Assembly (NCBI RefSeq): GCF_018595675.2
Contig: NZ_CP092333.1
Location: forward strand, 520,001-584,000
From: Flavihumibacter fluvii
GTDB lineage: Bacteria; Bacteroidota; Bacteroidia; Chitinophagales; Chitinophagaceae
Direction of reading: 5' to 3'
DNA length: 64,000 nucleotides
A program made the translations under genes and the position numbers. How positions within the stretch are numbered: the first letter of the stretch is position 1; the number at the start of each line of letters is the position of its first letter. Positions 1 through 64,000 of the stretch are shown here, one piece after another. The notes beneath the pieces are model-generated. The model made no database searches. It saw only the letters and a program-made list of their open reading frames with translations, and was not told where the DNA came from.

Positions 1-279
1 TATTGTATCACTGTGGTGGGCTTTGTGGCAAAATAATACGTGCGACGCAGCGAGCGTAGCGTGGCCACAAAGTTTAACCTCAATAGTTGGGGTAAACCAT
101 CGGATGCGGTAATGATCGTTTTCTTTCACCAGGAAAGTGGTTTCACTCTGGTTATTTTCCATAGCGATCTGTTGCATTAGACGGTCAGGCAGCCATTGGT
201 CAAGGATCAATACAGCAGCCGGGTTGCCACCGAATTGTTTTTCGGTGAAGGCGTCGATGATATAGATGGGGACTTGCAT
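1..279 (-). CDS. PhzF family isomerase/epimerase-like protein (3' end missing)
   Basis: N-terminal 93 residues of a PhzF-family protein, a diaminopimelate-epimerase fold; the gene runs off the left edge. The start MQVPIYIIDAFTEKQFGGNP and the following NNQSET segment are typical: the Glu of SET is the catalytic acid in PhzF, and the WFTP...VKLCGHATLA segment is the second family signature. Most family members are about 260-290 residues, so roughly two thirds lies outside. The physiological substrate of PhzF-like proteins outside phenazine pathways is generally unknown. It is 25 nt downstream of the carboxylase gene on the same strand and may be co-transcribed. Confidence 0.88.
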   Translation of the reverse strand, partial: MQVPIYIIDAFTEKQFGGNPAAVLILDQWLPDRLMQQIAMENNQSETTFLVKENDHYRIRWFTPTIEVKLCGHATLAASHVLFCHKAHHSDTI

Positions 280-304
280 GAAGTGAGTGGTAAACGTTAA
301 CCGG

Positions 305-1933
305 TCAGACCTGGAAAACGCCGGTATTCATTTTCCGGCAGATGGGGAAGTGGTTGGCAGCGTTAATACCTTCCGAGATTACCCTTCGGGTATCAGCAGG
401 ATCAATGATTTCGTCTATCCATAGCCGGGATGCTGCATAATAAGGAGATGTCTGCCTTTCATAACGACCCCTGATATCATCCAGTAGTTTCTTTTCATCA
501 TCAGGTGCCACTTCAAGACCACGTGCCTTCATGCCCGCAACCTGGATCTGTAATAATGTTTTGGCAGCCTGGTCACCACCCATTACGGCTATTTTAGCGG
601 TTGGCCAGGCATATATAAAGCGCGGGTCATAAGCTTTGCCGCACATCGCATAATTGCCGGCACCAAAAGAATTGCCTATGATGATGGTGATTTTCGGTAC
701 AACTGAATTAGCTACAGCATTCACCATTTTTGCACCGTCTTTAATGATTCCTGAATGTTCACTTCGGCTTCCTACCATGAAACCGGTCACATCCTGCAGG
801 AAAATTAGTGGAATTTTTTTCTGGTTGCAATTCAGGATGAACCGGGCAGATTTATCGGCACTGTCGTTGTAGATCACGCCACCCATCTGCATTTCACCTT
901 TTTTATTTTTTACGATCAGCCGTTGGTTAGCTACAATACCAACTGCCCAACCATCTATTCTCGCATAGCCACACAAAACACTTTTGCCATAATCTGCTTT
1001 GAACTCATCAAACTCAGAAGCATCAGTAATACAGGCGATGATGTCGCGCATATCATAGGTTTTGCCGCCGCCTTCCGGCAAAATTGAATAAATATCGGTA
1101 GCTGGTCTTTTAGGATTGATGGCATGAATCCGGTCAAACCCGGCCTTCGGTTGGTGACCCAGTTTGCCAATGATTTTCTTTACCTGTTCTAGGCATTCTT
1201 TTTCTGTTGGGAATTTGTAATCAGCAATGCCACTAATAGCCGTATGCGTGGCTGCACCACCCAGGGTTTCTGTATCAATATCTTCACCAATGGCGGCTTT
1301 CACGAGGTATGGCCCTGCCAGGAAAATAGAGCCATTCCCTTCCACCATTAGGGTTTCATCACTCATGATGGGAAGGTAGGCGCCACCAGCTACGCAGGCA
1401 CCCATAACGGCCGCGATCTGCGTAATACCCATGCCACTCATAATTGCATTATTGCGGAAGATGCGGCCAAAATGTTCTTTATCCGGAAATATTTCATCTT
1501 GCATAGGGAGGAAAACGCCGGCACTGTCTACCAGGTAAATAATAGGCAGGAAATTCTCCATCGCAATTTCCTGGAGGCGCAGGTTTTTTTTGCCGGTGAT
1601 CGGGAACCAGGCCCCTGCTTTCACGGTTTGGTCATTGGCTACTATAACACATTGACGGCCGCTTACATAACCAATACCAGCCACTGTACCACCTGCCGGG
1701 CAGCCACCATATTCGGCATACATTTCGTAACCGGCAAATGACCCGATCTCTATAAATTGCTCCATGTCATCTACCAGGTAACTGATTCTTTCACGTGCAG
1801 TTAATTTATTTTTCTCATGTTGTTTTTCAATGGCCTTCTTACCGCCACCCAGGCTGATTTGTGCTAATCGTGCACGTAATTCACCGAGGGCCAGTTTCAG
1901 GGCATCTTCATTACGGTTTTGTTCAATATGCAT
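305..1933 (-). CDS. Acyl-CoA carboxylase carboxyltransferase (beta) subunit, methylcrotonyl-CoA type
   Basis: About 542 residues, the usual length for the biotin-dependent acyl-CoA carboxylase beta subunit that transfers CO2 from carboxybiotin to an acyl-CoA in the cytoplasm. It has both crotonase-like halves: the N-terminal half with LTARERI, GGCPAGG and MGACVAGGAYLP, and the C-terminal half with LPEGGGKTYDMRDII, DVTGFMVG, GNSFGAGNYAMCG and MGGDQAA. The wording is closest to methylcrotonyl-CoA carboxylase beta (leucine degradation), but propionyl/geranyl-CoA relatives cannot be excluded without a search. No biotin-carboxylase alpha subunit is in the window. A longer frame begins with GTG at 1972, but that lies over the predicted promoter; MHIEQNRN at 1933 fits the family better. 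Confidence 0.9.
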   Translation of the reverse strand: MHIEQNRNEDALKLALGELRARLAQISLGGGKKAIEKQHEKNKLTARERISYLVDDMEQFIEIGSFAGYEMYAEYGGCPAGGTVAGIGYVSGRQCVIVANDQTVKAGAWFPITGKKNLRLQEIAMENFLPIIYLVDSAGVFLPMQDEIFPDKEHFGRIFRNNAIMSGMGITQIAAVMGACVAGGAYLPIMSDETLMVEGNGSIFLAGPYLVKAAIGEDIDTETLGGAATHTAISGIADYKFPTEKECLEQVKKIIGKLGHQPKAGFDRIHAINPKRPATDIYSILPEGGGKTYDMRDIIACITDASEFDEFKADYGKSVLCGYARIDGWAVGIVANQRLIVKNKKGEMQMGGVIYNDSADKSARFILNCNQKKIPLIFLQDVTGFMVGSRSEHSGIIKDGAKMVNAVANSVVPKITIIIGNSFGAGNYAMCGKAYDPRFIYAWPTAKIAVMGGDQAAKTLLQIQVAGMKARGLEVAPDDEKKLLDDIRGRYERQTSPYYAASRLWIDEIIDPADTRRVISEGINAANHFPICRKMNTGVFQV

Positions 1934-1953
1934 AGCTGGAGACTCTTGGCATG

Positions 1954-1983
1954 CAAAGTACGGAGAAGCCACGCGAAAAACAA
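1954..1983 (-). promoter_or_regulatory. Bacteroidota-type promoter of the carboxylase gene
   Basis: On the minus strand TTG (1983-1981) is followed after 20 nt by TACTTTG (1960-1954), close to the TTG-N17-23-TAnnTTTG promoter of Bacteroidota. It implies transcription starting near 1947, which excludes the 1972 start and supports 1933. Confidence 0.5.
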
Positions 1984-2052
1984 ACGACTGTTAGTGTGGA
2001 ATTAATCGGGAACATATTAACATTGCTGTAGTTTTACAGGTAAGCAGATCTC

Positions 2053-3138
2053 ATGAATCCACGATATCGTTATGCAGGACTCTTTGCTCTTGTGGCACTG
2101 GCCCTGTTCATCAAAATATTTTCTTTCTTTCCAGCAGCCGTCGAACGGTATTATTCCAATGGGGCATACCCGGTCATTTCCCGGGGGTTACGCTGGCTAT
2201 TTGGATGGATACCCTTTAGCATTGGAGATATTATATATGCCCTTGTGGCTATATGGCTGATCAGGGTATTGTATAAGGTCATCAGGGCCGTTGTTCAGAA
2301 AAGAATAACGAATAGTTTCCTGCTTCGTGTAGGGGTGCGCGGTATGACAGTCTGGTTATGCATCTATATCATTTTTAATCTGAACTGGGGCCTGAATTAT
2401 AACAGGCTGGGAATTGCGCAACAGGCTGGATTGTCGGTAACTCCCTACCAAACCCAGGAAGTGGATACATTGGTAATTACCCTGATCAACCGGATGAATG
2501 GGTTAAGGGCAGCATCTGTTGCTGAAAGAAATCCCCTGCACCATAAAAAGACTTTGTTCAAAAGTTCCTTCAAGGCATACCAGGATCCATCAGGTGAAGT
2601 GCCTTTCCTAAAGTATGGCGGCCAATCAGTAAAGCCTTCCATTTATAGCTACCTGGGTAATTACCTTGGATTTACTGGTTACTATAATCCTTTTACCGGC
2701 GAAGCCCAGGTGAATACAACTGTCCCGGTTTTTGTGCAGCCTTTTACCACCTGCCATGAAATTGGCCACCAGATGGGATATGCAAAGGAAAATGAAGCAA
2801 ATATGGCAGGTTTTTTGGTTGCAAAGCACAGCTCCAGCGCAGCTTTCCGCTATTCCAGCTATTTTGACCTCTATTTGTATGCGATGCGCGACCTATACCT
2901 CAGGGATTCGGTCCGGTCGCAGATTTTATCCAAACGTTTATCCCCAGCCGTTAGGGCTGACCTTGTTGAACTCAGGGAGTTTAACAACAGGCATGTTGGC
3001 CTGCTTGAGCCATTTATCCGCATTCTATATGCACAGTTCCTAAAGGCTAACCAACAACCTGGTGGTATGATGAGCTATAACCAGGTTGTGGCACTTGTGA
3101 TTGCCTATACCAGGAAATATGGGTTAGAAAAGGTGTAG
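2053..3138 (+). CDS. DUF3810 family membrane zinc-metallopeptidase-like protein
   Basis: 361 residues. The N-terminus has about three membrane segments (roughly residues 8-25, 55-80, 95-115), followed by a soluble domain with TTCHEIGHQMGYAKENEANMA, an HExxH zinc-protease signature with a downstream Glu-rich helix. This is the DUF3810 family, widespread in Bacteroidota and Firmicutes and functionally uncharacterised. It ends 3 nt before the convergent dCTP deaminase gene. A possible -7 box TAGTTTTA lies at 2029-2036. Peptidase activity is inferred from the HExxH motif only; substrate unknown. Confidence 0.87.
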   Translation: MNPRYRYAGLFALVALALFIKIFSFFPAAVERYYSNGAYPVISRGLRWLFGWIPFSIGDIIYALVAIWLIRVLYKVIRAVVQKRITNSFLLRVGVRGMTVWLCIYIIFNLNWGLNYNRLGIAQQAGLSVTPYQTQEVDTLVITLINRMNGLRAASVAERNPLHHKKTLFKSSFKAYQDPSGEVPFLKYGGQSVKPSIYSYLGNYLGFTGYYNPFTGEAQVNTTVPVFVQPFTTCHEIGHQMGYAKENEANMAGFLVAKHSSSAAFRYSSYFDLYLYAMRDLYLRDSVRSQILSKRLSPAVRADLVELREFNNRHVGLLEPFIRILYAQFLKANQQPGGMMSYNQVVALVIAYTRKYGLEKV

Positions 3139-3141
3139 TTG

Positions 3142-3678
3142 TCAGAAGCTGTTTTTCCACATCATGCTTTCCACAGGCTTGTCAGGCTGGCCGCTGTATT
3201 TGGCATTTTTCTTCTGGTTATATTTCACTTCAATCTCGCCATCCACCGGGAAATAAATAAGTTGCCCGATTGGCATTCCCTTGTACACTTTCACAGGCTG
3301 TTTAACTGAAATCTCCAGGGTCCAGTTACCACAAAAACCAACATCACCCTTTCCTGCAGTAGCGTGTATATCAATACCCAAACGGCCTGTAGATGATTTT
3401 CCTTCCAGGAATGGAACATGGGCATGGGTTTCGGTGTATTCTGCAGTTACTCCCAGGTAAAAGATATGCGGGTATAGTACAAAACCTTCTTCGGGAATTT
3501 CGAAATATTCGATCTGGTTGTGTTTTTTGGCATCAAGGATATGTTCCTTATAGGTAGCCAGCCATTTTCCCAGGTGAACATCATAGGAATTACTACCCAG
3601 GCATTCCCGCTCGTAAGGTTGAATTTTTATGGTCCCGAGGGCCATTTCTTCCAGGATACGTTTATCCGACAGGATCAT
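3142..3678 (-). CDS. dcd: dCTP deaminase
   Basis: 178 residues; converts dCTP to dUTP for thymidylate synthesis in the cytoplasm. The trimeric dUTPase-like fold is recognised by MILSDKRI at the start, QPYERECLGSNSYDVHLG, EGKSSTGRLG (nucleotide binding, residues 92-101) and the catalytic Glu122 in WTLEISV. Length and motifs match the mono-functional enzyme; the bifunctional deaminase/dUTPase version is possible, but nothing here distinguishes it. The gene is divergent from the phosphopantetheinyl transferase gene. Confidence 0.95.
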   Translation of the reverse strand: MILSDKRILEEMALGTIKIQPYERECLGSNSYDVHLGKWLATYKEHILDAKKHNQIEYFEIPEEGFVLYPHIFYLGVTAEYTETHAHVPFLEGKSSTGRLGIDIHATAGKGDVGFCGNWTLEISVKQPVKVYKGMPIGQLIYFPVDGEIEVKYNQKKNAKYSGQPDKPVESMMWKNSF

Positions 3679-3693
3679 ATGCTTCGCTTAAAT

Positions 3694-3701
3694 TATATTT
3701 G
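3694..3701 (+). promoter_or_regulatory. -7 box of the phosphopantetheinyl transferase gene
   Basis: TATATTTG, a perfect match to TAnnTTTG. It overlaps the TTG at 3699 that opens the longest reading frame, so that codon cannot lie in the transcript and the true start must be downstream. Confidence 0.5.
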
Positions 3702-3752
3702 ATAAACAATAGCCAGATTGGCTGCTGCAATGTTACCAGCAAAATTGCAACC

Positions 3753-4391
3753 TTGGCCTTATTTTATCAACATAATATCAACCATAACACCCGGCTCGCG
3801 ATTTGGCGGATAGAAGAGCCCGAGGCATATTTCCTGGAAAAAGTGCCTTTGAAAAGTGATGTAACTCATCCCTACAAGCGCTTGCAACACCTGGCGGGCC
3901 GCTATCTATTGCCAGTATTGTTTCCTGATTTCCCGCTGGAAGAAATCATGGTCGCGGATACCCGGAAGCCGTTTTTACCCAATGAGAAATACCATTTTTC
4001 TATTTCCCATTGCGGGTTCTATGCGGCTGCTATTGCCAGCACTTCACAAAGAGTGGGTATCGATATCGAATTGGTGACCTCACGTATTGAAAAAATTTCC
4101 CATAAGTTCTTATCGCCCGATGAAAAAAAATTCCTGCAACAGTGGGAATTGTTCGACCAGTTGCAGTTGGAACTCACTACAGTGATCTGGAGCGCTAAAG
4201 AAGCGATATTCAAATGGTATGGAGATGGAAAGGTTGATTTTCGCGGACATATGCAGTTGAATGGCATGTTAAAGTATGCTTCAAATGAATGGATGAAACT
4301 TCCTTTTCTCTTTCAAAAAAACGAACCTTTTGAACTGGATATTCATGCCAGGATTTTTGAACCCCTGGTACTCGCATACCTGGCCACCTGA
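3753..4391 (+). CDS. 4'-phosphopantetheinyl transferase superfamily protein (Sfp/AcpT-like)
   Basis: About 212 residues. Transfers the phosphopantetheine arm of CoA to a Ser of acyl- or peptidyl-carrier proteins. Key motifs are present: HFSISHCG, VGIDIE (Mg-binding Asp/Glu) and WSAKEAIFKW (catalytic Lys and Glu). In-frame sequence extends up to a TTG at 3699, but that overlaps the -7 box. The TTG at 3753 gives MALFYQHNIN, which resembles the usual family start. No carrier-protein or polyketide genes are adjacent, so it is probably the housekeeping carrier-protein activator. Confidence 0.88.
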   Translation: MALFYQHNINHNTRLAIWRIEEPEAYFLEKVPLKSDVTHPYKRLQHLAGRYLLPVLFPDFPLEEIMVADTRKPFLPNEKYHFSISHCGFYAAAIASTSQRVGIDIELVTSRIEKISHKFLSPDEKKFLQQWELFDQLQLELTTVIWSAKEAIFKWYGDGKVDFRGHMQLNGMLKYASNEWMKLPFLFQKNEPFELDIHARIFEPLVLAYLAT

Positions 4392-4465
4392 AACGAATTT
4401 GTGCAAATTCCTTCTTGGCTGGCAATTGAATATTAACTAATTTTCTGATATAAATTTATCAAGAC

Positions 4466-5068
4466 ATGAAAAAGCAGATTATCGGCCTTTTCCTGGTAGC
4501 CGCATCCCTTGTATCAAACGGAGCTGCAGCACAGAAAATAAGATTGGCAGAAGGCGATTTGTCCCCACTGGCTGGCGAAAAAGAACTGAATGTTGAATTC
4601 GATTACAAAGACATGAAAGTGGGGAAAATGACAGAAACGGAGTATGTGAATAAGAAACGGGATGAGTACAATAAGAAAGAAGCCGGGAAAGGCGACAATT
4701 GGGTTAAAGCGTGGGAAGATGACCGTGAAACGCGTTTCGAACCTAAGTTCCTCCAATCTTTCAACCAGTTCAGTGGCGGAATGACCGCAGGACCTTTAGC
4801 ATCGGCTAAATACACAATGCTTGTAAAAACCACTTTTACGGAGCCCGGATATAATATTGTTGTGCATCGTGTGAATGCCCAGGTTAACCTGGATGCAACC
4901 ATAGTTGAAACAGCTAATCGGAATAAAGTGGTTGCAAAAATAACAGTGGAGAAGTCACCTGGTGGTGCCTGGTTTGATAATGATTTTGATACCGGCCAAA
5001 GAATCACCGAAGCCTATAATAATGCCGGTATGTCGCTGGCAGGTTTTATCAGGTCTAAAGCTCATTGA
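4466..5068 (+). CDS. Secreted protein of unknown function
   Basis: 200 residues with a clear Sec signal peptide (MKKQIIGLFLVAASLVSNGAAAQ, cleavage near 22). The mature protein is polar and Lys/Glu rich, with no Cys and no catalytic motif I recognise. The C-terminal half alternates short hydrophobic strands (YTMLVKTTFTEP, NIVVHRVNAQVNLDATIVE, VVAKITVE), suggesting a small beta-rich periplasmic domain. It ends with a strong terminator and stands alone between divergent or opposite genes. I cannot assign a function. Confidence 0.85.
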   Translation: MKKQIIGLFLVAASLVSNGAAAQKIRLAEGDLSPLAGEKELNVEFDYKDMKVGKMTETEYVNKKRDEYNKKEAGKGDNWVKAWEDDRETRFEPKFLQSFNQFSGGMTAGPLASAKYTMLVKTTFTEPGYNIVVHRVNAQVNLDATIVETANRNKVVAKITVEKSPGGAWFDNDFDTGQRITEAYNNAGMSLAGFIRSKAH

Positions 5069-5075
5069 TTTTTTT

Positions 5076-5105
5076 AAAGCCACCTTTTACCTGGTGGCTT
5101 TTTCT
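5076..5105 (+). terminator. Rho-independent terminator
   Basis: AAAGCCACC / GGTGGCTTT, a 9-bp perfect stem with an 8-nt loop running into a T tract, 8 nt after the stop of the secreted-protein gene. Confidence 0.9.
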
Positions 5106-5241
5106 ATTAATCGATGCTTTCTTTCCGAAAATCGACACTATTCAGTCCATTATCGAAGAGATTTCGGCCTCATCGCGGAAATGCGCAACTTTACATCAGA
5201 ACCTATTTTAGTCCCTTGTATCTAAACCGTCCAAAACATCC

Positions 5242-5300
5242 GATCCTTTGAAAACTGTAGAACCTTGATCCAATGAAAACCGATCCGATCCATTGAAAAG
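5242..5300. repeat. Three degenerate copies of GATCCnnTGAAAA
   Basis: The non-coding stretch 5106-5380 has no supported gene. Within it lie GATCCTTTGAAAAC (5242), GATCCAATGAAAAC (5267) and GATCCATTGAAAAG (5287). The steps are 25 and 20 nt, so this is not a strict tandem repeat. Function unknown; it may be a decayed repeat or a protein-binding array. Confidence 0.4.
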
Positions 5301-5380
5301 TCACGAAATCCGGAAACCTGAGAAACAACAGAAGAATTTAACATGGTCTATGAAAACATCAGCAGATGTATTGCCCCGGA

Positions 5381-5409
5381 AAAAAATTGGTCCCGCTTTT
5401 TAGCGGGAC
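5381..5409 (-). terminator. Rho-independent terminator of the DUF2130 gene
   Basis: GTCCCGC (5390-5396) and GCGGGAC (5403-5409) form a 7-bp GC-rich stem. Read on the minus strand it is followed by CAATTTTTTT, five nt after the stop codon of the gene ending at 5414. Confidence 0.9.
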
Positions 5410-5413
5410 TTTA

Positions 5414-6688
5414 TTATTCCCCTAATTCTGCCGGTTCATCATTTTCCAGGAGATTCAGGTTAACCACATCGGCTCCGGCAATGCCTTCAATACTGCCACG
5501 TACATGGGCCGCATTCAATAAAACCTTTTCCAGTTGTTTCTCCCGGCTCTTCCAGAGTTTTTCCATCGCATCGCGTTCCCGTTGTATCGATAATTTCATG
5601 CTCATAAAACCTTCCCTGATCGCTTTCCATTGTTCGCTGAATTCATTACTGGTGAGGTAGTCGTAGAGCATATGCATTTTATCGCCGCGATTCTCCTGGT
5701 TTTTGGTCGCATTGTATACCCTGATGATGCCATCACGAAGGACCTGTACCAATGGTTTTACATCGCCGAAACTGCAGATCCAGATACCATTCTTTTCACC
5801 AAACTGATCCAGGTCGGCTGGCATGGTTTGGGTAACCAGGATGGCAATGTCCGCCCCCTGGCTCCGCATATCAGCTTTCAATTTGTCGATCCAGTCTGCC
5901 GTGAACCCCTTCGTGCGTTTACTTTCATAAATGATACGGCCACATTCCTGGCCGAAGGGGTTCCGCACCGTTTGAATACAATCAGCGCCGCGGACCCCTT
6001 TGCCTACTTCACTGATGATGTCGAAGGGGAAGGTGGATTTCAGCATTTCTTCCAACGCCAGTTCCTGTACCTCACCCTGCAATTGCATACTACCCTGCTC
6101 TGCTTTTCGCCGCATTTCCTCAGCCAGCTTTTTCTGGTCTTCCAATTGTTTTTCAAGTTCTTTCAGACGCATGCTAAATTCATTTTCCTTCGCAGCTATT
6201 TTTTGTTCTTCGATCTTTCGCAATTCCTCAGATAATTTGCCCCGCTCTTCCTGGAGCCTGCGTTGTAATACAATATCGAGTTCGGCTTCCTTATTCTTTA
6301 GTTCCTGTTCGAGTTTCAGGAATTCCAGTTCCTTCTGCCTGGCAAGCCGAAGCTTCTCTTCATTGTCTTTGTTGCTATACGTGAGCATCCTTAACTGGTT
6401 TTCAAAATCTGCCTGCGTAGATTTGCGGATGCTTTCTTCCAGTTGCTGGTTCTGTTTTTTCAATTCGGCCTGTAATTGCACATGGAATCGGTCTTCCTGG
6501 GTCCGTTTAAATTGTTCGAAAGCTTCTTCCTTTACCCGGAGTTCTTCTTCCTTTTTGTTCCTGTAGTCAATCATTTGCTGCCGCAGTTCCTTTTTCTGTT
6601 CTTCGATGGCTTCTTTCAGCTCATCATTCAAGGCCTCATCAAGAGGGAACTCATGGCCGCAATTCGGGCATTTGATTTTAGTAAGCAT
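5414..6688 (-). CDS. DUF2130 family coiled-coil protein with nuclease-like C-terminal domain
   Basis: 424 residues. It starts with half a zinc ribbon (CPNCGHEF, residues 8-15), then a long charged coiled coil (about residues 20-205), then the DUF2130 domain (about 210-400). The DUF2130 part contains RGADCIQ...IIYESKRT, matching the D-x(n)-ExK core of the PD-(D/E)xK nuclease superfamily; this is a fold-level resemblance and activity is not shown. The family is common in bacteria and uncharacterised. Monocistronic, with its own terminator. Confidence 0.85.
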   Translation of the reverse strand: MLTKIKCPNCGHEFPLDEALNDELKEAIEEQKKELRQQMIDYRNKKEEELRVKEEAFEQFKRTQEDRFHVQLQAELKKQNQQLEESIRKSTQADFENQLRMLTYSNKDNEEKLRLARQKELEFLKLEQELKNKEAELDIVLQRRLQEERGKLSEELRKIEEQKIAAKENEFSMRLKELEKQLEDQKKLAEEMRRKAEQGSMQLQGEVQELALEEMLKSTFPFDIISEVGKGVRGADCIQTVRNPFGQECGRIIYESKRTKGFTADWIDKLKADMRSQGADIAILVTQTMPADLDQFGEKNGIWICSFGDVKPLVQVLRDGIIRVYNATKNQENRGDKMHMLYDYLTSNEFSEQWKAIREGFMSMKLSIQRERDAMEKLWKSREKQLEKVLLNAAHVRGSIEGIAGADVVNLNLLENDEPAELGE

Positions 6689-6750
6689 AGTCGGGCAATT
6701 TAGTGAAAAATGTCATTTTGCCATTTCATTTTCAAGAGGTAGATTAGGTG

Positions 6751-9700
6751 ATGAAATTTAGCACCAGATGCCATGCCGGACAAATCATCGGATTGTCCAT
6801 TTTTTTTGCCATCACAATAGTGTCCTGCAAAAATAATTCTACCGAAACCAGGGAGATTGCAAAGGCCGATTCATTAACAGAAGAACAGAAACACCTGCCT
6901 GCAAATGCGTTGAAAGGTTTAGGCGTGGCACCCGGACTGGAAGTTATGCCATTTGCATCGGAACCTATGTTACAGAATCCAACTAATATGGATGTGGATG
7001 AAAAGGGCAGGGTATGGGTAACTGAAGCCTATAATTACCGGCCTTCAGTGAATGGCAATCCAACAAACGCATTGGGCGACCGCATCATGATACTGGAAGA
7101 CACTGACGGTGACGGGCATGCTGATACTGCCAGGGTATTTTACCAGGGACCTGAACTCAATGCACCACTAGGAATCTGTGTTTTAGGCAATCGGGTAATA
7201 GTTTCGCAAAGCCCTTTCGTATGGTCATTTTACGATGATAATGGGGATGATAAGGCAGATCGTAAGGAAATCATGTTCCAGGGTATTGGCGGTGAGCAAC
7301 ACGATCATGGAGCACATGCATTTAGTTTTGGTCCGGATGGTAAACTCTATTTCAATTTTGGAAATGAAGGGAAAACATTAAAGGATAAAAACGGAAAGGC
7401 AATACTGGACCAGGATGGTGATGTAATTGGACCAAAGAAATACCAGCAGGGTATGGTCTTCAGGTGTGACCCGGATGGCTCACATGTGGAATGCCTGGGA
7501 GATAATTTTCGCAATCCCTATGAAGTGGCGGTGGATAGTTATGGTGCCTTATGGCAGAGTGATAATGATGATGATGGTAACCGGGGTACCAGGATCAATT
7601 TTGTTATGCCCTATGGAAATTATGGGTATACCGATGAAATGTCAGGGGCTTCCTGGCAATCGAACCGCACAAATATGGAAGACTCCATTCCATTCCGGCA
7701 CTGGCACCTGAATGACCCGGGTGAAGTGCCGAACCTTTTGCAGACCGGTGCCGGATCTCCAACCGGACTTATTGTTTATGAAGGCAACTTGTTGCCAAAG
7801 ACTTTTCAGAACCAGATGATTCACTGTGATGCGGGAACCAATGTGGTACGGGCTTACCCTGTAAAAAAAGATGGCGCGGGATATACCGCCAGAATTGAAA
7901 ATATCCTGCATGGGGATAATGATCCCTGGTTCAGGCCTTCTGATGTAACCGTTGCTCCGGATGGTTCACTGTTCATTGCTGACTGGTACGACCCGGGTGT
8001 TGGTGGTCATGGTGCGGGTGACCAGGTACGCGGTAGGATATATAGGGTGGCACCAACCGGTGTGAAGTATGTCCAGCCCAATTTAGATTATGCCAGCGTA
8101 GAAGGAGCCATAGAAGCCCTTTTTAATCCAAACCTGTCGGTACGCCACCATGCTTATACAAGTTTGCAACATATGGGTGTGAAGGCAATTCCGGCCCTCG
8201 AAAAAAGCTGGAAAGAAAACCGGGATTCCCGGAAACGTGCAAGGGCATTGTGGGCTTTGTTGAAAATGCCAGGGACGGATACTAAAAGATACCTGACGGA
8301 AGCCATGAATGATGATCAGCCAGACCTTCGGTGCATGGCTATCAGGGCGGCTGTACAACTGAAAGAAATCGAATTGTTGCTGCCGGCAGCAGTGATGGAT
8401 AAGGACATCAGCATCCGTCGTGAAGCTGCTTTAGCACTGCACCACCAGTCAAATACACAGGCAGCGGCCTGGTGGACCGACCTTGCTACGCAACACGATG
8501 GAAAGGACCGCTGGTACCTTGAGGCATTAGGTATTGGGGCCGACGGGCAATGGGACCGCTTTTTTCCTGCCTATCTTGCCCGGATCAAGGACCCTTTAGC
8601 AACTGCTGCTTCCAGGGATATTGTTTGGAGGGCACGCACAGATCAGTCCTTACCTTACCTGGCTAAACTTGCGGCAGAATCCGGAGTTCCCATAAAGGAC
8701 CGCCTAAGGTATTTCAGGGCATTTGATTTCCATTCAGGTAAGGCTAAACCAGGATTATTGCTGAATATGATCAGGGAAAATACCGGCAATGATGTAGTGT
8801 TTAACAAACTGGTATTGCATGCTCTGGATAGTCGCTCCGTAATGCAATCAGAAATTGCACAAAAAGCATTAGACCAGGTATTGGATTCGGTTGATGGTAC
8901 CAGTGAATTCGTGGATTTAGTGGGCCAGTATGCTGTAAAAACACGGAATAAAAGCCTGCTCAAACTGGCTATTTCCAAATATGATGAAGAGTTGGGTAAT
9001 GATGCAGCAGGTTTGTTATTGAAGTTTGGCGGGAAAGGCCTTGTCCTGGATGTGATCCGCGGATCTTCGAAAGATACTGCAGCTACACCGTTACTACTTG
9101 GTTCAATCGGTAATGACGGATCTGCCAGTTCGGTTGATTTTTTGCAGGAAGTTACCTTGTCCGACAAATTTGATATGGAATTAAGAAAGCTGGCAGCTTC
9201 TAAAATCGGAACCAGCGGAAATGGCGAAAAGCGTGTACTCGAGTTACTAAAGCAGCACAAAGTACCTGATGAATTAATACCGCCAGTTGTAGCCAGTGTA
9301 AGTGGTGCCTGGATGAAATCTGTACGCGATGAAGCAGCCGGTTACCTGCCAGATAGAGGTATAAAGATGGTAGCAAAAAAAGCACCAGTCATAGAGCAGA
9401 TCAGGTCATTAACACCAGTTCCGGAAAAAGGGAAGGAAGTGTTTATGAATTCCTGCTCAACCTGCCATATGGTAGCAGGGAAGGGATATGATTTTGGCCC
9501 TGATCTTTCTGAAATCGGTACCAAATTACCCAAGGAAGGCCTGCTCGAATCTATCGTCCACCCCTCGGCTGCGATCGGTTTCGGGTATGAAGGCTGGTCC
9601 TTCACTTTAAAGGATGGCACAGCTTTTTCAGGCATCATCGTAAGTAAAACTGAAACTGACATTGAAGTAAAATTTCCAGGCGGTAGTCGTAAGAAATTCA

Positions 9701-9828
9701 AATCCGGCACCGTGCAAACCATGACAGAAATGAAAAGTTCGATGATGACAGAGGGCTTATATGAAAACATCAGCAACCAGGATCTGGCCAACCTGCTTGA
9801 TTACCTGGCTTCCCTGAAAAGGAAATAA
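6751..9828 (+). CDS. PVC-type haem-binding lipoprotein: dehydrogenase-like propeller, HEAT repeats, C-terminal cytochrome c
   Basis: 1025 residues. The N-terminal signal ends in a lipobox (TIVSC, Cys near 27), so an outer- or inner-membrane lipoprotein. Residues about 50-440 form the 'putative membrane-bound dehydrogenase' beta-propeller domain (NMDVDEKGRVWVTEAYNY, DGDGHADTARVF, DVTVAPDGSLFIADWYDPG). Residues about 445-870 are HEAT-like helical repeats. The C-terminus has SCSTCHMVAGKGYDFGPDLSEIG, a single c-type haem site of the family first seen in Planctomycetes/Verrucomicrobia. Likely an exported sugar or polyol dehydrogenase passing electrons to its own haem; substrate unknown. A GTG immediately precedes the ATG at 6751; the ATG was chosen. 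Confidence 0.88.
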   Translation: MKFSTRCHAGQIIGLSIFFAITIVSCKNNSTETREIAKADSLTEEQKHLPANALKGLGVAPGLEVMPFASEPMLQNPTNMDVDEKGRVWVTEAYNYRPSVNGNPTNALGDRIMILEDTDGDGHADTARVFYQGPELNAPLGICVLGNRVIVSQSPFVWSFYDDNGDDKADRKEIMFQGIGGEQHDHGAHAFSFGPDGKLYFNFGNEGKTLKDKNGKAILDQDGDVIGPKKYQQGMVFRCDPDGSHVECLGDNFRNPYEVAVDSYGALWQSDNDDDGNRGTRINFVMPYGNYGYTDEMSGASWQSNRTNMEDSIPFRHWHLNDPGEVPNLLQTGAGSPTGLIVYEGNLLPKTFQNQMIHCDAGTNVVRAYPVKKDGAGYTARIENILHGDNDPWFRPSDVTVAPDGSLFIADWYDPGVGGHGAGDQVRGRIYRVAPTGVKYVQPNLDYASVEGAIEALFNPNLSVRHHAYTSLQHMGVKAIPALEKSWKENRDSRKRARALWALLKMPGTDTKRYLTEAMNDDQPDLRCMAIRAAVQLKEIELLLPAAVMDKDISIRREAALALHHQSNTQAAAWWTDLATQHDGKDRWYLEALGIGADGQWDRFFPAYLARIKDPLATAASRDIVWRARTDQSLPYLAKLAAESGVPIKDRLRYFRAFDFHSGKAKPGLLLNMIRENTGNDVVFNKLVLHALDSRSVMQSEIAQKALDQVLDSVDGTSEFVDLVGQYAVKTRNKSLLKLAISKYDEELGNDAAGLLLKFGGKGLVLDVIRGSSKDTAATPLLLGSIGNDGSASSVDFLQEVTLSDKFDMELRKLAASKIGTSGNGEKRVLELLKQHKVPDELIPPVVASVSGAWMKSVRDEAAGYLPDRGIKMVAKKAPVIEQIRSLTPVPEKGKEVFMNSCSTCHMVAGKGYDFGPDLSEIGTKLPKEGLLESIVHPSAAIGFGYEGWSFTLKDGTAFSGIIVSKTETDIEVKFPGGSRKKFKSGTVQTMTEMKSSMMTEGLYENISNQDLANLLDYLASLKRK

Positions 9829-10000
9829 GCATCTGCAAACAGGGTTAACAAACTAACATTCCCCAAAAAACACTTACCTTCCGGTATAAGATTCCAGCCA
9901 AAACTACTGCTGTTTGATTGTATTTACCAACACTGTTACTGCCTATAGCCAGGTATTATTTGTGTTGCATTCTTATTGATGGTATGATTTTTTTGCTGCG

Positions 10001-10030
10001 TTCTGCATGGAATAAAAATGCCATGCAGAA
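10001..10030. promoter_or_regulatory. Perfect 10-bp inverted repeat upstream of the glucan synthase
   Basis: TTCTGCATGG, a 10-nt A/T-rich loop, then CCATGCAGAA, ending 27 nt before the GTG start of the 8.7-kb gene. It has no T tract, so it is more likely an operator or a 5'-UTR hairpin than a terminator. The rest of the 229-nt gap (9829-10057) shows nothing else I can name. Confidence 0.5.
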
Positions 10031-10057
10031 AAGTGGTTTTCAACAAAAAACAATGCG

Positions 10058-13000
10058 GTGAAAATTAATCCAATTCAGGATATCCTGTCTTCAATCGGTA
10101 TTTCCTTTCCAGGTGAAAACCTGATGCAAAAATATGCCAACGAAAAACCACCCCTCAGATCAGAATTATACAGTGCGGAGCAGATGGAGCATTATGGCAG
10201 GACCCTGGCCGGGCGCCACAAATTAATAGCTGGTCGCGCACCGAATATATTGCTTAGCCGGTTGGCAGAAAATGAGGATTTATTGCTGGAAGTGCACCAC
10301 CTGCTCACTGATGCAGTGAAAACGAATCGTCGGATCATCCCGGCAGGGGAGTGGCTGCTCGATAATTTCTACCTTATCCAGGAGCAGATCAGGATCGGTA
10401 AGAAACACTTGCCAAAAGGCTATAGTGAGGACCTGCCGAGATTGCTGAATGGTTCTTCAGCTGGTTTGCCCCGCGTTTACGATATTGCCATTGAGATCAT
10501 TTCGCACAGTGATGGTCGTGTTGACCTGAAAAGCCTCAGCAGCTTTGTGACAGCCTACCAGGAAATTACGCCATTGAAACTGGGTGAACTTTGGGCAATT
10601 CCCATTATGTTGCGGCTGGCATTAATTGAAAACCTGCGCCGCTTATCTACCCAGATCGCCTATGACCGGATCAACCAGAACCTGGCTGATTATTGGGTAG
10701 AGCAAATGACCTCCGTTGCTGATAAGGATCCCAAAAGCCTGATATTGGTGATTGCTGATATGGCGCGTTCACATCCGCCTATGGTCAGTTCTTTTGTAGC
10801 TGAACTTACCCGCCAATTGCAGGGTAAGGGGCCTGCACTTGCCCTGCCATTGAACTGGATCGAACAACGACTTTCTGAAACCGGCCAAACCGGAAATGAA
10901 CTCATCAATGCAGAGATCCAAAAGCAGGCGGCCGACCAGGTATCTATGAGCAACAGCATTGGCAGTTTGCGATTTTTAGGAACAATGGATTGGCGGGATT
11001 TTGTTGAATCGATAAGTACTGTTGACCATATTCTCCGAAAGGATGGCAGCGGTATATATGGGGAGATGGATTTTTTAACCCGCGACCATTATCGTCATGT
11101 TGTAGAAAAATTGAGCAGGTATAGTGATCTTTCTGAGCAGGAAATTGCCGGAATGGCCGTCCGTTTGGCGGCCAGCGCTTCTGTCAAAAACGGTCCGGAT
11201 GACCGCAGCGCCCATGTTGGTTATTACCTGGTTGGAAAAGGATTGGACCATATAGAAAGAGGTATTAAGCTCAACCTGCCTTATTACGACCGCTTCGAAA
11301 AAATTGTGCGGCAATTTCCTTTTTTTGTTTTCACAACTTCAATTTTTTTAATTACCGGTTGCATCGCCGGGGCATTGATTGTACGAGCTAAGGCAGACGG
11401 CACCGAAACATGGTTATTGATATTGATGGGTTTGCTGACCGTTTTATGCGCCAGTCACCTCGCCATCACCCTGGTCAACTGGTTGGCGACTTTGTTTATC
11501 CGGCCGCGATTATTACCCAGGATGGATTTCGATCATGGTATCAAGGAGAAATTCAGGACCATGGTGGTGATCCCAACCATGCTTACCCATGCTGAGAATG
11601 TTGAAACCCTTGTAGAATCCCTTGAGGTGGAATACCTGGCCAATAAAGATGATCTCCTGCATTTTGCTCTTCTCACCGATTTCACCGATGCGGCAACTGA
11701 AACCACGCCTGATGATGAGCCCTTGCTGCAACTGGCTATTCAAAAAATCGAAGAGCTTAATGTGAAATATTCACGTTCGGAAAGTGATATTTTCTTTTTG
11801 TTTCATCGCCCACGGAAATGGAATCCCAAGGACCAGCACTGGATGGGGTATGAACGTAAACGGGGGAAACTAACAGAATTGAATGCCTTGCTCAGGGGAG
11901 AAGGCGTCGATTCGTTTTCTCAAATCATAGGAAGGCGCGAAATTTTTAGTGAAGTAAAATATGTAATTACCATTGATGCAGATACACACCTGCCCCGTGA
12001 TGCAGCACGCAAAATTGTGGCCACCATGGCCCATCCGCTCAACAGGGCGTATTATGATGAAATGAAACAACGGGTGACAGATGGATACGGGATCCTCCAA
12101 CCCAGGGTGGCGTTGAGTTTACCGGGTGCATCCAATTCCCTTTTTGCACGGTTGCATGGCAATGACCTGGGCATAGATCCCTACACCCGTACAACTTCGG
12201 ATGTTTACCAGGACCTCTTTAATGAGGGATCATTTATTGGGAAAGGGATTTATGAGGTCGATGTCTTCCGGAAAGGCCTGGATGGCAGGTTTCCGGAGAA
12301 CCGGATACTGAGTCATGATCTGCTGGAAGGCTGTTACCTGCGGTCTGGATTATTGAGCGATGTACAATTGTATGAAGAATATCCATCACGCTACAATGCA
12401 GATGTAAAAAGAAGGCATCGCTGGATCAGGGGTGACTGGCAGATCGCATCCTGGTGCCTGCCTGTCCTGAAGGGCATGGACCATCATTACCATAAGAATC
12501 CATTGTCAGCATTATCGCGCTGGAAAATATTTGACAATATCCGGCGGAGCATAGTGCCATCGGCCATGATTGTATTATTGATCCTGGGCTGGACTGTTTT
12601 ACACGATGCCTGGTTCTGGACGCTGGCAGTAACTGCTATACTCATTCTTCCTTCCTTATTGGCTGCAGCACATGATCTTTTACATAAGCCAAAAGAGATA
12701 TTACTGAAACAGCACTTTTCAGATTCTATCCATGCCATAACAAATAATCTGTTGCAAACAGTATTCACCATTACCTGTTTGCCATATGAGGCTTTTTTTT
12801 CCGTTGATGCAATATTCCGGACCAACTGGCGCATGCTGGTTAGTCATAAGAATTTATTGGAATGGAACCCGCATGCCGGTAATCAGCATTATCATCCTAA
12901 TACACTTATTGACGCCTATCGAACGATGTGGATAGCGCCGTTCCTGGGTGTGGCTGTAATGGTGTTTTTAAGTTTCTATGCTCCGTTCGATCATTTTGTA

Positions 13001-16000
13001 GCTGACCCGATACTTATTCTATGGATGGCTTCGCCGGCGGTTGCCTGGTTTGTTAGCCGCACACTTGCAAAAAAGCAAGTCAATATTTCAGAGGGGCAAA
13101 GTGTTTTCCTGCGTAAAATGGCCAGGAAAACCTGGGCTTATTTTGAACAATATGTTACGGAAAAAGATAATTGGCTGCCACCAGACAATTACCAGGAACA
13201 TCCAGTTGAAAGGGTTGCGCACCGAACGTCCCCAACAAATATGGGGTTATCCCTCATGGCTAACTTGGCTGCTACAGATTTTGGGTATATTACGAACGGT
13301 CAATTCCTCGAACGTATTGGCAATACTTTCAGTACGTTACAAAAAATGGAAAGGCATCGCGGGCATTTTTACAACTGGTATGATACGATCACACTTGAGC
13401 CCCTGCCCCCAAGGTATATATCAACAGTAGATAGTGGTAACCTTGCCGGCCACCTGCTCACATTGCGACAAGGTATTTTTGAAATTGGTTCGCAACCCAT
13501 CATTGATCAAAAACTATTTGATGGCGTTCAGGATACATTCCGGCTCATAAGTGATGCAGCGCCAAATACGGAAGCACTGAAAACCTTTCAGAAAAAACTG
13601 GATCTCTGCAGGACCCTGATTCCCTTCAACCTGCTGTCCATCAAATCATTATTGGATGAACTGATTACCTCTGCAGAACAGATCGTTGGGCAGTGGCCTG
13701 ATGATCCGGATAACCATGCTTATTTCTGGAGCCAGGCCCTGTTGGCACAGTGTACCGCTATCCGTGAAGAGTTATACCAGTTAACACCCTGGGTGCTCTT
13801 TCCCATAGCACCAGAAGGGCTGAATGGAATGTTTGAAATTTATGCAATACCTACATTGCCGGAGCTTATTGAACTGGATAATAAACTGGCAGAAGAAATA
13901 AAGGCTATCCCTAATGATCAGATGACCAATACCGAAAAGCAATGGTTGCTTGATTTTTCTGCACAGGTCACCAAAAGCAGTGCGCTTGCCAGGCAAAGGA
14001 TAACTTCCATTGAAGAAATCGGGATGATCTGCATTGAATTGGCAGACCTCGAATTTGAGTTTCTATATGATCGCTCTCAGCACTTATTGTCTATTGGATA
14101 TAATGCAGATGAACACCGGAAAGATCCCAGTTTTTATGACCTGTTGGCTTCTGAAGCGAGGCTCTCCACTTTCGTAGGTATTGCGCAGGGAAAACTTCCA
14201 CAGGAGAGCTGGTTCTCACTGGGCAGGCAATTAACCAATGCAGGCGGCTCATCTGTCTTATTATCCTGGACCGGTTCGATGTTTGAATACCTGATGCCTT
14301 TGCTTGTGATGCCTACCTATGAAAATACATTACTGCATGAGACGTTTAATGCAATGGTGAAAAGGCAGATTGAATATGGAAAGCAATTGGATGTTCCTTG
14401 GGGTATTTCTGAATCAGGATATAATCTGGTGGATGCAAGTCTGAACTACCAGTATCGTGCTTTTGGTGTGCCCGAACTTGGACTGAAACGCGGGTTGAGT
14501 GAAGACCTGGTCATTGCACCATATGCTACCACGCTGGCACTGATGGTAGACCCTGAAGAATCCTGCCGGAATCTTGAAAGACTTTCTGAAGGTGAATTCG
14601 AGGGTAGGTATGGCTGGTACGAAGCCATTGATTTTACGCCGTCAAGGCTTCCCCGTGGACAAAATAATGTTACCATCAAATCATATATGGCGCATCACCA
14701 GGGGATGAGTTTATTGTCACTCGCCTATGTGTTACTGGACCAGCCAATGCAGAAGAGGTTTGTTAGTGAGCCACAATTCCAGGCCACTTTATTGTTATTG
14801 CAGGAGCGGGTTCCCAAAGCCATAAAATTCTTCTCCCCGCCGCCAGATGTCGCTGATATCAGTATTGTTGCAGATGATCCGCAGATGCGCATCATTAAAA
14901 GCCTGGATGGCCCAATACCTGAAGTACAGTTGCTGTCTAACGGCAACTATCATGTAATGGTCACGAATGCCGGCGGAGGATATAGCCGCTGGAAGAATAT
15001 CGCGGTTACCCGTTGGCGTGAAGATGTCACCTGTGATAACTGGGGTAATTTTTGTTATATCCGTGACCTGGAGAATGGTAGTTTCTGGTCCACTGCGCAC
15101 CATCCTAGTGCCAAAACAGCCAGGAACTATGAAGCCGTTTTTTCACAGGGCCGTGCAGAATTCCGTCGTCGGGATTATGATATAGAAACGCACACAGAAA
15201 TGGTGGTTTCACCTGAAGATGATGTAGAGATCCGGCGGGTACATTTGGTGAACCGGTCCCGCAAGCGCAGAGTGATAGAACTCACCAGTTATACAGAAGT
15301 TGTGCTGACATCAGCCATTGCTGATGCATTACATCCGGCCTTTAGCAATCTTTTTGTGCAAACTGAGATTCTTCCCTCAAAGCAGGCTATACTATGTACC
15401 AGGCGGCCGCGGTCGGAAAATGAACGGGCCCCATGGATGTTCCATGTGATGAAAGCCAGCACAAGTGAAATCAGCCAGGTGTCGTATGAAACAGACCGGA
15501 TGAAATTTGTGGGTCGCGGACAAACGATGGCTAATCCCCGGGCCATGAATATGGATACGCCCTTGAGTGGTACCGAAGGCCCGGTATTAGATCCTATCGT
15601 TAGTATTCAATACAGGCTTGAATTGAATCCACTTGAATCTGTTACAGTAGACATGGTGTTTGGTATTGGTGAAACCCGGGCTATCACTGAGGGATTAATT
15701 GATAAATACCAGGATCCCTCGTTTATGGACAGGGCATTCGAACTGGCATGGACGCACAGCCAGGTGGTACTTCGGCAGATTAATGCCACTGAGGCCGATG
15801 CACAATTGTATGCAAGGCTGGCAAGCTCAGTTATCTATGCCAACACAGCCCTGCGGGCTGATCCGGCTGTATTGATCAAAAATAACCGTGGCCAGTCGGG
15901 CTTGTGGAGTTATTCCATTTCCGGTGACCTTCCGATCGTATTACTGAAGATAACAGACCTGGCTAATATCGGATTGGTGAAACAAATGGTGCAGGCACAT

Positions 16001-18751
16001 GCTTATTGGCGACAGAAGGGGTTGGTTGTAGACCTGGTGATCTGGAATGAAGATTATGGCGGTTACCGTCAGTTGTTGCAAAACCAGTTATTGGGACTGA
16101 TTAGTGCCGGTGTGGATATGGAAGCCACTGAAAGGCCAGGCGGAATCTTTGTGCGGATAGCAGAACAGGTAGCTATAGAAGACCGTGTCTTAATACAGGC
16201 GGTAGCCCGGATGGTTTTATCTGATAGCAAGGGAACGCTGGCTAACCAGGTGAATAAGCGCCCAATGATGAAAATACCTGTTCCCCAATTGGTTCCTAAA
16301 CCATATTATGGCGCTGTACCCAATAGCCAGTTACCCAGCCAACAATTATTGCAGTTTAATGGATATGGAGGCTTTTCAACGGATGGATCTGAATATGTAA
16401 TCCGCACCAACGCTAAAAACACTACCCCATTGCCTTGGGTAAATGTAATCGCCAATCCAGATTTTGGTACAGTGATATCTGAAAGTGGTCAGTCTTATAC
16501 CTGGGTAGAGAATGCGCATGAATTCAGGTTGACACCCTGGAATAATGATCCTGTAAGTGATACAGCGGGCGAGGTCTTTTATTTACGGGATGAAGAAACC
16601 GCTGCATACTGGTCACCAGCACCCTTGCCCTCCACCGGGAAATCAGATTATATCAGCAGGCATGGCTTTGGATACAGTGTATTTGAACACAATGAAGAAG
16701 GCATCCAATCTGAAATGATCGTGTATGTTGACCTGGAGGCTACCGTAAAATTAACGGCTATACGCATACGCAATTTGTCGGGCAGGCCCAGGAAGATATC
16801 TTTGACCGGTTATGTAGAATGGATATTAGGTGACCTGAAGTCCAAAACTTCCATGCATATCCTGACAGAAACTGATGCAAAGACCGGTGCCTTACTGGCC
16901 AGGAATGCTTATAATAAAGAGTTTAATGACCGGGTATGTTTTTTTGATGTGGATGATTTGTCCAGGACGGTCACCGCAGACCGGACAGAATTTATAGGGC
17001 GAAATGGTTCCCTGAAAAATCCGGAAGCAATGGGCCGTGTTCGGCTTTCCGGAAAAACCGGCACAGCACTTGATCCCTGCGGAGCCTTGCAGGTAGTGTT
17101 TGAGCTGGCAGAAAACCAGGAACATGAGATCGTTTTTTTATTGGGCACTGCACGCGATCATGGAGCAGCCACCGCACTTGTACAGCGTTTCAGGGCACCT
17201 GGGGCTGTGGTACAGGCCTTACAAAAAGTACATGCTTACTGGAAGAAAACCCTGCAGGTCGTTCAGGTTGAAACGCCGGATGCAGGACTGAATGTTTTGG
17301 GAAATGGCTGGTTATTATACCAGACAATTGCTTGCAGGTTCAATGCCCGCAGTGGGTTTTATCAATCAGGTGGTGCGTTTGGATTCCGGGACCAATTGCA
17401 GGATGCTATGGCTATGGTACATACGGCTCCACAATTGGTTCGTGCACATATCCTGACCAGTTCCTCACGGCAGTTCATCGAAGGCGACGTACAGCACTGG
17501 TGGCATCCGCCAACCGGCAGGGGTGTACGCACCAGGTGTTCTGATGATTTTCTTTGGTTACCATTTGTTACCTGCAGGTATGTGAAATTTACGGGGGATG
17601 ATTCCATTTTGGGGGAAGAAACTCATTTCCTGGAAGGCAGGTTATTAAATGCTGATGAAGAGTCTTATTATGATTTACCCAATCGTTCCAATACGGCAGC
17701 TACTTTGTATTTGCATTGCGTAAAGGCAATTCAGCATGGATTAAGCTTTGGGGAAAACGGTTTGCCGCTGATGGGCTCCGGCGACTGGAATGATGGGATG
17801 GATAAAGTTGGCGAACATGGTAAAGGAGAAAGCGTATGGCTTGGATTTTTCCTTTGCGAAATTCTGAAACAATTCAGCGAGCTGGCCAGGAAGTATATGG
17901 ATATTGCATTTGCAGACAAATGCCTGGCTGAGTCAGCTAGACTAAGTGCAGCAATAGAAAGAACAGCCTGGGATGGAGAGTGGTACCAGCGGGCCTATTT
18001 TGACAATGGTGCAGTGTTGGGTTCGGCTGCGAATACTGAATGCCGGATTGATTCCGTTACCCAGAGCTGGGCGGTTTTGTCGGGAGCAGCTGATGCAAAG
18101 CGTGCAGGTATCGCTATGGAATCTGCCTATACCCACCTTGTCAGGAAAGACAAGGCTTTGATTCAATTATTAGATCCGCCATTTGATAAAGGTGATTTAA
18201 ATCCGGGCTATATAAAAGGCTATGTTCCGGGTGTGCGTGAAAATGGCGGCCAGTACACCCATGCAGCTATCTGGCTGGTGATGGCTTTTTCTGCCATGAA
18301 AAATAACCAGCGTGCCTGGGAATTGTTTACCATGATCAACCCGGTTAACCATGGTAATTCAAAAGAAAGTATTTCAGTGTATAAAGCAGAACCTTATGTG
18401 GTGGCCGCGGATGTGTATTCTCAGTCCTTGCATACGGGCAGGGGCGGCTGGACCTGGTACACCGGTTCTGCAGGTTGGATGTATCGGCTTATTATTGAAT
18501 CAATACTTGGATTAAGGCGGGAAGGAAACAGGCTGTATTTTGATCCCTGCATTCCAAGAGAGTGGCCATCTTTATCTATTCAATACAGGTTTGGAGAAAC
18601 GACTTATTCTATCCGCTATCAACAGCAATTTGGGCAGGAGAAAGCCAGGAAATTGCGATTGGATGGAATTGACCAGCTTGAAGAAATTGTATATTTAGTG
18701 AATGACCTAAAGGAGCATGTTGTTGAGTTATACCTGACCGTGCTTGATTAA
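10058..18751 (+). CDS. Cyclic beta-1,2-glucan synthase-like protein (NdvB/ChvB/Cgs type)
   Basis: 2897 residues, the size of rhizobial NdvB/ChvB and Brucella Cgs (about 2830-2870). Order of parts: helical N-terminal region; two membrane helices (about 415-475); GT84 glycosyltransferase with IDADTHLP near residue 640 and RRHRWIRGDWQ near 786; further membrane helices (about 830-1010); glucoamylase-like region (about 1030-1560, with GISESGYNLVD and MAHHQGMSLLS); then two GH94-like segments to the C-terminus (FGFRDQLQDAMAMV near 2441, GSGDWNDGMDKVG near 2572, GGWTWYTGSAGWMYR near 2794). In known enzymes the GT initiates and elongates a linear beta-1,2-glucan on the protein, the middle region cyclises it and the GH94 part trims length. 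No NdvA-like exporter is adjacent. GTG start; no ATG fits better. Confidence 0.87.
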   Translation: MKINPIQDILSSIGISFPGENLMQKYANEKPPLRSELYSAEQMEHYGRTLAGRHKLIAGRAPNILLSRLAENEDLLLEVHHLLTDAVKTNRRIIPAGEWLLDNFYLIQEQIRIGKKHLPKGYSEDLPRLLNGSSAGLPRVYDIAIEIISHSDGRVDLKSLSSFVTAYQEITPLKLGELWAIPIMLRLALIENLRRLSTQIAYDRINQNLADYWVEQMTSVADKDPKSLILVIADMARSHPPMVSSFVAELTRQLQGKGPALALPLNWIEQRLSETGQTGNELINAEIQKQAADQVSMSNSIGSLRFLGTMDWRDFVESISTVDHILRKDGSGIYGEMDFLTRDHYRHVVEKLSRYSDLSEQEIAGMAVRLAASASVKNGPDDRSAHVGYYLVGKGLDHIERGIKLNLPYYDRFEKIVRQFPFFVFTTSIFLITGCIAGALIVRAKADGTETWLLILMGLLTVLCASHLAITLVNWLATLFIRPRLLPRMDFDHGIKEKFRTMVVIPTMLTHAENVETLVESLEVEYLANKDDLLHFALLTDFTDAATETTPDDEPLLQLAIQKIEELNVKYSRSESDIFFLFHRPRKWNPKDQHWMGYERKRGKLTELNALLRGEGVDSFSQIIGRREIFSEVKYVITIDADTHLPRDAARKIVATMAHPLNRAYYDEMKQRVTDGYGILQPRVALSLPGASNSLFARLHGNDLGIDPYTRTTSDVYQDLFNEGSFIGKGIYEVDVFRKGLDGRFPENRILSHDLLEGCYLRSGLLSDVQLYEEYPSRYNADVKRRHRWIRGDWQIASWCLPVLKGMDHHYHKNPLSALSRWKIFDNIRRSIVPSAMIVLLILGWTVLHDAWFWTLAVTAILILPSLLAAAHDLLHKPKEILLKQHFSDSIHAITNNLLQTVFTITCLPYEAFFSVDAIFRTNWRMLVSHKNLLEWNPHAGNQHYHPNTLIDAYRTMWIAPFLGVAVMVFLSFYAPFDHFVADPILILWMASPAVAWFVSRTLAKKQVNISEGQSVFLRKMARKTWAYFEQYVTEKDNWLPPDNYQEHPVERVAHRTSPTNMGLSLMANLAATDFGYITNGQFLERIGNTFSTLQKMERHRGHFYNWYDTITLEPLPPRYISTVDSGNLAGHLLTLRQGIFEIGSQPIIDQKLFDGVQDTFRLISDAAPNTEALKTFQKKLDLCRTLIPFNLLSIKSLLDELITSAEQIVGQWPDDPDNHAYFWSQALLAQCTAIREELYQLTPWVLFPIAPEGLNGMFEIYAIPTLPELIELDNKLAEEIKAIPNDQMTNTEKQWLLDFSAQVTKSSALARQRITSIEEIGMICIELADLEFEFLYDRSQHLLSIGYNADEHRKDPSFYDLLASEARLSTFVGIAQGKLPQESWFSLGRQLTNAGGSSVLLSWTGSMFEYLMPLLVMPTYENTLLHETFNAMVKRQIEYGKQLDVPWGISESGYNLVDASLNYQYRAFGVPELGLKRGLSEDLVIAPYATTLALMVDPEESCRNLERLSEGEFEGRYGWYEAIDFTPSRLPRGQNNVTIKSYMAHHQGMSLLSLAYVLLDQPMQKRFVSEPQFQATLLLLQERVPKAIKFFSPPPDVADISIVADDPQMRIIKSLDGPIPEVQLLSNGNYHVMVTNAGGGYSRWKNIAVTRWREDVTCDNWGNFCYIRDLENGSFWSTAHHPSAKTARNYEAVFSQGRAEFRRRDYDIETHTEMVVSPEDDVEIRRVHLVNRSRKRRVIELTSYTEVVLTSAIADALHPAFSNLFVQTEILPSKQAILCTRRPRSENERAPWMFHVMKASTSEISQVSYETDRMKFVGRGQTMANPRAMNMDTPLSGTEGPVLDPIVSIQYRLELNPLESVTVDMVFGIGETRAITEGLIDKYQDPSFMDRAFELAWTHSQVVLRQINATEADAQLYARLASSVIYANTALRADPAVLIKNNRGQSGLWSYSISGDLPIVLLKITDLANIGLVKQMVQAHAYWRQKGLVVDLVIWNEDYGGYRQLLQNQLLGLISAGVDMEATERPGGIFVRIAEQVAIEDRVLIQAVARMVLSDSKGTLANQVNKRPMMKIPVPQLVPKPYYGAVPNSQLPSQQLLQFNGYGGFSTDGSEYVIRTNAKNTTPLPWVNVIANPDFGTVISESGQSYTWVENAHEFRLTPWNNDPVSDTAGEVFYLRDEETAAYWSPAPLPSTGKSDYISRHGFGYSVFEHNEEGIQSEMIVYVDLEATVKLTAIRIRNLSGRPRKISLTGYVEWILGDLKSKTSMHILTETDAKTGALLARNAYNKEFNDRVCFFDVDDLSRTVTADRTEFIGRNGSLKNPEAMGRVRLSGKTGTALDPCGALQVVFELAENQEHEIVFLLGTARDHGAATALVQRFRAPGAVVQALQKVHAYWKKTLQVVQVETPDAGLNVLGNGWLLYQTIACRFNARSGFYQSGGAFGFRDQLQDAMAMVHTAPQLVRAHILTSSSRQFIEGDVQHWWHPPTGRGVRTRCSDDFLWLPFVTCRYVKFTGDDSILGEETHFLEGRLLNADEESYYDLPNRSNTAATLYLHCVKAIQHGLSFGENGLPLMGSGDWNDGMDKVGEHGKGESVWLGFFLCEILKQFSELARKYMDIAFADKCLAESARLSAAIERTAWDGEWYQRAYFDNGAVLGSAANTECRIDSVTQSWAVLSGAADAKRAGIAMESAYTHLVRKDKALIQLLDPPFDKGDLNPGYIKGYVPGVRENGGQYTHAAIWLVMAFSAMKNNQRAWELFTMINPVNHGNSKESISVYKAEPYVVAADVYSQSLHTGRGGWTWYTGSAGWMYRLIIESILGLRREGNRLYFDPCIPREWPSLSIQYRFGETTYSIRYQQQFGQEKARKLRLDGIDQLEEIVYLVNDLKEHVVELYLTVLD

Positions 18752-18761
18752 AAAAATAATC

Positions 18762-19760
18762 ATGGTATCTACGCAGATCGTATTAGCAAATAGACCCAAA
18801 GGAATGCCCGTATTGACCGATTTCAGGTTTGAAGATATAGAATTACCCGTGCTATCCGACGGTGAGGTATTGGTCGAAGGAGTATATTATTCTGTAGATC
18901 CTTACATGCGTGGCAGGATGAATGCTGCGAAATCATATGCTCCACCTTTCGAAGTGGATAAGCCAATCATTGGGGGAGTGGTTGCCAAAGTATTGGAAAG
19001 TAAATCATTGGATTTTGTTGCCGGTGACCTGGTGACTGGCCGGTTGAACTGGCGCAAAAAAGATGTTGTTCAGGAGAAACTGCTGAAAAAAATTGATGCA
19101 TCCATCGCGCCACCCAGTTATTACCTGGGTATTTTAGGTATGCCAGGTATGACCGCCTATGTTGGATTCATCCATATTGGAAAACCAAAAGCCGGTGAAA
19201 CAGTTGTAGTATCCGGAGCAGCAGGCGCAGTTGGTGTAATAGTCGGCCAACTCGCTAAAATTAAAGGCTGCAGGGTGATCGGTATTGCGGGATCTGAAGA
19301 GAAGATCAGGCTGTTGAAGGAGGAATTCGGGTTTGATGAAGCCATTAATTACAAAACCTGTCCGGACTTGAAGAAAGCTATTGCAGATCTTTGTCCGAAT
19401 GGTGTTGATATTTATTTCGATAATGTGGGTGGAGAAATTTCAGATGCTGTGATCAACAATATTAATTTTCATGCACGCATTCCATTATGCGGACAAATAG
19501 CATTATATAACAGCTCAGTGCCGCCAATGGGGCCAAGGCTGCAACCAATGTTGCTCTCGCGAAGTGTATTAATGCAAGGGTTTATCATCTTCAACTATGA
19601 ATCTTTATTTCCGGAAGCCATTAAGGAAATGTCCCAATGGATAAAGGCCGGAAAGTTGAAATTTACAGAAACGGTGATCCAGGGATTCGAGCATTTACCC
19701 ATTGCTTTACTGGGATTGTTTTCTGGTGAAAATACAGGGAAAATGCTCGTTAAAGCATAA
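18762..19760 (+). CDS. NADP-dependent zinc-free oxidoreductase (MDR, CurA/prostaglandin-reductase-like)
   Basis: 332 residues of the medium-chain dehydrogenase/reductase superfamily lacking the structural-zinc Cys cluster. Recognisable: YYSVDPYMRGRM near the N-terminus, the nucleotide-binding VVSGAAGAVGVIVGQLAKIKG, and IYFDNVGGEISD. This group reduces activated C=C bonds of enones and 2-alkenals with NADPH. The in-frame TTG at 18744 overlaps the preceding gene's stop; the ATG at 18762, ten nt after that stop, is preferred. Likely co-transcribed with the glucan synthase, though no functional link is evident. Confidence 0.87.
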   Translation: MVSTQIVLANRPKGMPVLTDFRFEDIELPVLSDGEVLVEGVYYSVDPYMRGRMNAAKSYAPPFEVDKPIIGGVVAKVLESKSLDFVAGDLVTGRLNWRKKDVVQEKLLKKIDASIAPPSYYLGILGMPGMTAYVGFIHIGKPKAGETVVVSGAAGAVGVIVGQLAKIKGCRVIGIAGSEEKIRLLKEEFGFDEAINYKTCPDLKKAIADLCPNGVDIYFDNVGGEISDAVINNINFHARIPLCGQIALYNSSVPPMGPRLQPMLLSRSVLMQGFIIFNYESLFPEAIKEMSQWIKAGKLKFTETVIQGFEHLPIALLGLFSGENTGKMLVKA

Positions 19761-19786
19761 AAAAAGCAGATGTTAGTACATCTGCC
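19761..19786 (-). terminator. Terminator hairpin between convergent genes
   Basis: GCAGATGT-TAGT-ACATCTGC, an 8-bp perfect stem (19767-19786). Read on the minus strand it is followed by a run of T (19766-19761), so it best serves the cupin gene. The same hairpin may also act on the plus strand, where no T run follows. Confidence 0.75.
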
Positions 19787-19840
19787 CTTGCCAAAAAACC
19801 CTGCTATCCAATGGTTAAAAAAAAACGAATTGTGGTGTTG

Positions 19841-20179
19841 TTATTCATATCCACTTTTGATGATGGTTTGAATCATTTTAAAGCGGCCGTTAGGCTTCAC
19901 ATGGCTTGATGCATGTGCAGGTATAACGATGGACTGCCCGGTGTTCAGTAAATTAGATATACCGCTGATTACAATTTCAGCCTTGCCATCAATGATCTGG
20001 ACAAATGTGTCAAATGGGGTAGTCCTTTCTGTTAGCCCTTCGCCACTGTCAAATGATATGACACTGATGTTTCCGGTTGATTTCTTCAGGATAGTTTTAA
20101 TGACCACGGAGTTAGGAATATATTCGATGATTTCTACAGTAATGTGCGCCTTGGACTTTTCGATCTCTGGGGATACCAT
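19841..20179 (-). CDS. Cupin domain protein
   Basis: 112 residues, a single RmlC-like cupin barrel. DTFVQIIDGKAEIVISG and GQSIVIPAHASSHVKPNG correspond to the two cupin motifs; only the PxxxSHxV-type His residues of motif 2 are clear, and motif 1 lacks the usual HxH pair, so metal binding is doubtful. Short stand-alone cupins of this type are common near stress or redox genes. A CACCTTTG box lies upstream. Function not assignable. Confidence 0.8.
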   Translation of the reverse strand: MVSPEIEKSKAHITVEIIEYIPNSVVIKTILKKSTGNISVISFDSGEGLTERTTPFDTFVQIIDGKAEIVISGISNLLNTGQSIVIPAHASSHVKPNGRFKMIQTIIKSGYE

Positions 20180-20276
20180 AATATTTCATTAAGTGCAAAG
20201 GTGACTTAAATCGAAATGTATTTTGTTATATAATTCATCTTTATTGTTACATCATTCACACATTTTGGACAGGTAA

Positions 20277-20831
20277 TTATTTTTTATCGATCAATGCCTG
20301 GAGCCTGGCATTGATTTCCTTAAGTTGTATGAATTGCTTTTCCTGCGTTTCAAAAAGTGTTTTAATCTGTTCCTCCAGTAACACATCCACTTTCTGGTTG
20401 AGGCTCCTGATCTGCATTTCAGCTTTCAGGTTGATCATATAATCATTTTCGCTCCTCTTGCGATCCTTTTCTTCCTGCCTGTTCTGGCTCATCATAATAA
20501 CGGGAGCCTGTAACGCAGCAATACAGGAAAGAACCAGGTTCATTAAAATGAATGGGTAGGGATCAAATTTGAACCGGCCGATGGCGAGCACATTAAAAAT
20601 TATCCAGACGGTTAGTATACAACCAAACAGTATTATGAATTTCCAGCTCCCGCCAAAGCGAGCCACCTTGTCGGAAATTTTTTGCCCTTCAGTGAGTATT
20701 TCTTCTGGCGGGTTAGATAGATTGCGGATGATCAACTCCTCTGCATCAATTGTTTGCTTTACAATCTGGTGCAGTTTATTGAGGTGTTCATTTTCGTCAG
20801 ACAATAACTGGTTAAGGTCATCTGATTTCAT
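20277..20831 (-). CDS. DUF1003 membrane protein
   Basis: 184 residues with two central membrane helices (about 62-85 and 92-115; SWKFIILFGCILTVWIIFN and PYPFILMNLVLSCIAALQAP), followed by QNRQEEKDR and a charged coiled-coil tail (about 130-184). This is the DUF1003 signature arrangement; the family is uncharacterised. It starts 11 nt after the AraC-type regulator gene and is probably co-transcribed with it. Confidence 0.88.
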   Translation of the reverse strand: MKSDDLNQLLSDENEHLNKLHQIVKQTIDAEELIIRNLSNPPEEILTEGQKISDKVARFGGSWKFIILFGCILTVWIIFNVLAIGRFKFDPYPFILMNLVLSCIAALQAPVIMMSQNRQEEKDRKRSENDYMINLKAEMQIRSLNQKVDVLLEEQIKTLFETQEKQFIQLKEINARLQALIDKK

Positions 20832-20842
20832 GCTAAATGGCT

Positions 20843-21403
20843 TTATAGATTTTCCAGTGTTGTCTGCCTTTTTAATTTGAGCTTTTTGAAATAGGAAGGA
20901 GTTAAGCCGGTTATTTTTTTGAATTGGTTGGAAAGATGGGCAACACTGCTGTAATTTAATTTATAGGAAATCTCTGTCATATTAAGTTCGTCATACAGTA
21001 ATAATTCCTTTACTTTTTCGATCTTGTGGACGATAATAAATTGCTCAATATTAGTGCCGGTGGTTTCTGAGAAAAGATTCGCCAGGTAAGTGTAATCATG
21101 CCCTAATTTGTCACTGATGTAAATTGAGTTTTTTATTTTTGGAAGCTCATCTGAATAGTGTACCATTTCAATGATCACTTTCTTTATTTTTTCGATCAGT
21201 ATGGCCTTCTTGTCATCCATCAATTCAAGTCCGGCTTTTAATAAAGCCGTCCTCAAAATGTCGCGTTGTGCTTTGGTGATATTGCTTTTTATCTCAACCT
21301 CGCCCAGGTCAATCGTTCCGTACAGCAGATCCAGTTTATCCAATTCCGCCTTAACCACCATTTTGCAACGGATGCTGACCATGTATTTTATGTAGAGCTT
21401 CAC
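20843..21403 (-). CDS. AraC-family transcriptional regulator
   Basis: 186 residues. The C-terminal about 100 residues are a double helix-turn-helix AraC/XylS DNA-binding domain (YTYLANLFSETTGTNIEQFI for the first unit, MTEISYKLNYSSVAHLSNQF for the second, ending KITGLTPSYFKK). The N-terminal 80 residues are a short domain without a cupin, a form frequent in Bacteroidota. Located upstream of DUF1003 in a two-gene operon, which it may regulate. Confidence 0.88.
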   Translation of the reverse strand: MKLYIKYMVSIRCKMVVKAELDKLDLLYGTIDLGEVEIKSNITKAQRDILRTALLKAGLELMDDKKAILIEKIKKVIIEMVHYSDELPKIKNSIYISDKLGHDYTYLANLFSETTGTNIEQFIIVHKIEKVKELLLYDELNMTEISYKLNYSSVAHLSNQFKKITGLTPSYFKKLKLKRQTTLENL

Positions 21404-21443
21404 GTCAATACAAGGTAAGCTCTTTACTCCAGTTAACTACGGG

Positions 21444-22460
21444 TTAGAATTTAGCCAGCCAACTGAACAATTCGGTGTAAACCATATCCCTTACAGGTTT
21501 AGGGGAAAGTACAAGGTCATGCATGCCGTTTTTGATAACTACTATGGTTTTTCGGCCTTTTATTTTTGCCCCGATTTCCGAGATATCCTTCACATCCAGT
21601 ACAGCATCGCCTGTGAACATACGATCTGTCCAGGTTGTTGTACGGACGGTATTGTCTGAATACATTAATAATATCGGCTGGGTAATTTTAGGACCCTTTT
21701 TGATGTTCTGCTGTGCAGTATAGATGGCATTCAGCCAGCCATAATTTGTTGCCTCGGAAATAAAAGGTTTCCATTCCAGGCTGTAATTCCATTCTCCCCT
21801 GGCTGATTTATGCAAACTTTCACCATATAATGTTGATGTACCACGTTTGTTTAATGAATCCGGTGTGGTTTGGCCCTGTTTTGCCAGTTTCGGAATAGGT
21901 GTTTGTTCTGTTGGTATTGGTGCATTAAAATCAAAGAAAGGGCTATTTAGAAAAAGCGCGTGAAAGAGTTTGCTATTTCGGTGTTGCTGGGCGTAATACG
22001 TAACGATCAATCCGCCGGTTGAATGCCCACTTAAGATGGTCTTAACAGACCCTTCCTGTTGAATGATTTTTAATGCGGTATCAATGTCTGCAAAATATTC
22101 CCGCAGGTCGCGGACATTATTCATCTTATGGTTGGGTAATATAGATCGTCCATATTTCCTCAGGTCCAGGGCATAAAAATTAATTCCGTGACTGGTATAC
22201 TCATCAGCCATTTCTTCCTGGAAAAAATAATCATTGAAACCGTGAATATACAATACTGCTTTGGTGCTCTTTTTATTGGCTAGTTTTCGCACAAGGGTGC
22301 AGGTGATATTGCCTTCGTAATCATCGGGCTGGTGGATTGTAGCCTTCTTGAAATCTCCTCCAAGGATATCATTGCTGTAGGTGATTTGAGCTGTTGAATA
22401 CTGCACCAGGCAGATAAGGAACAGGATGAAGCCGGCAGTTTTTTGGTTATTTGTTTTCAT
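21444..22460 (-). CDS. Exported alpha/beta hydrolase (serine aminopeptidase S33/lysophospholipase-like)
   Basis: 338 residues with a signal peptide (KTAGFILFLICLVQYSTAQ). The hydrolase core has VLYIHGFNDYF (oxyanion region), LSGHSTGGL (nucleophile Ser in GHSTG) and a C-terminal His in KNGMHDLVLS, consistent with the S33/monoacylglycerol-lipase-like group. Substrate unknown; expected in the periplasm. A TTG at 22487 opens a longer frame but overlaps a CACTTTG promoter box, so the ATG at 22460 is used. Divergent from the glycerate operon. Confidence 0.87.
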   Translation of the reverse strand: MKTNNQKTAGFILFLICLVQYSTAQITYSNDILGGDFKKATIHQPDDYEGNITCTLVRKLANKKSTKAVLYIHGFNDYFFQEEMADEYTSHGINFYALDLRKYGRSILPNHKMNNVRDLREYFADIDTALKIIQQEGSVKTILSGHSTGGLIVTYYAQQHRNSKLFHALFLNSPFFDFNAPIPTEQTPIPKLAKQGQTTPDSLNKRGTSTLYGESLHKSARGEWNYSLEWKPFISEATNYGWLNAIYTAQQNIKKGPKITQPILLMYSDNTVRTTTWTDRMFTGDAVLDVKDISEIGAKIKGRKTIVVIKNGMHDLVLSPKPVRDMVYTELFSWLAKF

Positions 22461-22572
22461 TATTTGACCTTGTTTTACTGGTGTCAAAGTGCAGTAAAGT
22501 AGCCATTGTTTGAATTAAACCATGAGCTGATTTCAGCGATCAGGCTAATTGTGCGTAAGTCGACAGTGACTG

Positions 22573-22601
22573 TTGAAAACGATTTGTTTCCGGTACATTT
22601 G
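22573..22601 (+). promoter_or_regulatory. Promoter of the glycerate operon
   Basis: TTG at 22573-22575, an 18-nt spacer, then TACATTTG at 22594-22601, a full match to the Bacteroidota promoter. It places the transcription start near 22608 and supports the ATG at 22623. Confidence 0.6.
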
Positions 22602-22622
22602 TTGATAGTCAATTTACCTTAC

Positions 22623-23927
22623 ATGACCAACAGGGAAAAGGCGATTCAAATTTTCAATTCAGCCGTAGCTGCAGTTCAGCCGGAGCGTTTAATTCCGGAC
22701 CACCTGAAGGTTTCAGGTAATACGCTGCAGGTTTTTGACCAGCAATTGGACCTGGCCCGGGTTGACGGTGTTTATGTTATTGGTGCCGGGAAAGCCAGTG
22801 CAGCTATGGCGCAATCGGTTGAAAGGATTTTAGGTGGATATCTCACTGGTGGGATTGTGGTGACCAAGTATGACCATTGCCTGCCCTTGCAGACCATAGT
22901 ATGCAGGGAGGCCGGCCATCCGGTACCGGATGAGCAAGCAGTGGCTGCAACTGCAGAAATGATCAGCCTTATCCAGCACGCCGGTGAAAATGCCGTTATC
23001 ATTTGCCTTATCAGTGGCGGCGCTTCGTCCCTATGGATAGACCTGCCAAATGGGATATCCCTGAATGATATACAGTACCTGTTCCAGTTGCTGCTGAAAT
23101 CCGGTGCAACTATTGATGAAGTGAATACGGTGCGAAAACATTTATCCACCATAAAAGGCGGACAACTCTTAAGGTTTGCACCTGGTGCCAAATGGTTTTC
23201 CCTGGTCATTTCCGATGTGCCGGGCGATGATGTATCGGTTATTGCCAGTGGCCCCACCGCGCCAGATGATAGTAGCTTTTTTGATGTTAACAACATCCTG
23301 TTGAAGTATAAATTAAAGGATAAATTGCCCGAGGCGGTCAGTATGCACCTGGAAAATGGCCTTCATGGAATTATAGCCGATACACCTAAGTCCGATGACC
23401 CGATCTTTAAGCAAGTCCGGCAAAAAATCATTGGCAATAATAAAATTGCTCTTGATGCAGCTGCAGCAAAGGCGCGTGAATTGGGCTGTGTTAATATTCA
23501 TATCAACACAAAACTTTCCGGTGATGCTGCAGTTATTGGTCAGGAAATGGTCAGGGAAATTGAGGAATATACCGGTGGTTTGCCGGTCTGTTTTTTAGCA
23601 GGCGGTGAAACGACCGTGGAAGTTAGTGGCAACGGTAAGGGGGGGCGCAACCAGCACCTCGTGCTGAGTGCATTGTGTGTTTCAGGAGGCATACGCAATT
23701 TTACCCTGCTGGCTGCAGGTACAGATGGAACTGATGGTCCAACGGATGCGGCCGGTGCGATCATTGACAATACATTGTTATCAACCATTAATGACCGTCA
23801 GTTGAACCCCGAAATTTATCTCCGGAACCATGATGCCTACCATTTTTTTGAACAGGTGGGTGCCTTGTTTAAGACCGGGGCTACCCAGACAAATGTGATG
23901 GACCTGGTTATTGGCATCATCAATTGA
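22623..23927 (+). CDS. Glycerate kinase, type II (DUF4147/MOFRL)
   Basis: 434 residues. Phosphorylates D-glycerate with ATP, giving 2-phosphoglycerate in this family. N-terminal DUF4147 domain with VIGAGKASAAMA, CLISGGASSLW and GPTAPDD; C-terminal MOFRL domain with LAGGETTVEVSGNGKGGRNQ and DGTDGPTDAAGA. The longest frame adds 39 residues before MTNREKAIQIF, but these overlap the predicted promoter. The GntP-type permease starts 13 nt downstream, giving an uptake-plus-kinase operon for glycerate. Confidence 0.92.
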   Translation: MTNREKAIQIFNSAVAAVQPERLIPDHLKVSGNTLQVFDQQLDLARVDGVYVIGAGKASAAMAQSVERILGGYLTGGIVVTKYDHCLPLQTIVCREAGHPVPDEQAVAATAEMISLIQHAGENAVIICLISGGASSLWIDLPNGISLNDIQYLFQLLLKSGATIDEVNTVRKHLSTIKGGQLLRFAPGAKWFSLVISDVPGDDVSVIASGPTAPDDSSFFDVNNILLKYKLKDKLPEAVSMHLENGLHGIIADTPKSDDPIFKQVRQKIIGNNKIALDAAAAKARELGCVNIHINTKLSGDAAVIGQEMVREIEEYTGGLPVCFLAGGETTVEVSGNGKGGRNQHLVLSALCVSGGIRNFTLLAAGTDGTDGPTDAAGAIIDNTLLSTINDRQLNPEIYLRNHDAYHFFEQVGALFKTGATQTNVMDLVIGIIN

Positions 23928-23940
23928 CCGATATTTAAAT

Positions 23941-25284
23941 ATGGTTACCGGACTACCACTTATTATCATTATTTCCAGCGCCATTGCTTTTATTGTGGTG
24001 GCCTGCTCCAGATTTAAATGGCATCCTTTCCTGGCATTACTGGTGGCCGCATTGGCAACCGGACTGATTGTTGGGTTACCCATTAAAGATATTGCCAAAA
24101 CAGCCAATGAAGGTTTTGGAAGTATGATGACCCATATCGGGTTGGTGGTAGTATTGGGTACACTCATCGGAACGGTATTGGAGAAAACCGGCGCCACATT
24201 GCGCATTGCGGATGCCATCATCCGCTTTTTCGGCAAAGACAAACCCATATTTGCCATTACAGTGATTGGAGCAGTTGTGGGGATCCCGATTTTTTGTGAC
24301 AGTGGATTTATCATTTTACAAGGACTGACCAAACCTTTAAGCCGGGAAAGCAAACAGTCCTACACGGCCATTGTAAGTGGACTGGCAGGTGGTTTATATA
24401 TTACACATTCCTTATTGCCACCACATCCCGGCGCATTAGCTGGTGCAGCCAACCTGGGTCTTGGCCAGCATTTAGGGGTGGTTATCCTGACTGGCCTTTT
24501 GATAAGCCTGCCCACTACCATCATTTGCTGGTTTTTTGCGGCAAAGTTTTTACGCATACCCACACAATTTGACCAGGAGGATGATATTCGCCCGGAGGAA
24601 ATAAAAGGCCTGCCAGCTTTATGGAAATGTATACTGCCGGTGATTTTCCCATTGTTATTTATTGCTGCAGGATCTATGGCTGATTTAATTGACCTGCCTG
24701 AACACCTTAGAAATTTCCTGCATTTTTTGGGCAGTCCGGTTATTGCGCTATTGACGGGCTTATTGTTTTCTTTATTATTGGTCCCAAAAAATAAATCCAC
24801 CATTTTTAAAGCCTGGATGACGGAGGCTGTTTCCCATGCAGGTCCCATATTGATATTGGTAGGCGCGGGCGGTGTCTTTGGTGCTATCCTGAAAAGTACG
24901 CCATTGGCGGCAATGGTAGGAAATTGGGTCAAATCGGGCAGCTTTTCGCCATTCGCATTTTTGTTGATCGCCTATGCGATCGGTTGTTTATTAAAGACTG
25001 CCCAGGGATCCACCACATCAGCCATCATTATTGCCACGTCCATTTTGGCGCCCATTGCGGCAATAGCAGGATTCAAGGAACCACTGCAACTGTCCTTGTT
25101 GCTAAGTGCAACAGCTGCAGGCGCTATGATGGTGAGCCATACCAATGATGCTTATTTTTGGGTGATTTCCCAATTCTCTGAACTCACAATGGCCCAGACC
25201 TATCGTAGTTTTTCAATATTAAGTACGGTGCTGAGTTTATCTAGCTTGTTATTTATTATGATAGTTGCGGCGGTCTTGCTTTAA
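23941..25284 (+). CDS. GntP-family permease (gluconate/glycerate:H+ symporter)
   Basis: 447 residues, about 12-14 hydrophobic segments. GntP features include PLIIIISSAIAFIVVA, HPFLALLVAALATG, the ICDSG-like IFCDSGFIIL, LLPPHPGALA and KTAQGSTTSA near the C-terminus. Inner-membrane proton symporter for an aldonate; the adjacent glycerate kinase points to glycerate as substrate (inference). The ATG at 23941 was chosen over a TTG at 23911 that overlaps the kinase gene. Its end lies 5 nt from the convergent end of the sulfur operon. Confidence 0.9.
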   Translation: MVTGLPLIIIISSAIAFIVVACSRFKWHPFLALLVAALATGLIVGLPIKDIAKTANEGFGSMMTHIGLVVVLGTLIGTVLEKTGATLRIADAIIRFFGKDKPIFAITVIGAVVGIPIFCDSGFIILQGLTKPLSRESKQSYTAIVSGLAGGLYITHSLLPPHPGALAGAANLGLGQHLGVVILTGLLISLPTTIICWFFAAKFLRIPTQFDQEDDIRPEEIKGLPALWKCILPVIFPLLFIAAGSMADLIDLPEHLRNFLHFLGSPVIALLTGLLFSLLLVPKNKSTIFKAWMTEAVSHAGPILILVGAGGVFGAILKSTPLAAMVGNWVKSGSFSPFAFLLIAYAIGCLLKTAQGSTTSAIIIATSILAPIAAIAGFKEPLQLSLLLSATAAGAMMVSHTNDAYFWVISQFSELTMAQTYRSFSILSTVLSLSSLLFIMIVAAVLL

Positions 25285-25289
25285 ATAGA

Positions 25290-25922
25290 TCATAAGAGAA
25301 CTTTCAGGATTTTGATTTCATTTCTGTATAGAATGATCTTCTGTTCATTTTCCAGTTGTTTGAGCAAACGCGAAACGACCACCCTGGAAGTAGCTAATTC
25401 ATCTGCTATAAGGCTGTGGGAGGCTTTGATAACACTGGATCCTGTCAGGCGTTGTTTTTCTTTCAGGTATGCAATGAGGCGCTCGTCAAGTTTATGAAAG
25501 GCGATGCTTTCAATTGATTTAAGCATTTCCAGGAACCGTTCATTGAAACTGCGCATGATATAAGATTTCCAACTTGGGTATTTACACAACCATTCGTCCA
25601 GTTTAATATGCGGGATGGCGATCAGTTCCACCTCATCTTCAGCGACAGCTTTTACCTCGCTTTTTTTTGCTTCCATACAACAACTGTAAGCCATAGAACA
25701 GCTTTCGTTATTGGAGAGGTAATATAGCAGGATCTCATTGCCGGCATCATCCTTACGGTATACTTTAATAGTGCCTTTGACCACCAGGGGCATCATCCGG
25801 ATGTATTTTCCATAGTCCATGATAATATCCCCTTCCCGGTAATTTTTTATGATCCCAAACTGGTGTATTTCCTTCACCAGGGCTGGCTCAAAAGTGTTGT
25901 CCAGGGTTGCTTGGTTGTTCAT
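25290..25922 (-). CDS. Crp/Fnr-family regulator with a three-cysteine cluster; last gene of the sulfur operon
   Basis: 210 residues: N-terminal cyclic-nucleotide-binding-type beta roll (about 15-125), dimer helix (125-150) and a C-terminal winged helix with SLIADELATSRVVVSRLL as recognition unit. The tip of the beta roll carries Cys75, Cys81 and Cys82 (ESCSMAYSCCME); there is no N-terminal Fnr-type Fe-S Cys set. Related Cys-bearing regulators occur in Bacteroidota; sensing of persulfide or redox state is my inference. It begins 3 nt after the porin gene, so it is transcribed with the sulfide/thiosulfate genes and is the natural candidate for binding the GTAAC-N4-GTTAC sites at 33830, 36021 and 36914. 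Confidence 0.88.
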   Translation of the reverse strand: MNNQATLDNTFEPALVKEIHQFGIIKNYREGDIIMDYGKYIRMMPLVVKGTIKVYRKDDAGNEILLYYLSNNESCSMAYSCCMEAKKSEVKAVAEDEVELIAIPHIKLDEWLCKYPSWKSYIMRSFNERFLEMLKSIESIAFHKLDERLIAYLKEKQRLTGSSVIKASHSLIADELATSRVVVSRLLKQLENEQKIILYRNEIKILKVLL

Positions 25923-25925
25923 TGT

Positions 25926-27368
25926 TTAAAAGTGAAAGTTCAATACCAGGTTATATTGCATCATATCTACTTTGTTGAACTCGTATTTTTTGTTGTTGTA
26001 GGTTTCACCTTTATTCAATTTGCCTACGACAAGTAATTGGGCTTCCAGGCCTTTCATAATGCCTTTAAAGGGATATCGGAAATCTGCATTAAACTGTGTA
26101 TAGGATGGCATGCCATATTTATTCAGTCGAGTATCCTTAACATCAGGTAATTGATAATAACCAAGAGCAAGGGATGCCTTGATCTCCGTTTTCGGGAAGG
26201 AATAATTTAGCCTTCCCATGATCGCGTCAGCGTTTCCGAAACCTTCATTCCGTTCCCTTGGCAGAAAAGTAAAGAATGGCTCGCGGCCCCATTCCCTGGG
26301 CATCAGGTAGCGGCTATCAGAAGTGATTCGGTTGTAATTAACGCTGGTTTCCCAACGCCGGTTTTTCCAGCCGGCCTTAAATCCAAATGCGTATGATTTT
26401 TGGCCTTTTTCAAAATAGGTTTTTGCCGGATCGGCATTTCCCCCATCATTGATGGCATCCTGCCGTATTCCCTGGACCGCTGCAAAAACCTGTTCGTTTT
26501 GCCGGATAGGAAGTTGCAGGTCTGCCTGTACCATCGCCGTGTTGAAAATATTATCTACCCAAACATCCCAACCATGGAGTTTGACTTTTTTCCCCAGGTC
26601 CGCATGCGCGCCAAGCATTAATACCGCTTTACTGTTCAAATTGGAAAGATATTCAGATTTGCCACCTTCAACATTAACGCCTGACGGGTAAATGCCAATT
26701 GATTCTCCTATGCCGTACCATTTTGTAGTTCCCCTTGGGGAAATGGCATAAAGCCAACCCCCTTCTATCTTCGTCTTTTTGATTTCATTCATTTCAAACC
26801 AGATTCCTTCCACACCGGTAGGGCGCATCCTGCCATCCTGCAAATTGATGAACGGTGTATTAATCAACTGCCTGCCAAAAATGACACTGGATTTTTTATA
26901 ATTGTACTTAAGATAAAATTCCTCCAGGCGGTCAATATCTTTTTTATTATATGGATCTTCAACATCAAACAAGGCGATCTCATAACGATTAGACTGCCCT
27001 GTTGTGGTATCCGGTTTGCCAAGGTCTGAGGAGCCGATATTAAAAGTATAAAAACCACTCACAGCAAATTGAAATCCATGGAATTTTGCAGTTTCAAACC
27101 GTAATCCGCCGCCAGCTGCATTGGCATAATAGTCCGTAAGCCCTTTTTGGTTCTGGGTACTCATGAAAAAATACCGGAAATGTCCGTTTACGCGGCCCCT
27201 TTTAAACGCGGATAACAGGGAGGTACTATCAGTGTTATCAGTCTGTTTACCCTTATACATTTGTGGTTTTTCAGATAATTCCTGGTGTTGTGCATATGCT
27301 GATGATCCAATTAATACAGCAACTGCACTTGTACTGATCAGCCTTCTCACTTTTGCTAAAATTTTCAT
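25926..27368 (-). CDS. OprD-type outer-membrane porin
   Basis: 480 residues with a signal peptide (about 1-26, ending SSAYAQ) and a C-terminus in Phe (YNLVLNFHF), as in outer-membrane barrels. Alternating short amphipathic strands run throughout. Features of the OprD family are GHFRYFFMSTQNQKG, FGRQLINTPFINLQDGRM (channel constriction region) and KFHGFQFAVSGFYTFN. OprD porins admit small anionic nutrients; here, in a sulfur operon, the likely cargo is thiosulfate or another sulfur oxyanion (inference). 12 nt downstream of the DsrE gene. Confidence 0.82.
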   Translation of the reverse strand: MKILAKVRRLISTSAVAVLIGSSAYAQHQELSEKPQMYKGKQTDNTDSTSLLSAFKRGRVNGHFRYFFMSTQNQKGLTDYYANAAGGGLRFETAKFHGFQFAVSGFYTFNIGSSDLGKPDTTTGQSNRYEIALFDVEDPYNKKDIDRLEEFYLKYNYKKSSVIFGRQLINTPFINLQDGRMRPTGVEGIWFEMNEIKKTKIEGGWLYAISPRGTTKWYGIGESIGIYPSGVNVEGGKSEYLSNLNSKAVLMLGAHADLGKKVKLHGWDVWVDNIFNTAMVQADLQLPIRQNEQVFAAVQGIRQDAINDGGNADPAKTYFEKGQKSYAFGFKAGWKNRRWETSVNYNRITSDSRYLMPREWGREPFFTFLPRERNEGFGNADAIMGRLNYSFPKTEIKASLALGYYQLPDVKDTRLNKYGMPSYTQFNADFRYPFKGIMKGLEAQLLVVGKLNKGETYNNKKYEFNKVDMMQYNLVLNFHF

Positions 27369-27380
27369 GATCTATACCTG

Positions 27381-27785
27381 CTAAAATCCGGCTTTTATAT
27401 AGGCCCAGCCTTGTTCCTGTTTTGTGGCAATTTCAATAATGCCCCCTTTTACGGTTCCGGCATCGGTGAGTATCTGATCTTTTGTTACATTCCTTTCTTT
27501 CATCGAAAACTCACAAGCGACAAAAGCAACACCTTTTTCAGACATTTCATGAACCTTGGGTTGTACAATTGATTTTTCTTTCACCAGCATAGATAGGCCG
27601 GGTCCATGGCATACTACTTCAACCTTTGCATCCGGAGCAAGAATGAAAATATGCTCCAGTTGTTTGAGGACAGCCTTATGTACCAGGGTGTCGGCAGAAG
27701 TTACCTGGAAGACGATTTTGTGGGATTGGGCCTGGCTCATGAATGCCATGAACAATACCATGAGTAAAAGGCTGATTTTTTTCAT
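27381..27785 (-). CDS. Exported DsrE-family protein
   Basis: 134 residues: Sec signal peptide (1-19, MKKISLLLMVLFMAFMSQAQ) followed by a DsrE/DsrF-like domain. Cys91 (FVACEFSMKERNV) occupies the position of the sulfur-carrying Cys of DsrE-type proteins; a second Cys at 59 lies in the core. Classical DsrE and TusA-partner proteins are cytoplasmic sulfur carriers, so an exported version suggests persulfide handling in the periplasm alongside the SoxB-like and TsdA-like proteins. 11 nt downstream of the SoxB-like gene. Confidence 0.85.
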   Translation of the reverse strand: MKKISLLLMVLFMAFMSQAQSHKIVFQVTSADTLVHKAVLKQLEHIFILAPDAKVEVVCHGPGLSMLVKEKSIVQPKVHEMSEKGVAFVACEFSMKERNVTKDQILTDAGTVKGGIIEIATKQEQGWAYIKAGF

Positions 27786-27796
27786 TATTGTTTTGT

Positions 27797-29461
27797 TTAG
27801 TGAAATTGATAATTAACGCCGGTAACCTGTGTCAGCAGGCTTTGTGGCCCATCCAGTATTACTGCATTCAAAGCGGGTGAAGGAGTTACCGGCGAATGTT
27901 CTGCCAGGTAAGACTTCATCGCCTTATGCAATGTGTACGCCGTATTTTTTGTGTCCGCAACACCTCTGATCCTGCACAACATATCAGCAGGGTCACCATC
28001 TCTTTCACAGGCACATATTTTGTACCGTTTATTCATATCCAATGGCTGGCTACCAACTGAAATTTCCTTAACACGGTCCCCTTTTGGACAAAAAGCATTA
28101 AAAGAAATTTTCATGCCCTGGAATTTTATCACCCAACCGCCAAACCTTTCTGATGCTTCCTTTGCAAATACATTATTTAATTCTTTCTCCAACCAATCTT
28201 TGATCTGCGCCCCGGTTACATTTCCTGTTCGTATGGTGCTATCCACCGGTAACATGTCAAAAATAAATCCATTAGTTATGGGAATATTACCGGTATGGTC
28301 CGGTGTGGTATTCGGTGGGCAAAACCTGAATCCATTTGACAGGACGATATCCGCTTCAGGCACCTGCCATTTCAAGGCATTCAGGATAAGCGTATCAATT
28401 GGGTTCTCGATAACAAAATAACGGTAAAGGGGAATCGTACTATAGCCAACGATAGTGTAAATATCTTTTTTAAAGGTGTTTTCATTGTTGCTGATAATGC
28501 CACTCATTTCTTCTGATGCTCTGATTTTATCCGCGTCTATTTCCACCAGTTCATAATGATCTGCTATAATCTTTCCGTTTTTTATGGTGAGGTTTAGCTT
28601 GCCCACAAATGAACCAAATGCACCAGGTTCCACCACTTTTGCATATTTGCATTGAATGGGTTGCCGGACGCGCTCATGTGTATCGCCCCCCAGGATATAA
28701 TCCACCCCCTTACATTCATCCAGGTTGGCAAGGTGAATTTGCTGTGACAAACCCAGGTGCGCAACGACCAGCACATAGGCGCATTGTTCCTGGTTGCGTA
28801 AGACATCTACATAATGTTCCAGGTTCTCTTCAGGTTTGGTATAGATGATTCCTTTGCTGTAATTGGGTGATTGGCGAAGCGGAACCAGCGGATCAGTGTA
28901 GCCTAAAAACCCGATTTTTACTCCTTTGATATTCCAGATATAATATGGCGGGAAAATCAGTTCGCCTTTTTTCCCGTTGATATCATGGTACATATTGGCA
29001 CAGACCTTCGGTGCAGATAAAGCACCCAACAAGCTTTGCATGGCTGCTTTATAGTAGATCACTTCCCAGTTGCCGGGCAGGTATAAGTCATAATTCAGGG
29101 CATTTAGGATAGGCACCAACGCTTTTCCAGTAGTTTTCACAGAGAGTTCACTGCCCTGGAACATATCTCCGGTATCTATTATAAAAGTATTTGGATTCTT
29201 ACTTCTTTCTTTTTTGAAATAAGTGGCGAGGTGCGCATAGCCGCCGGTTTTACGGAATACGGCTTTGTTATTTTCCCAGAATAGTTCATCGTGCGGATGC
29301 ACCTGGCAATGGACATCAGTTGTTTGCAGGATCGAAACTGTGAAGTCATCTTTATCATCGGCTGTTTCGCCAGCACTGCCCAACAGCGGGGTAGCTGCTA
29401 ACAGTCCGCTTCCACCTAAAGTGCCCAATTGCCTGATGAAATCCCTCCTGTTTGTTTGCAT
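27797..29461 (-). CDS. SoxB-like Tat-exported metallohydrolase (thiosulfohydrolase/5'-nucleotidase superfamily)
   Basis: 554 residues. Twin-arginine signal (NRRDFIRQLG). Dinuclear metal site of the calcineurin-like domain: Asp49/His51 (TTDVHCQ), Asp96/Asp99 (IDTGDMF), Asn131 (PGNWEV), His235 (VAHLG), Asp260/His262 (GGDTHER). In ordinary 5'-nucleotidases the Asn motif reads GNHE; here Trp replaces His (GNWE), as I recall for SoxB. The C-terminal domain has LSNGFRFCP, resembling the SoxB substrate region. SoxB hydrolyses sulfate from a thiosulfonate bound to SoxYZ, yet no SoxYZ gene is in the window. Start ATG lies 1 nt after the stop of the cytochrome gene; a much longer frame inside that gene was rejected. 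Confidence 0.82.
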   Translation of the reverse strand: MQTNRRDFIRQLGTLGGSGLLAATPLLGSAGETADDKDDFTVSILQTTDVHCQVHPHDELFWENNKAVFRKTGGYAHLATYFKKERSKNPNTFIIDTGDMFQGSELSVKTTGKALVPILNALNYDLYLPGNWEVIYYKAAMQSLLGALSAPKVCANMYHDINGKKGELIFPPYYIWNIKGVKIGFLGYTDPLVPLRQSPNYSKGIIYTKPEENLEHYVDVLRNQEQCAYVLVVAHLGLSQQIHLANLDECKGVDYILGGDTHERVRQPIQCKYAKVVEPGAFGSFVGKLNLTIKNGKIIADHYELVEIDADKIRASEEMSGIISNNENTFKKDIYTIVGYSTIPLYRYFVIENPIDTLILNALKWQVPEADIVLSNGFRFCPPNTTPDHTGNIPITNGFIFDMLPVDSTIRTGNVTGAQIKDWLEKELNNVFAKEASERFGGWVIKFQGMKISFNAFCPKGDRVKEISVGSQPLDMNKRYKICACERDGDPADMLCRIRGVADTKNTAYTLHKAMKSYLAEHSPVTPSPALNAVILDGPQSLLTQVTGVNYQFH

Positions 29462-29462
29462 T

Positions 29463-30527
29463 TTATTTGCTTTTGGGTGTATTTTTTGCTGCAGTTTCAA
29501 TTGGTTTGAATGGACCGAACTTATGTTGTTTTTCTGTGAAGTTATCGGCATATGGGCCGAAAGGATGATCCACCGGCTTCTTTGATTTGTCAGGCCAGTC
29601 TTTGGGTACACTGATATGCGGCCTTTTTTGTGCGTTTACATAAGCTGCAACATCCCAGGCTTCTTCATCAGTTAATTGAGGGTTTTCATGGGTTGCCCCC
29701 AGTGGCATATTATACTTTACATATTTTGCGAAGTTGCTGATGCGATATAATCCTGCACCATCATTGTAACTTTGTTTCCCCCATAAAGCCGGGAAGCTAT
29801 ATTCTGTTTTGTCACCATTCAGTACACCCTCGCCATTTTTCTGGTGACAACTCTGGCATTTTGAAGCATAGACAATTTTGCCTTTTTCGGGATCAGCAGC
29901 ACGGTCAAGGTAGGCCAGGTCTTTGAACCCTGAGCCTGGTGCTTTCTCGCCCTTTTTAACATTTGTACCCAGGAAATCGATATAGGCAACAATGGCCAGC
30001 ATTTCCTTGCTGGTGGTATCAAGGGCTTTGCCATCCAGGCTGCGTTCAAAACAATCATTGACCCGTTTATTGGTGGTTTCAATTTTTCCACTCCTTGCCC
30101 TGAATTTAGGATACAATGAAGCAACCGATCCATAATTGTTGGCAAATACACCTGTCCCAGCCTGCAAGTGGCAGTTCTGGCAATTCAAGCCATTTGTTGT
30201 AGCACTGATTGTGCCCTTCGGTCCGAAATATTTCGCCGTATGTGCGATCAGGTCCTTTCCATATTCAACCTGCGCTTTTAAGGCCTCATCAGTTATTGTT
30301 GCGGGTTCCGGTGCAACCCAATAATTGTCACCTGTTTTTTTGGGTGATTCTCTTGATACCGGTGTTTTGTCTTTTTCCGTTTTGGGCTTGCTGGGTAAAC
30401 TTCCAAAATAGAATACAAATGGTAATGCTACGATACCGATCAGCAAAATAACAATTGCCAATATCAATTTATGGATGACCGAGATCAGCCCTGATTGTAT
30501 TTTTTCATTATCCTGAGCCTGTTCCAT
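29463..30527 (-). CDS. TsdA-like dihaem cytochrome c (thiosulfate dehydrogenase-like), membrane-anchored
   Basis: 354 residues: N-terminal membrane helix (about 18-43) then two cytochrome c domains. Haem 1 is at CQNCH (116-120), haem 2 at CQSCH (224-228). Between them, YPKFRARSGKI and RVNDCFERSLDGKAL (Cys159) match the TsdA signature in which a Cys is the distal ligand of the catalytic haem. TsdA joins two thiosulfates into tetrathionate, or the reverse. The membrane anchor and the C-terminal Lys/Pro-rich tail are unlike soluble TsdA. Electrons would pass to a terminal oxidase or another cytochrome. The ATG at 30527 is preferred over a frame extending into the DUF6691 gene. Confidence 0.85.
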   Translation of the reverse strand: MEQAQDNEKIQSGLISVIHKLILAIVILLIGIVALPFVFYFGSLPSKPKTEKDKTPVSRESPKKTGDNYWVAPEPATITDEALKAQVEYGKDLIAHTAKYFGPKGTISATTNGLNCQNCHLQAGTGVFANNYGSVASLYPKFRARSGKIETTNKRVNDCFERSLDGKALDTTSKEMLAIVAYIDFLGTNVKKGEKAPGSGFKDLAYLDRAADPEKGKIVYASKCQSCHQKNGEGVLNGDKTEYSFPALWGKQSYNDGAGLYRISNFAKYVKYNMPLGATHENPQLTDEEAWDVAAYVNAQKRPHISVPKDWPDKSKKPVDHPFGPYADNFTEKQHKFGPFKPIETAAKNTPKSK

Positions 30528-30544
30528 ATGGATAGTATTAAAAA

Positions 30545-30958
30545 TTAATGGGGAAGTTTTTCCTTGAAATAACCATACAGATATGTTCCCACCAGCGCAA
30601 AGAAGAATACGATGGCCATGGATAAATAGCCATAACCAATATTTACCACCATCGGCCCGGGGCAAGCTCCGCTTAAGGCCCAGCCCAGCCCAAATATTGA
30701 TCCGCCTACGAGGTAACGTATGATGGATTTATCTTTGGGATGAAAGAGAATTGGGTTGCCATGGAAATCGCGGATCTTGAATTTTTTGATCAGGGCAACA
30801 CCAATTACCCCCAGGATAACCGCGGTGCCAATGATGCCATACATATGAAATGCCTGGAAACGGAACATCTCCTGAATCCTGAACCAGGAAACAGCTTCCG
30901 ATTTTGTCATTACGATGCCAAAAACAATTCCTACCAATAAAAATTTGATCAGTTTCAT
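30545..30958 (-). CDS. DUF6691/YeeE-YedE half permease
   Basis: 137 residues with about four membrane helices. SGACPGPMVVNIGYG is the Cys-containing motif of the YeeE/YedE sulfur-transport group. In Bacteroidota and Proteobacteria these proteins occur as two adjacent half-length genes; the partner starts at 31526, 4 nt upstream of this one. YeeE of other bacteria takes up thiosulfate through conserved Cys residues. Direction of transport here is not known. Confidence 0.87.
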   Translation of the reverse strand: MKLIKFLLVGIVFGIVMTKSEAVSWFRIQEMFRFQAFHMYGIIGTAVILGVIGVALIKKFKIRDFHGNPILFHPKDKSIIRYLVGGSIFGLGWALSGACPGPMVVNIGYGYLSMAIVFFFALVGTYLYGYFKEKLPH

Positions 30959-30962
30959 CGGG

Positions 30963-31526
30963 TTAAAAAATTAATGGGAAGATTAAAAATGTCATGACCA
31001 GGCCGCCAATAAAAAATCCGATGACGGCGATTAATGAGGGAACCTGCAAATCTGATAATCCGCTGATAGCATGTCCTGATGTACAGCCACCTGCATACCT
31101 TGCGCCAAATCCAACCATGAGTCCGCCAGCGGCCAGTACGGAAAATCCTTTTAATGTAAAAAGGGCTTTCAGGCTGAACAGTTCTTCAGGCTGTAACCCT
31201 GAAGGGGCAGCAAATCCTAGTTTGCCAAGGTCGTTGATTGTGTTAGTGGAAATTTCTACCGGCAGGCCTGTTGATAGGAATTGCCGGGCAATAAATCCGC
31301 CGAGGATCGCGCCTACCAGGAACACGAGGTTCCATATCTGGCTTTTCCAGTTAAAGGAGAAAAATTTTGCTTTTTTCCCCAATCCGGCTGCAGCACAAAT
31401 CGTTCTTAGATTTGCTGAGAAACCAAAGGATTGCCCAAAGTAAAGCAGGCTAAACATGATACTTACGATCATTAGACCTGAAAACCACCAGGACCACGGT
31501 TGTGAGATGAATTCTACCAATGTCAC
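30963..31526 (-). CDS. YeeE/YedE-family sulfur-transport half permease
   Basis: 187 residues, about five membrane helices (for example WWFSGLMIVSIMFSLLYFG and IWNLVFLVGAILGGFIA). GFGARYAGGCTSGHAISG is the diagnostic YeeE/YedE motif with its conserved Cys and His. Together with the DUF6691 half it should form one inner-membrane channel for thiosulfate or a related sulfur species. 7 nt downstream of the universal stress protein gene. Confidence 0.9.
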   Translation of the reverse strand: MTLVEFISQPWSWWFSGLMIVSIMFSLLYFGQSFGFSANLRTICAAAGLGKKAKFFSFNWKSQIWNLVFLVGAILGGFIARQFLSTGLPVEISTNTINDLGKLGFAAPSGLQPEELFSLKALFTLKGFSVLAAGGLMVGFGARYAGGCTSGHAISGLSDLQVPSLIAVIGFFIGGLVMTFLIFPLIF

Positions 31527-31533
31527 GATTTGA

Positions 31534-32367
31534 TTATTTTAAATGAAATGAAATAATGGGTTTGAATAAATGGTTGATGAGCTTTTCGGTGGCACTTTTA
31601 TGGAAAATACCAGCCTTGCCATGTGTGCCTATACAGATGATATCCATATTGTTCATCTGGTTGAAATGTATTACACCGTTCTCCACATCTTTGTCATGAA
31701 GAATATGGCATTCATAGTTTTTGATATTATTCATCTCCGCAAATTGTCTCATATTATACCTGATAACTACAGATTCCGTGTCTACAGCACCCGAAGTAAT
31801 CTGTAGTAAATGGACAGTAGGCTCAAAACCGGCGATGAGTTTTTGCAATAATTCCAGGTCTTCCTTAACCGGATCGTTGAACTGGTGTACCAGCAAAATA
31901 TTTTTGATCTGCAGGTCCGAACGGTCGCACATCAGTGAAAGCACCGGAATGGTTGATTTGCGGGCGATCATCTGGGTTTCGCTGCCAGATAGTTTTTCCT
32001 GTATTCCCCAGGCTCCCTTTGTGCCCATCACGATCAGGTCAAAATGATTCGATGCAGAGAAATCCAGGATAGCGTCTGTGATCTTACCTAAAACTAAATG
32101 GGTAGTAACTTTCGCGCCATACATTGATTTCAGCTCAGCCAGCTTGCGTTCTGCTATCTCTTTTTGTTTCCGTACATAGCCCGCATCGATCTCCCCACAT
32201 GTTTGCACATCCCCGGCAGCATCAAGGAATACGGTATCGGGTACCGCCATAACATGCAGGAAATGGATGTCAGTTGGTGTCTTTTCTTCCAGTTTTTTCA
32301 CCATCAGGTAAGCGTATTCTGCCTGAACAGTAAAGTCAGTCGGAATAAGGATCTTAATTTTTTCCAT
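31534..32367 (-). CDS. Tandem universal stress protein
   Basis: 277 residues, two UspA domains (about 1-145 and 150-277). The first has ILIPTDFTVQAEYA, IVMGTKGAWG and an ATP-loop-like segment; the second has the degenerate counterpart IICIGTHGKAG. Two-domain Usp proteins are common in Bacteroidota, often next to respiratory or sulfur genes; the role here is unknown. It begins 1 nt after the DUF6132 gene. Confidence 0.88.
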   Translation of the reverse strand: MEKIKILIPTDFTVQAEYAYLMVKKLEEKTPTDIHFLHVMAVPDTVFLDAAGDVQTCGEIDAGYVRKQKEIAERKLAELKSMYGAKVTTHLVLGKITDAILDFSASNHFDLIVMGTKGAWGIQEKLSGSETQMIARKSTIPVLSLMCDRSDLQIKNILLVHQFNDPVKEDLELLQKLIAGFEPTVHLLQITSGAVDTESVVIRYNMRQFAEMNNIKNYECHILHDKDVENGVIHFNQMNNMDIICIGTHGKAGIFHKSATEKLINHLFKPIISFHLK

Positions 32368-32368
32368 A

Positions 32369-32572
32369 TTATTTTGTCGGCTCTGTTTTTTTGAAAAGAC
32401 TAAAGAGTAGGGCGCCCATTACGCTGCCGTAAATAGTGCTGTTTACAGGTTTTGAAGTGATCATACAGGTTCCGGAGGCGCAGCCAATCTGCTGCCAGTA
32501 CAGGTACCCTGCTATTGCACCCAATAATGCACCTATCAAATAGAGTTTGTTATTCAATAATAGTTTTTTCAT
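32369..32572 (-). CDS. DUF6132 small membrane protein
   Basis: 67 residues with two predicted membrane helices (about 9-25 and 45-62) and a loop GCASGTCMITSKP carrying two Cys. This matches the small DUF6132 family found next to rhodanese and YeeE genes in Bacteroidota. Its ATG overlaps the stop of the quinone-reductase gene by one base (TAATG), indicating translational coupling; a longer frame starting inside the preceding gene was rejected. Function unknown. Confidence 0.82.
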   Translation of the reverse strand: MKKLLLNNKLYLIGALLGAIAGYLYWQQIGCASGTCMITSKPVNSTIYGSVMGALLFSLFKKTEPTK

Positions 32573-33774
32573 TATGCTGTTCCTCTCAGGATTTTGTGCC
32601 AGTATAACCAGGGCAATACTTTTACTTTCAGGATCCACATGGCCCAGTTGGGTTTCGCCTGGTTTATAGGAAAGGTCATGGTTGGCGTATTGGTATAATC
32701 AAATTCCGCAAGCATTAATTTGCCATATTCAGTCGGGATCGGGCAGGCACTATAGCCTGTGTATTCACCCGCCACTTGTTGTTCCTTCAGAAAGGATAAT
32801 ACATTCTCCACTACTACTGGTGCCTGTTTCCTGATAGCTGCACCGGTTTTGCTGCAAGGCGCATTGGTACAATCACCCAACGCAAAGATGTTTGGATAGA
32901 TTTTGTGTTGCAGGGTATTTTTATTGACATCCACATAACCATAAGTATTCTTTGGGTCAGCGAGTGGACTGCTTTTAATAAAATCCGGTGCGGACTGTGG
33001 TGGTACAATATGGCACAGGTCAAATTTCAATTCCTTTTTAACAGTGATGCCTTCTTTATCTTTCTCTTCGTATTGAATCGTCTTGCCAGTACCATCAATG
33101 GCGGTTACATTCACACTGAAATGGGTTTTGATATTGTCCTTTTTCACGACTTCAACAAGCGTAGCGGCATATTCTTTCACCGCGAATATGGCTCCGGCAC
33201 CGGATAAGTAGTGTACATCGCATTTATCAAGGATCCCCTGTTTGCGCCAATAGTCGCAGGCCAGGTACATGATCTTATGGGGTGCCCCACCACATTTGAT
33301 CGGACTTGTGGGATTTGTGAATATGGCTGTTCCTCCTTTAAAGTTTTTGATCAGCTCCCAAGTATAAGGTGCCATGTCGAAAGCATAGTTACTGCTTACA
33401 TTATTTTTGCCCAATGTTTCTTTACAGCCCTGGATCTTATTCCAATCCAGCTGAATACTCGGACAAACCACCATCGCATCATAAGAATAGGCAGCACCGC
33501 TTTTACAGACAACCTTATTCTCATCCGGTACGAAACTTTCCACGGCATCCTTGATCCAGGTAGCTTTGGAAGGAATAAAATCTACTTCATTCCTGACTGT
33601 TTTATTGATATCAAATATACCTGCCCCAACTAATGTCCATGCCGGTTGATAATAGTGTTTTTCGGATGGTTCAATAATACTGATCTGAAGATCTTTTTCC
33701 TTTGCCAGCAGTTGGGCTGCAACAGATAGTCCGGCGTTTCCGCCACCAACTATAATTATTTTTTTTACAGGCAT
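32572..33774 (-). CDS. sqr: Sulfide:quinone oxidoreductase-like flavoprotein
   Basis: 400 residues. Oxidises sulfide to protein- or acceptor-bound polysulfide/persulfide, passing electrons through FAD to membrane quinone. N-terminal FAD site IIIVGGGNAGLSVA; second FAD motif NIFALGDCTNAP. The probable redox Cys pair is Cys161 (SPIKCGGAPHKIMY) and Cys344 (GYSACPIPTEYGKL), matching the arrangement I know from the human/type-II enzyme. The C-terminal segment NWAMWILKVKVLPWLYWHK is amphipathic and suits membrane attachment. First gene of the ten-gene operon. The next gene overlaps its stop codon. Confidence 0.9.
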   Translation of the reverse strand: MPVKKIIIVGGGNAGLSVAAQLLAKEKDLQISIIEPSEKHYYQPAWTLVGAGIFDINKTVRNEVDFIPSKATWIKDAVESFVPDENKVVCKSGAAYSYDAMVVCPSIQLDWNKIQGCKETLGKNNVSSNYAFDMAPYTWELIKNFKGGTAIFTNPTSPIKCGGAPHKIMYLACDYWRKQGILDKCDVHYLSGAGAIFAVKEYAATLVEVVKKDNIKTHFSVNVTAIDGTGKTIQYEEKDKEGITVKKELKFDLCHIVPPQSAPDFIKSSPLADPKNTYGYVDVNKNTLQHKIYPNIFALGDCTNAPCSKTGAAIRKQAPVVVENVLSFLKEQQVAGEYTGYSACPIPTEYGKLMLAEFDYTNTPTMTFPINQAKPNWAMWILKVKVLPWLYWHKILRGTA

Positions 33775-33799
33775 ATCTTTTGATTTAAAGATTATCCAA

Positions 33800-33843
33800 T
33801 AAATCTATGAGATCAATTATGCTCAAATGGTAACTTTTGTTAC
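33800..33843 (-). promoter_or_regulatory. Promoter of the sulfur operon with GTAAC-N4-GTTAC operator
   Basis: Perfect palindrome GTAACTTTTGTTAC at 33830-33843, centre 33836.5. On the minus strand the -7-like box TAGATTTA occupies 33807-33800. The centre lies 36.5 bp from the box end, the same as in the promoters at 35991 and 36884. That places the site near -41, typical for Crp/Fnr activation. Confidence 0.65.
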
Positions 33844-33871
33844 ATACCTGAACCATTGTGAAGGATATAAC

Positions 33872-35287
33872 TCAGGCCTTCATTACTTTACTCTGGCAAA
33901 CAAAATCTGTTTTTGGGATTGTTGTTTCACTGATGCTTTTAAATCCGCCTTCGATCTCAGTAAAGTTCCTGTAACCCCTTGCCTGCAAGATGGAGGCAGC
34001 GATCATGCTACGGTATCCACCTGCGCAATGGATGTAAAAATGCTCCTCCGGATTGATATCCTTGATCCAGTCGTTTATATAGGCTAATGGACGGTTGTAA
34101 GCATTTTCCACATGTTCTGCCGAGTATTCACTTTCCTTACGTACATCAATCACTTTTTCTGTTTCAAGATTGGCTTCTTTTGCAAACTGTTCGGCTGTGA
34201 TCCGGTCTACTACATCTGCTTCTTTACCAGCTGCCAGCCAGGCCGCAAACCCACCTTTCAGGTGTCCCAGGATATTATCAAAACCAACCCTGCTTAAGCG
34301 GGTAACGGCTTCTTCTTCCAGCCCCGGATCTGTTACTAGCAGGAGCGGCTGTTTTACATCCACGATCATAGAACCAACCCATGGCGCAAAGTCTCCCGAG
34401 AGGCCAATATTTACCGATTGCGGGATAAACCCCTTGTAGAATTCATTATTTGAACGGGTATCAAGTACCAGCGCTTCTGTATTTTCTGCAGCGGCCTCAA
34501 ATTCATCTGGTGTAAGCGCGCGCATGCCATTATTCAAAACGGTTTCGAAACTTTCATAGCCTTGTTTGTTCATGGCTACATTCAACCCGAAGTAGGCAGG
34601 CGGTGGAGTTAACCCTTCGGTTACCGCTTTGATGAAGGCCTCCTTATTAGGTTGGTTCAGGGCATAATTCACCCTTTTCTGGTTGCCCAGGGTATCCACG
34701 GTTTCTTTCATCATATTTTTTCCGCAGGCACTTCCGGCGCCATGGGCAGGATATACAATCACATCGTCCGCCAGTGGCATGATCTTGGTGGTCAGGCTTT
34801 CATACAGTAGTCCGGCTAATTCTTCCTGTGTCATATGGGCAGCCTTTTGTGCAAGATCCGGGCGACCAACATCACCCAGGAATAAGGTATCACCACTAAA
34901 GATGCAATGGTCTTTTCCATTTTCATCTTTTAGAAGATAGGTGGTGCTTTCCATGGTATGCCCGGGTGTATGTAATACTTTAATGGTTACATCACCCACT
35001 TTGAACTCCTGGCCATCTTTAGCCGAGATGAATTCAAATTCAGGTTTTGCATTTGGACCATAAACAATTGCTGCCCCTGTAGCTTTCGCGAGGTCTACGT
35101 GCCCACTCACAAAATCAGCATGGAAGTGGGTTTCCAGGATGTATTTTAATTTGACCTTGTCTTTTTCCAACCTGGCAATGTAGGGCTGGGTTTCACGTAG
35201 CGGATCAATAATAACGGCTTCGCCATTGCTGGTAATATAATATGCTCCCTGTGCAAGGCATCCGGTATAAATTTGTTCTATAGTCAT
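33872..35287 (-). CDS. Persulfide dioxygenase-rhodanese fusion (MBL-Rhd-Rhd, CstB-like)
   Basis: 471 residues. N-terminal ETHE1-like metallo-beta-lactamase domain (1-250) with THFHADF (His54, His56, Asp58), His110, Asp133 and His182; these domains oxidise glutathione or other persulfides to sulfite with O2 and Fe. Residues about 265-355 form a rhodanese domain without active Cys (LLLVTDPG at the loop). Residues about 365-455 form a rhodanese with active Cys421 (IHCAGGYRS); a further Cys464 sits in the tail. Same domain order as staphylococcal CstB. It follows the peroxiredoxin gene by 37 nt and is likely co-transcribed with it. Product sulfite could combine with persulfide to give thiosulfate. 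Confidence 0.92.
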   Translation of the reverse strand: MTIEQIYTGCLAQGAYYITSNGEAVIIDPLRETQPYIARLEKDKVKLKYILETHFHADFVSGHVDLAKATGAAIVYGPNAKPEFEFISAKDGQEFKVGDVTIKVLHTPGHTMESTTYLLKDENGKDHCIFSGDTLFLGDVGRPDLAQKAAHMTQEELAGLLYESLTTKIMPLADDVIVYPAHGAGSACGKNMMKETVDTLGNQKRVNYALNQPNKEAFIKAVTEGLTPPPAYFGLNVAMNKQGYESFETVLNNGMRALTPDEFEAAAENTEALVLDTRSNNEFYKGFIPQSVNIGLSGDFAPWVGSMIVDVKQPLLLVTDPGLEEEAVTRLSRVGFDNILGHLKGGFAAWLAAGKEADVVDRITAEQFAKEANLETEKVIDVRKESEYSAEHVENAYNRPLAYINDWIKDINPEEHFYIHCAGGYRSMIAASILQARGYRNFTEIEGGFKSISETTIPKTDFVCQSKVMKA

Positions 35288-35324
35288 TGTATGTTATTTT
35301 TTGTGTAGATGGTTATTGTTTTGA

Positions 35325-35972
35325 TTAAATGGATTTAAGTGCAAGATACCAGTCCACCATTTCAAGATTACTGGACTTCCTCTCTGCCAGTGCTTTAATG
35401 GTTTTTGGCGCAGGAACAATTACTTTTTTGCCAGGTTCCCAGTTTAGTGGCATGGCACATTTGTTGGTATCTGAAGTTTGCAAGGCTAGTAAGGTCCGTT
35501 TAATTTCTTCCATATTCCTGCCAATATTAAGCGGATAGTACATGATGAGCCGAACCTTTCCTTCCGGGTCAATCATGAATACTGCCCTCACGGCTGAAGT
35601 TTCACTTTCACCTGGCTGTAGCATGCCATATAATTTTGCCACCTTCATGTCTATATCAGCAATAATGGGAAATTCAAACAGGATACCCGTTTTTTCCTGA
35701 ACGGCATTTACCCAGGCAATATGGGAATGGATACTGTCTATGCTGAGACCCATCAGTTTGGTATTATGCGCAGCAAAGAATTCTTTTTCTTTGGCAAACC
35801 CACTCAACTCAGTGGTACAAACTGGTGTGAAGTCTGCAGGATGTGAGAACAGGATAACCCAGCTTCCTTTATTGTAATCTGAGAAATTTAATTGACCAAT
35901 GGTTGTCAATGCGTCAAAATCCGGGGCTTTATCGCCAATCCTGGGCATTGTGTATGTTAATTGTTGTTCCAT
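35325..35972 (-). CDS. 1-Cys peroxiredoxin (Prx6/AhpC-TSA type)
   Basis: 215 residues. Reduces peroxides in the cytoplasm. The peroxidatic Cys52 is in HPADFTPVCTTEL; no resolving Cys is evident in the conserved C-terminal position, and VRAVFMIDPEGKVR plus the extended C-terminal domain place it in the Prx6 group. In a sulfur operon it may also reduce organic persulfides or protect SQR and persulfide dioxygenase from oxidants (inference). Starting at the ATG at 35972 avoids an upstream TTG at 35993 that overlaps the -7 box. Confidence 0.9.
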   Translation of the reverse strand: MEQQLTYTMPRIGDKAPDFDALTTIGQLNFSDYNKGSWVILFSHPADFTPVCTTELSGFAKEKEFFAAHNTKLMGLSIDSIHSHIAWVNAVQEKTGILFEFPIIADIDMKVAKLYGMLQPGESETSAVRAVFMIDPEGKVRLIMYYPLNIGRNMEEIKRTLLALQTSDTNKCAMPLNWEPGKKVIVPAPKTIKALAERKSSNLEMVDWYLALKSI

Positions 35973-35990
35973 ATTATTAGTTTTGAAAGT

Positions 35991-36034
35991 CAAATTTCGA
36001 TGTAATTATATAACTGGATGGTAACATTGGTTAC
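35991..36034 (-). promoter_or_regulatory. Promoter of peroxiredoxin/persulfide dioxygenase with GTAAC-N4-GTTAC operator
   Basis: Palindrome GTAACATTGGTTAC at 36021-36034, centre 36027.5. On the minus strand the -7-like box GAAATTTG ends at 35991. Centre-to-box distance is 36.5 bp, identical to the two sister promoters. Confidence 0.65.
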
Positions 36035-36046
36035 ATTACTGTTGTT

Positions 36047-36865
36047 CTAGTGACCGCCGCCTCCGGGGAAGAAAATTTCCTTGATAATGATGTAGAATCC
36101 CATCACCAGTACAAACCAGCCAAAGCTTTTTTTCAATTTCTCACCAGGGATTTTCTTAGATAGCAGGATGCCTATAAATATACCGGCTACTGCAAATCCC
36201 ATAAACTCCAGTAATAATTTCCATTCGATTACCTGGTTGCCTTGCAGGTCACCGATAAACCCGATCAGCGATTTCGCGGCAATGATGAACAGGGAAGTGC
36301 CTACAGCTAATTTCATGGGCATCCGGGCCAGTATAACCAATGCGGGAATGATCAGGAAACCGCCACCCGCACCTACTAATCCGGTCAGCATACCTACCAC
36401 GAGTCCTTCCAACAGGATCATCGGATAATTGTATACCATAGGGGTATCCTCATCTGGCGCTTCCTTTTTGCCTGGCCGGATCATACTGATCGATGCAGCA
36501 ATCATCACCACTGCAAATAATAACATCAGGGCAATCGATTTGGTTATCACCAGACTGCCAACAGTAAAGAGTTCATTTGGAATCAGGGGAACCAGCCACA
36601 TGCGGGTCGCATAAACCGCTGCAATTGACGGGATCCCGAAAATGAATACGGTTTTAAAATCCACCCTTTTCTGGGTGGCGCTTTGAATACCTCCTACGAG
36701 GGAGGTCGCACCAACTATAAAAAGGGAGTATGCCGTAGCAAGGACAGGATTTATACCCATTACATAGACCAGAATGGGAACTGTTAAAATTGATCCGCCA
36801 CTGCCTATTAGGCCAAGTGACAGACCCACCATAGTTGCCAAAACAAGACTTAATATTTCCGTCAT
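36047..36865 (-). CDS. TauE/SafE-family sulfite/organosulfonate exporter
   Basis: 272 residues, about eight membrane helices. The family repeats GLIGSGGSILTVPILVYV (N-terminal half) and GLVGAGGGFLIIPALVI (C-terminal half) are both present, and a short cytoplasmic linker (GKKEAPDEDTP) separates the halves. In this setting it most likely exports sulfite or another product of persulfide oxidation. The longest frame begins with a TTG at 36886 that lies in the promoter; the ATG at 36865 is used. Confidence 0.9.
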   Translation of the reverse strand: MTEILSLVLATMVGLSLGLIGSGGSILTVPILVYVMGINPVLATAYSLFIVGATSLVGGIQSATQKRVDFKTVFIFGIPSIAAVYATRMWLVPLIPNELFTVGSLVITKSIALMLLFAVVMIAASISMIRPGKKEAPDEDTPMVYNYPMILLEGLVVGMLTGLVGAGGGFLIIPALVILARMPMKLAVGTSLFIIAAKSLIGFIGDLQGNQVIEWKLLLEFMGFAVAGIFIGILLSKKIPGEKLKKSFGWFVLVMGFYIIIKEIFFPGGGGH

Positions 36866-36883
36866 AGTTGAATTATTATGACG

Positions 36884-36927
36884 CAAAGTTGTTTAAGCCC
36901 AATCTCAAACTTGGTTACAAAAGTTAC
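36884..36927 (-). promoter_or_regulatory. Promoter of the TauE gene with GTTAC-N4-GTTAC operator
   Basis: GTTACAAAAGTTAC at 36914-36927, centre 36920.5; read on the minus strand it is GTAACTTTTGTAAC, an imperfect version of the same operator. The -7-like box CAACTTTG ends at 36884, again 36.5 bp from the centre. Confidence 0.6.
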
Positions 36928-37068
36928 ATATGGGCAAATAATTTCACTTTTTTGCCCTTTTTAATCAGAATTGTGCCATAATGTAAGCCTTAAACTTAGG
37001 CAAAAACTTAAAGGAACCTTTGCTGACGGCATGTACCTTACCACTGTTACCCAGAGAGGGAAGTTGAA

Positions 37069-37400
37069 GTGGATGGTAATGGCGGCACCTTTTTAAATTT
37101 CGTGGAGTTTATCTGGGATATCAATACCCTTATATGTAGTGACAACAGTATGGACACCTATACTACCTATTATAACCATGATGTTTTCTGGACAAAAATT
37201 AATGCTGCGGGAAAACTTGAGTGGTTCCGGAAAATCCCAAAGGACACTATGGTACCGCGGGCGCGGGAACAATGGGATTCAAATTTGTTCATGCTGCATC
37301 GGGGAATTATTTCCTGTTTAAAGATAACCTGAAGAACCTGCATATTGCTGAAGGTGAAGACACCAGGGTATTCCCCGCATTTTTTTTACCGTATCAATGG
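37069..37400 (+). pseudogene. Frameshifted remnant of a secreted-protein gene
   Basis: Two overlapping frames continue each other: the first reads DVFWTKINAAGKLEWFRKIPK (from about 37180 to 37240), the second continues TMGFKFVHAASGNYFLFKDN and NLKNLHIAEGE (37260-37360). Such K-I-N-G-W-KKIPK strings resemble repeat-rich secreted proteins of Chitinophagaceae. Both ends are missing, so this is a decayed piece. The rest of the gap 36928-37558 shows nothing else I can support. Confidence 0.55.
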
Positions 37401-37558
37401 CAACCAGTTGATCCCAGGTACTGCCAGGTTGACCTTTTTTATGTACACTCATTTTATCCTGTATAATCCTCAATTCATGGCATTCCTGCTTTCCAGGGCT
37501 TATTCCAGCAAATACTTTTGACCTGTTAATTAAAATAAATAGCAGTAAACCAAAAAGT

Positions 37559-38236
37559 ATGAAAAAGATATTGTTGTTGCTGGCCAGCGTTGTGTTATAC
37601 AATGCTGCCTCAGCACAGGTAAAAGTAGGTGTTCAGGGAATTGCAAATCTCAGTAGTGCCGATCTTGATACAGAAGAAATGTTAAACCCAACCAAGAACC
37701 AGAAATTGTTTTTTAGTGGTGGTATTGTAGTGGAAGTTCCCATCAATACATCATTCGGCATTCGTTCAGGCGTTGATTTTTTATCGAAAGGTGTTGGGCT
37801 GAACAGTTCAGTTGGGGAAGTGGACGGCGAAATCAGTTCTCTGTCCTTTGAGAGCGATGTTAAATTGAATTACCTGCAGCTGCCTGTTCAGGTGGTGTAT
37901 AACATCCCCGTGAAAAGTGTACAGCTGAACGCTGGTCTTGGTGGTTATGCGGCCTATGGGGTAAGTGGCAAATTGCAACTGGAAACGACTACCACTTTCA
38001 CCGATGGTGGGAAAGGGGTTGAAGTTGAAGAGCTGGATGCATTTAAAAAGGAAGAAGATGGCGGCGCTGAATTGCAACGGTTTGATTTTGGTGTGAATGC
38101 CTCAATCGGCATCAAGGCAAGATCAGGTCTCTTCGCTAATATCAGCTACCAGCTTGGCCTCACCAATATTGCTGCAGAGCAGGATAGTAAATACAAGAAC
38201 CGCGGACTGCAATTGGCCATTGGATTTATCTTTTAA
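37559..38236 (+). CDS. Outer-membrane beta-barrel protein (PorT-like family)
   Basis: 225 residues with signal peptide (MKKILLLLASVVLYNAASAQ). The mature part starts with KVGVQGIANLSSAD and alternates amphipathic strands (GIRSGVDFLSKGVGLN, NYLQLPVQVVYNIP, LNAGLGGYAAYGVSG, ANISYQLGLTNI), ending GLQLAIGFIF with the terminal aromatic of outer-membrane proteins. Typical eight-strand Bacteroidota barrel; function unknown. It precedes the NmrA-like gene by 17 nt. Confidence 0.87.
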   Translation: MKKILLLLASVVLYNAASAQVKVGVQGIANLSSADLDTEEMLNPTKNQKLFFSGGIVVEVPINTSFGIRSGVDFLSKGVGLNSSVGEVDGEISSLSFESDVKLNYLQLPVQVVYNIPVKSVQLNAGLGGYAAYGVSGKLQLETTTTFTDGGKGVEVEELDAFKKEEDGGAELQRFDFGVNASIGIKARSGLFANISYQLGLTNIAAEQDSKYKNRGLQLAIGFIF

Positions 38237-38253
38237 TACTGAATACAACTACA

Positions 38254-39180
38254 ATGAATAAAAAGAAAACTATTTTAGTAACTGGCGCTACAGGCGCACA
38301 AGGTGGGAGCGTCGCCTGGGTATTACTCGGGCAAGATAAATTCAAGGTTCGTGTTTTGACAAGGGATACCAGCTCGCCAAAAGCCATTGAACTGGAGCGG
38401 GCCGGAGCAGAACTGGTGTATGGTGATCTTAACAAACCCGATACACTGGTCAATGCGATGCAGGATTGTTATGGGGTGTATGGTGTCACCAATTACTGGG
38501 AGCATTATGACAAAGAATTCCAGCAGGGCAGGAACCTGGTTAATGCTGTAAAAAAAACGGACATCAAGCATTTTGTTTTACATACCCTGCCCAGTTACAG
38601 CATTTTAAGTGAAGGTAAGTATCCAACACCGCATTGTGATATTAAAGCCCAACTGCAGCTGTATACGATCAGCCAAAGCATCCCGGCAACATTTTTACAG
38701 GTGGCATTTTATTATGAGAATTTTTTAAATTATTTTCCTTTGATCCGGCATGATGATGGAAGTTATCATTTTGGGTTTCCACAGGGAGACACCCGGCTGG
38801 CCATGGTGAGTGTGGAAGATGTGGGTGGCATGGTTGCTGCCATTTTTGACCATCCTAAGGAATATACAGGCAGAGTGGTTGGCGCAGTAGGGGCTGACGA
38901 AACCTGTGAAACATATGCCGCTATCCTTTCAAATGTATTGGGCAAAGCCGTCTGCTATGATTATATCCCAAGGGAACAATATGCAGGTTTTGGCTTCCCG
39001 GGTGCAGAAGAACTTGCTAACATGTTTGAAGTCCAAAGGCTGCATATCAAGGGCCGGCAACTTGACCTTATTGAAAGTTATGCGCTGAATCCTGCCATGC
39101 AAAGTTTTGTGGGATGGGTTAGTAAGCATAAATACCAATTCCTGGCTGCCATGAATAATGGAGAGCAGGTGCTGATCTGA
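38254..39180 (+). CDS. NmrA/HSCARG-like NAD(P)-binding protein
   Basis: 308 residues, atypical short-chain dehydrogenase. Rossmann motif TILVTGATGAQGGSVAW at the N-terminus, then YGDLNKPDTLVNAMQDCYGVYGVTNYWEH and HFVLHTLPSYS; the usual catalytic Tyr-Lys pair is not conserved, so it probably senses NADP(H) or reduces quinones rather than acting as a classical dehydrogenase. May share a transcript with the barrel gene upstream. Confidence 0.88.
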   Translation: MNKKKTILVTGATGAQGGSVAWVLLGQDKFKVRVLTRDTSSPKAIELERAGAELVYGDLNKPDTLVNAMQDCYGVYGVTNYWEHYDKEFQQGRNLVNAVKKTDIKHFVLHTLPSYSILSEGKYPTPHCDIKAQLQLYTISQSIPATFLQVAFYYENFLNYFPLIRHDDGSYHFGFPQGDTRLAMVSVEDVGGMVAAIFDHPKEYTGRVVGAVGADETCETYAAILSNVLGKAVCYDYIPREQYAGFGFPGAEELANMFEVQRLHIKGRQLDLIESYALNPAMQSFVGWVSKHKYQFLAAMNNGEQVLI

Positions 39181-39228
39181 AACAGTTCGTACCTCAAAAA
39201 AATTCAAATCATTGCCAAAACGACTGTC

Positions 39229-39648
39229 ATGGATTCTGCGGCCAAAGTGGTAAGGGTATCCTGCCTGGTTAATACAATGGGTTGCAACGATTGCCATTAC
39301 CCCAGACGAATGGGTCCAAAGCGCCCGGAACTTATTCCTGAGTTAAGGTTTTCGGGAGGGCGTAAAGATGCGCAAATTCCATCCATTGACACGATGGCCA
39401 TCAAAAACGGATGGAACTTATTAGGGCCAGATTTCAGGGTGGCAGTGGGGGGCTGGGGTGCGTCTTTTTCCGGCCGCGACCTCCTGCCACCCATGCCCTG
39501 GATCGTATATAAAAACCTGAACGATGACGACCTGTCTTCATTTTATCATTTCCTGAAAACAACCACTCCGGCAAATAATGTGGTTTCCGCACCTATACCT
39601 TTTGCTGATTTACCAAAACTAAAAGGGGAAAACTGCTTCCTGAAATAA
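39229..39648 (+). pseudogene. Cytochrome c remnant lacking signal peptide and internal segment
   Basis: 139 codons with one haem motif (MGCNDCHYPRRMGP) and the C-terminal pattern RDLLPPMPWIVYKNLNDDDL of small Bacteroidota c-type cytochromes. No signal peptide precedes the haem site, so the haem could not be attached by the usual periplasmic machinery. The segment between GGWGASFS and GRDLLPPMPW seems shortened by some 30-40 residues relative to what I remember of intact relatives. Most likely a decaying gene; an intact but unusual protein is the alternative. Confidence 0.55.
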
Positions 39649-39694
39649 TTTATACCTGCCATATGCCCCGGCAATGGGGTATATGTTGCGGTCA

Positions 39695-39725
39695 CAATTC
39701 ATACACGATTTTCCTCAATTCATAC
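39695..39725 (+). promoter_or_regulatory. LytTR-type tandem site A, upstream of the kinase-kinase-LytTR operon
   Basis: Two identical copies of CAATTCATAC (39695-39704 and 39716-39725), period exactly 21 bp. LytTR domains bind pairs of about 9-bp direct repeats two helical turns apart. A GTAATTTG -7-like box follows at 39778-39785. Suggests autoregulation. Confidence 0.65.
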
Positions 39726-39795
39726 GGGAAACTCCGTTAAATCGCACACCCGGAACCTCCAAAAGTGCTGGAAAATAGTAATTTGACAAGGTGTT

Positions 39796-40854
39796 ATGAC
39801 AATACAATTACCACAATACACAGGAAAGGATTACCTGGTTCTGGCCATGGTGCTCCTGCCTTTCACTATCCTGATGAATTCCATTGTGTTTGGCACGATG
39901 TATTATTCCGGACTGCCATTATTCCTGGAAGCCACCTTAATTACAGGCCTCGCATTTGTATTGGATTTCACCTTATGTGGTTTCATTGCAGTCTTACTGA
40001 AAGAAAGATTTCCGGATGAAAATCAGGCTGGCAGGAAACTTAGTCTCATGATCATTACTTTCCTGGTGGTCTCCGGATTATTCCTGCTGCTATTGTTCAA
40101 AGGTTATGAGATCATCAATTTCCATGGTTATACTTTTAATGAGCGCGGGTTTATCTGGGCCTATGTTTTCCAGGGTATCCTGAATATTTTCCTTACGTTT
40201 TTATTTGAAGGAATCGCCCATTTCCAGAACTGGCAGGCCAATCTCAGGGAAACTGAAGAACTGCAGAAGGCTTACCAGCAGGGACAATTGCAGGGATTAA
40301 AAAGCCAGGTGAACCCGCATTTCCTGTTCAATAGCCTGAACTCACTCAGCAGCCTGATCCAGGATGACGAAGAAGAGGCGGAACTCTTCCTGGATGAAAT
40401 GACCAAAGTGTACCGGTATATGTTGCGGAATAGTGAAGACCAGTTAGTACCAGTGCAAACGGAAATCAAATTTCTGGAATCATACATCTACCTGCTCACC
40501 AAAAGATATGGCGAAGGTTTGTTGGTAACCATAGAGATTGACCCGGACGACCTGGAGAAAATGTTGCCGCCGCTTGCTTTACAGGTATTGATCGAAAGTG
40601 CCTTTACACAAAACATGACCAGCAAAGCAAGTCCTTTGCGGATCGATATATATTCAGAAAATCAGCAATTGCTTGTGAGGAATATCATTCAGCCGAAGGT
40701 AGTTAAAGATACTTTTGACGATGAACTGGGGCTGGATAACCTGGTAAAAAAATACATGTTGCTGAATCGCTCTGCTGTGGTGATCGATTGCTGTTCAACG
40801 CACCGTGTGGTAAGGCTTCCCCTGATCGCAAAAAAAGAGGAGGTGTTGGTATGA
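39796..40854 (+). CDS. LytS-like sensor histidine kinase, type 1, with degenerate ATP site
   Basis: 352 residues: four N-terminal membrane helices (about 12-150), a coiled linker, then the His_kinase domain of the LytS/YehU group. The phospho-acceptor is His175 in LKSQVNPHFLFNSLNSLSSLI. The N-box, normally LVENAxKHN, reads LIESAFTQN with Ser268 in place of the essential Asn, so ATP binding is doubtful. It may act as a partner or scaffold for the next kinase, whose start codon overlaps its stop by 4 nt. Paralogue of the protein at 47587-48648. Confidence 0.85.
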   Translation: MTIQLPQYTGKDYLVLAMVLLPFTILMNSIVFGTMYYSGLPLFLEATLITGLAFVLDFTLCGFIAVLLKERFPDENQAGRKLSLMIITFLVVSGLFLLLLFKGYEIINFHGYTFNERGFIWAYVFQGILNIFLTFLFEGIAHFQNWQANLRETEELQKAYQQGQLQGLKSQVNPHFLFNSLNSLSSLIQDDEEEAELFLDEMTKVYRYMLRNSEDQLVPVQTEIKFLESYIYLLTKRYGEGLLVTIEIDPDDLEKMLPPLALQVLIESAFTQNMTSKASPLRIDIYSENQQLLVRNIIQPKVVKDTFDDELGLDNLVKKYMLLNRSAVVIDCCSTHRVVRLPLIAKKEEVLV

Positions 40855-41936
40855 AGCCCTGGTATACCCCAACAAAGTTGCAGCGATATGCTTTTTATTC
40901 AGCAGTGCCGGTGGTCGATATCCTGATCAACTATATTTTATTTGATGACCGGTTATTCCGGGAGATCAAAATCTGGATTATTTCTGTTCCACTTGTTTTT
41001 TTCCTTGGATGGGTGACCTGGAGGACCCAGACCTTATCGGGAAATTTCATCAGGTTCAAATTGCCGCAGCTAAAGCAGACATTTCGGCGAATTAGTATCC
41101 TGTCAGTTTGTTCAATTCCTGTGATGGCATTTTCTTTGTACCTGGTCTTTTACCTGTATGCCAATTTCCGGATCCTGGAGTACCGTTTCAATAATGAAGA
41201 TATTTTACTGGGAGTTGGGTTTTTGTCCGGCATCAGTATAATTTTTGAAACCTTGTTTGAAGCGGATTTCATATTGAATAAATACAAGGAAAGTGTACAG
41301 GAAAGAAAGCAAATGGAACACTTATCCATGCTCACAGAATTTGAAATCCTGAAGAACCAGGTGAACCCGCATTTTTTGTTCAATTGTTTTAATACACTGT
41401 CATCCCTGATCGGCGAGGATAAGCGACGGGCAGAGCAGTTTCTGGATGAACTCAGCAAAGTGTACCGCTACCTATTGCGCAATAATGAAGACGGACTAAG
41501 CACGCTGGAGAATGAGATCAAATTCATCCAGTCTTATTTCCTGTTGCTCAAGACACGCTACGGGGAATCGGTCCAGATGAATACCGATATTGATAAAAAA
41601 TACAGTGGCTACCTGTTGCCTTCCCTCAGCCTGCAACTGCTGGTCGAGAATGCTGTAAAGCACAATATATTATCCAAGACGAATCCACTACTGATCGATA
41701 TCCTGACAACAGCAGGAAACCAGCTGGTGGTAAATAACAATATGCAAAGAAGGGCAGTAAAGGCGCCCGGCAATAAGATCGGATTGGAGAATATCAGGGC
41801 TAAATACCAATTGCTAAACAGGGAAGGTTTCCAGGTGATGGAAGATGAACATAATTATACAGTAGTCCTGCCACTCATCTGGAATAACCAGGAAGGACCC
41901 AGGTCGATTTTCTTAAACGAATTAAAAACCATTTGA
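40851..41936 (+). CDS. LytS-like sensor histidine kinase, type 2
   Basis: 361 residues; ATG overlaps the preceding stop (ATGA). Four N-terminal membrane helices (about 15-145), then the kinase core with His174 in LKNQVNPHFLFNCFNTLSSLI, an intact N-box LLVENAVKHN and a G-box-like KIGLENIRAKYQLL. It should phosphorylate the LytTR regulator encoded 1 nt downstream. No extracytoplasmic sensor domain; the membrane helices themselves or the adjacent type-1 protein probably sense the signal. Paralogue of 46544-47590. Confidence 0.88.
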   Translation: MKPWYTPTKLQRYAFYSAVPVVDILINYILFDDRLFREIKIWIISVPLVFFLGWVTWRTQTLSGNFIRFKLPQLKQTFRRISILSVCSIPVMAFSLYLVFYLYANFRILEYRFNNEDILLGVGFLSGISIIFETLFEADFILNKYKESVQERKQMEHLSMLTEFEILKNQVNPHFLFNCFNTLSSLIGEDKRRAEQFLDELSKVYRYLLRNNEDGLSTLENEIKFIQSYFLLLKTRYGESVQMNTDIDKKYSGYLLPSLSLQLLVENAVKHNILSKTNPLLIDILTTAGNQLVVNNNMQRRAVKAPGNKIGLENIRAKYQLLNREGFQVMEDEHNYTVVLPLIWNNQEGPRSIFLNELKTI

Positions 41937-41937
41937 T

Positions 41938-42702
41938 ATGCGCATATTAATTGTAGAAGACGAAGAACTTGCCGTTAAAAAACTGCAGAAAACATTGCAT
42001 GCTGTTTATCCAGCCGCTGAGGTGGTAGGCATCACAGAAAGCATCAAGACAACAGTTGAGTGGTTATTCAGCCATCCGCAACCTGACCTTATTTTGATGG
42101 ATATTGAACTCTGCGATGGACAAAGTTTCGAGATATTCAACCTCTTTGATGTGAAGAGCCCGGTTATATTCACTACATCCTATGATGAGTTTGCCCTGAA
42201 AGCTTTTAAGGTGAATAGTGTGGATTACCTGCTGAAACCTGTACAAAAGGAAGAGTTGCAAGCGGCCATTGATAAGTACCAGCGGTTGACTGCAGAGCAT
42301 AAGCCGGGTATTAATCTCGATAGTTTGGTGAAGGAACTGCAACTCAAACTGCAGCCAAAAGATTTCCGCAAGCGCTTCCTCGTAAAGCAGGCGCAGAAAC
42401 TGGTATCGGTCGATGTTGAAGACATTGCCTATTTTTATAGTGATGGCCGGCTGAATTTCTTTAAGACTGAGGACAATAAAAAGTTTGTTGTAGACTATAC
42501 CATGGATGAACTTGAAGACATGCTGGACCCGGCCCGGTTTTTCAGGATCAGCCGCTCTTTTTATGTTTCCGTAAACTGCATTGATAAGATCGACGATTAT
42601 TTTGGCAACCGCCTCATCCTTGCTTTGCGACCTTCAGTGGACAAGGAAGCCCTGGTAAGCAGGGAAAAGGTCACCGATTTCAAAAAATGGATGGGTAAGT
42701 AA
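41938..42702 (+). CDS. LytTR-family response regulator
   Basis: 254 residues: receiver domain (1-120) with VEDEE, phospho-acceptor Asp55 in LILMDIEL, TTSYDEFALKAF and the Lys in YLLKPV; LytTR DNA-binding domain (about 145-250) with FLVKQAQKLVSVDVEDIAYFY and FFRISRSFYVSVNCID. Translationally coupled to the type-2 kinase. It is the only LytTR protein in the window, so it is the candidate for all four 21-bp tandem sites. Confidence 0.92.
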   Translation: MRILIVEDEELAVKKLQKTLHAVYPAAEVVGITESIKTTVEWLFSHPQPDLILMDIELCDGQSFEIFNLFDVKSPVIFTTSYDEFALKAFKVNSVDYLLKPVQKEELQAAIDKYQRLTAEHKPGINLDSLVKELQLKLQPKDFRKRFLVKQAQKLVSVDVEDIAYFYSDGRLNFFKTEDNKKFVVDYTMDELEDMLDPARFFRISRSFYVSVNCIDKIDDYFGNRLILALRPSVDKEALVSREKVTDFKKWMGK

Positions 42703-42880
42703 TCAGGAGACCGGCAACTTGATGATCATCTGTGCATGGACCTTATGAAGGTTGATGGATAATGTTCCTTTGTTGTAGGCTATGCGGCGATCCATTTCCG
42801 GACTGTGGAAGAGGCTGTTGAATTGCTGCTGGTCCGGTTGCCCTTTATCTGCACTTACCCCAATTTTACAGTTTTAGCCA
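42703..42880 (-). pseudogene. Remnant of a histidine-kinase C-terminus
   Basis: An open minus-strand stretch of about 57 codons ending at 42703, directly abutting the LytTR gene's stop. It reads CKIGVSADKGQPDQQQFN ... RRIAYNKGTLSINLHKV ... MIIKLPVS, resembling the last strand-helix-strand of a kinase ATPase domain and, loosely, the C-terminus of the sensor at 48645 (CRINMSLEKA ... LLLEIPLS). An in-frame stop lies just upstream. From 42880 to 43089 I see nothing assignable. Confidence 0.4.
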
Positions 42881-43089
42881 CCTGCCTTTAACTAGCGGTG
42901 AATGAACTCTTTAAACAATTGGCTGTGGTTACATGGTTGAACGAATATTTCAGGGTCACTTGGGCGCCGGCATGATGCAGGAGAAAACAACTGAGGGAAA
43001 AATAATCAGGCACTTCAATAGCAGTTTTTGTATCTGCCAAAATCAGTTAACCTGCCGGTATTGGCGCCCCGTTGATACATTGCTTTTCG

Positions 43090-43120
43090 CAATTCATACA
43101 TTGTTTTCCCCAATTCATTA
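43090..43120 (+). promoter_or_regulatory. LytTR-type tandem site B
   Basis: CAATTCATAC (43090-43099) and CAATTCATTA (43111-43120), period 21 bp. A GACCTTTG -7-like box follows at 43193-43200, pointing to the small ORF at 43238. Confidence 0.6.
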
Positions 43121-43237
43121 CGGGTACTGCATTTCATCCTGCAAAAACAACAGCTCATGCATGGTGTCATTTGCCCTGAAAGCAGATCTGCTGACCTTTG
43201 TGTTGTAATTATTTTCGTCATCATTCAACACAAAACA

Positions 43238-43399
43238 ATGGAAAAGTATAGATTCTTTTTTCAGGTATTGAGCGGCATAAGCCTCTTGCCAATTCTGGCT
43301 ATTATGGAGCTGGAACATCATCCGGAAAAAAATCCGGCAGCGCAGGGCCACAAACAAGAGGTCGCTGTGCAGGTAGCCATACAGGGCAAGTTAAATTAA
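43238..43399 (+). CDS. Small membrane or exported protein (53 aa)
   Basis: MEKYRFFFQVLSGISLLPIL begins a 53-residue ORF with one hydrophobic stretch (about 5-23) followed by a polar tail with HHPEKNPAAQGHKQE. No family recognised. Support comes from position: 31 nt or so after the predicted transcription start and downstream of LytTR site B. A second tiny ORF follows. Could also be a chance frame. Confidence 0.5.
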   Translation: MEKYRFFFQVLSGISLLPILAIMELEHHPEKNPAAQGHKQEVAVQVAIQGKLN

Positions 43400-43431
43400 A
43401 CCACATTCCCCAAGGTTTAAAAAAGCGCAAT

Positions 43432-43539
43432 ATGAACTTCAACGTTTCATATCCCCGACAACTGATGGTTACTCTTTGGGTCTGCATTGCAGCATTCGAC
43501 CTGGTAATGATCAGCTTTGTTCTACTGCTGGTTATATGA
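43432..43539 (+). CDS. Tiny single-helix membrane protein (35 aa)
   Basis: MNFNVSYPRQLMVTLWVCIA starts a 35-residue ORF whose C-terminal two thirds form one strongly hydrophobic helix (MVTLWVCIAAFDLVMISFVL). It ends in the 5' arm of a perfect hairpin, as expected for the last gene of a short transcript. No homologue recognised. Confidence 0.45.
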   Translation: MNFNVSYPRQLMVTLWVCIAAFDLVMISFVLLLVI

Positions 43540-43565
43540 CTGCAGGATGATCCCTGCAGTCATAT
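43534..43565. terminator. Bidirectional hairpin between convergent transcripts
   Basis: ATATGACTGCAGG and CCTGCAGTCATAT form a 13-bp perfect stem with a 6-nt loop, between the tiny ORF (+) and the DUF1080 gene (-). T tracts are weak on both sides, so attenuation rather than strong termination is possible. Confidence 0.6.
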
Positions 43566-43573
43566 CCTGCCTT

Positions 43574-44215
43574 TTAATTTGGTAAAGGCCTTACCATGAT
43601 GTTCCTGAAATACACAACGCTTTTGGGGTCATGGCCCTGAAAGGCAAATGTACCACTGGAGATCAGTCTTTTGGGATGGTTATCCAAGCGCAAAGGATTC
43701 TCTGGTTCAGTATAATCCACCACAACCGTATCATTGATCTTGATGATCACATGTTTGCCTTCTACTTTAATATATTCTGTGTACCATACATTGTCTTTTA
43801 CATATACTTCTTTCACATCTACAATGTCATACAGACTTCCGGTTCGTTTATTATCGCCATGGGAATTATTCACCTGCACTTCATAGCCTTTTTCAGGAAA
43901 GCCTGCTTCCTGGAATTCTGTATGGAAATAAATGCCGGAATTGGATCCGGGTGTGGTCATTACCTCAGCTTTAAACTCGAAGTTTTTGAACTGGTGGTTG
44001 CTGACAGGACCATCATAAAACAAATGCGCAACCGGACCAGCTACTTTTATACTGCCATTTTCTATTGAAAAGGTAGATGCATTATTTCCTACTTTCCAGC
44101 CATTCAGGGATTTTCCGTCAAAGAGCGCGATCCATTCTTTAGGCTTGGGCCTGAAAGCTGCGGTTATTGCGAAAATTGCTAGGAGCACTAGGGCCAGGGA
44201 ACCATTTTTTTTCAT
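43574..44215 (-). CDS. Exported DUF1080 (3-keto-disaccharide hydrolase-like) protein
   Basis: 213 residues with an N-terminal hydrophobic signal (LALVLLAIFAITAAF). A concanavalin-like DUF1080 domain: WIALFDGKSLNGWKVG, FEFKAEVMTTPGSNSGIYFH, PEKGYEVQVNN, YTEYIKVEGKHVIIKIND. The domain occurs in sugar-active secreted proteins of Bacteroidota and Planctomycetes, where some hydrolyse 3-keto-glycosides. No 3-dehydrogenase is adjacent. Confidence 0.87.
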   Translation of the reverse strand: MKKNGSLALVLLAIFAITAAFRPKPKEWIALFDGKSLNGWKVGNNASTFSIENGSIKVAGPVAHLFYDGPVSNHQFKNFEFKAEVMTTPGSNSGIYFHTEFQEAGFPEKGYEVQVNNSHGDNKRTGSLYDIVDVKEVYVKDNVWYTEYIKVEGKHVIIKINDTVVVDYTEPENPLRLDNHPKRLISSGTFAFQGHDPKSVVYFRNIMVRPLPN

Positions 44216-44294
44216 GTCTTGATCAGTTAAATGTCATTTATTGATTTAATGTACTAATTGTTTTTGAACCGTGGACCGGATTTTTTTTCAACAA

Positions 44295-44323
44295 GTGGTT
44301 ACATCCCGGAACGGGGTGGTTAC
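44295..44323 (+). repeat. GTGGTTAC direct repeat with 21-bp period upstream of a PepSY-like gene
   Basis: GTGGTTAC at 44295-44302 and again at 44316-44323, with another GTTAC at 44329. The 21-bp step equals that of the LytTR sites, but the half-site sequence differs. Possibly an operator for the gene at 44366; which protein binds is unknown. Confidence 0.45.
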
Positions 44324-44365
44324 TCATTGTTACAAGAGATTTAAAACATACTAAAACAAAGAGAT

Positions 44366-44647
44366 ATGAAAAAGTTAGTAATTGTATTTATCCTGGCAGC
44401 AAGCCTTTGTTCATGCGACAAATTCGTAAATGGCCCGCATGGCCTGGATGATTCTTCCCAAAACACACCATCAAATATTCCTTCAGCTGTGAAAAATGCA
44501 TTTAATGCGAAGTATCCAACAGCCAGCCGTATGGAATGGGAGCCGGAAGATGGTAATACCTGGAAAGTGAAATTCTATCTGGACGGTGTTCGCTGGGAAG
44601 CATTTTTTAATGCAGACGGCAGCTTTATCTCCGCCAATATTAAATAA
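44366..44647 (+). CDS. PepSY-like small lipoprotein
   Basis: 93 residues. Lipoprotein signal with lipobox SLCSC (Cys near 17), then a low-complexity linker and one PepSY-like (beta-lactamase-inhibitor-like) domain: IPSAVKNAFNAKYPTASRME, GNTWKVKFYLDG and NADGSFISANIK. Such domains are periplasmic and often act as inhibitors or ligands of other proteins. Paralogous to the protein at 53553; the two flank the signalling island. Confidence 0.85.
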   Translation: MKKLVIVFILAASLCSCDKFVNGPHGLDDSSQNTPSNIPSAVKNAFNAKYPTASRMEWEPEDGNTWKVKFYLDGVRWEAFFNADGSFISANIK

Positions 44648-44700
44648 AAAGACAGCTAAAGGGTACAACCATGCAGGATTGTATCCTTTAGCTGTCTTTA
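44648..44700. terminator. Strong bidirectional terminator
   Basis: A 21-bp stem (44648-44668 with 44679-44699, one G-U pair) around a 10-nt loop, flanked by A and T runs on both sides. It serves the PepSY-like gene (+) and the convergent gene ending at 44712 (-). Confidence 0.9.
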
Positions 44701-44711
44701 TTATCTGGGTT

Positions 44712-45557
44712 TTATTTGATTTCGTTCAACCAGGATTCCACATAGGCCCTGGCTGGCTCAACTACTTCCTTGCCCGCCCGGAAAGCCATTTTCCAGCGGT
44801 TACTTTTGCTTTCATAAGCACGGTTCACAAAGTAGTTCTTCCCGTTTTTTGAAGTCAGTTCAGCAGAGAAGTCAATATCCCTGGTTTCGGCTAAAAATTG
44901 CTGCAACCGCTGTTTTACAAAAAGCATGTGGTTGGTTGGATATTCCGCTTCCCATGTATCTATGGCACGCTGGTAATTCTCCTTATTTGATTTCACCATG
45001 TCCGGGTATCCTTTTGCATAGCCGGCAAACTGTTTATTGTTTGGGTCTTCGGCCTCTTTCAGTTGCTTTTTGGCATCCACCAGCACTTTCTCAAAAATGG
45101 GTTTTGTATTCGCATCTGCTTTTTTGATCGTTTCTTCCATTTCGGCAATGGATTTTTTGTACATCGCAATGGTTTCTTTCCGCATATCTTCCGGGGACTG
45201 TACCACCTGTTCCGTTGGTTTATTGTCCAGTTTCAGGCTGGCATATTCTTTCTTGAATGCCTCCGATGCCGTATGTTTTTTGATGTATTCCAACAGGTCT
45301 TTTGTGATGGCTGAACGATTACCGATGGCAATGTTTTTGGCGTTTTTCAGGCCGTATGCATCAACATACCCACCAAGGATACTTTCTGTAATCTTTTTAT
45401 CTGCTGATTGTTTTTCTATTCCTAATGTCGTAAACAGATCGCCAACGATGGTGGCGGCGGTAAATGAAAATAGAAAAACGCTGATGGCGGCCAGGATAAA
45501 GGCTACAATGCCCAGCCTCAGGTGAATTCTAAATGATTGAATGGATTCCTGTTTCAT
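44712..45557 (-). CDS. Membrane-anchored protein of unknown function
   Basis: 281 residues: one N-terminal membrane helix (about 12-40, LGIVAFILAAISVFLFSFTAATIVG), then a long helical, charged periplasmic part (SPEDMRKETIAMYKKSIAEM and following coiled-coil-like heptads). No catalytic motif recognised. It starts 25 nt after the haemerythrin-like gene and is probably in the same transcript, controlled by LytTR site D. Confidence 0.82.
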   Translation of the reverse strand: MKQESIQSFRIHLRLGIVAFILAAISVFLFSFTAATIVGDLFTTLGIEKQSADKKITESILGGYVDAYGLKNAKNIAIGNRSAITKDLLEYIKKHTASEAFKKEYASLKLDNKPTEQVVQSPEDMRKETIAMYKKSIAEMEETIKKADANTKPIFEKVLVDAKKQLKEAEDPNNKQFAGYAKGYPDMVKSNKENYQRAIDTWEAEYPTNHMLFVKQRLQQFLAETRDIDFSAELTSKNGKNYFVNRAYESKSNRWKMAFRAGKEVVEPARAYVESWLNEIK

Positions 45558-45582
45558 AATATAAGGTTTATTGTTTGGTTTG

Positions 45583-46263
45583 TTAAGCCATTTCTGGCTG
45601 TTCTGTTAATTCTTCCCTGATTACCTTCCAGCGCTGTGGTATTAATTCCTGCATGGCTGTTAACAAAAGATCCTGGTAGATGAATTCCGGGGCATTGTGC
45701 CGGACGTTTTTCAGCCAGGTGATGATTTCTGAATTATTCAGTCCACGCATCATCCATGTATTGAATTTTTTAGCACTGGTGGGTGGAATACTGGCAACTA
45801 TACGGGCAGTTATGCCATGCAGTTCTGCATCTGTATAATGCTGCCATAATATTTTATTGATGATGTCTTCTTCTTCGGCCATGTGTTCCAGGTTGAAGAC
45901 CATGAAATCGACAAAGGCCGCTGTTATTGATGCACCGATCGTTTGTTTGTCCGTTGTGGTAACTGCGTGCAATAGCGCTGTGATGAGCCCCCTTAAACGG
46001 TTGCCAAGAATTGCATCCTCCTGATGGTCCGCTGTAAACGCATCAATAATGGAAGGCTCGTATCGCTGAAGGGCTCCAAACAGGAAATTATCTTCGGTGG
46101 CTGCATGTTTTTCAAATAGCTCAATAGTGCTTTCCAGCTGTGAAAGAGTTGCCGCTGTTGCTTCAATATCGAAGAAGTCTGTTTGTTGCAGGCTGGTGGC
46201 AGTTTCGTACAGGAGTACCCTTAGTCCCTTGTGTACCTGGTTGAAAATATTGTACCGTTCCAT
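45583..46263 (-). CDS. Haemerythrin-like (HHE) domain protein
   Basis: 226 residues. A four-helix HHE domain with iron ligands placed as expected: HKGLR (His11), EKHAATEDNF (HxxxE), DHQED, and LEHMAEEEDII (HxxxE). Binds a di-iron centre and, in relatives, O2 or NO, or takes part in repair of Fe-S centres. The C-terminal 80 residues are helical without a known domain. The start at 46263 (MERYNIF) is preferred over a TTG-initiated frame at 46326 that overlaps the small lipoprotein ORF. Confidence 0.82.
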   Translation of the reverse strand: MERYNIFNQVHKGLRVLLYETATSLQQTDFFDIEATAATLSQLESTIELFEKHAATEDNFLFGALQRYEPSIIDAFTADHQEDAILGNRLRGLITALLHAVTTTDKQTIGASITAAFVDFMVFNLEHMAEEEDIINKILWQHYTDAELHGITARIVASIPPTSAKKFNTWMMRGLNNSEIITWLKNVRHNAPEFIYQDLLLTAMQELIPQRWKVIREELTEQPEMA

Positions 46264-46303
46264 GGCTTGATTTTTATTTGGTAAATGAATGGATTGACTG
46301 TGT

Positions 46304-46417
46304 TTATAAGGAAAGCAATCGCTCATATGTACCGGTTTCCCTGCTATTGTTTTTTCCCGTTTTACACGAGCTGAAAGTGACTCCGGTTGATACGAACAGG
46401 ATGATGAGTAATTTCAT
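46304..46417 (-). CDS. Tiny lipoprotein (37 aa)
   Basis: MKLLIILFVSTGVTFSSCKT starts a 37-residue ORF with a textbook lipoprotein signal (lipobox TFSSC, Cys18) and a short polar mature peptide of about 20 residues, similar in design to entericidins. It sits 40 nt upstream of the haemerythrin-like gene, downstream of LytTR site D and a CATCTTTG -7-like box (46463-46456). No family recognised. Confidence 0.6.
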   Translation of the reverse strand: MKLLIILFVSTGVTFSSCKTGKNNSRETGTYERLLSL

Positions 46418-46495
46418 TTGAAGCGGTTTCGTGGTTATGTGATTTGATTGCTGGACAAAGATGTATTTCCTGAACGCACAATTAAAGGTGCAGAT

Positions 46496-46526
46496 GGACG
46501 AACTGTTGTTTCTGTGGGATGAATTG
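46496..46526 (-). promoter_or_regulatory. LytTR-type tandem site D
   Basis: Minus strand CAATTCATCC (46526-46517) and CAGTTCGTCC (46505-46496), period 21 bp. ACAGTTCGT satisfies the published LytTR half-site [TA][AC][CA]GTTN[AG][TG] in full. It precedes the tiny lipoprotein/haemerythrin-like/membrane-protein operon. Confidence 0.65.
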
Positions 46527-46543
46527 CAGGTTTTGTATTTCTC

Positions 46544-47590
46544 CTAGCGGGTAGTATTTTTCCAGCGCAGTGGGAGGACAACAGTAAAGTTCTTTTCGTC
46601 ATCTAATACCTGGAATCCCGGGGTCCTCAACAAGTCAAACTTTGCCCTTATATTGTTGAGCCCTACTTTTGTGCCCTGCGCTTTTATGGTGCGGGGTTGC
46701 AGATTGTTACTCACTACTAATTTATTGCCGGCAGTGGTGAATATATCTACGATCAATGGATTTGATTTGGAATGGGCATTGTGTTTTACGGCATTTTCTA
46801 CCAATAGCTGGAGCGATAGCGAGGGTAGTAAATAGTGATAATACTGCTTATCGATCTCAATGTTCAATTGCACCGAGTCACTATGCCTCGTACGTAATAA
46901 CTGGTAATAGGAATCGATGAATTTGATCTCACTCTCCAGCGTGCTTAGTCCGTCTTCATTATTTTTCAATAAATACCGGTACACTTTGCTGAGTTCATCC
47001 AGGAACTGTTCGGCTTTTTCTTTATCAACTGAGATCAGGGAAGATAACGTATTGAAGCAATTGAATAAAAAATGTGGGTTTACCTGGTTCTTCAGGGTAT
47101 CGAATTCCTGCTGGATGGATAGTTCCTGCAGGAGTTCTTTTTCTGCAACACCTTCCTTGAATTTGTTCAGGATATAATCTGCTTCATACAATGTTTCAAA
47201 GATTAAGTTAACGGAAAGTCCCAGCAGCAGGCCTTTCATGAGGTCCCATTGCTGCAGGTTATAACCAAGGATATGGAAAAAGTCATAAGTCAAAAAAATA
47301 AGGAGGATGCTGGGTGACATGATCAGGAAAATCACCATAGCTTTCCAGCCAATCCTTAACCGGCTCTGGTTTAGTTCCGGGAATTTATTTTCGATGAAAT
47401 TGTCATAACAGGTATGTGAATACCAGGATAAGGTGCCAATGACAAAAATCAGCGGAAAGGAGATCAGCCAGACCCTGATGTCTGTCCAGAATCTCTCTTT
47501 GTATAATATCAGGTTAGCAGCTACAGCTACCAGTGGCATGGAAAAGAGAAATGAATACCATTCCAGGCGGTGTGGTTTGAAGAATTTCAT
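46544..47590 (-). CDS. LytS-like sensor histidine kinase, type 2 (second pair)
   Basis: 348 residues: about four membrane helices, then the kinase core with the phospho-acceptor in LKNQVNPHFLFNCFNTLSSLI (His173), an intact N-box LLVENAVKHN and KVGLNNIRAKFDLL. Closely similar in plan and sequence to 40851-41936. Last gene of a three-gene operon; its ATG overlaps the preceding stop (ATGA). No response regulator follows, so it probably feeds the LytTR regulator at 41938. Confidence 0.88.
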   Translation of the reverse strand: MKFFKPHRLEWYSFLFSMPLVAVAANLILYKERFWTDIRVWLISFPLIFVIGTLSWYSHTCYDNFIENKFPELNQSRLRIGWKAMVIFLIMSPSILLIFLTYDFFHILGYNLQQWDLMKGLLLGLSVNLIFETLYEADYILNKFKEGVAEKELLQELSIQQEFDTLKNQVNPHFLFNCFNTLSSLISVDKEKAEQFLDELSKVYRYLLKNNEDGLSTLESEIKFIDSYYQLLRTRHSDSVQLNIEIDKQYYHYLLPSLSLQLLVENAVKHNAHSKSNPLIVDIFTTAGNKLVVSNNLQPRTIKAQGTKVGLNNIRAKFDLLRTPGFQVLDDEKNFTVVLPLRWKNTTR

Positions 47591-48648
47591 AGCCTGGATT
47601 CCATTTTTTTAAGTAATAATGGCAAACGGATGATCCTTACTTCCCCGGATTCTTCGATAAAGGCCTTACCCGGTTCCAGTAATTGGTATTTATTGATCAG
47701 GTTGTCCAGCCCTTTTTCTATATCCAGGTCATCTCTAATCACTTTGGGCTGAAGCGTATTGGAGATGGCGAGCATGTTTTCGCCTTCCAGGTATATTTTA
47801 ATTACCAGTGGCTTGTTTTTGTCGACACTGTTTAAGGTAAATGCATTTTCAACTATGGTCTGCAGGGTAAGGTGTGGCAGGTAGCCTGCTTTTGCAGCTT
47901 CCGGTACCGTAACCATTAATTGCAAACCTTCCCCAAACCTGGCTTTCAGCAGTGCTGCATAGGAAGCCAGAAAATGTAGTTCGCTGGACAATGTTACCAG
48001 GTCTTCATGATCATTTCGAAGCATGTAACGGTACACCATACTCATCTCATCCAGGAATTCCTCTGCTTTTTCTTCGTCTTCACTGATGAGGCTGGATAAG
48101 GAATTGAGGCTATTGAACAGGAAATGCGGATTCACCTGGCTTTTCAGTCCCTGCAATCGGCTGTGCTGGTAAGCTTTTTTCAGTTCTTCGGTTTCTTTCC
48201 TGTTCTGCCGCCACTTATCATATTGGTCGATGCCTTCATGCAACAAGGTGATAAATACATTGGTGATGCCCATGCTGATATAGGCCCAGGCATAGGTTTC
48301 GTTGTTGAATTCAATGCTGTACCGTCGAAGGTTCGAGTACAGGTTAAAGACCAACAGGAGGTAAAGTCCGGAGAGAATAAGAAAGGAAAGGATCATGATA
48401 GTCAGGCGTACAGGTATCTGGTCGTCGTCGCGGAAACGGTGTTTCATCAGTACAGCGATACCGCCACATAATGTATAGTAAATGGTAAAGGAACATACAC
48501 TGAGGATGGTGGCAATGAAAAAGTTTGATAGCGTTGCAAAATAAATTGAACCCAGGATAATCGTGTTGATCATGATGGTAAACGGCAGGATGATCAACAA
48601 TAGAATTGTGTAATCCTGGCTGTTATATCTGGGTAATTGTAAGGTCAT
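47587..48648 (-). CDS. LytS-like sensor histidine kinase, type 1 (second pair)
   Basis: 353 residues. The N-terminus MTLQLPRYNSQDYTILLLII aligns directly with MTIQLPQYTGKDYLVLAMVL of the protein at 39796, marking them as paralogues. H-box LKSQVNPHFLFNSLNSLSSLI (His175); N-box IVENAFTLN keeps the Asn but lacks the usual KH; GLDNLINKYQLL replaces a clear G-box. It overlaps both neighbours by 4 nt. Confidence 0.87.
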   Translation of the reverse strand: MTLQLPRYNSQDYTILLLIILPFTIMINTIILGSIYFATLSNFFIATILSVCSFTIYYTLCGGIAVLMKHRFRDDDQIPVRLTIMILSFLILSGLYLLLVFNLYSNLRRYSIEFNNETYAWAYISMGITNVFITLLHEGIDQYDKWRQNRKETEELKKAYQHSRLQGLKSQVNPHFLFNSLNSLSSLISEDEEKAEEFLDEMSMVYRYMLRNDHEDLVTLSSELHFLASYAALLKARFGEGLQLMVTVPEAAKAGYLPHLTLQTIVENAFTLNSVDKNKPLVIKIYLEGENMLAISNTLQPKVIRDDLDIEKGLDNLINKYQLLEPGKAFIEESGEVRIIRLPLLLKKMESRL

Positions 48649-51600
48649 ACGTTGAAATCTTGGCTAAGCGGTATTTCCAGCAGTAACGCTGAACCTTTCT
48701 CCAGGGCCTGTGTCTGGATGCGGGCATTTGCTGCGGCCAGGCTTTTGGCGATGGATTTGCGTTTCAATTGCTGGTCCAGTTGCTGCAGTGTGGATTTCTC
48801 CAGATTGAATTCCATGGTAAAGAGCAGCGTGGCCTTCTCCAGCGACATATTGATACGGCAGTATTCCGGTTTAGAATTGATCAGGGCCGTCATGGATTCC
48901 TTGAATAAATGCAGGATCTCGTAACGGTATTTCATGTTCAGTTCCAGGTTTTGTACGCGCCTGTCTACCCACATCTCTATATTGGTTGCATTACGGTTAT
49001 TAAGCCCTTCAATGAATTCCTGCATCCTTTCGAGGGTCTTGCGCATGTTGTCATTTTCGGGCCGTATACTCCAGAGCATATCATCCATGGCCACCATCAT
49101 ATGCTGGCTTTTACTGTGGATCTGCTCAATGAATTCTTTAGATTTTTCGGGTTCTTTCTCTGCTTTGATCCGGGCCATCTCACTGAGTATATTGATATCA
49201 CTCAACGCCATATTCACTTCTTCCTGCAGGTTAACGGCAATGTCTGTGCGCATTTTTTGCAGGGCCTCTTTCCGTTTAATGCGTTCATTGTCGAGCCAGA
49301 AAAAGAGGCTGCCAATAAGCAAGGCTACCAGGGAATAGAACCACCAGGTTTTCCAGAAAGGCGGATGAATAATGATTTGCAGGCTGGTGATATCATGGAA
49401 GATTTTTTTCTCATCCATGCAGGCCGTTTTGAAGGTGTACTCACCTGGCGGGAGGAAATTGAAGGATACTTCGTTCAATGGCCCTGCTGGCGTCCAGCCC
49501 CGGTCGAGCCCTTCCATTTTATATTGGATCGTATAGGTATTCTGGTAAGTGAGCGTTGAGAGCTGGATTCGGAAAGAATGTTCAAAATATTTCAGGTCCA
49601 GTTTTGATGGCATTGTTACCGAATCAACGGATAGTTCCTGGTTGAATAATGAGAAACCGGTAATATATACCTTAGGTGGAATATAGTCGTTTACCGTAAC
49701 GATTGCAGGATCGAAGACGATGAAATCATGGTTGGTGCCAAAGAGGATCCGGCCATCCTTTAAAGTGGCACTGCTGGCTACATTGAATGTATTGGTCGGA
49801 ATACCATCCAGGCTGTTATAACTGCTGAGCTTATTTTTTTTAGGGTGGAAACTATAAATGCCGGTGGTGCCGGTCATCCAGATATATCCGTATTTATCTT
49901 TTACGAGGTTGGTCAGGTCAGTAGAAGCAAGTCCGTCATTTTTGGTGAGGTAAGCGAATTTGCCGGTATGCAGGTTCAATACATTCAGGCCATCTCCTGA
50001 GATTACCATGGTGGAATCATCATACTGGATAATATCTGCAGCACCATTCATGCGAAGGACCTGTCCTTTGGGCCCCTTGTCAGAATAATGTGATAAAATA
50101 CTACCAGTGGTTGCATTTAGCCGGAATACCCCGTTCCTGTCAGTGCATATCCAAACAGAATTATCGGCGGATATATATATCCTGCTGATCACGGCTTCGA
50201 ATTTTTGCACCAGCCTGAAACTGTCGGAACTTGCTGTCCATTTAACAAGCAGCCCCCGTTGGGTACCCAACCACATATCACCGTTCATATCCTCTGCTAC
50301 CTGGCGGATGGTGCTGTTGGCTATTGCATCCGGTAATAACCTGCGGGGTTTTCCGGCGGCTGGATAGATCTTCAGTACCCCCGCTTGCAGGCCCTGCCAG
50401 ATGTCGCCATTCTGCCGCTGGGTAAGGCACCAGACTGATATATCCCTTGTCTCGCGGGGATTGGCGAATCCTGATGGTATGGGATTGAACAAACTATCGT
50501 AGGCGAATATGTTATTACCCCAGGTACTGACCAGGATTTCACCATCTTGGGTTTGGAGAAAATCTGTTACATCGGGCGTGTAACTGGTATCCCGCCCAGG
50601 ATATTTATTCTGCACCGCTGTGAATTTCTGGGCAGCGGGATTGAACCGCAGCAAGCCTTTATTGGTCGCGATCCAGAGATTGTTTTCCCGATCTTCAAAT
50701 AACAGGTTAACATTATCATACAGCATATTGTATTCGCCCGATATATTAGCCTGCATGGGTTGCACGGTCTTTTTTTTTACATCGGCCCGGGCAAAAAGGT
50801 TATTGCCCGAAAACCAGATCGATCCGTCTTTCATTTCTGTTACCCCATAGAAGTCAAAATACATGTTTTTCAGGGCGCGTAAAACCTTGTCCTGCCATTC
50901 AGTCTTTTCCCTGGTATTGATGGCATAGCTGTATACCAGCAGGCTGCCCGTATTCCAGGATGTTATCCAGAAACAATTTGTTTTATCGAGATATGCATTG
51001 ACGACCATGCGTAGTTCACCAAACTCGCTGATCACCGGATCATTCTCAGTATTATGCCCGCGATAGGAGGAAAGCTTGCTTACCGGGTTATATTTAAACA
51101 GCCCTTCATTGGTACCGACCCAGTAATTTCGGTTATGGTCTTGCCAGGTATACAATAATTTCCACCCGTCGGGTAATTTGAAAGGATTGGATTCACTGGT
51201 GAATTCCCGGCGCTTTTCATCGTAAGTGATGTATTCGCCACCATGAAAAATAAGCAGGATATTACCATCCCGATCTGGGTGAAGCGTGAGAATGGACCTG
51301 CCTTTTTCAGCTTCTACGGGCCTGATGGGGATTGGTGTAAAGACCAATGAATTGACATCCAGGTAGCCCACGGTATTCTTGCTGGTAGATACCCAAAGCC
51401 TGTTTTTTTTATCCAGTGCCATGCTGCTGATCGCCGCATCAGGAATTGAAGCAGGGTCATTCTGTTTATGGGAAAAATTCAGGAAACGCAGGCCGTCATA
51501 CCGCTGTAGTGAATTCCGTGAAGCGATCCATAGGAATCCTTTTTCATCCTGCTGAACGGAAATGATATTGGCATCCTGCAAGCCATCCTTTAATCCCAGG

Positions 51601-51683
51601 TAGGAAAACAGGTATCGCTGTTGCTGCGCATAGGAAGTACAGGTACAATAGAGCAAAAGGATGAATTGAAGCCAGTATCGCAA
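48645..51683 (-). CDS. Reg_prop/Y_Y_Y sensor with a degenerate (pseudo) histidine-kinase core
   Basis: 1012 residues: signal peptide, about 730 residues of reg_prop propeller repeats (GLKDGLQDANIISVQQDEKG, FLWIASRNSLQRYDG, LWIATNKGLLRFNP, MWLGTQRGLLVKW), a Y_Y_Y domain (EHSFRIQLSTLTYQNTYTIQ), one membrane helix (about 775-795) and a HisKA_3-like cytoplasmic part. In place of the LHDE of this kinase class it reads IAVNLQEEV, with Gln820 where the phospho-acceptor His should be. The ATPase region KESMTALINSKPEY (from 928) lacks the N-box Asn, and no glycine box is seen. So it likely senses a periplasmic ligand and signals through the two kinases it is co-transcribed with. TTG start: an in-frame stop lies just upstream, and a TAATTTTG -7 box is at 51708-51701. 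Confidence 0.85.
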   Translation of the reverse strand: MRYWLQFILLLYCTCTSYAQQQRYLFSYLGLKDGLQDANIISVQQDEKGFLWIASRNSLQRYDGLRFLNFSHKQNDPASIPDAAISSMALDKKNRLWVSTSKNTVGYLDVNSLVFTPIPIRPVEAEKGRSILTLHPDRDGNILLIFHGGEYITYDEKRREFTSESNPFKLPDGWKLLYTWQDHNRNYWVGTNEGLFKYNPVSKLSSYRGHNTENDPVISEFGELRMVVNAYLDKTNCFWITSWNTGSLLVYSYAINTREKTEWQDKVLRALKNMYFDFYGVTEMKDGSIWFSGNNLFARADVKKKTVQPMQANISGEYNMLYDNVNLLFEDRENNLWIATNKGLLRFNPAAQKFTAVQNKYPGRDTSYTPDVTDFLQTQDGEILVSTWGNNIFAYDSLFNPIPSGFANPRETRDISVWCLTQRQNGDIWQGLQAGVLKIYPAAGKPRRLLPDAIANSTIRQVAEDMNGDMWLGTQRGLLVKWTASSDSFRLVQKFEAVISRIYISADNSVWICTDRNGVFRLNATTGSILSHYSDKGPKGQVLRMNGAADIIQYDDSTMVISGDGLNVLNLHTGKFAYLTKNDGLASTDLTNLVKDKYGYIWMTGTTGIYSFHPKKNKLSSYNSLDGIPTNTFNVASSATLKDGRILFGTNHDFIVFDPAIVTVNDYIPPKVYITGFSLFNQELSVDSVTMPSKLDLKYFEHSFRIQLSTLTYQNTYTIQYKMEGLDRGWTPAGPLNEVSFNFLPPGEYTFKTACMDEKKIFHDITSLQIIIHPPFWKTWWFYSLVALLIGSLFFWLDNERIKRKEALQKMRTDIAVNLQEEVNMALSDINILSEMARIKAEKEPEKSKEFIEQIHSKSQHMMVAMDDMLWSIRPENDNMRKTLERMQEFIEGLNNRNATNIEMWVDRRVQNLELNMKYRYEILHLFKESMTALINSKPEYCRINMSLEKATLLFTMEFNLEKSTLQQLDQQLKRKSIAKSLAAANARIQTQALEKGSALLLEIPLSQDFNV

Positions 51684-51753
51684 ATGATCTGTTTAAGGGT
51701 CAAAATTACTGAACCACCCCCATTTTGCCCGCTTTGCCATATAAGGCTTATAA

Positions 51754-51784
51754 CAGTTCATACACCGTTTTCCTCAATTCATTC
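51754..51784. promoter_or_regulatory. LytTR-type tandem site C
   Basis: CAGTTCATAC (51754-51763) and CAATTCATTC (51775-51784), period 21 bp; ACAGTTCAT fully fits the LytTR half-site consensus. It lies 46 bp upstream of the -7 box of the pseudo-kinase operon, but the repeats read toward the plus strand, opposite to that operon, unlike sites A, B and D. Confidence 0.6.
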
Positions 51785-51820
51785 ATATTTTTTGAATGGT
51801 GGGCTTAAACCATTCAGCGA

Positions 51821-52015
51821 TCAACCCCTTTTTTCGGTGCCAGATGCTAATCCACTGTTCATACCATTGGCATTACTGTTTTCTGGTCCGAAAATATTGC
51901 CGCCTATTTTCACGCAGGTGAAGGGTATCGGGTCCCTGAGGTCCCGATCTCTGAAATTGTCTTTAGCCCAAAATTGCACATAACCAAAACACTTCGGATA
52001 GGGTGTTTTATTCAT
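51821..52015 (-). CDS. Possible small protein (64 aa)
   Basis: 64-residue ORF beginning 2 nt after the OmpA-family gene's stop, a spacing that suggests translational coupling. It reads FGYVQFWAKDNFRDRDLRDP ... PFTCVKIGGNIFGPEN and ends in a Gly/Ser-rich tail. No signal peptide, no family recognised. The remainder of 51684-52017 is regulatory. Confidence 0.45.
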   Translation of the reverse strand: MNKTPYPKCFGYVQFWAKDNFRDRDLRDPIPFTCVKIGGNIFGPENSNANGMNSGLASGTEKRG

Positions 52016-52017
52016 CC

Positions 52018-53343
52018 CTACTGGTTGGTTTGTTTCGTGAATTCCACGCGCCTGTTTTGCGCTTTCCCTTCTTTGGTGGAATTGTCTGCCAGTGGCTCGC
52101 TTTCGCCTTTGCCACCTGTTGCCACGCGGTTTGCAGGTATGCCATATTCATTGGCCAATGCATCTTTCACTGCTGCAGCCCTTTTTTGAGATAAGGTGAG
52201 GTTGGCCGCATCATTGCCATCACTGTCTGTATGCCCGGTGATGGTGATGTTTATGGTGCCGTTTTCTTTCAGCACGGCGGCAATCTCTTTTAACACCCCA
52301 TAAGATTCCGGTTTAATCGTAGCTGTATTCACATCGAAAAGGATGGCCGTAGTGCTGAATTTACCTTCTTCGATCAGTTTTTGCCTGGTGTCTGGAATGC
52401 CAGTGGCTACTTTCAGGTTGCTGATGAAAAATGCGGCTTCATTGTCTTTATACCCGGAGCCGCTCACTTTATAAAATAACTGGTTGTTGATGTAATTTGT
52501 AGCCAGCGCTTTCGGTAGGTCATATACTTTTTCACTGTTGATCCAGACACGTAAACGGGAACCCTGGACCTGAAGGGCAATATGGGCGATTTTGTTATAC
52601 GATCTTTCGAAATCGGCCAGTTTCTGGTCAGCCCCTTTAAAAAAACCGGCTTTATCGAGGTTGGTCTTCACATTACTATAACTGGCACCATTAGTGGCTG
52701 GGCGGATCAATATTTCTGCGGATTGGTATTTGTATGTTGCCTCAAGCAAACTGTTATCAGTCGTGGGTAGGTCACTGGTGGATAGGAAACCAAAAGTAAA
52801 GAGGGGAAAGGTATACCCGGTATTTTTTAATTGCGGGATAAGGTCAAATTCGAGGGTAAAGTTTTGGGGGAATGGTTTATTATTGGCCGACAGGTAGTTC
52901 ACATTCTGGAAGAGTTTCAGCCACTTGCCGGGAAATGATTCGAGGCTAACCACTTCTCCCTTTCCGTTGCTGTTCCAGTCCAGTGCTAATTCTCCAACAG
53001 CATCCCGGGAAAAGTCTTCCGTATAAATGAGTTCGGCGCCCGGGATAAAATCAAAGTGGGAGTATTCTTTTAGTGTTGACTCTTTTTGAGCGGGTGCCGG
53101 GTTGCTGGCAGGGGCACCATTTGTAGCAGCCGGACCGCTTCCGGTATTTTTCCCTTCCAGTTCGTCTAGGGTTTGGTCGATAGCCTTATCTATTTTCTGG
53201 TCTGCACGCTGGTTGGTTTTTTTAATGATTCTGTCTTTGACCCTGGTGGCAAATGCCGGCTGGGACTTTGTTAGATAAGGGAAAGCCAGCACGAAACACA
53301 TGAAGCAAAATATTTTGCAGAATGGGAACAATTTGCTGAGCAT
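52018..53343 (-). CDS. OmpA-family outer-membrane/peptidoglycan-associated protein
   Basis: 441 residues: signal peptide (about 1-27, ending TKSQ), a coiled Lys/Asp-rich stretch, a Pro/Ala linker (about 75-95), a concanavalin-like beta domain (about 105-310; FTLEFDLIPQLKNTGYTFPL and IAHIALQVQGSRLRVWINSE) and a C-terminal OmpA domain (about 325-440) with ITGHTDSDGNDAANLTLSQK, RAAAVKDAL and NRRVEF. The OmpA domain binds peptidoglycan. The ATG at 53343 is two codons after a TTG. Confidence 0.88.
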   Translation of the reverse strand: MLSKLFPFCKIFCFMCFVLAFPYLTKSQPAFATRVKDRIIKKTNQRADQKIDKAIDQTLDELEGKNTGSGPAATNGAPASNPAPAQKESTLKEYSHFDFIPGAELIYTEDFSRDAVGELALDWNSNGKGEVVSLESFPGKWLKLFQNVNYLSANNKPFPQNFTLEFDLIPQLKNTGYTFPLFTFGFLSTSDLPTTDNSLLEATYKYQSAEILIRPATNGASYSNVKTNLDKAGFFKGADQKLADFERSYNKIAHIALQVQGSRLRVWINSEKVYDLPKALATNYINNQLFYKVSGSGYKDNEAAFFISNLKVATGIPDTRQKLIEEGKFSTTAILFDVNTATIKPESYGVLKEIAAVLKENGTINITITGHTDSDGNDAANLTLSQKRAAAVKDALANEYGIPANRVATGGKGESEPLADNSTKEGKAQNRRVEFTKQTNQ

Positions 53344-53481
53344 AAACAATAAGGTTAATGGTAATGGTCTTTGTTAATTCAGCAACAAGATATTTCGGGA
53401 TGCCCTTACGCACAATAAAGGGTAGCATGAACTGGGGTTAATAAAGGATCAGTTGGTTAAATCAGGATTTTTTCCTGGCAG

Positions 53482-53510
53482 GTGGTTACAAATCGTAACA
53501 CGGCAATTAC
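53482..53510 (+). repeat. GTGGTTAC motif upstream of the second PepSY-like gene
   Basis: GTGGTTAC at 53482-53489 with a partial copy (GCAATTAC) exactly 21 bp on (53503-53510); it also forms an inverted pair GTTAC-AAATC-GTAAC (53485-53499). Mirrors the element before the paralogous gene at 44366. Confidence 0.4.
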
Positions 53511-53552
53511 CAACTGGTATAATCAGCATTTTTAACTATCAAACATTTTTTT

Positions 53553-53861
53553 ATGAAACGCATTCTTTTTGTATTCGTAGCGGCCATTGCATTTACTGCA
53601 TGTGACAAATCTGTAACTACGCCTTCAGTAACTGATGAAGTGGTGAGCCGCAAGGGCGCCGATGATGTACAGCAGCCGGCACCTGCTGCCTTGCCATCTG
53701 TTGTATCGAATGCGTTTAAAACGAAATACCCTACCGCTACCGGAATGGAATGGCAGGCCGAGGATGCGAATACCTGGAAAGTGAAGTTCTTCCTGGGATC
53801 GGTACGTTGGGTGGCATTTTTTAAGGCGAACGGAACATTTATTTCTGCCGCTATCAAATAG
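53553..53861 (+). CDS. PepSY-like small lipoprotein (paralogue)
   Basis: 102 residues: lipoprotein signal with lipobox FTAC (Cys near 17), a variable linker and one PepSY-like domain, LPSVVSNAFKTKYPTATGME ... NTWKVKFFLGSVRWVAFFKA. Over the domain it is very similar to the protein at 44366, differing mainly in the linker, so the two come from a duplication within this island. Confidence 0.85.
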   Translation: MKRILFVFVAAIAFTACDKSVTTPSVTDEVVSRKGADDVQQPAPAALPSVVSNAFKTKYPTATGMEWQAEDANTWKVKFFLGSVRWVAFFKANGTFISAAIK

Positions 53862-53940
53862 GTCTGGTTTCTTTTGTATTCAAACCAGTATCCTTATTTG
53901 AGCAAACCATTTAATTTGGGCCGGAAGATATGAAAACCGC

Positions 53941-53988
53941 TACCAGGTAAAGGAAATGGGCTGAAGTCCTTTTCCTTTTACCTGGTAA
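53941..53988 (+). terminator. Hairpin downstream of the PepSY-like gene
   Basis: ACCAGGTAAAGGAAA pairs with TTTCCTTTTACCTGGT (15 pairs, one bulged T) around a 12-nt loop, with a short T-rich tail. It lies 80 nt after the gene; nothing else is recognised in 53862-54071. Confidence 0.6.
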
Positions 53989-54071
53989 CTTTGAATTGCA
54001 CGATGGCTTTATTGCTGTAATATGAAGTCCATCATTCGTTCATCTTTTGAAGAGTAGTCTTTACGCCTTGA

Positions 54072-55898
54072 TTATTTTACCTCCACCTGGTACAATGCCT
54101 GGTTGGCCGCCCTGAATTTTGTTTCCGGCATTTTCAGCACTTTCCGGTCATAGGTGAAAATGCCATTGGTCTCATTTTCAACATCTGTGGTCTGAGTATA
54201 AATGGCTGCGGATAGTCCATTGGTGATCATGGCCGGGATTCGTTTCACAAGTTCATCGTAACGATTGAACAATTCACTGGAATTCGTGAAAGTCTGGTAT
54301 CCCCAATTTTTTTGCGGCGTCCACACATGGTCGTTGATGGGCAGTCCGAGTCCGCCGAATTCACCTAATACCAAGACCTGCTTTTCACCAAATAGTTTCG
54401 GATTTGGCATGGCCGGTTCGGGATAGTTGTGCAGGTCCATGATATCGCCAGCACCATAAAAATTACCGCCACTGGCGCTGTTCACCAGCCGGGAGGCATC
54501 TTCATCAGCGGTCCATTTGGCTATCTCAGCTGTCTTGAACTGCCCCCAGGCTTCATTGAAGGGAACCCAAACCACGATGCAGGGAAAATTGAACAAGGCC
54601 TTGCGTATGGCGGACCATTCCTTGCGGTAGATATTTTCTGAGGCTGGTGTCCTTTCCATTTCAGTGCCAAGTCCATCAATACCCGGACGTGGTTCCCATC
54701 GGCTGCCATCATCTCCATTGGGCATATCCTGCCAAACCAGCATCCCGATCTTATCGCAATGGGCATACCAGCGTGCTGGTTCAACCTTTACATGTTTTCG
54801 GATCATATTGAAGCCCAGTTGCTTGGTCCTTTCGATATCGAACCGCAGTGCCTCGTCGGTGGGGGCAGTGTATAAACCATCAGGCCACCAGCCCTGGTCG
54901 AGCGGACCAAACTGGAAAAGGAATTTATTATTGAGCAACATGCGTTTCACGCCATTGGCATCCCTGGCGACGGAAATTTTACGCATGGCAAAATAGGAAT
55001 TGATATGGTCAACCACTTTCCCTTTCCTGACCAGCGAAATGGTAAGGTCATAGAGGTAAGGTGCATCGGGCGACCAAAGTTTCGGGTTCCTTACCGGTAG
55101 CGTGATTCGCGTGGTAGTACCAGTGACCTTTTCTTTTGCTGCCTGGTCGCTTTCAATGTTTACCTGAATTTCATCACCGGGAAGGAAATTATTCAATTGC
55201 ACATCCAGGCTTAGTTGGCCTTTATCTATATCCGGGATTTGTTGGGTTGCAACAATGAAGTCAGTTGGCACTGTTTCAAGCCAAACAGTTTGCCAGATTC
55301 CGGTTACAGAAGTGTACCAGATACCCTGGGCCTTGATCATCTGTTTGCCGACCGGTTGTGGTCCATCGTTGGTCGGGTCCCATACTTTGACAGCGATGGA
55401 TTGTAATTTATTTTTCGATAACAATGTTGTGATATCGATATTGAACGGATCATAGCCACCTTCGTGTACACCTGCCTGTTGGCCATTCACAAAAACCGTA
55501 CATTGCCAGTCTACCGCACCAAAATGTAATAGCACGCGGCCTTTACGTTGGGCAGCTGTGATCTCCGTTTGCATAGAATACCACAGTACCGAATCTTTGC
55601 CAACTTTGCGCCCGACACCCGAGAGCGAAGACTCCACTGCAAATGGCACCAGTATGACCCCTTCCATTGCAGCCGGTACTTTATCCTGCGCAACAGGTGT
55701 AATAGCATATTGCCAAAGTCCATTCAGGTTTTTCCAGTTGGGTCGCACCATTTGCGGCCTTGGATATTCGGGTAATGGATTTTTGTGATCCAGTTGTTCG
55801 CCCCAGGTGGTTTGGATATGTCCGGGAACAGACTTCCAGTTCTGGGCTTGAAGGGTTATGGAGAAAAGGAGGAAGCAGGGGAGAAAATATTTTTGCAT
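54072..55898 (-). CDS. Glycoside hydrolase family 2 protein
   Basis: 608 residues, exported (signal QKYFLPCFLLFSITLQAQ). Sugar-binding jelly-roll domain (about 40-220; MRPNWKNLNGLWQYAITP and HFGAVDWQCTVFVNG), immunoglobulin-like domain (about 220-320) and a TIM barrel (about 320-600). The acid/base Glu is in WVPFNEAWGQF and the nucleophile Glu in LVLGEFGGLG. Short GH2 enzymes of this kind act on beta-galactosides, beta-glucuronides or related linkages; specificity cannot be read here. Confidence 0.9.
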   Translation of the reverse strand: MQKYFLPCFLLFSITLQAQNWKSVPGHIQTTWGEQLDHKNPLPEYPRPQMVRPNWKNLNGLWQYAITPVAQDKVPAAMEGVILVPFAVESSLSGVGRKVGKDSVLWYSMQTEITAAQRKGRVLLHFGAVDWQCTVFVNGQQAGVHEGGYDPFNIDITTLLSKNKLQSIAVKVWDPTNDGPQPVGKQMIKAQGIWYTSVTGIWQTVWLETVPTDFIVATQQIPDIDKGQLSLDVQLNNFLPGDEIQVNIESDQAAKEKVTGTTTRITLPVRNPKLWSPDAPYLYDLTISLVRKGKVVDHINSYFAMRKISVARDANGVKRMLLNNKFLFQFGPLDQGWWPDGLYTAPTDEALRFDIERTKQLGFNMIRKHVKVEPARWYAHCDKIGMLVWQDMPNGDDGSRWEPRPGIDGLGTEMERTPASENIYRKEWSAIRKALFNFPCIVVWVPFNEAWGQFKTAEIAKWTADEDASRLVNSASGGNFYGAGDIMDLHNYPEPAMPNPKLFGEKQVLVLGEFGGLGLPINDHVWTPQKNWGYQTFTNSSELFNRYDELVKRIPAMITNGLSAAIYTQTTDVENETNGIFTYDRKVLKMPETKFRAANQALYQVEVK

Positions 55899-56000
55899 GG
55901 CGATTAATTACAAGGATTTCAAAAGAACGTTATTTTGCGATTTGTAATTTAATCCTTGTGAATTGTTTTTTTATAAATATCTGGCGGATAATTACGATTA

Positions 56001-56038
56001 AAAAAAAGCTGCTTCCTGATCGCGCAGGAGGCAGCTTT
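56001..56038 (-). terminator. Rho-independent terminator of the dihaem cytochrome gene
   Basis: A 14-bp stem (AAAGCTGCTTCCTG with CAGGAGGCAGCTTT, one G-U pair) and 6-nt loop; on the minus strand it is followed by a run of T. It lies 20 nt after the stop at 56059. Confidence 0.92.
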
Positions 56039-56058
56039 CCAAATTATCAAAAATCATT

Positions 56059-57048
56059 TTACATCGACTTATGTGCAGGTGTAAATTTCTCCACCTTATG
56101 GCTAATGGGTTTCAGGCTTTTCAGGTAAGTATATATTGCAGTGATATCTTCTTTTGTCATGTGGCCATACATGGTCCAGGGCATGATTGAATTGAATTCC
56201 CCGGGAGAAACGCTGGGCGGCTGGTAAGTGGAGTCGGCAAAGGCCCTGAATTTGTTGACAAACATGTCTTCCGTCCAGCTACCCAGTCCGGTTTCCTGAT
56301 CCGGCGTGAGATTGGCAGACCTTACTACAGATCCATCCGGGAAGGGAAATTCACGTCCCCCGCTAAAGGCCAGGTCTTCAATGATCTTGCCTTTATCTAC
56401 CTGGGTATGGCATTCAATACATGAACTGGCTGTTACCAGGTATTTTCCATAGGCCAGCCGATCTGACGGAGGTGGCATTTTCTGTGGGCTGGCTTTTGAT
56501 GGAATGGTGTTGAGAATAAAATTCATGGGGAAATCTGAAACGGATTCCGGAACCTGGGTGGGTTGGGCGGGCAGTGAGCGGATATAGGCAATGATACTAT
56601 AGATGTCTTCCGGGTCCAGTTTCCCATAATTTTTGTAAGGCATTACCGGGAACATCGCCCGGCCTTCCTTGGTGACACCAGTGGTGATCAGCCGAAATAG
56701 TTCGCCGTCTGTATACCTGCTGATTCCGGCAGGTGTAATATTTTTAGAATAATAGACCCCGGGGAATCCAACTGTCTGGTCGAACCGTTCTCCGCCAACA
56801 CCGAGCGTTCCTGGTGTTAAAGGGCCTGAGAACTTAGACCAATCACGAGTAGAATGACAGTCCATGCAAATCGTTACGCTGTTGGCGAGGTACCTGCCAC
56901 GTTCGACCCTTTCAGGGGTATACGTAATGGCCAGTTTTTGGGCCTCACCTACACTGGGCAGGGCTACCTTAACATAGGTAATAGCGCCGGCTACAATTAA
57001 TATAAGCGTCAGGATTGTATAACCGGCGAATTTGAATACCTTTTTCAT
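56059..57048 (-). CDS. Membrane-anchored dihaem cytochrome c
   Basis: 329 residues with an N-terminal membrane anchor (about 5-28, TILTLILIVAGAITYVKVAL). Two haem sites: CMDCHS near residue 62 and CIECHT near 215; each is followed by a Met-containing distal segment (MFPVMPYKNYGKL and IMPWTMYGHMTKED). Resembles the cytochrome subunits of exported alcohol/sugar dehydrogenases. The long upstream frame (to 57393) crosses the divergent promoter region and was rejected; the ATG at 57048 gives the expected signal-anchor. Confidence 0.88.
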   Translation of the reverse strand: MKKVFKFAGYTILTLILIVAGAITYVKVALPSVGEAQKLAITYTPERVERGRYLANSVTICMDCHSTRDWSKFSGPLTPGTLGVGGERFDQTVGFPGVYYSKNITPAGISRYTDGELFRLITTGVTKEGRAMFPVMPYKNYGKLDPEDIYSIIAYIRSLPAQPTQVPESVSDFPMNFILNTIPSKASPQKMPPPSDRLAYGKYLVTASSCIECHTQVDKGKIIEDLAFSGGREFPFPDGSVVRSANLTPDQETGLGSWTEDMFVNKFRAFADSTYQPPSVSPGEFNSIMPWTMYGHMTKEDITAIYTYLKSLKPISHKVEKFTPAHKSM

Positions 57049-57228
57049 GGCGATTATTGTAGTTGTTTGGTTGGGAATAAGTTTGGCAGAAATCGGGGGG
57101 TAGGCGGGAATTTCGTTATTGAATATATGAAAAAAAGCTGAACTTTTTTTAAGGTATTGCAGTGACTTTATATCGACAGATATTTTATATTTTAAAGGCC
57201 GGTTGGCTGGTAAATTAGAATTAGCAAT

Positions 57229-58077
57229 ATGAGAAGAATAACCTTGTTCGTCTTGGTCATATTTACGGTTTCCAAGAATGCAAATTCCCAGGCAGTGAAA
57301 TATGATGTGTTTGCCGTTAAGTTTACTTCCATGGGACAAGCCACTGCAACCTCGGTTTGGGCATCTGGTGCGCCTGCTAATGACAGTGTGCATATTGATT
57401 TCAGTGTGTGGCTGATCAAAGGGAGTAACGGCAGGAATATATTATTGGACGCGGGTTTCCTGCCAGATATTGAAGACGCAAGGGATTTTGGGATAGTGAA
57501 TTATACCCGGCCGGATTCCATGCTGTTAAAGCTGGGCGTTAAAGCGGGTGATATATCTGATATCATCATCAGTCACCCGCATTGGGACCACATCGATGGT
57601 CTTGGCTTATTCCCCAATGCAAAGGTGTGGATGCAAAAAGACGACTATACTTATTTTGTGGTTGGCGCCTGGCAGAAAGATGGCAACCATGGCGGCTTCC
57701 ATCCCAGGGATGTGCGGCTGTTCACAGACCTGAACCTGGCCGGTAGGCTAATGTTGGTGGATGGCGACAATAAAGAGATCATCCCCGGGATAAAAGTCTT
57801 TACCGGGTCAAGGCATACTTTCAATTCCCAATATGTGCTAGTCGAAACCGGCAGTAATAATATCATACTGGCATCCGACAATATCTGGGTGTATTATAGC
57901 CTGGATCATTTAGTGCCGGCATCCCCTGGCGGTACCCTCGATAATGCCGGCTATGTAAAAGCCATGCAAAGGATGAAGTCCATGGTGTCGGATGTGAAGT
58001 TCATCATCCCGGGGCATGATGCGGAAGTGTTTACTAAATTCCGGCAGGTTATACCGGGCGTGGCAGCCATAAAATAA
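57229..58077 (+). CDS. Exported metallo-beta-lactamase-fold hydrolase (N-acyl-homoserine lactonase-like)
   Basis: 282 residues with a signal peptide (about 1-20). MBL motif SHPHWDHIDG (His116, His118, Asp120, His121), then TGSRHTFNSQYVL (ligand His), ILASDN (bridging Asp) and IPGHDAEVF. The arrangement is that of the AHL-lactonase (AiiA/AttM) group, but Bacteroidota usually do not make acyl-homoserine lactones; quorum quenching or another lactone is possible. Followed 8 nt later by a Crp/Fnr regulator. Confidence 0.85.
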   Translation: MRRITLFVLVIFTVSKNANSQAVKYDVFAVKFTSMGQATATSVWASGAPANDSVHIDFSVWLIKGSNGRNILLDAGFLPDIEDARDFGIVNYTRPDSMLLKLGVKAGDISDIIISHPHWDHIDGLGLFPNAKVWMQKDDYTYFVVGAWQKDGNHGGFHPRDVRLFTDLNLAGRLMLVDGDNKEIIPGIKVFTGSRHTFNSQYVLVETGSNNIILASDNIWVYYSLDHLVPASPGGTLDNAGYVKAMQRMKSMVSDVKFIIPGHDAEVFTKFRQVIPGVAAIK

Positions 58078-58085
58078 ACGCTACC

Positions 58086-58679
58086 ATGGATAAAGACTAT
58101 GCTACCATTTTCGGCAGGATATTGAACAATTATTCGCCGGTATCGCCATCAACCATGGAGACAGTTATTGATAGCGGGAACCTGCAGGTGTATAAAAAGA
58201 ATGACATCATTTTTCCGGAAAAGAAATTCAACGCTTTTGAATATTTCCAACTGGAAGGTATCACGCACCGGTACAATAATGATGAGGATAACCAGGCTAT
58301 CACTACTGGTATTTATACCGGTGAGGAAGTTATTACACCGCATTTCGCACGGACCATCAACAGCCAGAGTATTTTTTCCTTGCAGGCACTAACAGCATGC
58401 TCCTTTATTAGAATACCGATCGGTGCATTTGATAAATTCAGGTTTACCAATGACGAGATCAGGGCATTCGGACAGCGGGTGGTGGAGAAAGAATTTATCC
58501 GGAACCTTAATTATGAAGTGCTGTTCAGGAGCTTTACTGCAAAGGATCGTTTGTTATTTTTCCGCGCGAATTATCCAGCTCATGAAAACCTTATACCCCA
58601 TACCGTGATCGCGTCCTTCCTGGGGATCACCCCAGTTTCTTTCAGCCGCCTGAGAAATGAACTGGTGAAACAGAAATGA
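58086..58679 (+). CDS. Crp/Fnr-family transcriptional regulator
   Basis: 197 residues, cyclic-nucleotide-binding-like domain (about 10-125) and a C-terminal winged helix (TVIASFLGITPVSFSRLRNE). The usual cAMP-contact residues are not evident, as in most Bacteroidota members. It lacks the Cys cluster of the regulator at 25290. Presumably controls its operon partner, the lactonase-like gene. Confidence 0.87.
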   Translation: MDKDYATIFGRILNNYSPVSPSTMETVIDSGNLQVYKKNDIIFPEKKFNAFEYFQLEGITHRYNNDEDNQAITTGIYTGEEVITPHFARTINSQSIFSLQALTACSFIRIPIGAFDKFRFTNDEIRAFGQRVVEKEFIRNLNYEVLFRSFTAKDRLLFFRANYPAHENLIPHTVIASFLGITPVSFSRLRNELVKQK

Positions 58680-58783
58680 GATTTCTTATCATTTGATAAT
58701 CCGGCCCCTTTTATTGCAGATTACTTTTGGTGTATTAAACCAGGAGAGTTACCCAATTGTGCTGATCAAATACTTTAAAAATC

Positions 58784-59860
58784 ATGAACAGTATACATGC
58801 TTTTTTGCAACACGAAGTGATGAACAATAAGACACCATCCATTCAATATGCTTTTTTTGATGCGGATTCCACTATCTATTCATTCCAATATGGATTGCGG
58901 GATATTAAGGAAAGTAAAATGGTCGATGCGACCACTACCTACAACGTATTCTCTATCACCAAAACTTTTACCGCAATTGCGGTATTGCAATTAGCACAGG
59001 CTGGCCTGGTTGAGCTGAAAGCGCCCATGCAAAAACACCTGCCCTGGTTTCCTTATGGTGATACTATTACTGTTGAGCAGGTATTGCAACATACCGCAGG
59101 AATCCCTAATCCATTGCCATTGCGGTGGTCACATTTGGCAGCGGAACATGCACAATTTAACCGGGACTTGTTTTTTGCACAGGTTTTTGAAAAGCATGAC
59201 CGGCTGAAGTCCGCACCAGGTAAGAAGTTTTCCTACAGTAACCTGGGTTATGTATTACTCGGGCAATTGATCGAGCATATTTCCGGCAAAACATTTGAAG
59301 CCTTTATCAAAGAAAATATTCTGGATAAAGCACGGATACCAAGAAGTGACCTTGATTTCGTGATCGATCCTGCAGTGCATGCAAAAGGTTACCAGAAATA
59401 CTGGTCATTCACCAATGCGCTTTTGGGTGTATTGATAAATAAACAAAAATTTATGGATGCCCGTGAAGGCAAATGGAAACCGTTCAGGAACTTCTATGTG
59501 AATGGCACACCATATGGTGGATTGATCGGTTCAGCAAAAGGGTTGACCAGGTATGCCCAGGTTTTGCTGGATAATAAAAACCTGCTGCTGGATGAAACTC
59601 ACCTGAAAATGTTGTTCACAGAAAGCAAGATAGCTGGTCAACCAACTGGCATGTCGCTTTCCTGGTTCACCGGGTCATTAAAAGGAAACTTGTATTACGC
59701 GCATGCTGGCGGCGGCGGTGGTTATTATGTTGAACTGCGGGTGTACCCGGAACTGGGGGTTGGCAGCGTTGTCCTGAACAATCGATCGGGGATGCGCGAT
59801 GAAAGGATGCTGGATAAAACGGATGTTTATTTCCTGCAATACATTCCTGGGAGGATTTAG
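58784..59860 (+). CDS. Serine hydrolase of the beta-lactamase/penicillin-binding family (class C-like)
   Basis: 358 residues, no clear signal peptide. Active-site SxxK is SITK (Ser57, Lys60), the Tyr motif is YSNLGY, and HAGGGGGY stands for the third (KTG/HxG) motif. Also LQHTAGIPNPLPLRW. Such proteins act as esterases, D-aminopeptidases or penicillin-binding proteins; true beta-lactamase activity is not implied. Confidence 0.88.
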   Translation: MNSIHAFLQHEVMNNKTPSIQYAFFDADSTIYSFQYGLRDIKESKMVDATTTYNVFSITKTFTAIAVLQLAQAGLVELKAPMQKHLPWFPYGDTITVEQVLQHTAGIPNPLPLRWSHLAAEHAQFNRDLFFAQVFEKHDRLKSAPGKKFSYSNLGYVLLGQLIEHISGKTFEAFIKENILDKARIPRSDLDFVIDPAVHAKGYQKYWSFTNALLGVLINKQKFMDAREGKWKPFRNFYVNGTPYGGLIGSAKGLTRYAQVLLDNKNLLLDETHLKMLFTESKIAGQPTGMSLSWFTGSLKGNLYYAHAGGGGGYYVELRVYPELGVGSVVLNNRSGMRDERMLDKTDVYFLQYIPGRI

Positions 59861-59865
59861 TACCT

Positions 59866-60012
59866 GCCATCCTGCTTGTTATAAAAACTGAAACACCAAA
59901 AGCAGCACAGATCCGCAAAGCGGTTGATGAAGTACTGACTAATCCCATGTGTAAACAAAATGTCGAAAGACTTGGGGGCGAATTTGCGCAATACGACCCA
60001 ATTGCCTTATGA
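59866..60012 (+). pseudogene. C-terminal remnant of an MGT-type glycosyltransferase
   Basis: About 48 codons open after the hydrolase stop: KTETPKAAQIRKAVDEVLTN, then NVERLGGEFAQYDPIAL and a stop at 60010-60012. This is the typical C-terminal helix of macrolide/UDP-glucosyl transferases. No upstream part is present. The rest of 60013-60086 is blank. Confidence 0.55.
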
Positions 60013-60086
60013 GCACAAAACGCTGATGAATCACTTAAATTAACTATGACGGGGAATTATACAGGCAAATTGTCCAGGGAAACTGT

Positions 60087-61184
60087 TTATGGTTGACCTT
60101 GATAATTAATTCCGGGAAACCATTTTTCAGCATTGGTTCGGTAGATCTTATCAATCACTTCTTTGGGTAATTGTAATCCCCTGAACTTTTCAGTAAAATG
60201 TGGTACCGTCAATTCTTCATCTGTGGCAAAGAATTTCCAGTCGGTCATCCTTACCTGGTGCGCCTCTTGATTCACTTCCATTAAATTTGACGACGTGTCA
60301 ACACCATGATCGGTGGCGTAAATAAGGCGGTCCTGGTATTTGACCATGAAGTCATGAACTTTTTGCCGGTTTGTAACAGATTGCACCTGCAGGTGCGGAA
60401 TACGGGCGGCCATATCCACCGCCATATTGGGAAACTGATCCAGCCGTTTGGCCAGTTCGTCAACGTTCCATTCAAGGCTGCCCAGGTGCGCGCCGACAAA
60501 CCGGAGGTTGGGGTGCTTCCTGAGCATATTATCCCGCGCATTTATTTGATCTTCATAAGAAGGATTTTCAGGGTGGAGGAATTGGTGATATTGGGGGTGT
60601 TCCCTGAAATAATTTTTATCCCCCAGTATTGTCATTTGGTCAATGGCCAGCCATGCATTTCGGGGTTCACCCAAATGCCCGATCAAAGTAATATTGCTTT
60701 TTTCTATAAAATTCAACACGGAATCAAACCGGGCATCATCAATCATTACCCATTTTCCATCGGCATCTTTAAGTTCCATGCCGATATTCTTCCAGATCTT
60801 TACGGCAATTGCCCCTTTTTCAATTGACTCCTGTAAATAGGCAATGGTTTGTGGCAGCCACTTTTCTGTACCCCAGTCTTTCAAATTAAATGTTGTAGCA
60901 AATTGCACCTCATCGGGGAATTTGCCCACCAGCTTTAAGGCATAGTCCCGCTGCACTTCAATGGGCATTTCGGCATCTACATTCACCGTTAACAACCGGA
61001 GATTGTCTTTCCTTGCCTGGCTGATAAATGTAGTATCGTCTGCATTGATATGAACATGGGTATCAAATTTTTCAACAGTTGTGAAATCGGCAGCAGTATA
61101 ATTTGTAGGCGCTGTGCTGCAATTCAGCAATAGAAAGCAACCCGGGATTAATAAAGCCTTATATACTGGTGCGGAAATATTCAT
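60087..61184 (-). CDS. Amidohydrolase-family lipoprotein
   Basis: 365 residues with a lipoprotein signal (lipobox LLNC). TIM-barrel amidohydrolase: FDTHVHIN (first metal HxH), ITLIGHLGEPRNAW and LRFVGAHLGSLEWN (metal His residues), and IYATDHGVDTSSN with the metal-binding Asp. Belongs to the amidohydrolase-2 group (decarboxylase or lactonase relatives). Substrate unknown. It ends an apparent operon with the next three genes. Confidence 0.85.
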   Translation of the reverse strand: MNISAPVYKALLIPGCFLLLNCSTAPTNYTAADFTTVEKFDTHVHINADDTTFISQARKDNLRLLTVNVDAEMPIEVQRDYALKLVGKFPDEVQFATTFNLKDWGTEKWLPQTIAYLQESIEKGAIAVKIWKNIGMELKDADGKWVMIDDARFDSVLNFIEKSNITLIGHLGEPRNAWLAIDQMTILGDKNYFREHPQYHQFLHPENPSYEDQINARDNMLRKHPNLRFVGAHLGSLEWNVDELAKRLDQFPNMAVDMAARIPHLQVQSVTNRQKVHDFMVKYQDRLIYATDHGVDTSSNLMEVNQEAHQVRMTDWKFFATDEELTVPHFTEKFRGLQLPKEVIDKIYRTNAEKWFPGINYQGQP

Positions 61185-61191
61185 GGTGCAA

Positions 61192-61980
61192 TTATTTTAA
61201 ATTCAATATTCCGGAAGATCCGATAATTTTCTCAGTGCCGGCTATTACAGGGAAATTTTGGGTAATTAGTTCCTCGCCAATAGAGAAACTGATGTCCTGC
61301 CCATCTGTATTTTTCATTACCCCACCGAGTTCAGTAATCATCAGTCCTGTTGCAGCAATATCCCATACCCTTGTATATAAATTCAAAACACCGCCGAATT
61401 TCCCTTCCACAACATACAGGAAATCTAGCAGACAATTGGTAGCCCTTATGTTTCTTGACACCTTCAGGAGATGGGTGTAATAGTCCAATCCCCTGTTTAG
61501 TAATTCCTTGTCTTCTGTGTAATCAGTGCAAAAAGCAAATAAACTATCCTTGAGGTCCTTATCCGGGAGCATGGGAAGTTGTTCTTCATTACGGAAGACA
61601 CCCTTTCCGGTTTCAGTATAATACAATAGATCCTGGACAGGCAAAAAAGCCCCACCCATGATAGGTATATTATCCTTGAACAGTGCAATTAGTGCACCGA
61701 ACCAGGGAATGCCGGCTGCAAAATTTGACGTACCATCCAATGGATCAATGATCCAGGTATAATCTGAATGATTGTTCGTGTAACCGCTTTCTTCTGATAG
61801 GATATTATGCCCGGGATAAGCTTCACTGATCAGCCTGATGATATTCCGTTCACTTGCAAGGTCTGCTTCAGTGACGACACTACTTATGGACTCTTTTTGG
61901 ACGGTGACTAATGGCTGGTTGAAATATTCCAGGAGTGTTTTTCCTGAGATTTTTAAAGCCGCAATCAATACATCTTTCAT
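61192..61980 (-). CDS. Inositol-monophosphatase-family phosphatase
   Basis: 262 residues. Mg-dependent sugar/inositol phosphatase fold: VVTEADLASER, LSEESG (Glu63/Glu64), IDPLDGTSNF (Asp79, Asp82) and VWDIAATGLMITELGG. The family includes inositol monophosphatase, fructose-1,6-bisphosphatase and 3'(2'),5'-bisphosphate nucleotidase (CysQ); I cannot choose between them. 16 nt downstream of the DUF2252 gene. Confidence 0.9.
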   Translation of the reverse strand: MKDVLIAALKISGKTLLEYFNQPLVTVQKESISSVVTEADLASERNIIRLISEAYPGHNILSEESGYTNNHSDYTWIIDPLDGTSNFAAGIPWFGALIALFKDNIPIMGGAFLPVQDLLYYTETGKGVFRNEEQLPMLPDKDLKDSLFAFCTDYTEDKELLNRGLDYYTHLLKVSRNIRATNCLLDFLYVVEGKFGGVLNLYTRVWDIAATGLMITELGGVMKNTDGQDISFSIGEELITQNFPVIAGTEKIIGSSGILNLK

Positions 61981-61996
61981 GGTGCCAATACTGTAA

Positions 61997-63430
61997 TTAT
62001 TTTTCTTCTTCGTATTGCGCTTTTATTTTCCCGCTTTTTACAGCTCGTTTAAAAACAGCGTAGTCTTTTTCATTCTGGTCGGCATAAGCGATGGAAAAAT
62101 CGGCAATAGCATTATCGAATACATCACTCTTGCCAAGGTAGCCGCTGATCATGGCTGAATTGCCCGACCGGGAGTGGGAAAGCGCAAGTGCCCAGCCACA
62201 CCAGTTCGCAACCAATTTCATATCTTCTTTTCCGAAAACTTCCACGCGAAAACTAATCTTAATGTCGCGGAGTTGCCTTACGAAATAATCCCGGCCTAAA
62301 TCACCTCTTGTCCAGCCGAGGAAGATATCGCTGTAAGGTTGCATGGTCCTGTACCCATTTACGATGCGTTGGCCATGGTTCGGGTAAATGGTCTTTCCTG
62401 CATAAGCCTCCAGCACAGAACTTCTTGCCTCCTTTACCTGGAGGAAAAGGGGATGGCCGTCCCCATCCATCAATAAGAGTACCCAGCAAGCTGTGCCAAC
62501 ACTACCAATCCCAACCACCTTAATTGCGGCATCCTTCAATTCGTAACGGTCGAGTAACAACTGGTAAGAAGGTGCAAGGCTTTCACGGTACCGCTCGAAA
62601 GTATGTTTTACTATGTCCTGTATCTGCCCGGGGGTATGGCCTTTCCAGTGAAATATTGACGGAAGCTGGTCTTTTATGACAGAATATTCACCTGTATTTT
62701 TTGCCATTTTTGGGAAAATTTCTTCTGCCCTGCTTTTTTTGCGCTCCTCAGCAATCCGCTTGGTCACCCGGCGCAAACTTTCGGGATCCTTGATTGATTT
62801 TATCAGTGTATCTACATCCAGGGAGTAATACCAAAGATCCATTGGGTTCATTTCGCTGAATTCCTTCATGCGTTCACGGTAAGAACGGGCACAGATCGTG
62901 GCGACATCTTTGGCAGTGGATTCGCTGAGGCCGATATCGCGACAGCCTATTATGAAACTTGTTGTCAGGCGCTTAATATCCCATTCAAAGGGTGCCGGAA
63001 GGGTTTCATCAAGATCATTGATCGACAAAATGATCCGCCTTTCCGGTGTTGCAAAACCGCCGAAATTGAGCATATGGGCATCACCACAGCATTGAACACG
63101 GATGCCGGATGTAGGCGTGGTCGCCAGGTCTGCTACCATATTCAGTGCGGAAGCCCGGTAAAAAGTAAAAGGGGAGGCCACCATGCGTCCGTGACGGAGG
63201 GGCAGCAATTCCGGGATACGCCCATTTTCACCAGCGAGTACCATTTCAACAGGATCCAGGCGACCGGATGGTATTTTCCATTTTTTATGGTCAACACGTG
63301 GGCAACGCTCCCGCCTGGCTTTCCCAAGGTCGTCACTCTCTGCTCTTGAAAGGGGCTTTTCAAAAATGTGGGTGGTGCTTGCGGGTTGCTGCGGCTTTTT
63401 CTTTTCATTAGGAGTAGTACTTTCTGTCAT
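61997..63430 (-). CDS. DUF2252 family protein
   Basis: 477 residues of the DUF2252 family, a kinase-like fold by resemblance. Characteristic strings: SPFTFYRASALNMVADLATT, QCCGDAHMLNFGGFATPER, SINDLDETLPAPFEWDIKRL and FLQVKEARSSVLEAYAG. The family is widespread, function unknown. N-terminal 30 residues are Lys/Pro-rich and disordered. Followed closely by the phosphatase and amidohydrolase genes, preceded 30 nt by the DUF202 gene. Confidence 0.88.
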   Translation of the reverse strand: MTESTTPNEKKKPQQPASTTHIFEKPLSRAESDDLGKARRERCPRVDHKKWKIPSGRLDPVEMVLAGENGRIPELLPLRHGRMVASPFTFYRASALNMVADLATTPTSGIRVQCCGDAHMLNFGGFATPERRIILSINDLDETLPAPFEWDIKRLTTSFIIGCRDIGLSESTAKDVATICARSYRERMKEFSEMNPMDLWYYSLDVDTLIKSIKDPESLRRVTKRIAEERKKSRAEEIFPKMAKNTGEYSVIKDQLPSIFHWKGHTPGQIQDIVKHTFERYRESLAPSYQLLLDRYELKDAAIKVVGIGSVGTACWVLLLMDGDGHPLFLQVKEARSSVLEAYAGKTIYPNHGQRIVNGYRTMQPYSDIFLGWTRGDLGRDYFVRQLRDIKISFRVEVFGKEDMKLVANWCGWALALSHSRSGNSAMISGYLGKSDVFDNAIADFSIAYADQNEKDYAVFKRAVKSGKIKAQYEEEK

Positions 63431-63460
63431 GGTTATCTTTTATTTGGTAGAAATCAATTG

Positions 63461-63877
63461 TTAGCCAGAATATATCATCAGGGAAGTAAGAACGAATCCC
63501 AGGAACAATACCAAAAACGATAGTATTGCACCTGTTGAAAAAAAAGATGCTTTTACCATTTTCATAGCCGCAAGCTGCCGGTTGCGTCGTATAAATGTAT
63601 AGGTTTCTATTAATAATAGCAAGGTCCCGAATATGGTCAGAAAGAGGCCAATAAAATGTCCGTTTTTTACCAGCGCCTCATTTTTTAGTAACCGTTGTTC
63701 GTGAATGATGGCTAACCCTTTATCAAGGGCAACGCCCGCTGTCATAATGGAAAAAGTAGTGCGTATCCAGGCAAGATGGGTCCTTTCCAAAGCTAGTTCT
63801 GTTCTTTCTACGGCCAGATCCACTCTCGGGTCTGCATCTTTTTCAGCGGCTATTTTTTTTTGAATTTCGTCAGGCAT
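63461..63877 (-). CDS. DUF202/YidH-family membrane protein
   Basis: 138 residues with three hydrophobic helices (about 36-52, 72-90, 112-135). DUF202 signature: RTELALERTHLAWIRTTFSI near the N-terminus and FLTIFGTLLLLIETYTFIRR. In some organisms YidH-like proteins combine with SPX domains; none here. Located between a membrane-protein fragment and DUF2252, probably in one operon. Confidence 0.87.
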   Translation of the reverse strand: MPDEIQKKIAAEKDADPRVDLAVERTELALERTHLAWIRTTFSIMTAGVALDKGLAIIHEQRLLKNEALVKNGHFIGLFLTIFGTLLLLIETYTFIRRNRQLAAMKMVKASFFSTGAILSFLVLFLGFVLTSLMIYSG

Positions 63878-63887
63878 ATTAACTGTA

Positions 63888-64000
63888 TTAAAAAAGCATT
63901 TGCACTACTTTAAACATTAAATCCACCAGGCTGTATTCAAACGCAAGCAAAGGAAGCATGGGGAATACAGCAATGAAAACAATGGTGATCATTGTTTTTA
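63888..64000 (-). CDS. Membrane-protein C-terminus (5' part beyond the window)
   Basis: The last about 37 codons of a gene entering from the right edge: MITIVFIAVFPMLPLLAFEY and DLMFKVVQMLF, strongly hydrophobic. Stop TAA at 63890-63888, 10 nt before the DUF202 start. Too short to identify. Confidence 0.55.
   Translation of the reverse strand, partial: KTMITIVFIAVFPMLPLLAFEYSLVDLMFKVVQMLF

Follow-up and report, generated by a model that had tools for sequence, protein, structure and literature searches.

A predicted autoregulated LytS/LytTR regulon marked by direct repeats with 21-bp period in Flavihumibacter fluvii

Within a stretch of 64,000 nucleotides of the Flavihumibacter fluvii genome (positions 520,001 to 584,000 of contig NZ_CP092333.1, here called the window, from whose first letter the features of the cluster are numbered) the same direct repeat recurs in front of several transcription units, which raises the question of which protein reads it and which genes it would control. 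The reading favoured here, with a probability of about 0.88, is an autoregulated LytS/LytTR regulon in which the pairs with 21-bp period are predicted dimer sites of the regulator encoded at 41938, and the repeated tag before the promoters very probably serves as the place where the LytTR protein of the cluster itself docks.

The proposed DNA-binding protein (41938..42702, plus strand) consists of a receiver domain (Response_reg, Pfam PF00072, E = 1.1e-13) and a LytTR domain (PF04397, E = 1.3e-20), both above the cut-off, and its best NCBIfam models, LytR and BtsR, are both far below theirs. The genome holds 24 LytTR genes, and the first-pass annotation was right in naming this one as the sole LytTR regulator of the window. 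On the same strand Pfam and alignments identify HK1 (39796..40854; Pfam His_kinase), a LytS-type membrane kinase with an NPHFLFN box and an N-box without K-H-N, and HK2 (40851..41936), a LytS-type kinase with a complete N-box. The second kinase operon (46544..51683, minus strand) has no regulator gene and encodes a propeller protein (Reg_prop/Y_Y_Y, 48645-51683), an HK1-type kinase (47587-48648) and an HK2-type kinase (46544-47590). Every kinase pair examined has one complete kinase and one without the K-H-N of the N-box, with the histidine box kept. Between the operons lies the gene of a 281-aa protein (44712..45557, minus strand) for which neither Pfam nor NCBIfam gave a match at E<=0.001; its homologs adjoin the kinase operon in relatives, and in four cases no other gene of the same direction lies closer behind a pair.

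The four pairs with an exact 21-bp period reported by the first-pass annotation were all found, at 39695/39716 (+), 43090/43111 (+), 46526/46505 (-) and 51754/51775 (+). Each matches the pattern CARTTCRT-N13-CARTTCRT exactly, and they were also scored with a profile (R1) trained on 78 sites from relatives, the window being excluded, and with a composite pattern; E-values of R1 are rough, as they come from a shortened calibration. Site 1 (39695..39723, plus strand), upstream of the kinase/regulator operon, is the top profile match of the genome (29.4 bits) and has a -7 box (TAATTTG, 39779-39785) 55 bases downstream. Site 2 (43069..43158, plus strand; exact, profile and composite-pattern matches) comprises five half-sites in a row, at 43069, 43090, 43111, 43130 and 43151, of which the first and the last two are degenerate, with a -7 box (GACCTTTG, 43193-43200) 34 bases past the last half-site, followed by a candidate 53-aa ORF (43238..43399, plus strand) and then a 35-aa ORF (43432-43539). 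Site 3 (46498..46526, minus strand; exact and composite-pattern matches) lies upstream of a tiny lipoprotein-like ORF of 37 aa (46304-46417) and a haemerythrin-domain protein (45583-46326), together 45583..46417 on the minus strand, and has its -7 box (CATCTTTG, 46463-46456) 34 bases downstream; its profile score is 18.4 bits unfiltered, and in the filtered genome scan it gives a partial match of 12.3 bits (E = 1.2). Site 4 (51754..51782, plus strand; exact match, 27.6 bits) falls where the OmpA gene has ended and the propeller-kinase operon has yet to start; the one ORF that it overlaps, of 120 aa on the plus strand, is doubtful. Its -7 box (TAATTTTG, 51708-51701) is on the minus strand, 45 bases away.

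When scanning with the profile built from other genomes, the sites of the cluster were recovered and matches at 43128, 37449 and 53425 were added, and therefore at least six transcription units carry the tag, with at least seven pairs before them. The pair at 37450..37478 (plus strand; 13.6 bits, E = 0.0056 in the window and 0.48 genome-wide; composite-pattern match) has a degenerate first half and a perfect -7 box (TACTTTTG, 37513-37520) 34 bases downstream, and precedes genes for an outer-membrane beta-barrel-like protein, named from an NCBIfam match below cut-off, an NmrA-like protein and a small CxxCH-motif protein (37559..39648, plus strand). The pair at 53427..53455 (minus strand; 13.0 bits, E = 0.0088 in the window and 0.69 genome-wide), with a one-mismatch box (TATCTTG) 34 bases downstream, precedes a gene assigned as OmpA-domain protein by a domain match (52018..53349, minus strand). 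The first-pass annotation had described a regulatory code for the whole cluster, which agrees with tags from about 37.5 to 53.5 kb, but it undercounted the sites and some members lie elsewhere. Its statement that the sites precede operons holds for sites 1-3, while site 4 is oriented away from the operon starting at 51683(-), that of the second kinase pair. Scored against the LytTR consensus as quoted there, [TA][AC][CA]GTTN[AG][TG], two of the eight half-sites fit fully as claimed; the other six do not all deviate at one base, the misfit being one position at 39694, 39715 and 51774 and two at 43089, 43110 and 46527(-).

The pair is rare. Only five exact matches occur in 5,001,887 bases, four of them sites 1-4, and none was obtained with the reversed pattern in the same genome; all five lie between ORFs. 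In the R1 ranking of the genome the cluster sites come 1st, 2nd and 4th. Mismatches soon admit chance matches, since two of the six places outside the cluster with 0 or 1 mismatch are inside ORFs (L006 and L010) and four between ORFs, and the pattern with up to two mismatches (113 genome matches vs 25 for the reversed control) was rejected as too loose for a member list. Single half-sites were likewise discarded, being near chance within the window (CARTTCATAC with <=1 mismatch: 16 vs 9.67 expected, a number reached by 7 of 100 shuffles).

Conservation was examined around orthologs of the 41938 regulator, its phylogeny being one FastTree tree of regulator proteins. In 53 such loci (987,549 bases, a total that counts the window stretch with its four pairs) exact pairs number 33 at spacing 13 and nine at spacing 12, and 20 other spacings give one in total. 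With up to one mismatch at spacing 12 or 13, the surroundings of 52 orthologs (964,549 bases) gave 107 pairs and eight loci with paralogs (47-68% identical; 145,558 bases) a single one. The sites are kept next to orthologs in 45 of the 52 loci, seven having no such pair, and this phylogenetic footprinting supports the LytTR regulon proposed by the first-pass annotation, which remains a prediction. Inverted half-site arrangements with <=1 mismatch were also searched and dismissed, no spacing being prominent (<=5 matches at any one). In 50 held-out loci, whose overlap with the training loci is <=10% of sampled 60-mers, spacing 13 gave 29 exact and 37 one-mismatch pairs in 39 loci and none in 11, nine spacings besides 12 and 13 gave no exact and 0-2 one-mismatch pairs each, and R1 matched at E<=0.05 in 39. 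Among same-genus genomes, the ortholog is present in G002 and G007, with none of their R1 matches close to it. Of 111 pairs with <=1 mismatch, 99 are intergenic by the gene calls, and the genes behind conserved pairs encode kinase, propeller, regulator, haemerythrin, 281-aa and cytochrome proteins.

The pairs also stand in phase with the promoter. Of 47 TAN(N)TTTG boxes of same-direction pairs, 42 stand 33-35 or 53-55 bases downstream, a count that, like those above, is not one of independent events, since the ortholog loci are related to one another and one box is shared by tandem pairs. The -7 boxes are of Bacteroidota type and the two distances are about two helical turns apart. In the genome itself a phased box, <=1 mismatch being allowed, accompanies 9 of 11 pairs (against a background of 7.8%; binomial tail 5e-9), the phase windows having been taken from relatives and the own-genome sequences having been inspected before this test; the pairs at 43090 and 1881912 lack one. 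Opposite-direction sites, site 4 included, share no distance to the -7 box, their 16 boxes being scattered. Outside the cluster, candidate targets are a cytochrome c gene (744.9 kb), the gene of a 246-aa protein (1881.1 kb), weakly conserved with a pair in one of six homolog loci (<=2 mismatches), and a divergent pair (2339.1 kb); a composite match at 2775763 is inside an ORF, and the weak distant sites may be chance matches.

As a mechanism we propose that kinase signalling would lead to phosphorylation of the 41938 regulator, which would then bind two CAATTCAT half-sites on one helix face and activate promoters with a -7 box 33-35 or 53-55 bases downstream. Predicted to be switched on are both kinase operons, its own and the second, the outer-membrane-type and OmpA proteins, the lipoprotein/haemerythrin genes, the tiny-ORF unit and a few distant genes. 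Because cytochrome, haemerythrin and outer-membrane genes are among the targets, a redox or envelope cue may be guessed as the input, a doubtful suggestion. That the same regulator represses some promoters from the same sites is unlikely: site 4, which is inverted and whose distance to the -7 box (45) falls between the two usual ones, would suit repression, whereas activation agrees with the usual placement, which is before the -7 box and in two phases, and for propeller genes of relatives the pair runs in the direction of the gene in 16 of 23 cases.

It is improbable that another of the 24 LytTR proteins, or several with overlapping specificity, read the sites. The size of the family would allow it, a stand-alone LytTR gene of 116 aa lies 2.5 kb from the site at 744973, and the same-genus genomes G001 and G003 have two weak R1 matches each without a close ortholog; against this, the pairs are associated with orthologs of the 41938 regulator, none with <=1 mismatch being found when the 23 other LytTR genes were searched with ~1.5 kb on each side (75,138 bases), and the single paralog match belongs to the 68% copy (L097), ~8 kb from the regulator gene of that locus. 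An unrelated DNA-binding protein or repeat debris of a mobile element is very improbable, even though the motif has no feature unique to LytTR sites and site 2 is an array of five units, as the spacing is held to 20-21 bp with promoter phasing, the sites are kept at homologous promoters in many loci with a YpdB-like architecture, and the 61-93 bases from pair to kinase start (29 of 43 cases) would not be expected of debris.

Within the favoured LytS/LytTR regulon the kinase pair could, tentatively, be an obligate heterodimer, in which HK1 would keep the histidine and sense without using ATP, HK2 would be the sole working kinase and the propeller protein a third, degenerate input, all feeding one LytTR regulator by which each of the components would be driven from phased 21-bp sites. 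If so, the second kinase pair of this genome would feed the same regulator. LytTR switches are of a known kind, while the present circuit, with sensor kinases that are in part degenerate, seems undescribed; a literature search, mostly of titles and abstract openings with few subscription papers, found neither the motif nor the cluster nor any LytTR site from Bacteroidota. The site model with its promoter phasing, tested on held-out loci, may be used to predict targets of the regulator in relatives, and with 24 LytTR genes in one genome the footprinting approach is applicable to other LytTR families.

LytTR sites are described, in the available part of a paper, as two repeats of 9-11 bases, 11-13 bases apart and without a common consensus (PMC4847170); the 11-base spacer between the decamers of the cluster is within this range, and exact pairs one base shorter also occur. 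According to the same excerpt E. coli YpdB binds GGCATTTCAT-N11-GGCATTTCAT with 21-bp period (PMC4847170), so that YpdA/YpdB (PyrS/PyrR), as far as described there, resembles the cluster in having a LytS-type kinase, a LytTR regulator and a direct repeat with 11-base spacer. The regulators are 32% identical and the half-sites differ (GGCATTTCAT in E. coli, CAATTCAT here). No link to pyruvate was seen among the few targets examined, and unlike YpdA/YpdB the cluster has many promoters, predicted self-regulation, two kinase pairs and a propeller protein. In Streptococcus gallolyticus a 30-bp LytTR motif of BlpR/BlpS lies upstream of regulated operons and is, in the portion of the report at hand, specific to its locus and two other loci (PMC8545106). 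BlpR/BlpS is a quorum-sensing control of bacteriocins, whereas no peptide gene was identified in the cluster. The half-site and the promoter type of AgrA from Staphylococcus aureus are other than those of the cluster. The accessible text on AgrA describes a LytTR dimer on direct repeats upstream of promoters, centred near -60 (PMC4227749), a placement that the cluster, where binding is predicted, appears to share. FasB/FasC/FasA of group A Streptococcus combines, in the part of the source available, two kinase-like proteins with a ComE-like regulator, FasC being a proposed pseudokinase that supplies the histidine in a heterodimer supported by two-hybrid data (PMC12675982). Going by that partial account, the kinase pairs of the cluster, each with one complete and one N-box-deficient member as judged from sequence, may parallel what is proposed for FasB/FasC. 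It differs from FasBCA in belonging to another phylum, in the K-H-N of the N-box missing from one partner of each examined pair and in its separate propeller protein. Should the heterodimer hold, Bacteroidota would have in this system a counterpart of FasBCA to which a propeller pseudokinase has been added. With the linked half-degenerate kinase pattern, heterodimeric signalling becomes testable outside streptococci.

Four pairs of CAATTCATAC-like decamers with an exact 21-bp period, as described in the first-pass annotation, were found at 39695 (+), 43090 (+), 46526 (-) and 51754 (+) (sites 1–4, site 2 being a half-site array), while its statement that the remaining half-sites are one base off the LytTR consensus was correct for three of them and not for three others, which differ at two. 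Single decamers are near chance in the window (16 versus 9.67 expected). The proposed genome scan for the pair with a fixed spacer, using CARTTCRT-N13-CARTTCRT, where spacing 13 equals the 21-bp period, gave five exact matches in the 5,001,887-base genome, four of which are sites 1–4, and the reversed control gave none at zero mismatches.

The LytTR response regulator gene at 41938–42702 (+) is, as claimed, the only LytTR gene in the window and one of 24 in the genome. Of 195 family genomes, 43 have an ortholog (E<=1e-95; own genome included), and those in other genomes are, among the matches listed, 64–81% identical to it. When no more than one mismatch was allowed and pairs were counted at spacing 12 (20-bp period) or 13, 107 were found in 964,549 bases at 52 ortholog loci (at least one in 45 of the 52), one in 145,558 bases around eight paralog loci and none in the 75,138 bases around the 23 other LytTR genes (about 3.3 kb each). 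The suggested LytTR regulon holds as a prediction, and the predicted regulon is larger than first stated.

Conservation of the sites at orthologous loci, another proposed check, was followed in two batches (12 + 40) which together with the window stretch make 53 loci and 987,549 bases. Exact pairs are concentrated at spacing 13 (33) and spacing 12 (9), with one at spacing 19 and none at 19 other spacings within 4–25. With one mismatch allowed, 99 of 111 pairs lie between called genes; site 4 is among the other 12 because a doubtful ORF overlaps it. The nearest downstream gene of the 99 is the first LytS-type kinase gene, HK1, in 42 cases (40 same-direction, two opposite), the Reg_prop/Y_Y_Y propeller gene in 23 (16 and seven), the regulator in eight, haemerythrin in four, a 281-aa protein in four and smaller groups in 18. 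The pair centre is 61–93 bases from the kinase gene start in 29 of the 43 pairs preceding a kinase gene.

A further 80 loci included 30 duplicates of training loci, leaving 50 (490,124 bases) as a held-out set. Here spacing 13 gave 29 exact and 37 one-mismatch pairs, in 39 of the 50 loci, and spacing 12 gave 12 and seven, while nine other spacings gave no exact and 0–2 one-mismatch pairs each. A profile, R1, built from 78 sites of relatives with the window left out, likewise matched in 39 of the 50 (E<=0.05). In two Emticicia loci the site lies ~100 bases ahead of the regulator gene, whose product is 74% identical; Emticicia belongs to a family other than Chitinophagaceae, and transfer between families is possible.

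Unfiltered, R1 gave seven window matches with E<0.01 (39693, 51752, 46495 (-), 43072, 43128, 37449 and 53425 (-)), the next best having E=0.47. Two mutually similar, secreted-looking small proteins are encoded at 44366–44647 (+) (93 aa) and 53553–53861 (+) (102 aa); the stretch from 43161 to the former is free of R1 matches with E<0.01, and a pair at 53427 lies ~100 bases ahead of the latter but is oriented the opposite way. Genome-wide, nine matches reach E<0.06. The cluster holds five of them, two overlapping within the site 2 array, and the other four are at genome positions 1881910, 744970, 2339049 and 2689412; site 3 scored 12.3 bits in this filtered scan versus 18.4 unfiltered. Scanning 29 genomes, the own genome among them, gave a less clean picture, with matches at E<=0.1 in 17 of the 29, none near the ortholog in G002 and G007, and two weak ones each in G001 and G003, which lack a close ortholog; several of the other genomes scanned had supplied training sites.

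The Bacteroidota -7 box is given as TAnnTTTG in the portion consulted of a Flavobacterium study (PMC9723704). Across 92 site-gene combinations with a same-direction pair, 47 TAN(N)TTTG matches were seen downstream of the pair, and 42 of these begin 33–35 (17) or 53–55 (25) bases past the second half-site, while the 16 matches of opposite-direction pairs (54 combinations) are scattered without common distance. In the own genome, with site 4 left out, windows set from relatives and the sequences inspected beforehand, nine of 11 pairs are followed in phase by a box that has no more than one mismatch, against a background of 7.8% (binomial tail 5e-9). A composite pattern of pair plus box at 34 matches the genome six times, five coinciding with R1 matches and one inside an ORF; reversed, it has no match. 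A distant site (genome 744931–745001, -) with a phased one-mismatch box lies ahead of a gene for a cytochrome c; a stand-alone LytTR gene, at genome position 742154, is 2.5 kb away from this site.

In 31 paired loci (30 relatives and the window) both kinases of each pair carry the histidine box and just one the N-box N-x-x-K-H-N; one locus (L086) was left unclassified. Single kinases have the N-box in 20 of 21 loci, the place being masked in one. A changed N-box is no proof that ATP use would be lost. The window holds two kinase pairs (39796–40854 with 40851–41936, and 46544–48648 (-)) with one N-box-deficient member each, and one regulator gene. Propeller sequences, one fragment excluded, have H at the phospho-acceptor position and no N-box in 21 of 21 cases from paired loci, and T in 21 of 21 from single-kinase loci, 19 with the N-box; that of the window (48645–51683, -) has a degenerate kinase end, with Q in place of H and the N-box lost. 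Pfam HATPase_c was present in the one single-locus propeller protein scanned and absent in two paired-locus ones.

In the regulator tree all loci with a single kinase fall into one clade, with support 0.99, nested within paired loci, and therefore loss of HK1 looks derived. Within the same genus, each of the eight ortholog loci that were classified has a single kinase; the window is paired and groups with other genera in this tree, which suggests transfer or lineage-specific loss. The nearest precedent found for the kinase pairs is FasB/FasC/FasA, going by the excerpt consulted of PMC12675982. E. coli YpdB, 32% identical to the regulator, binds GGCATTTCAT-N11-GGCATTTCAT according to the part consulted of PMC4847170, a site of the same design as those predicted here with a core octamer that differs by one base.
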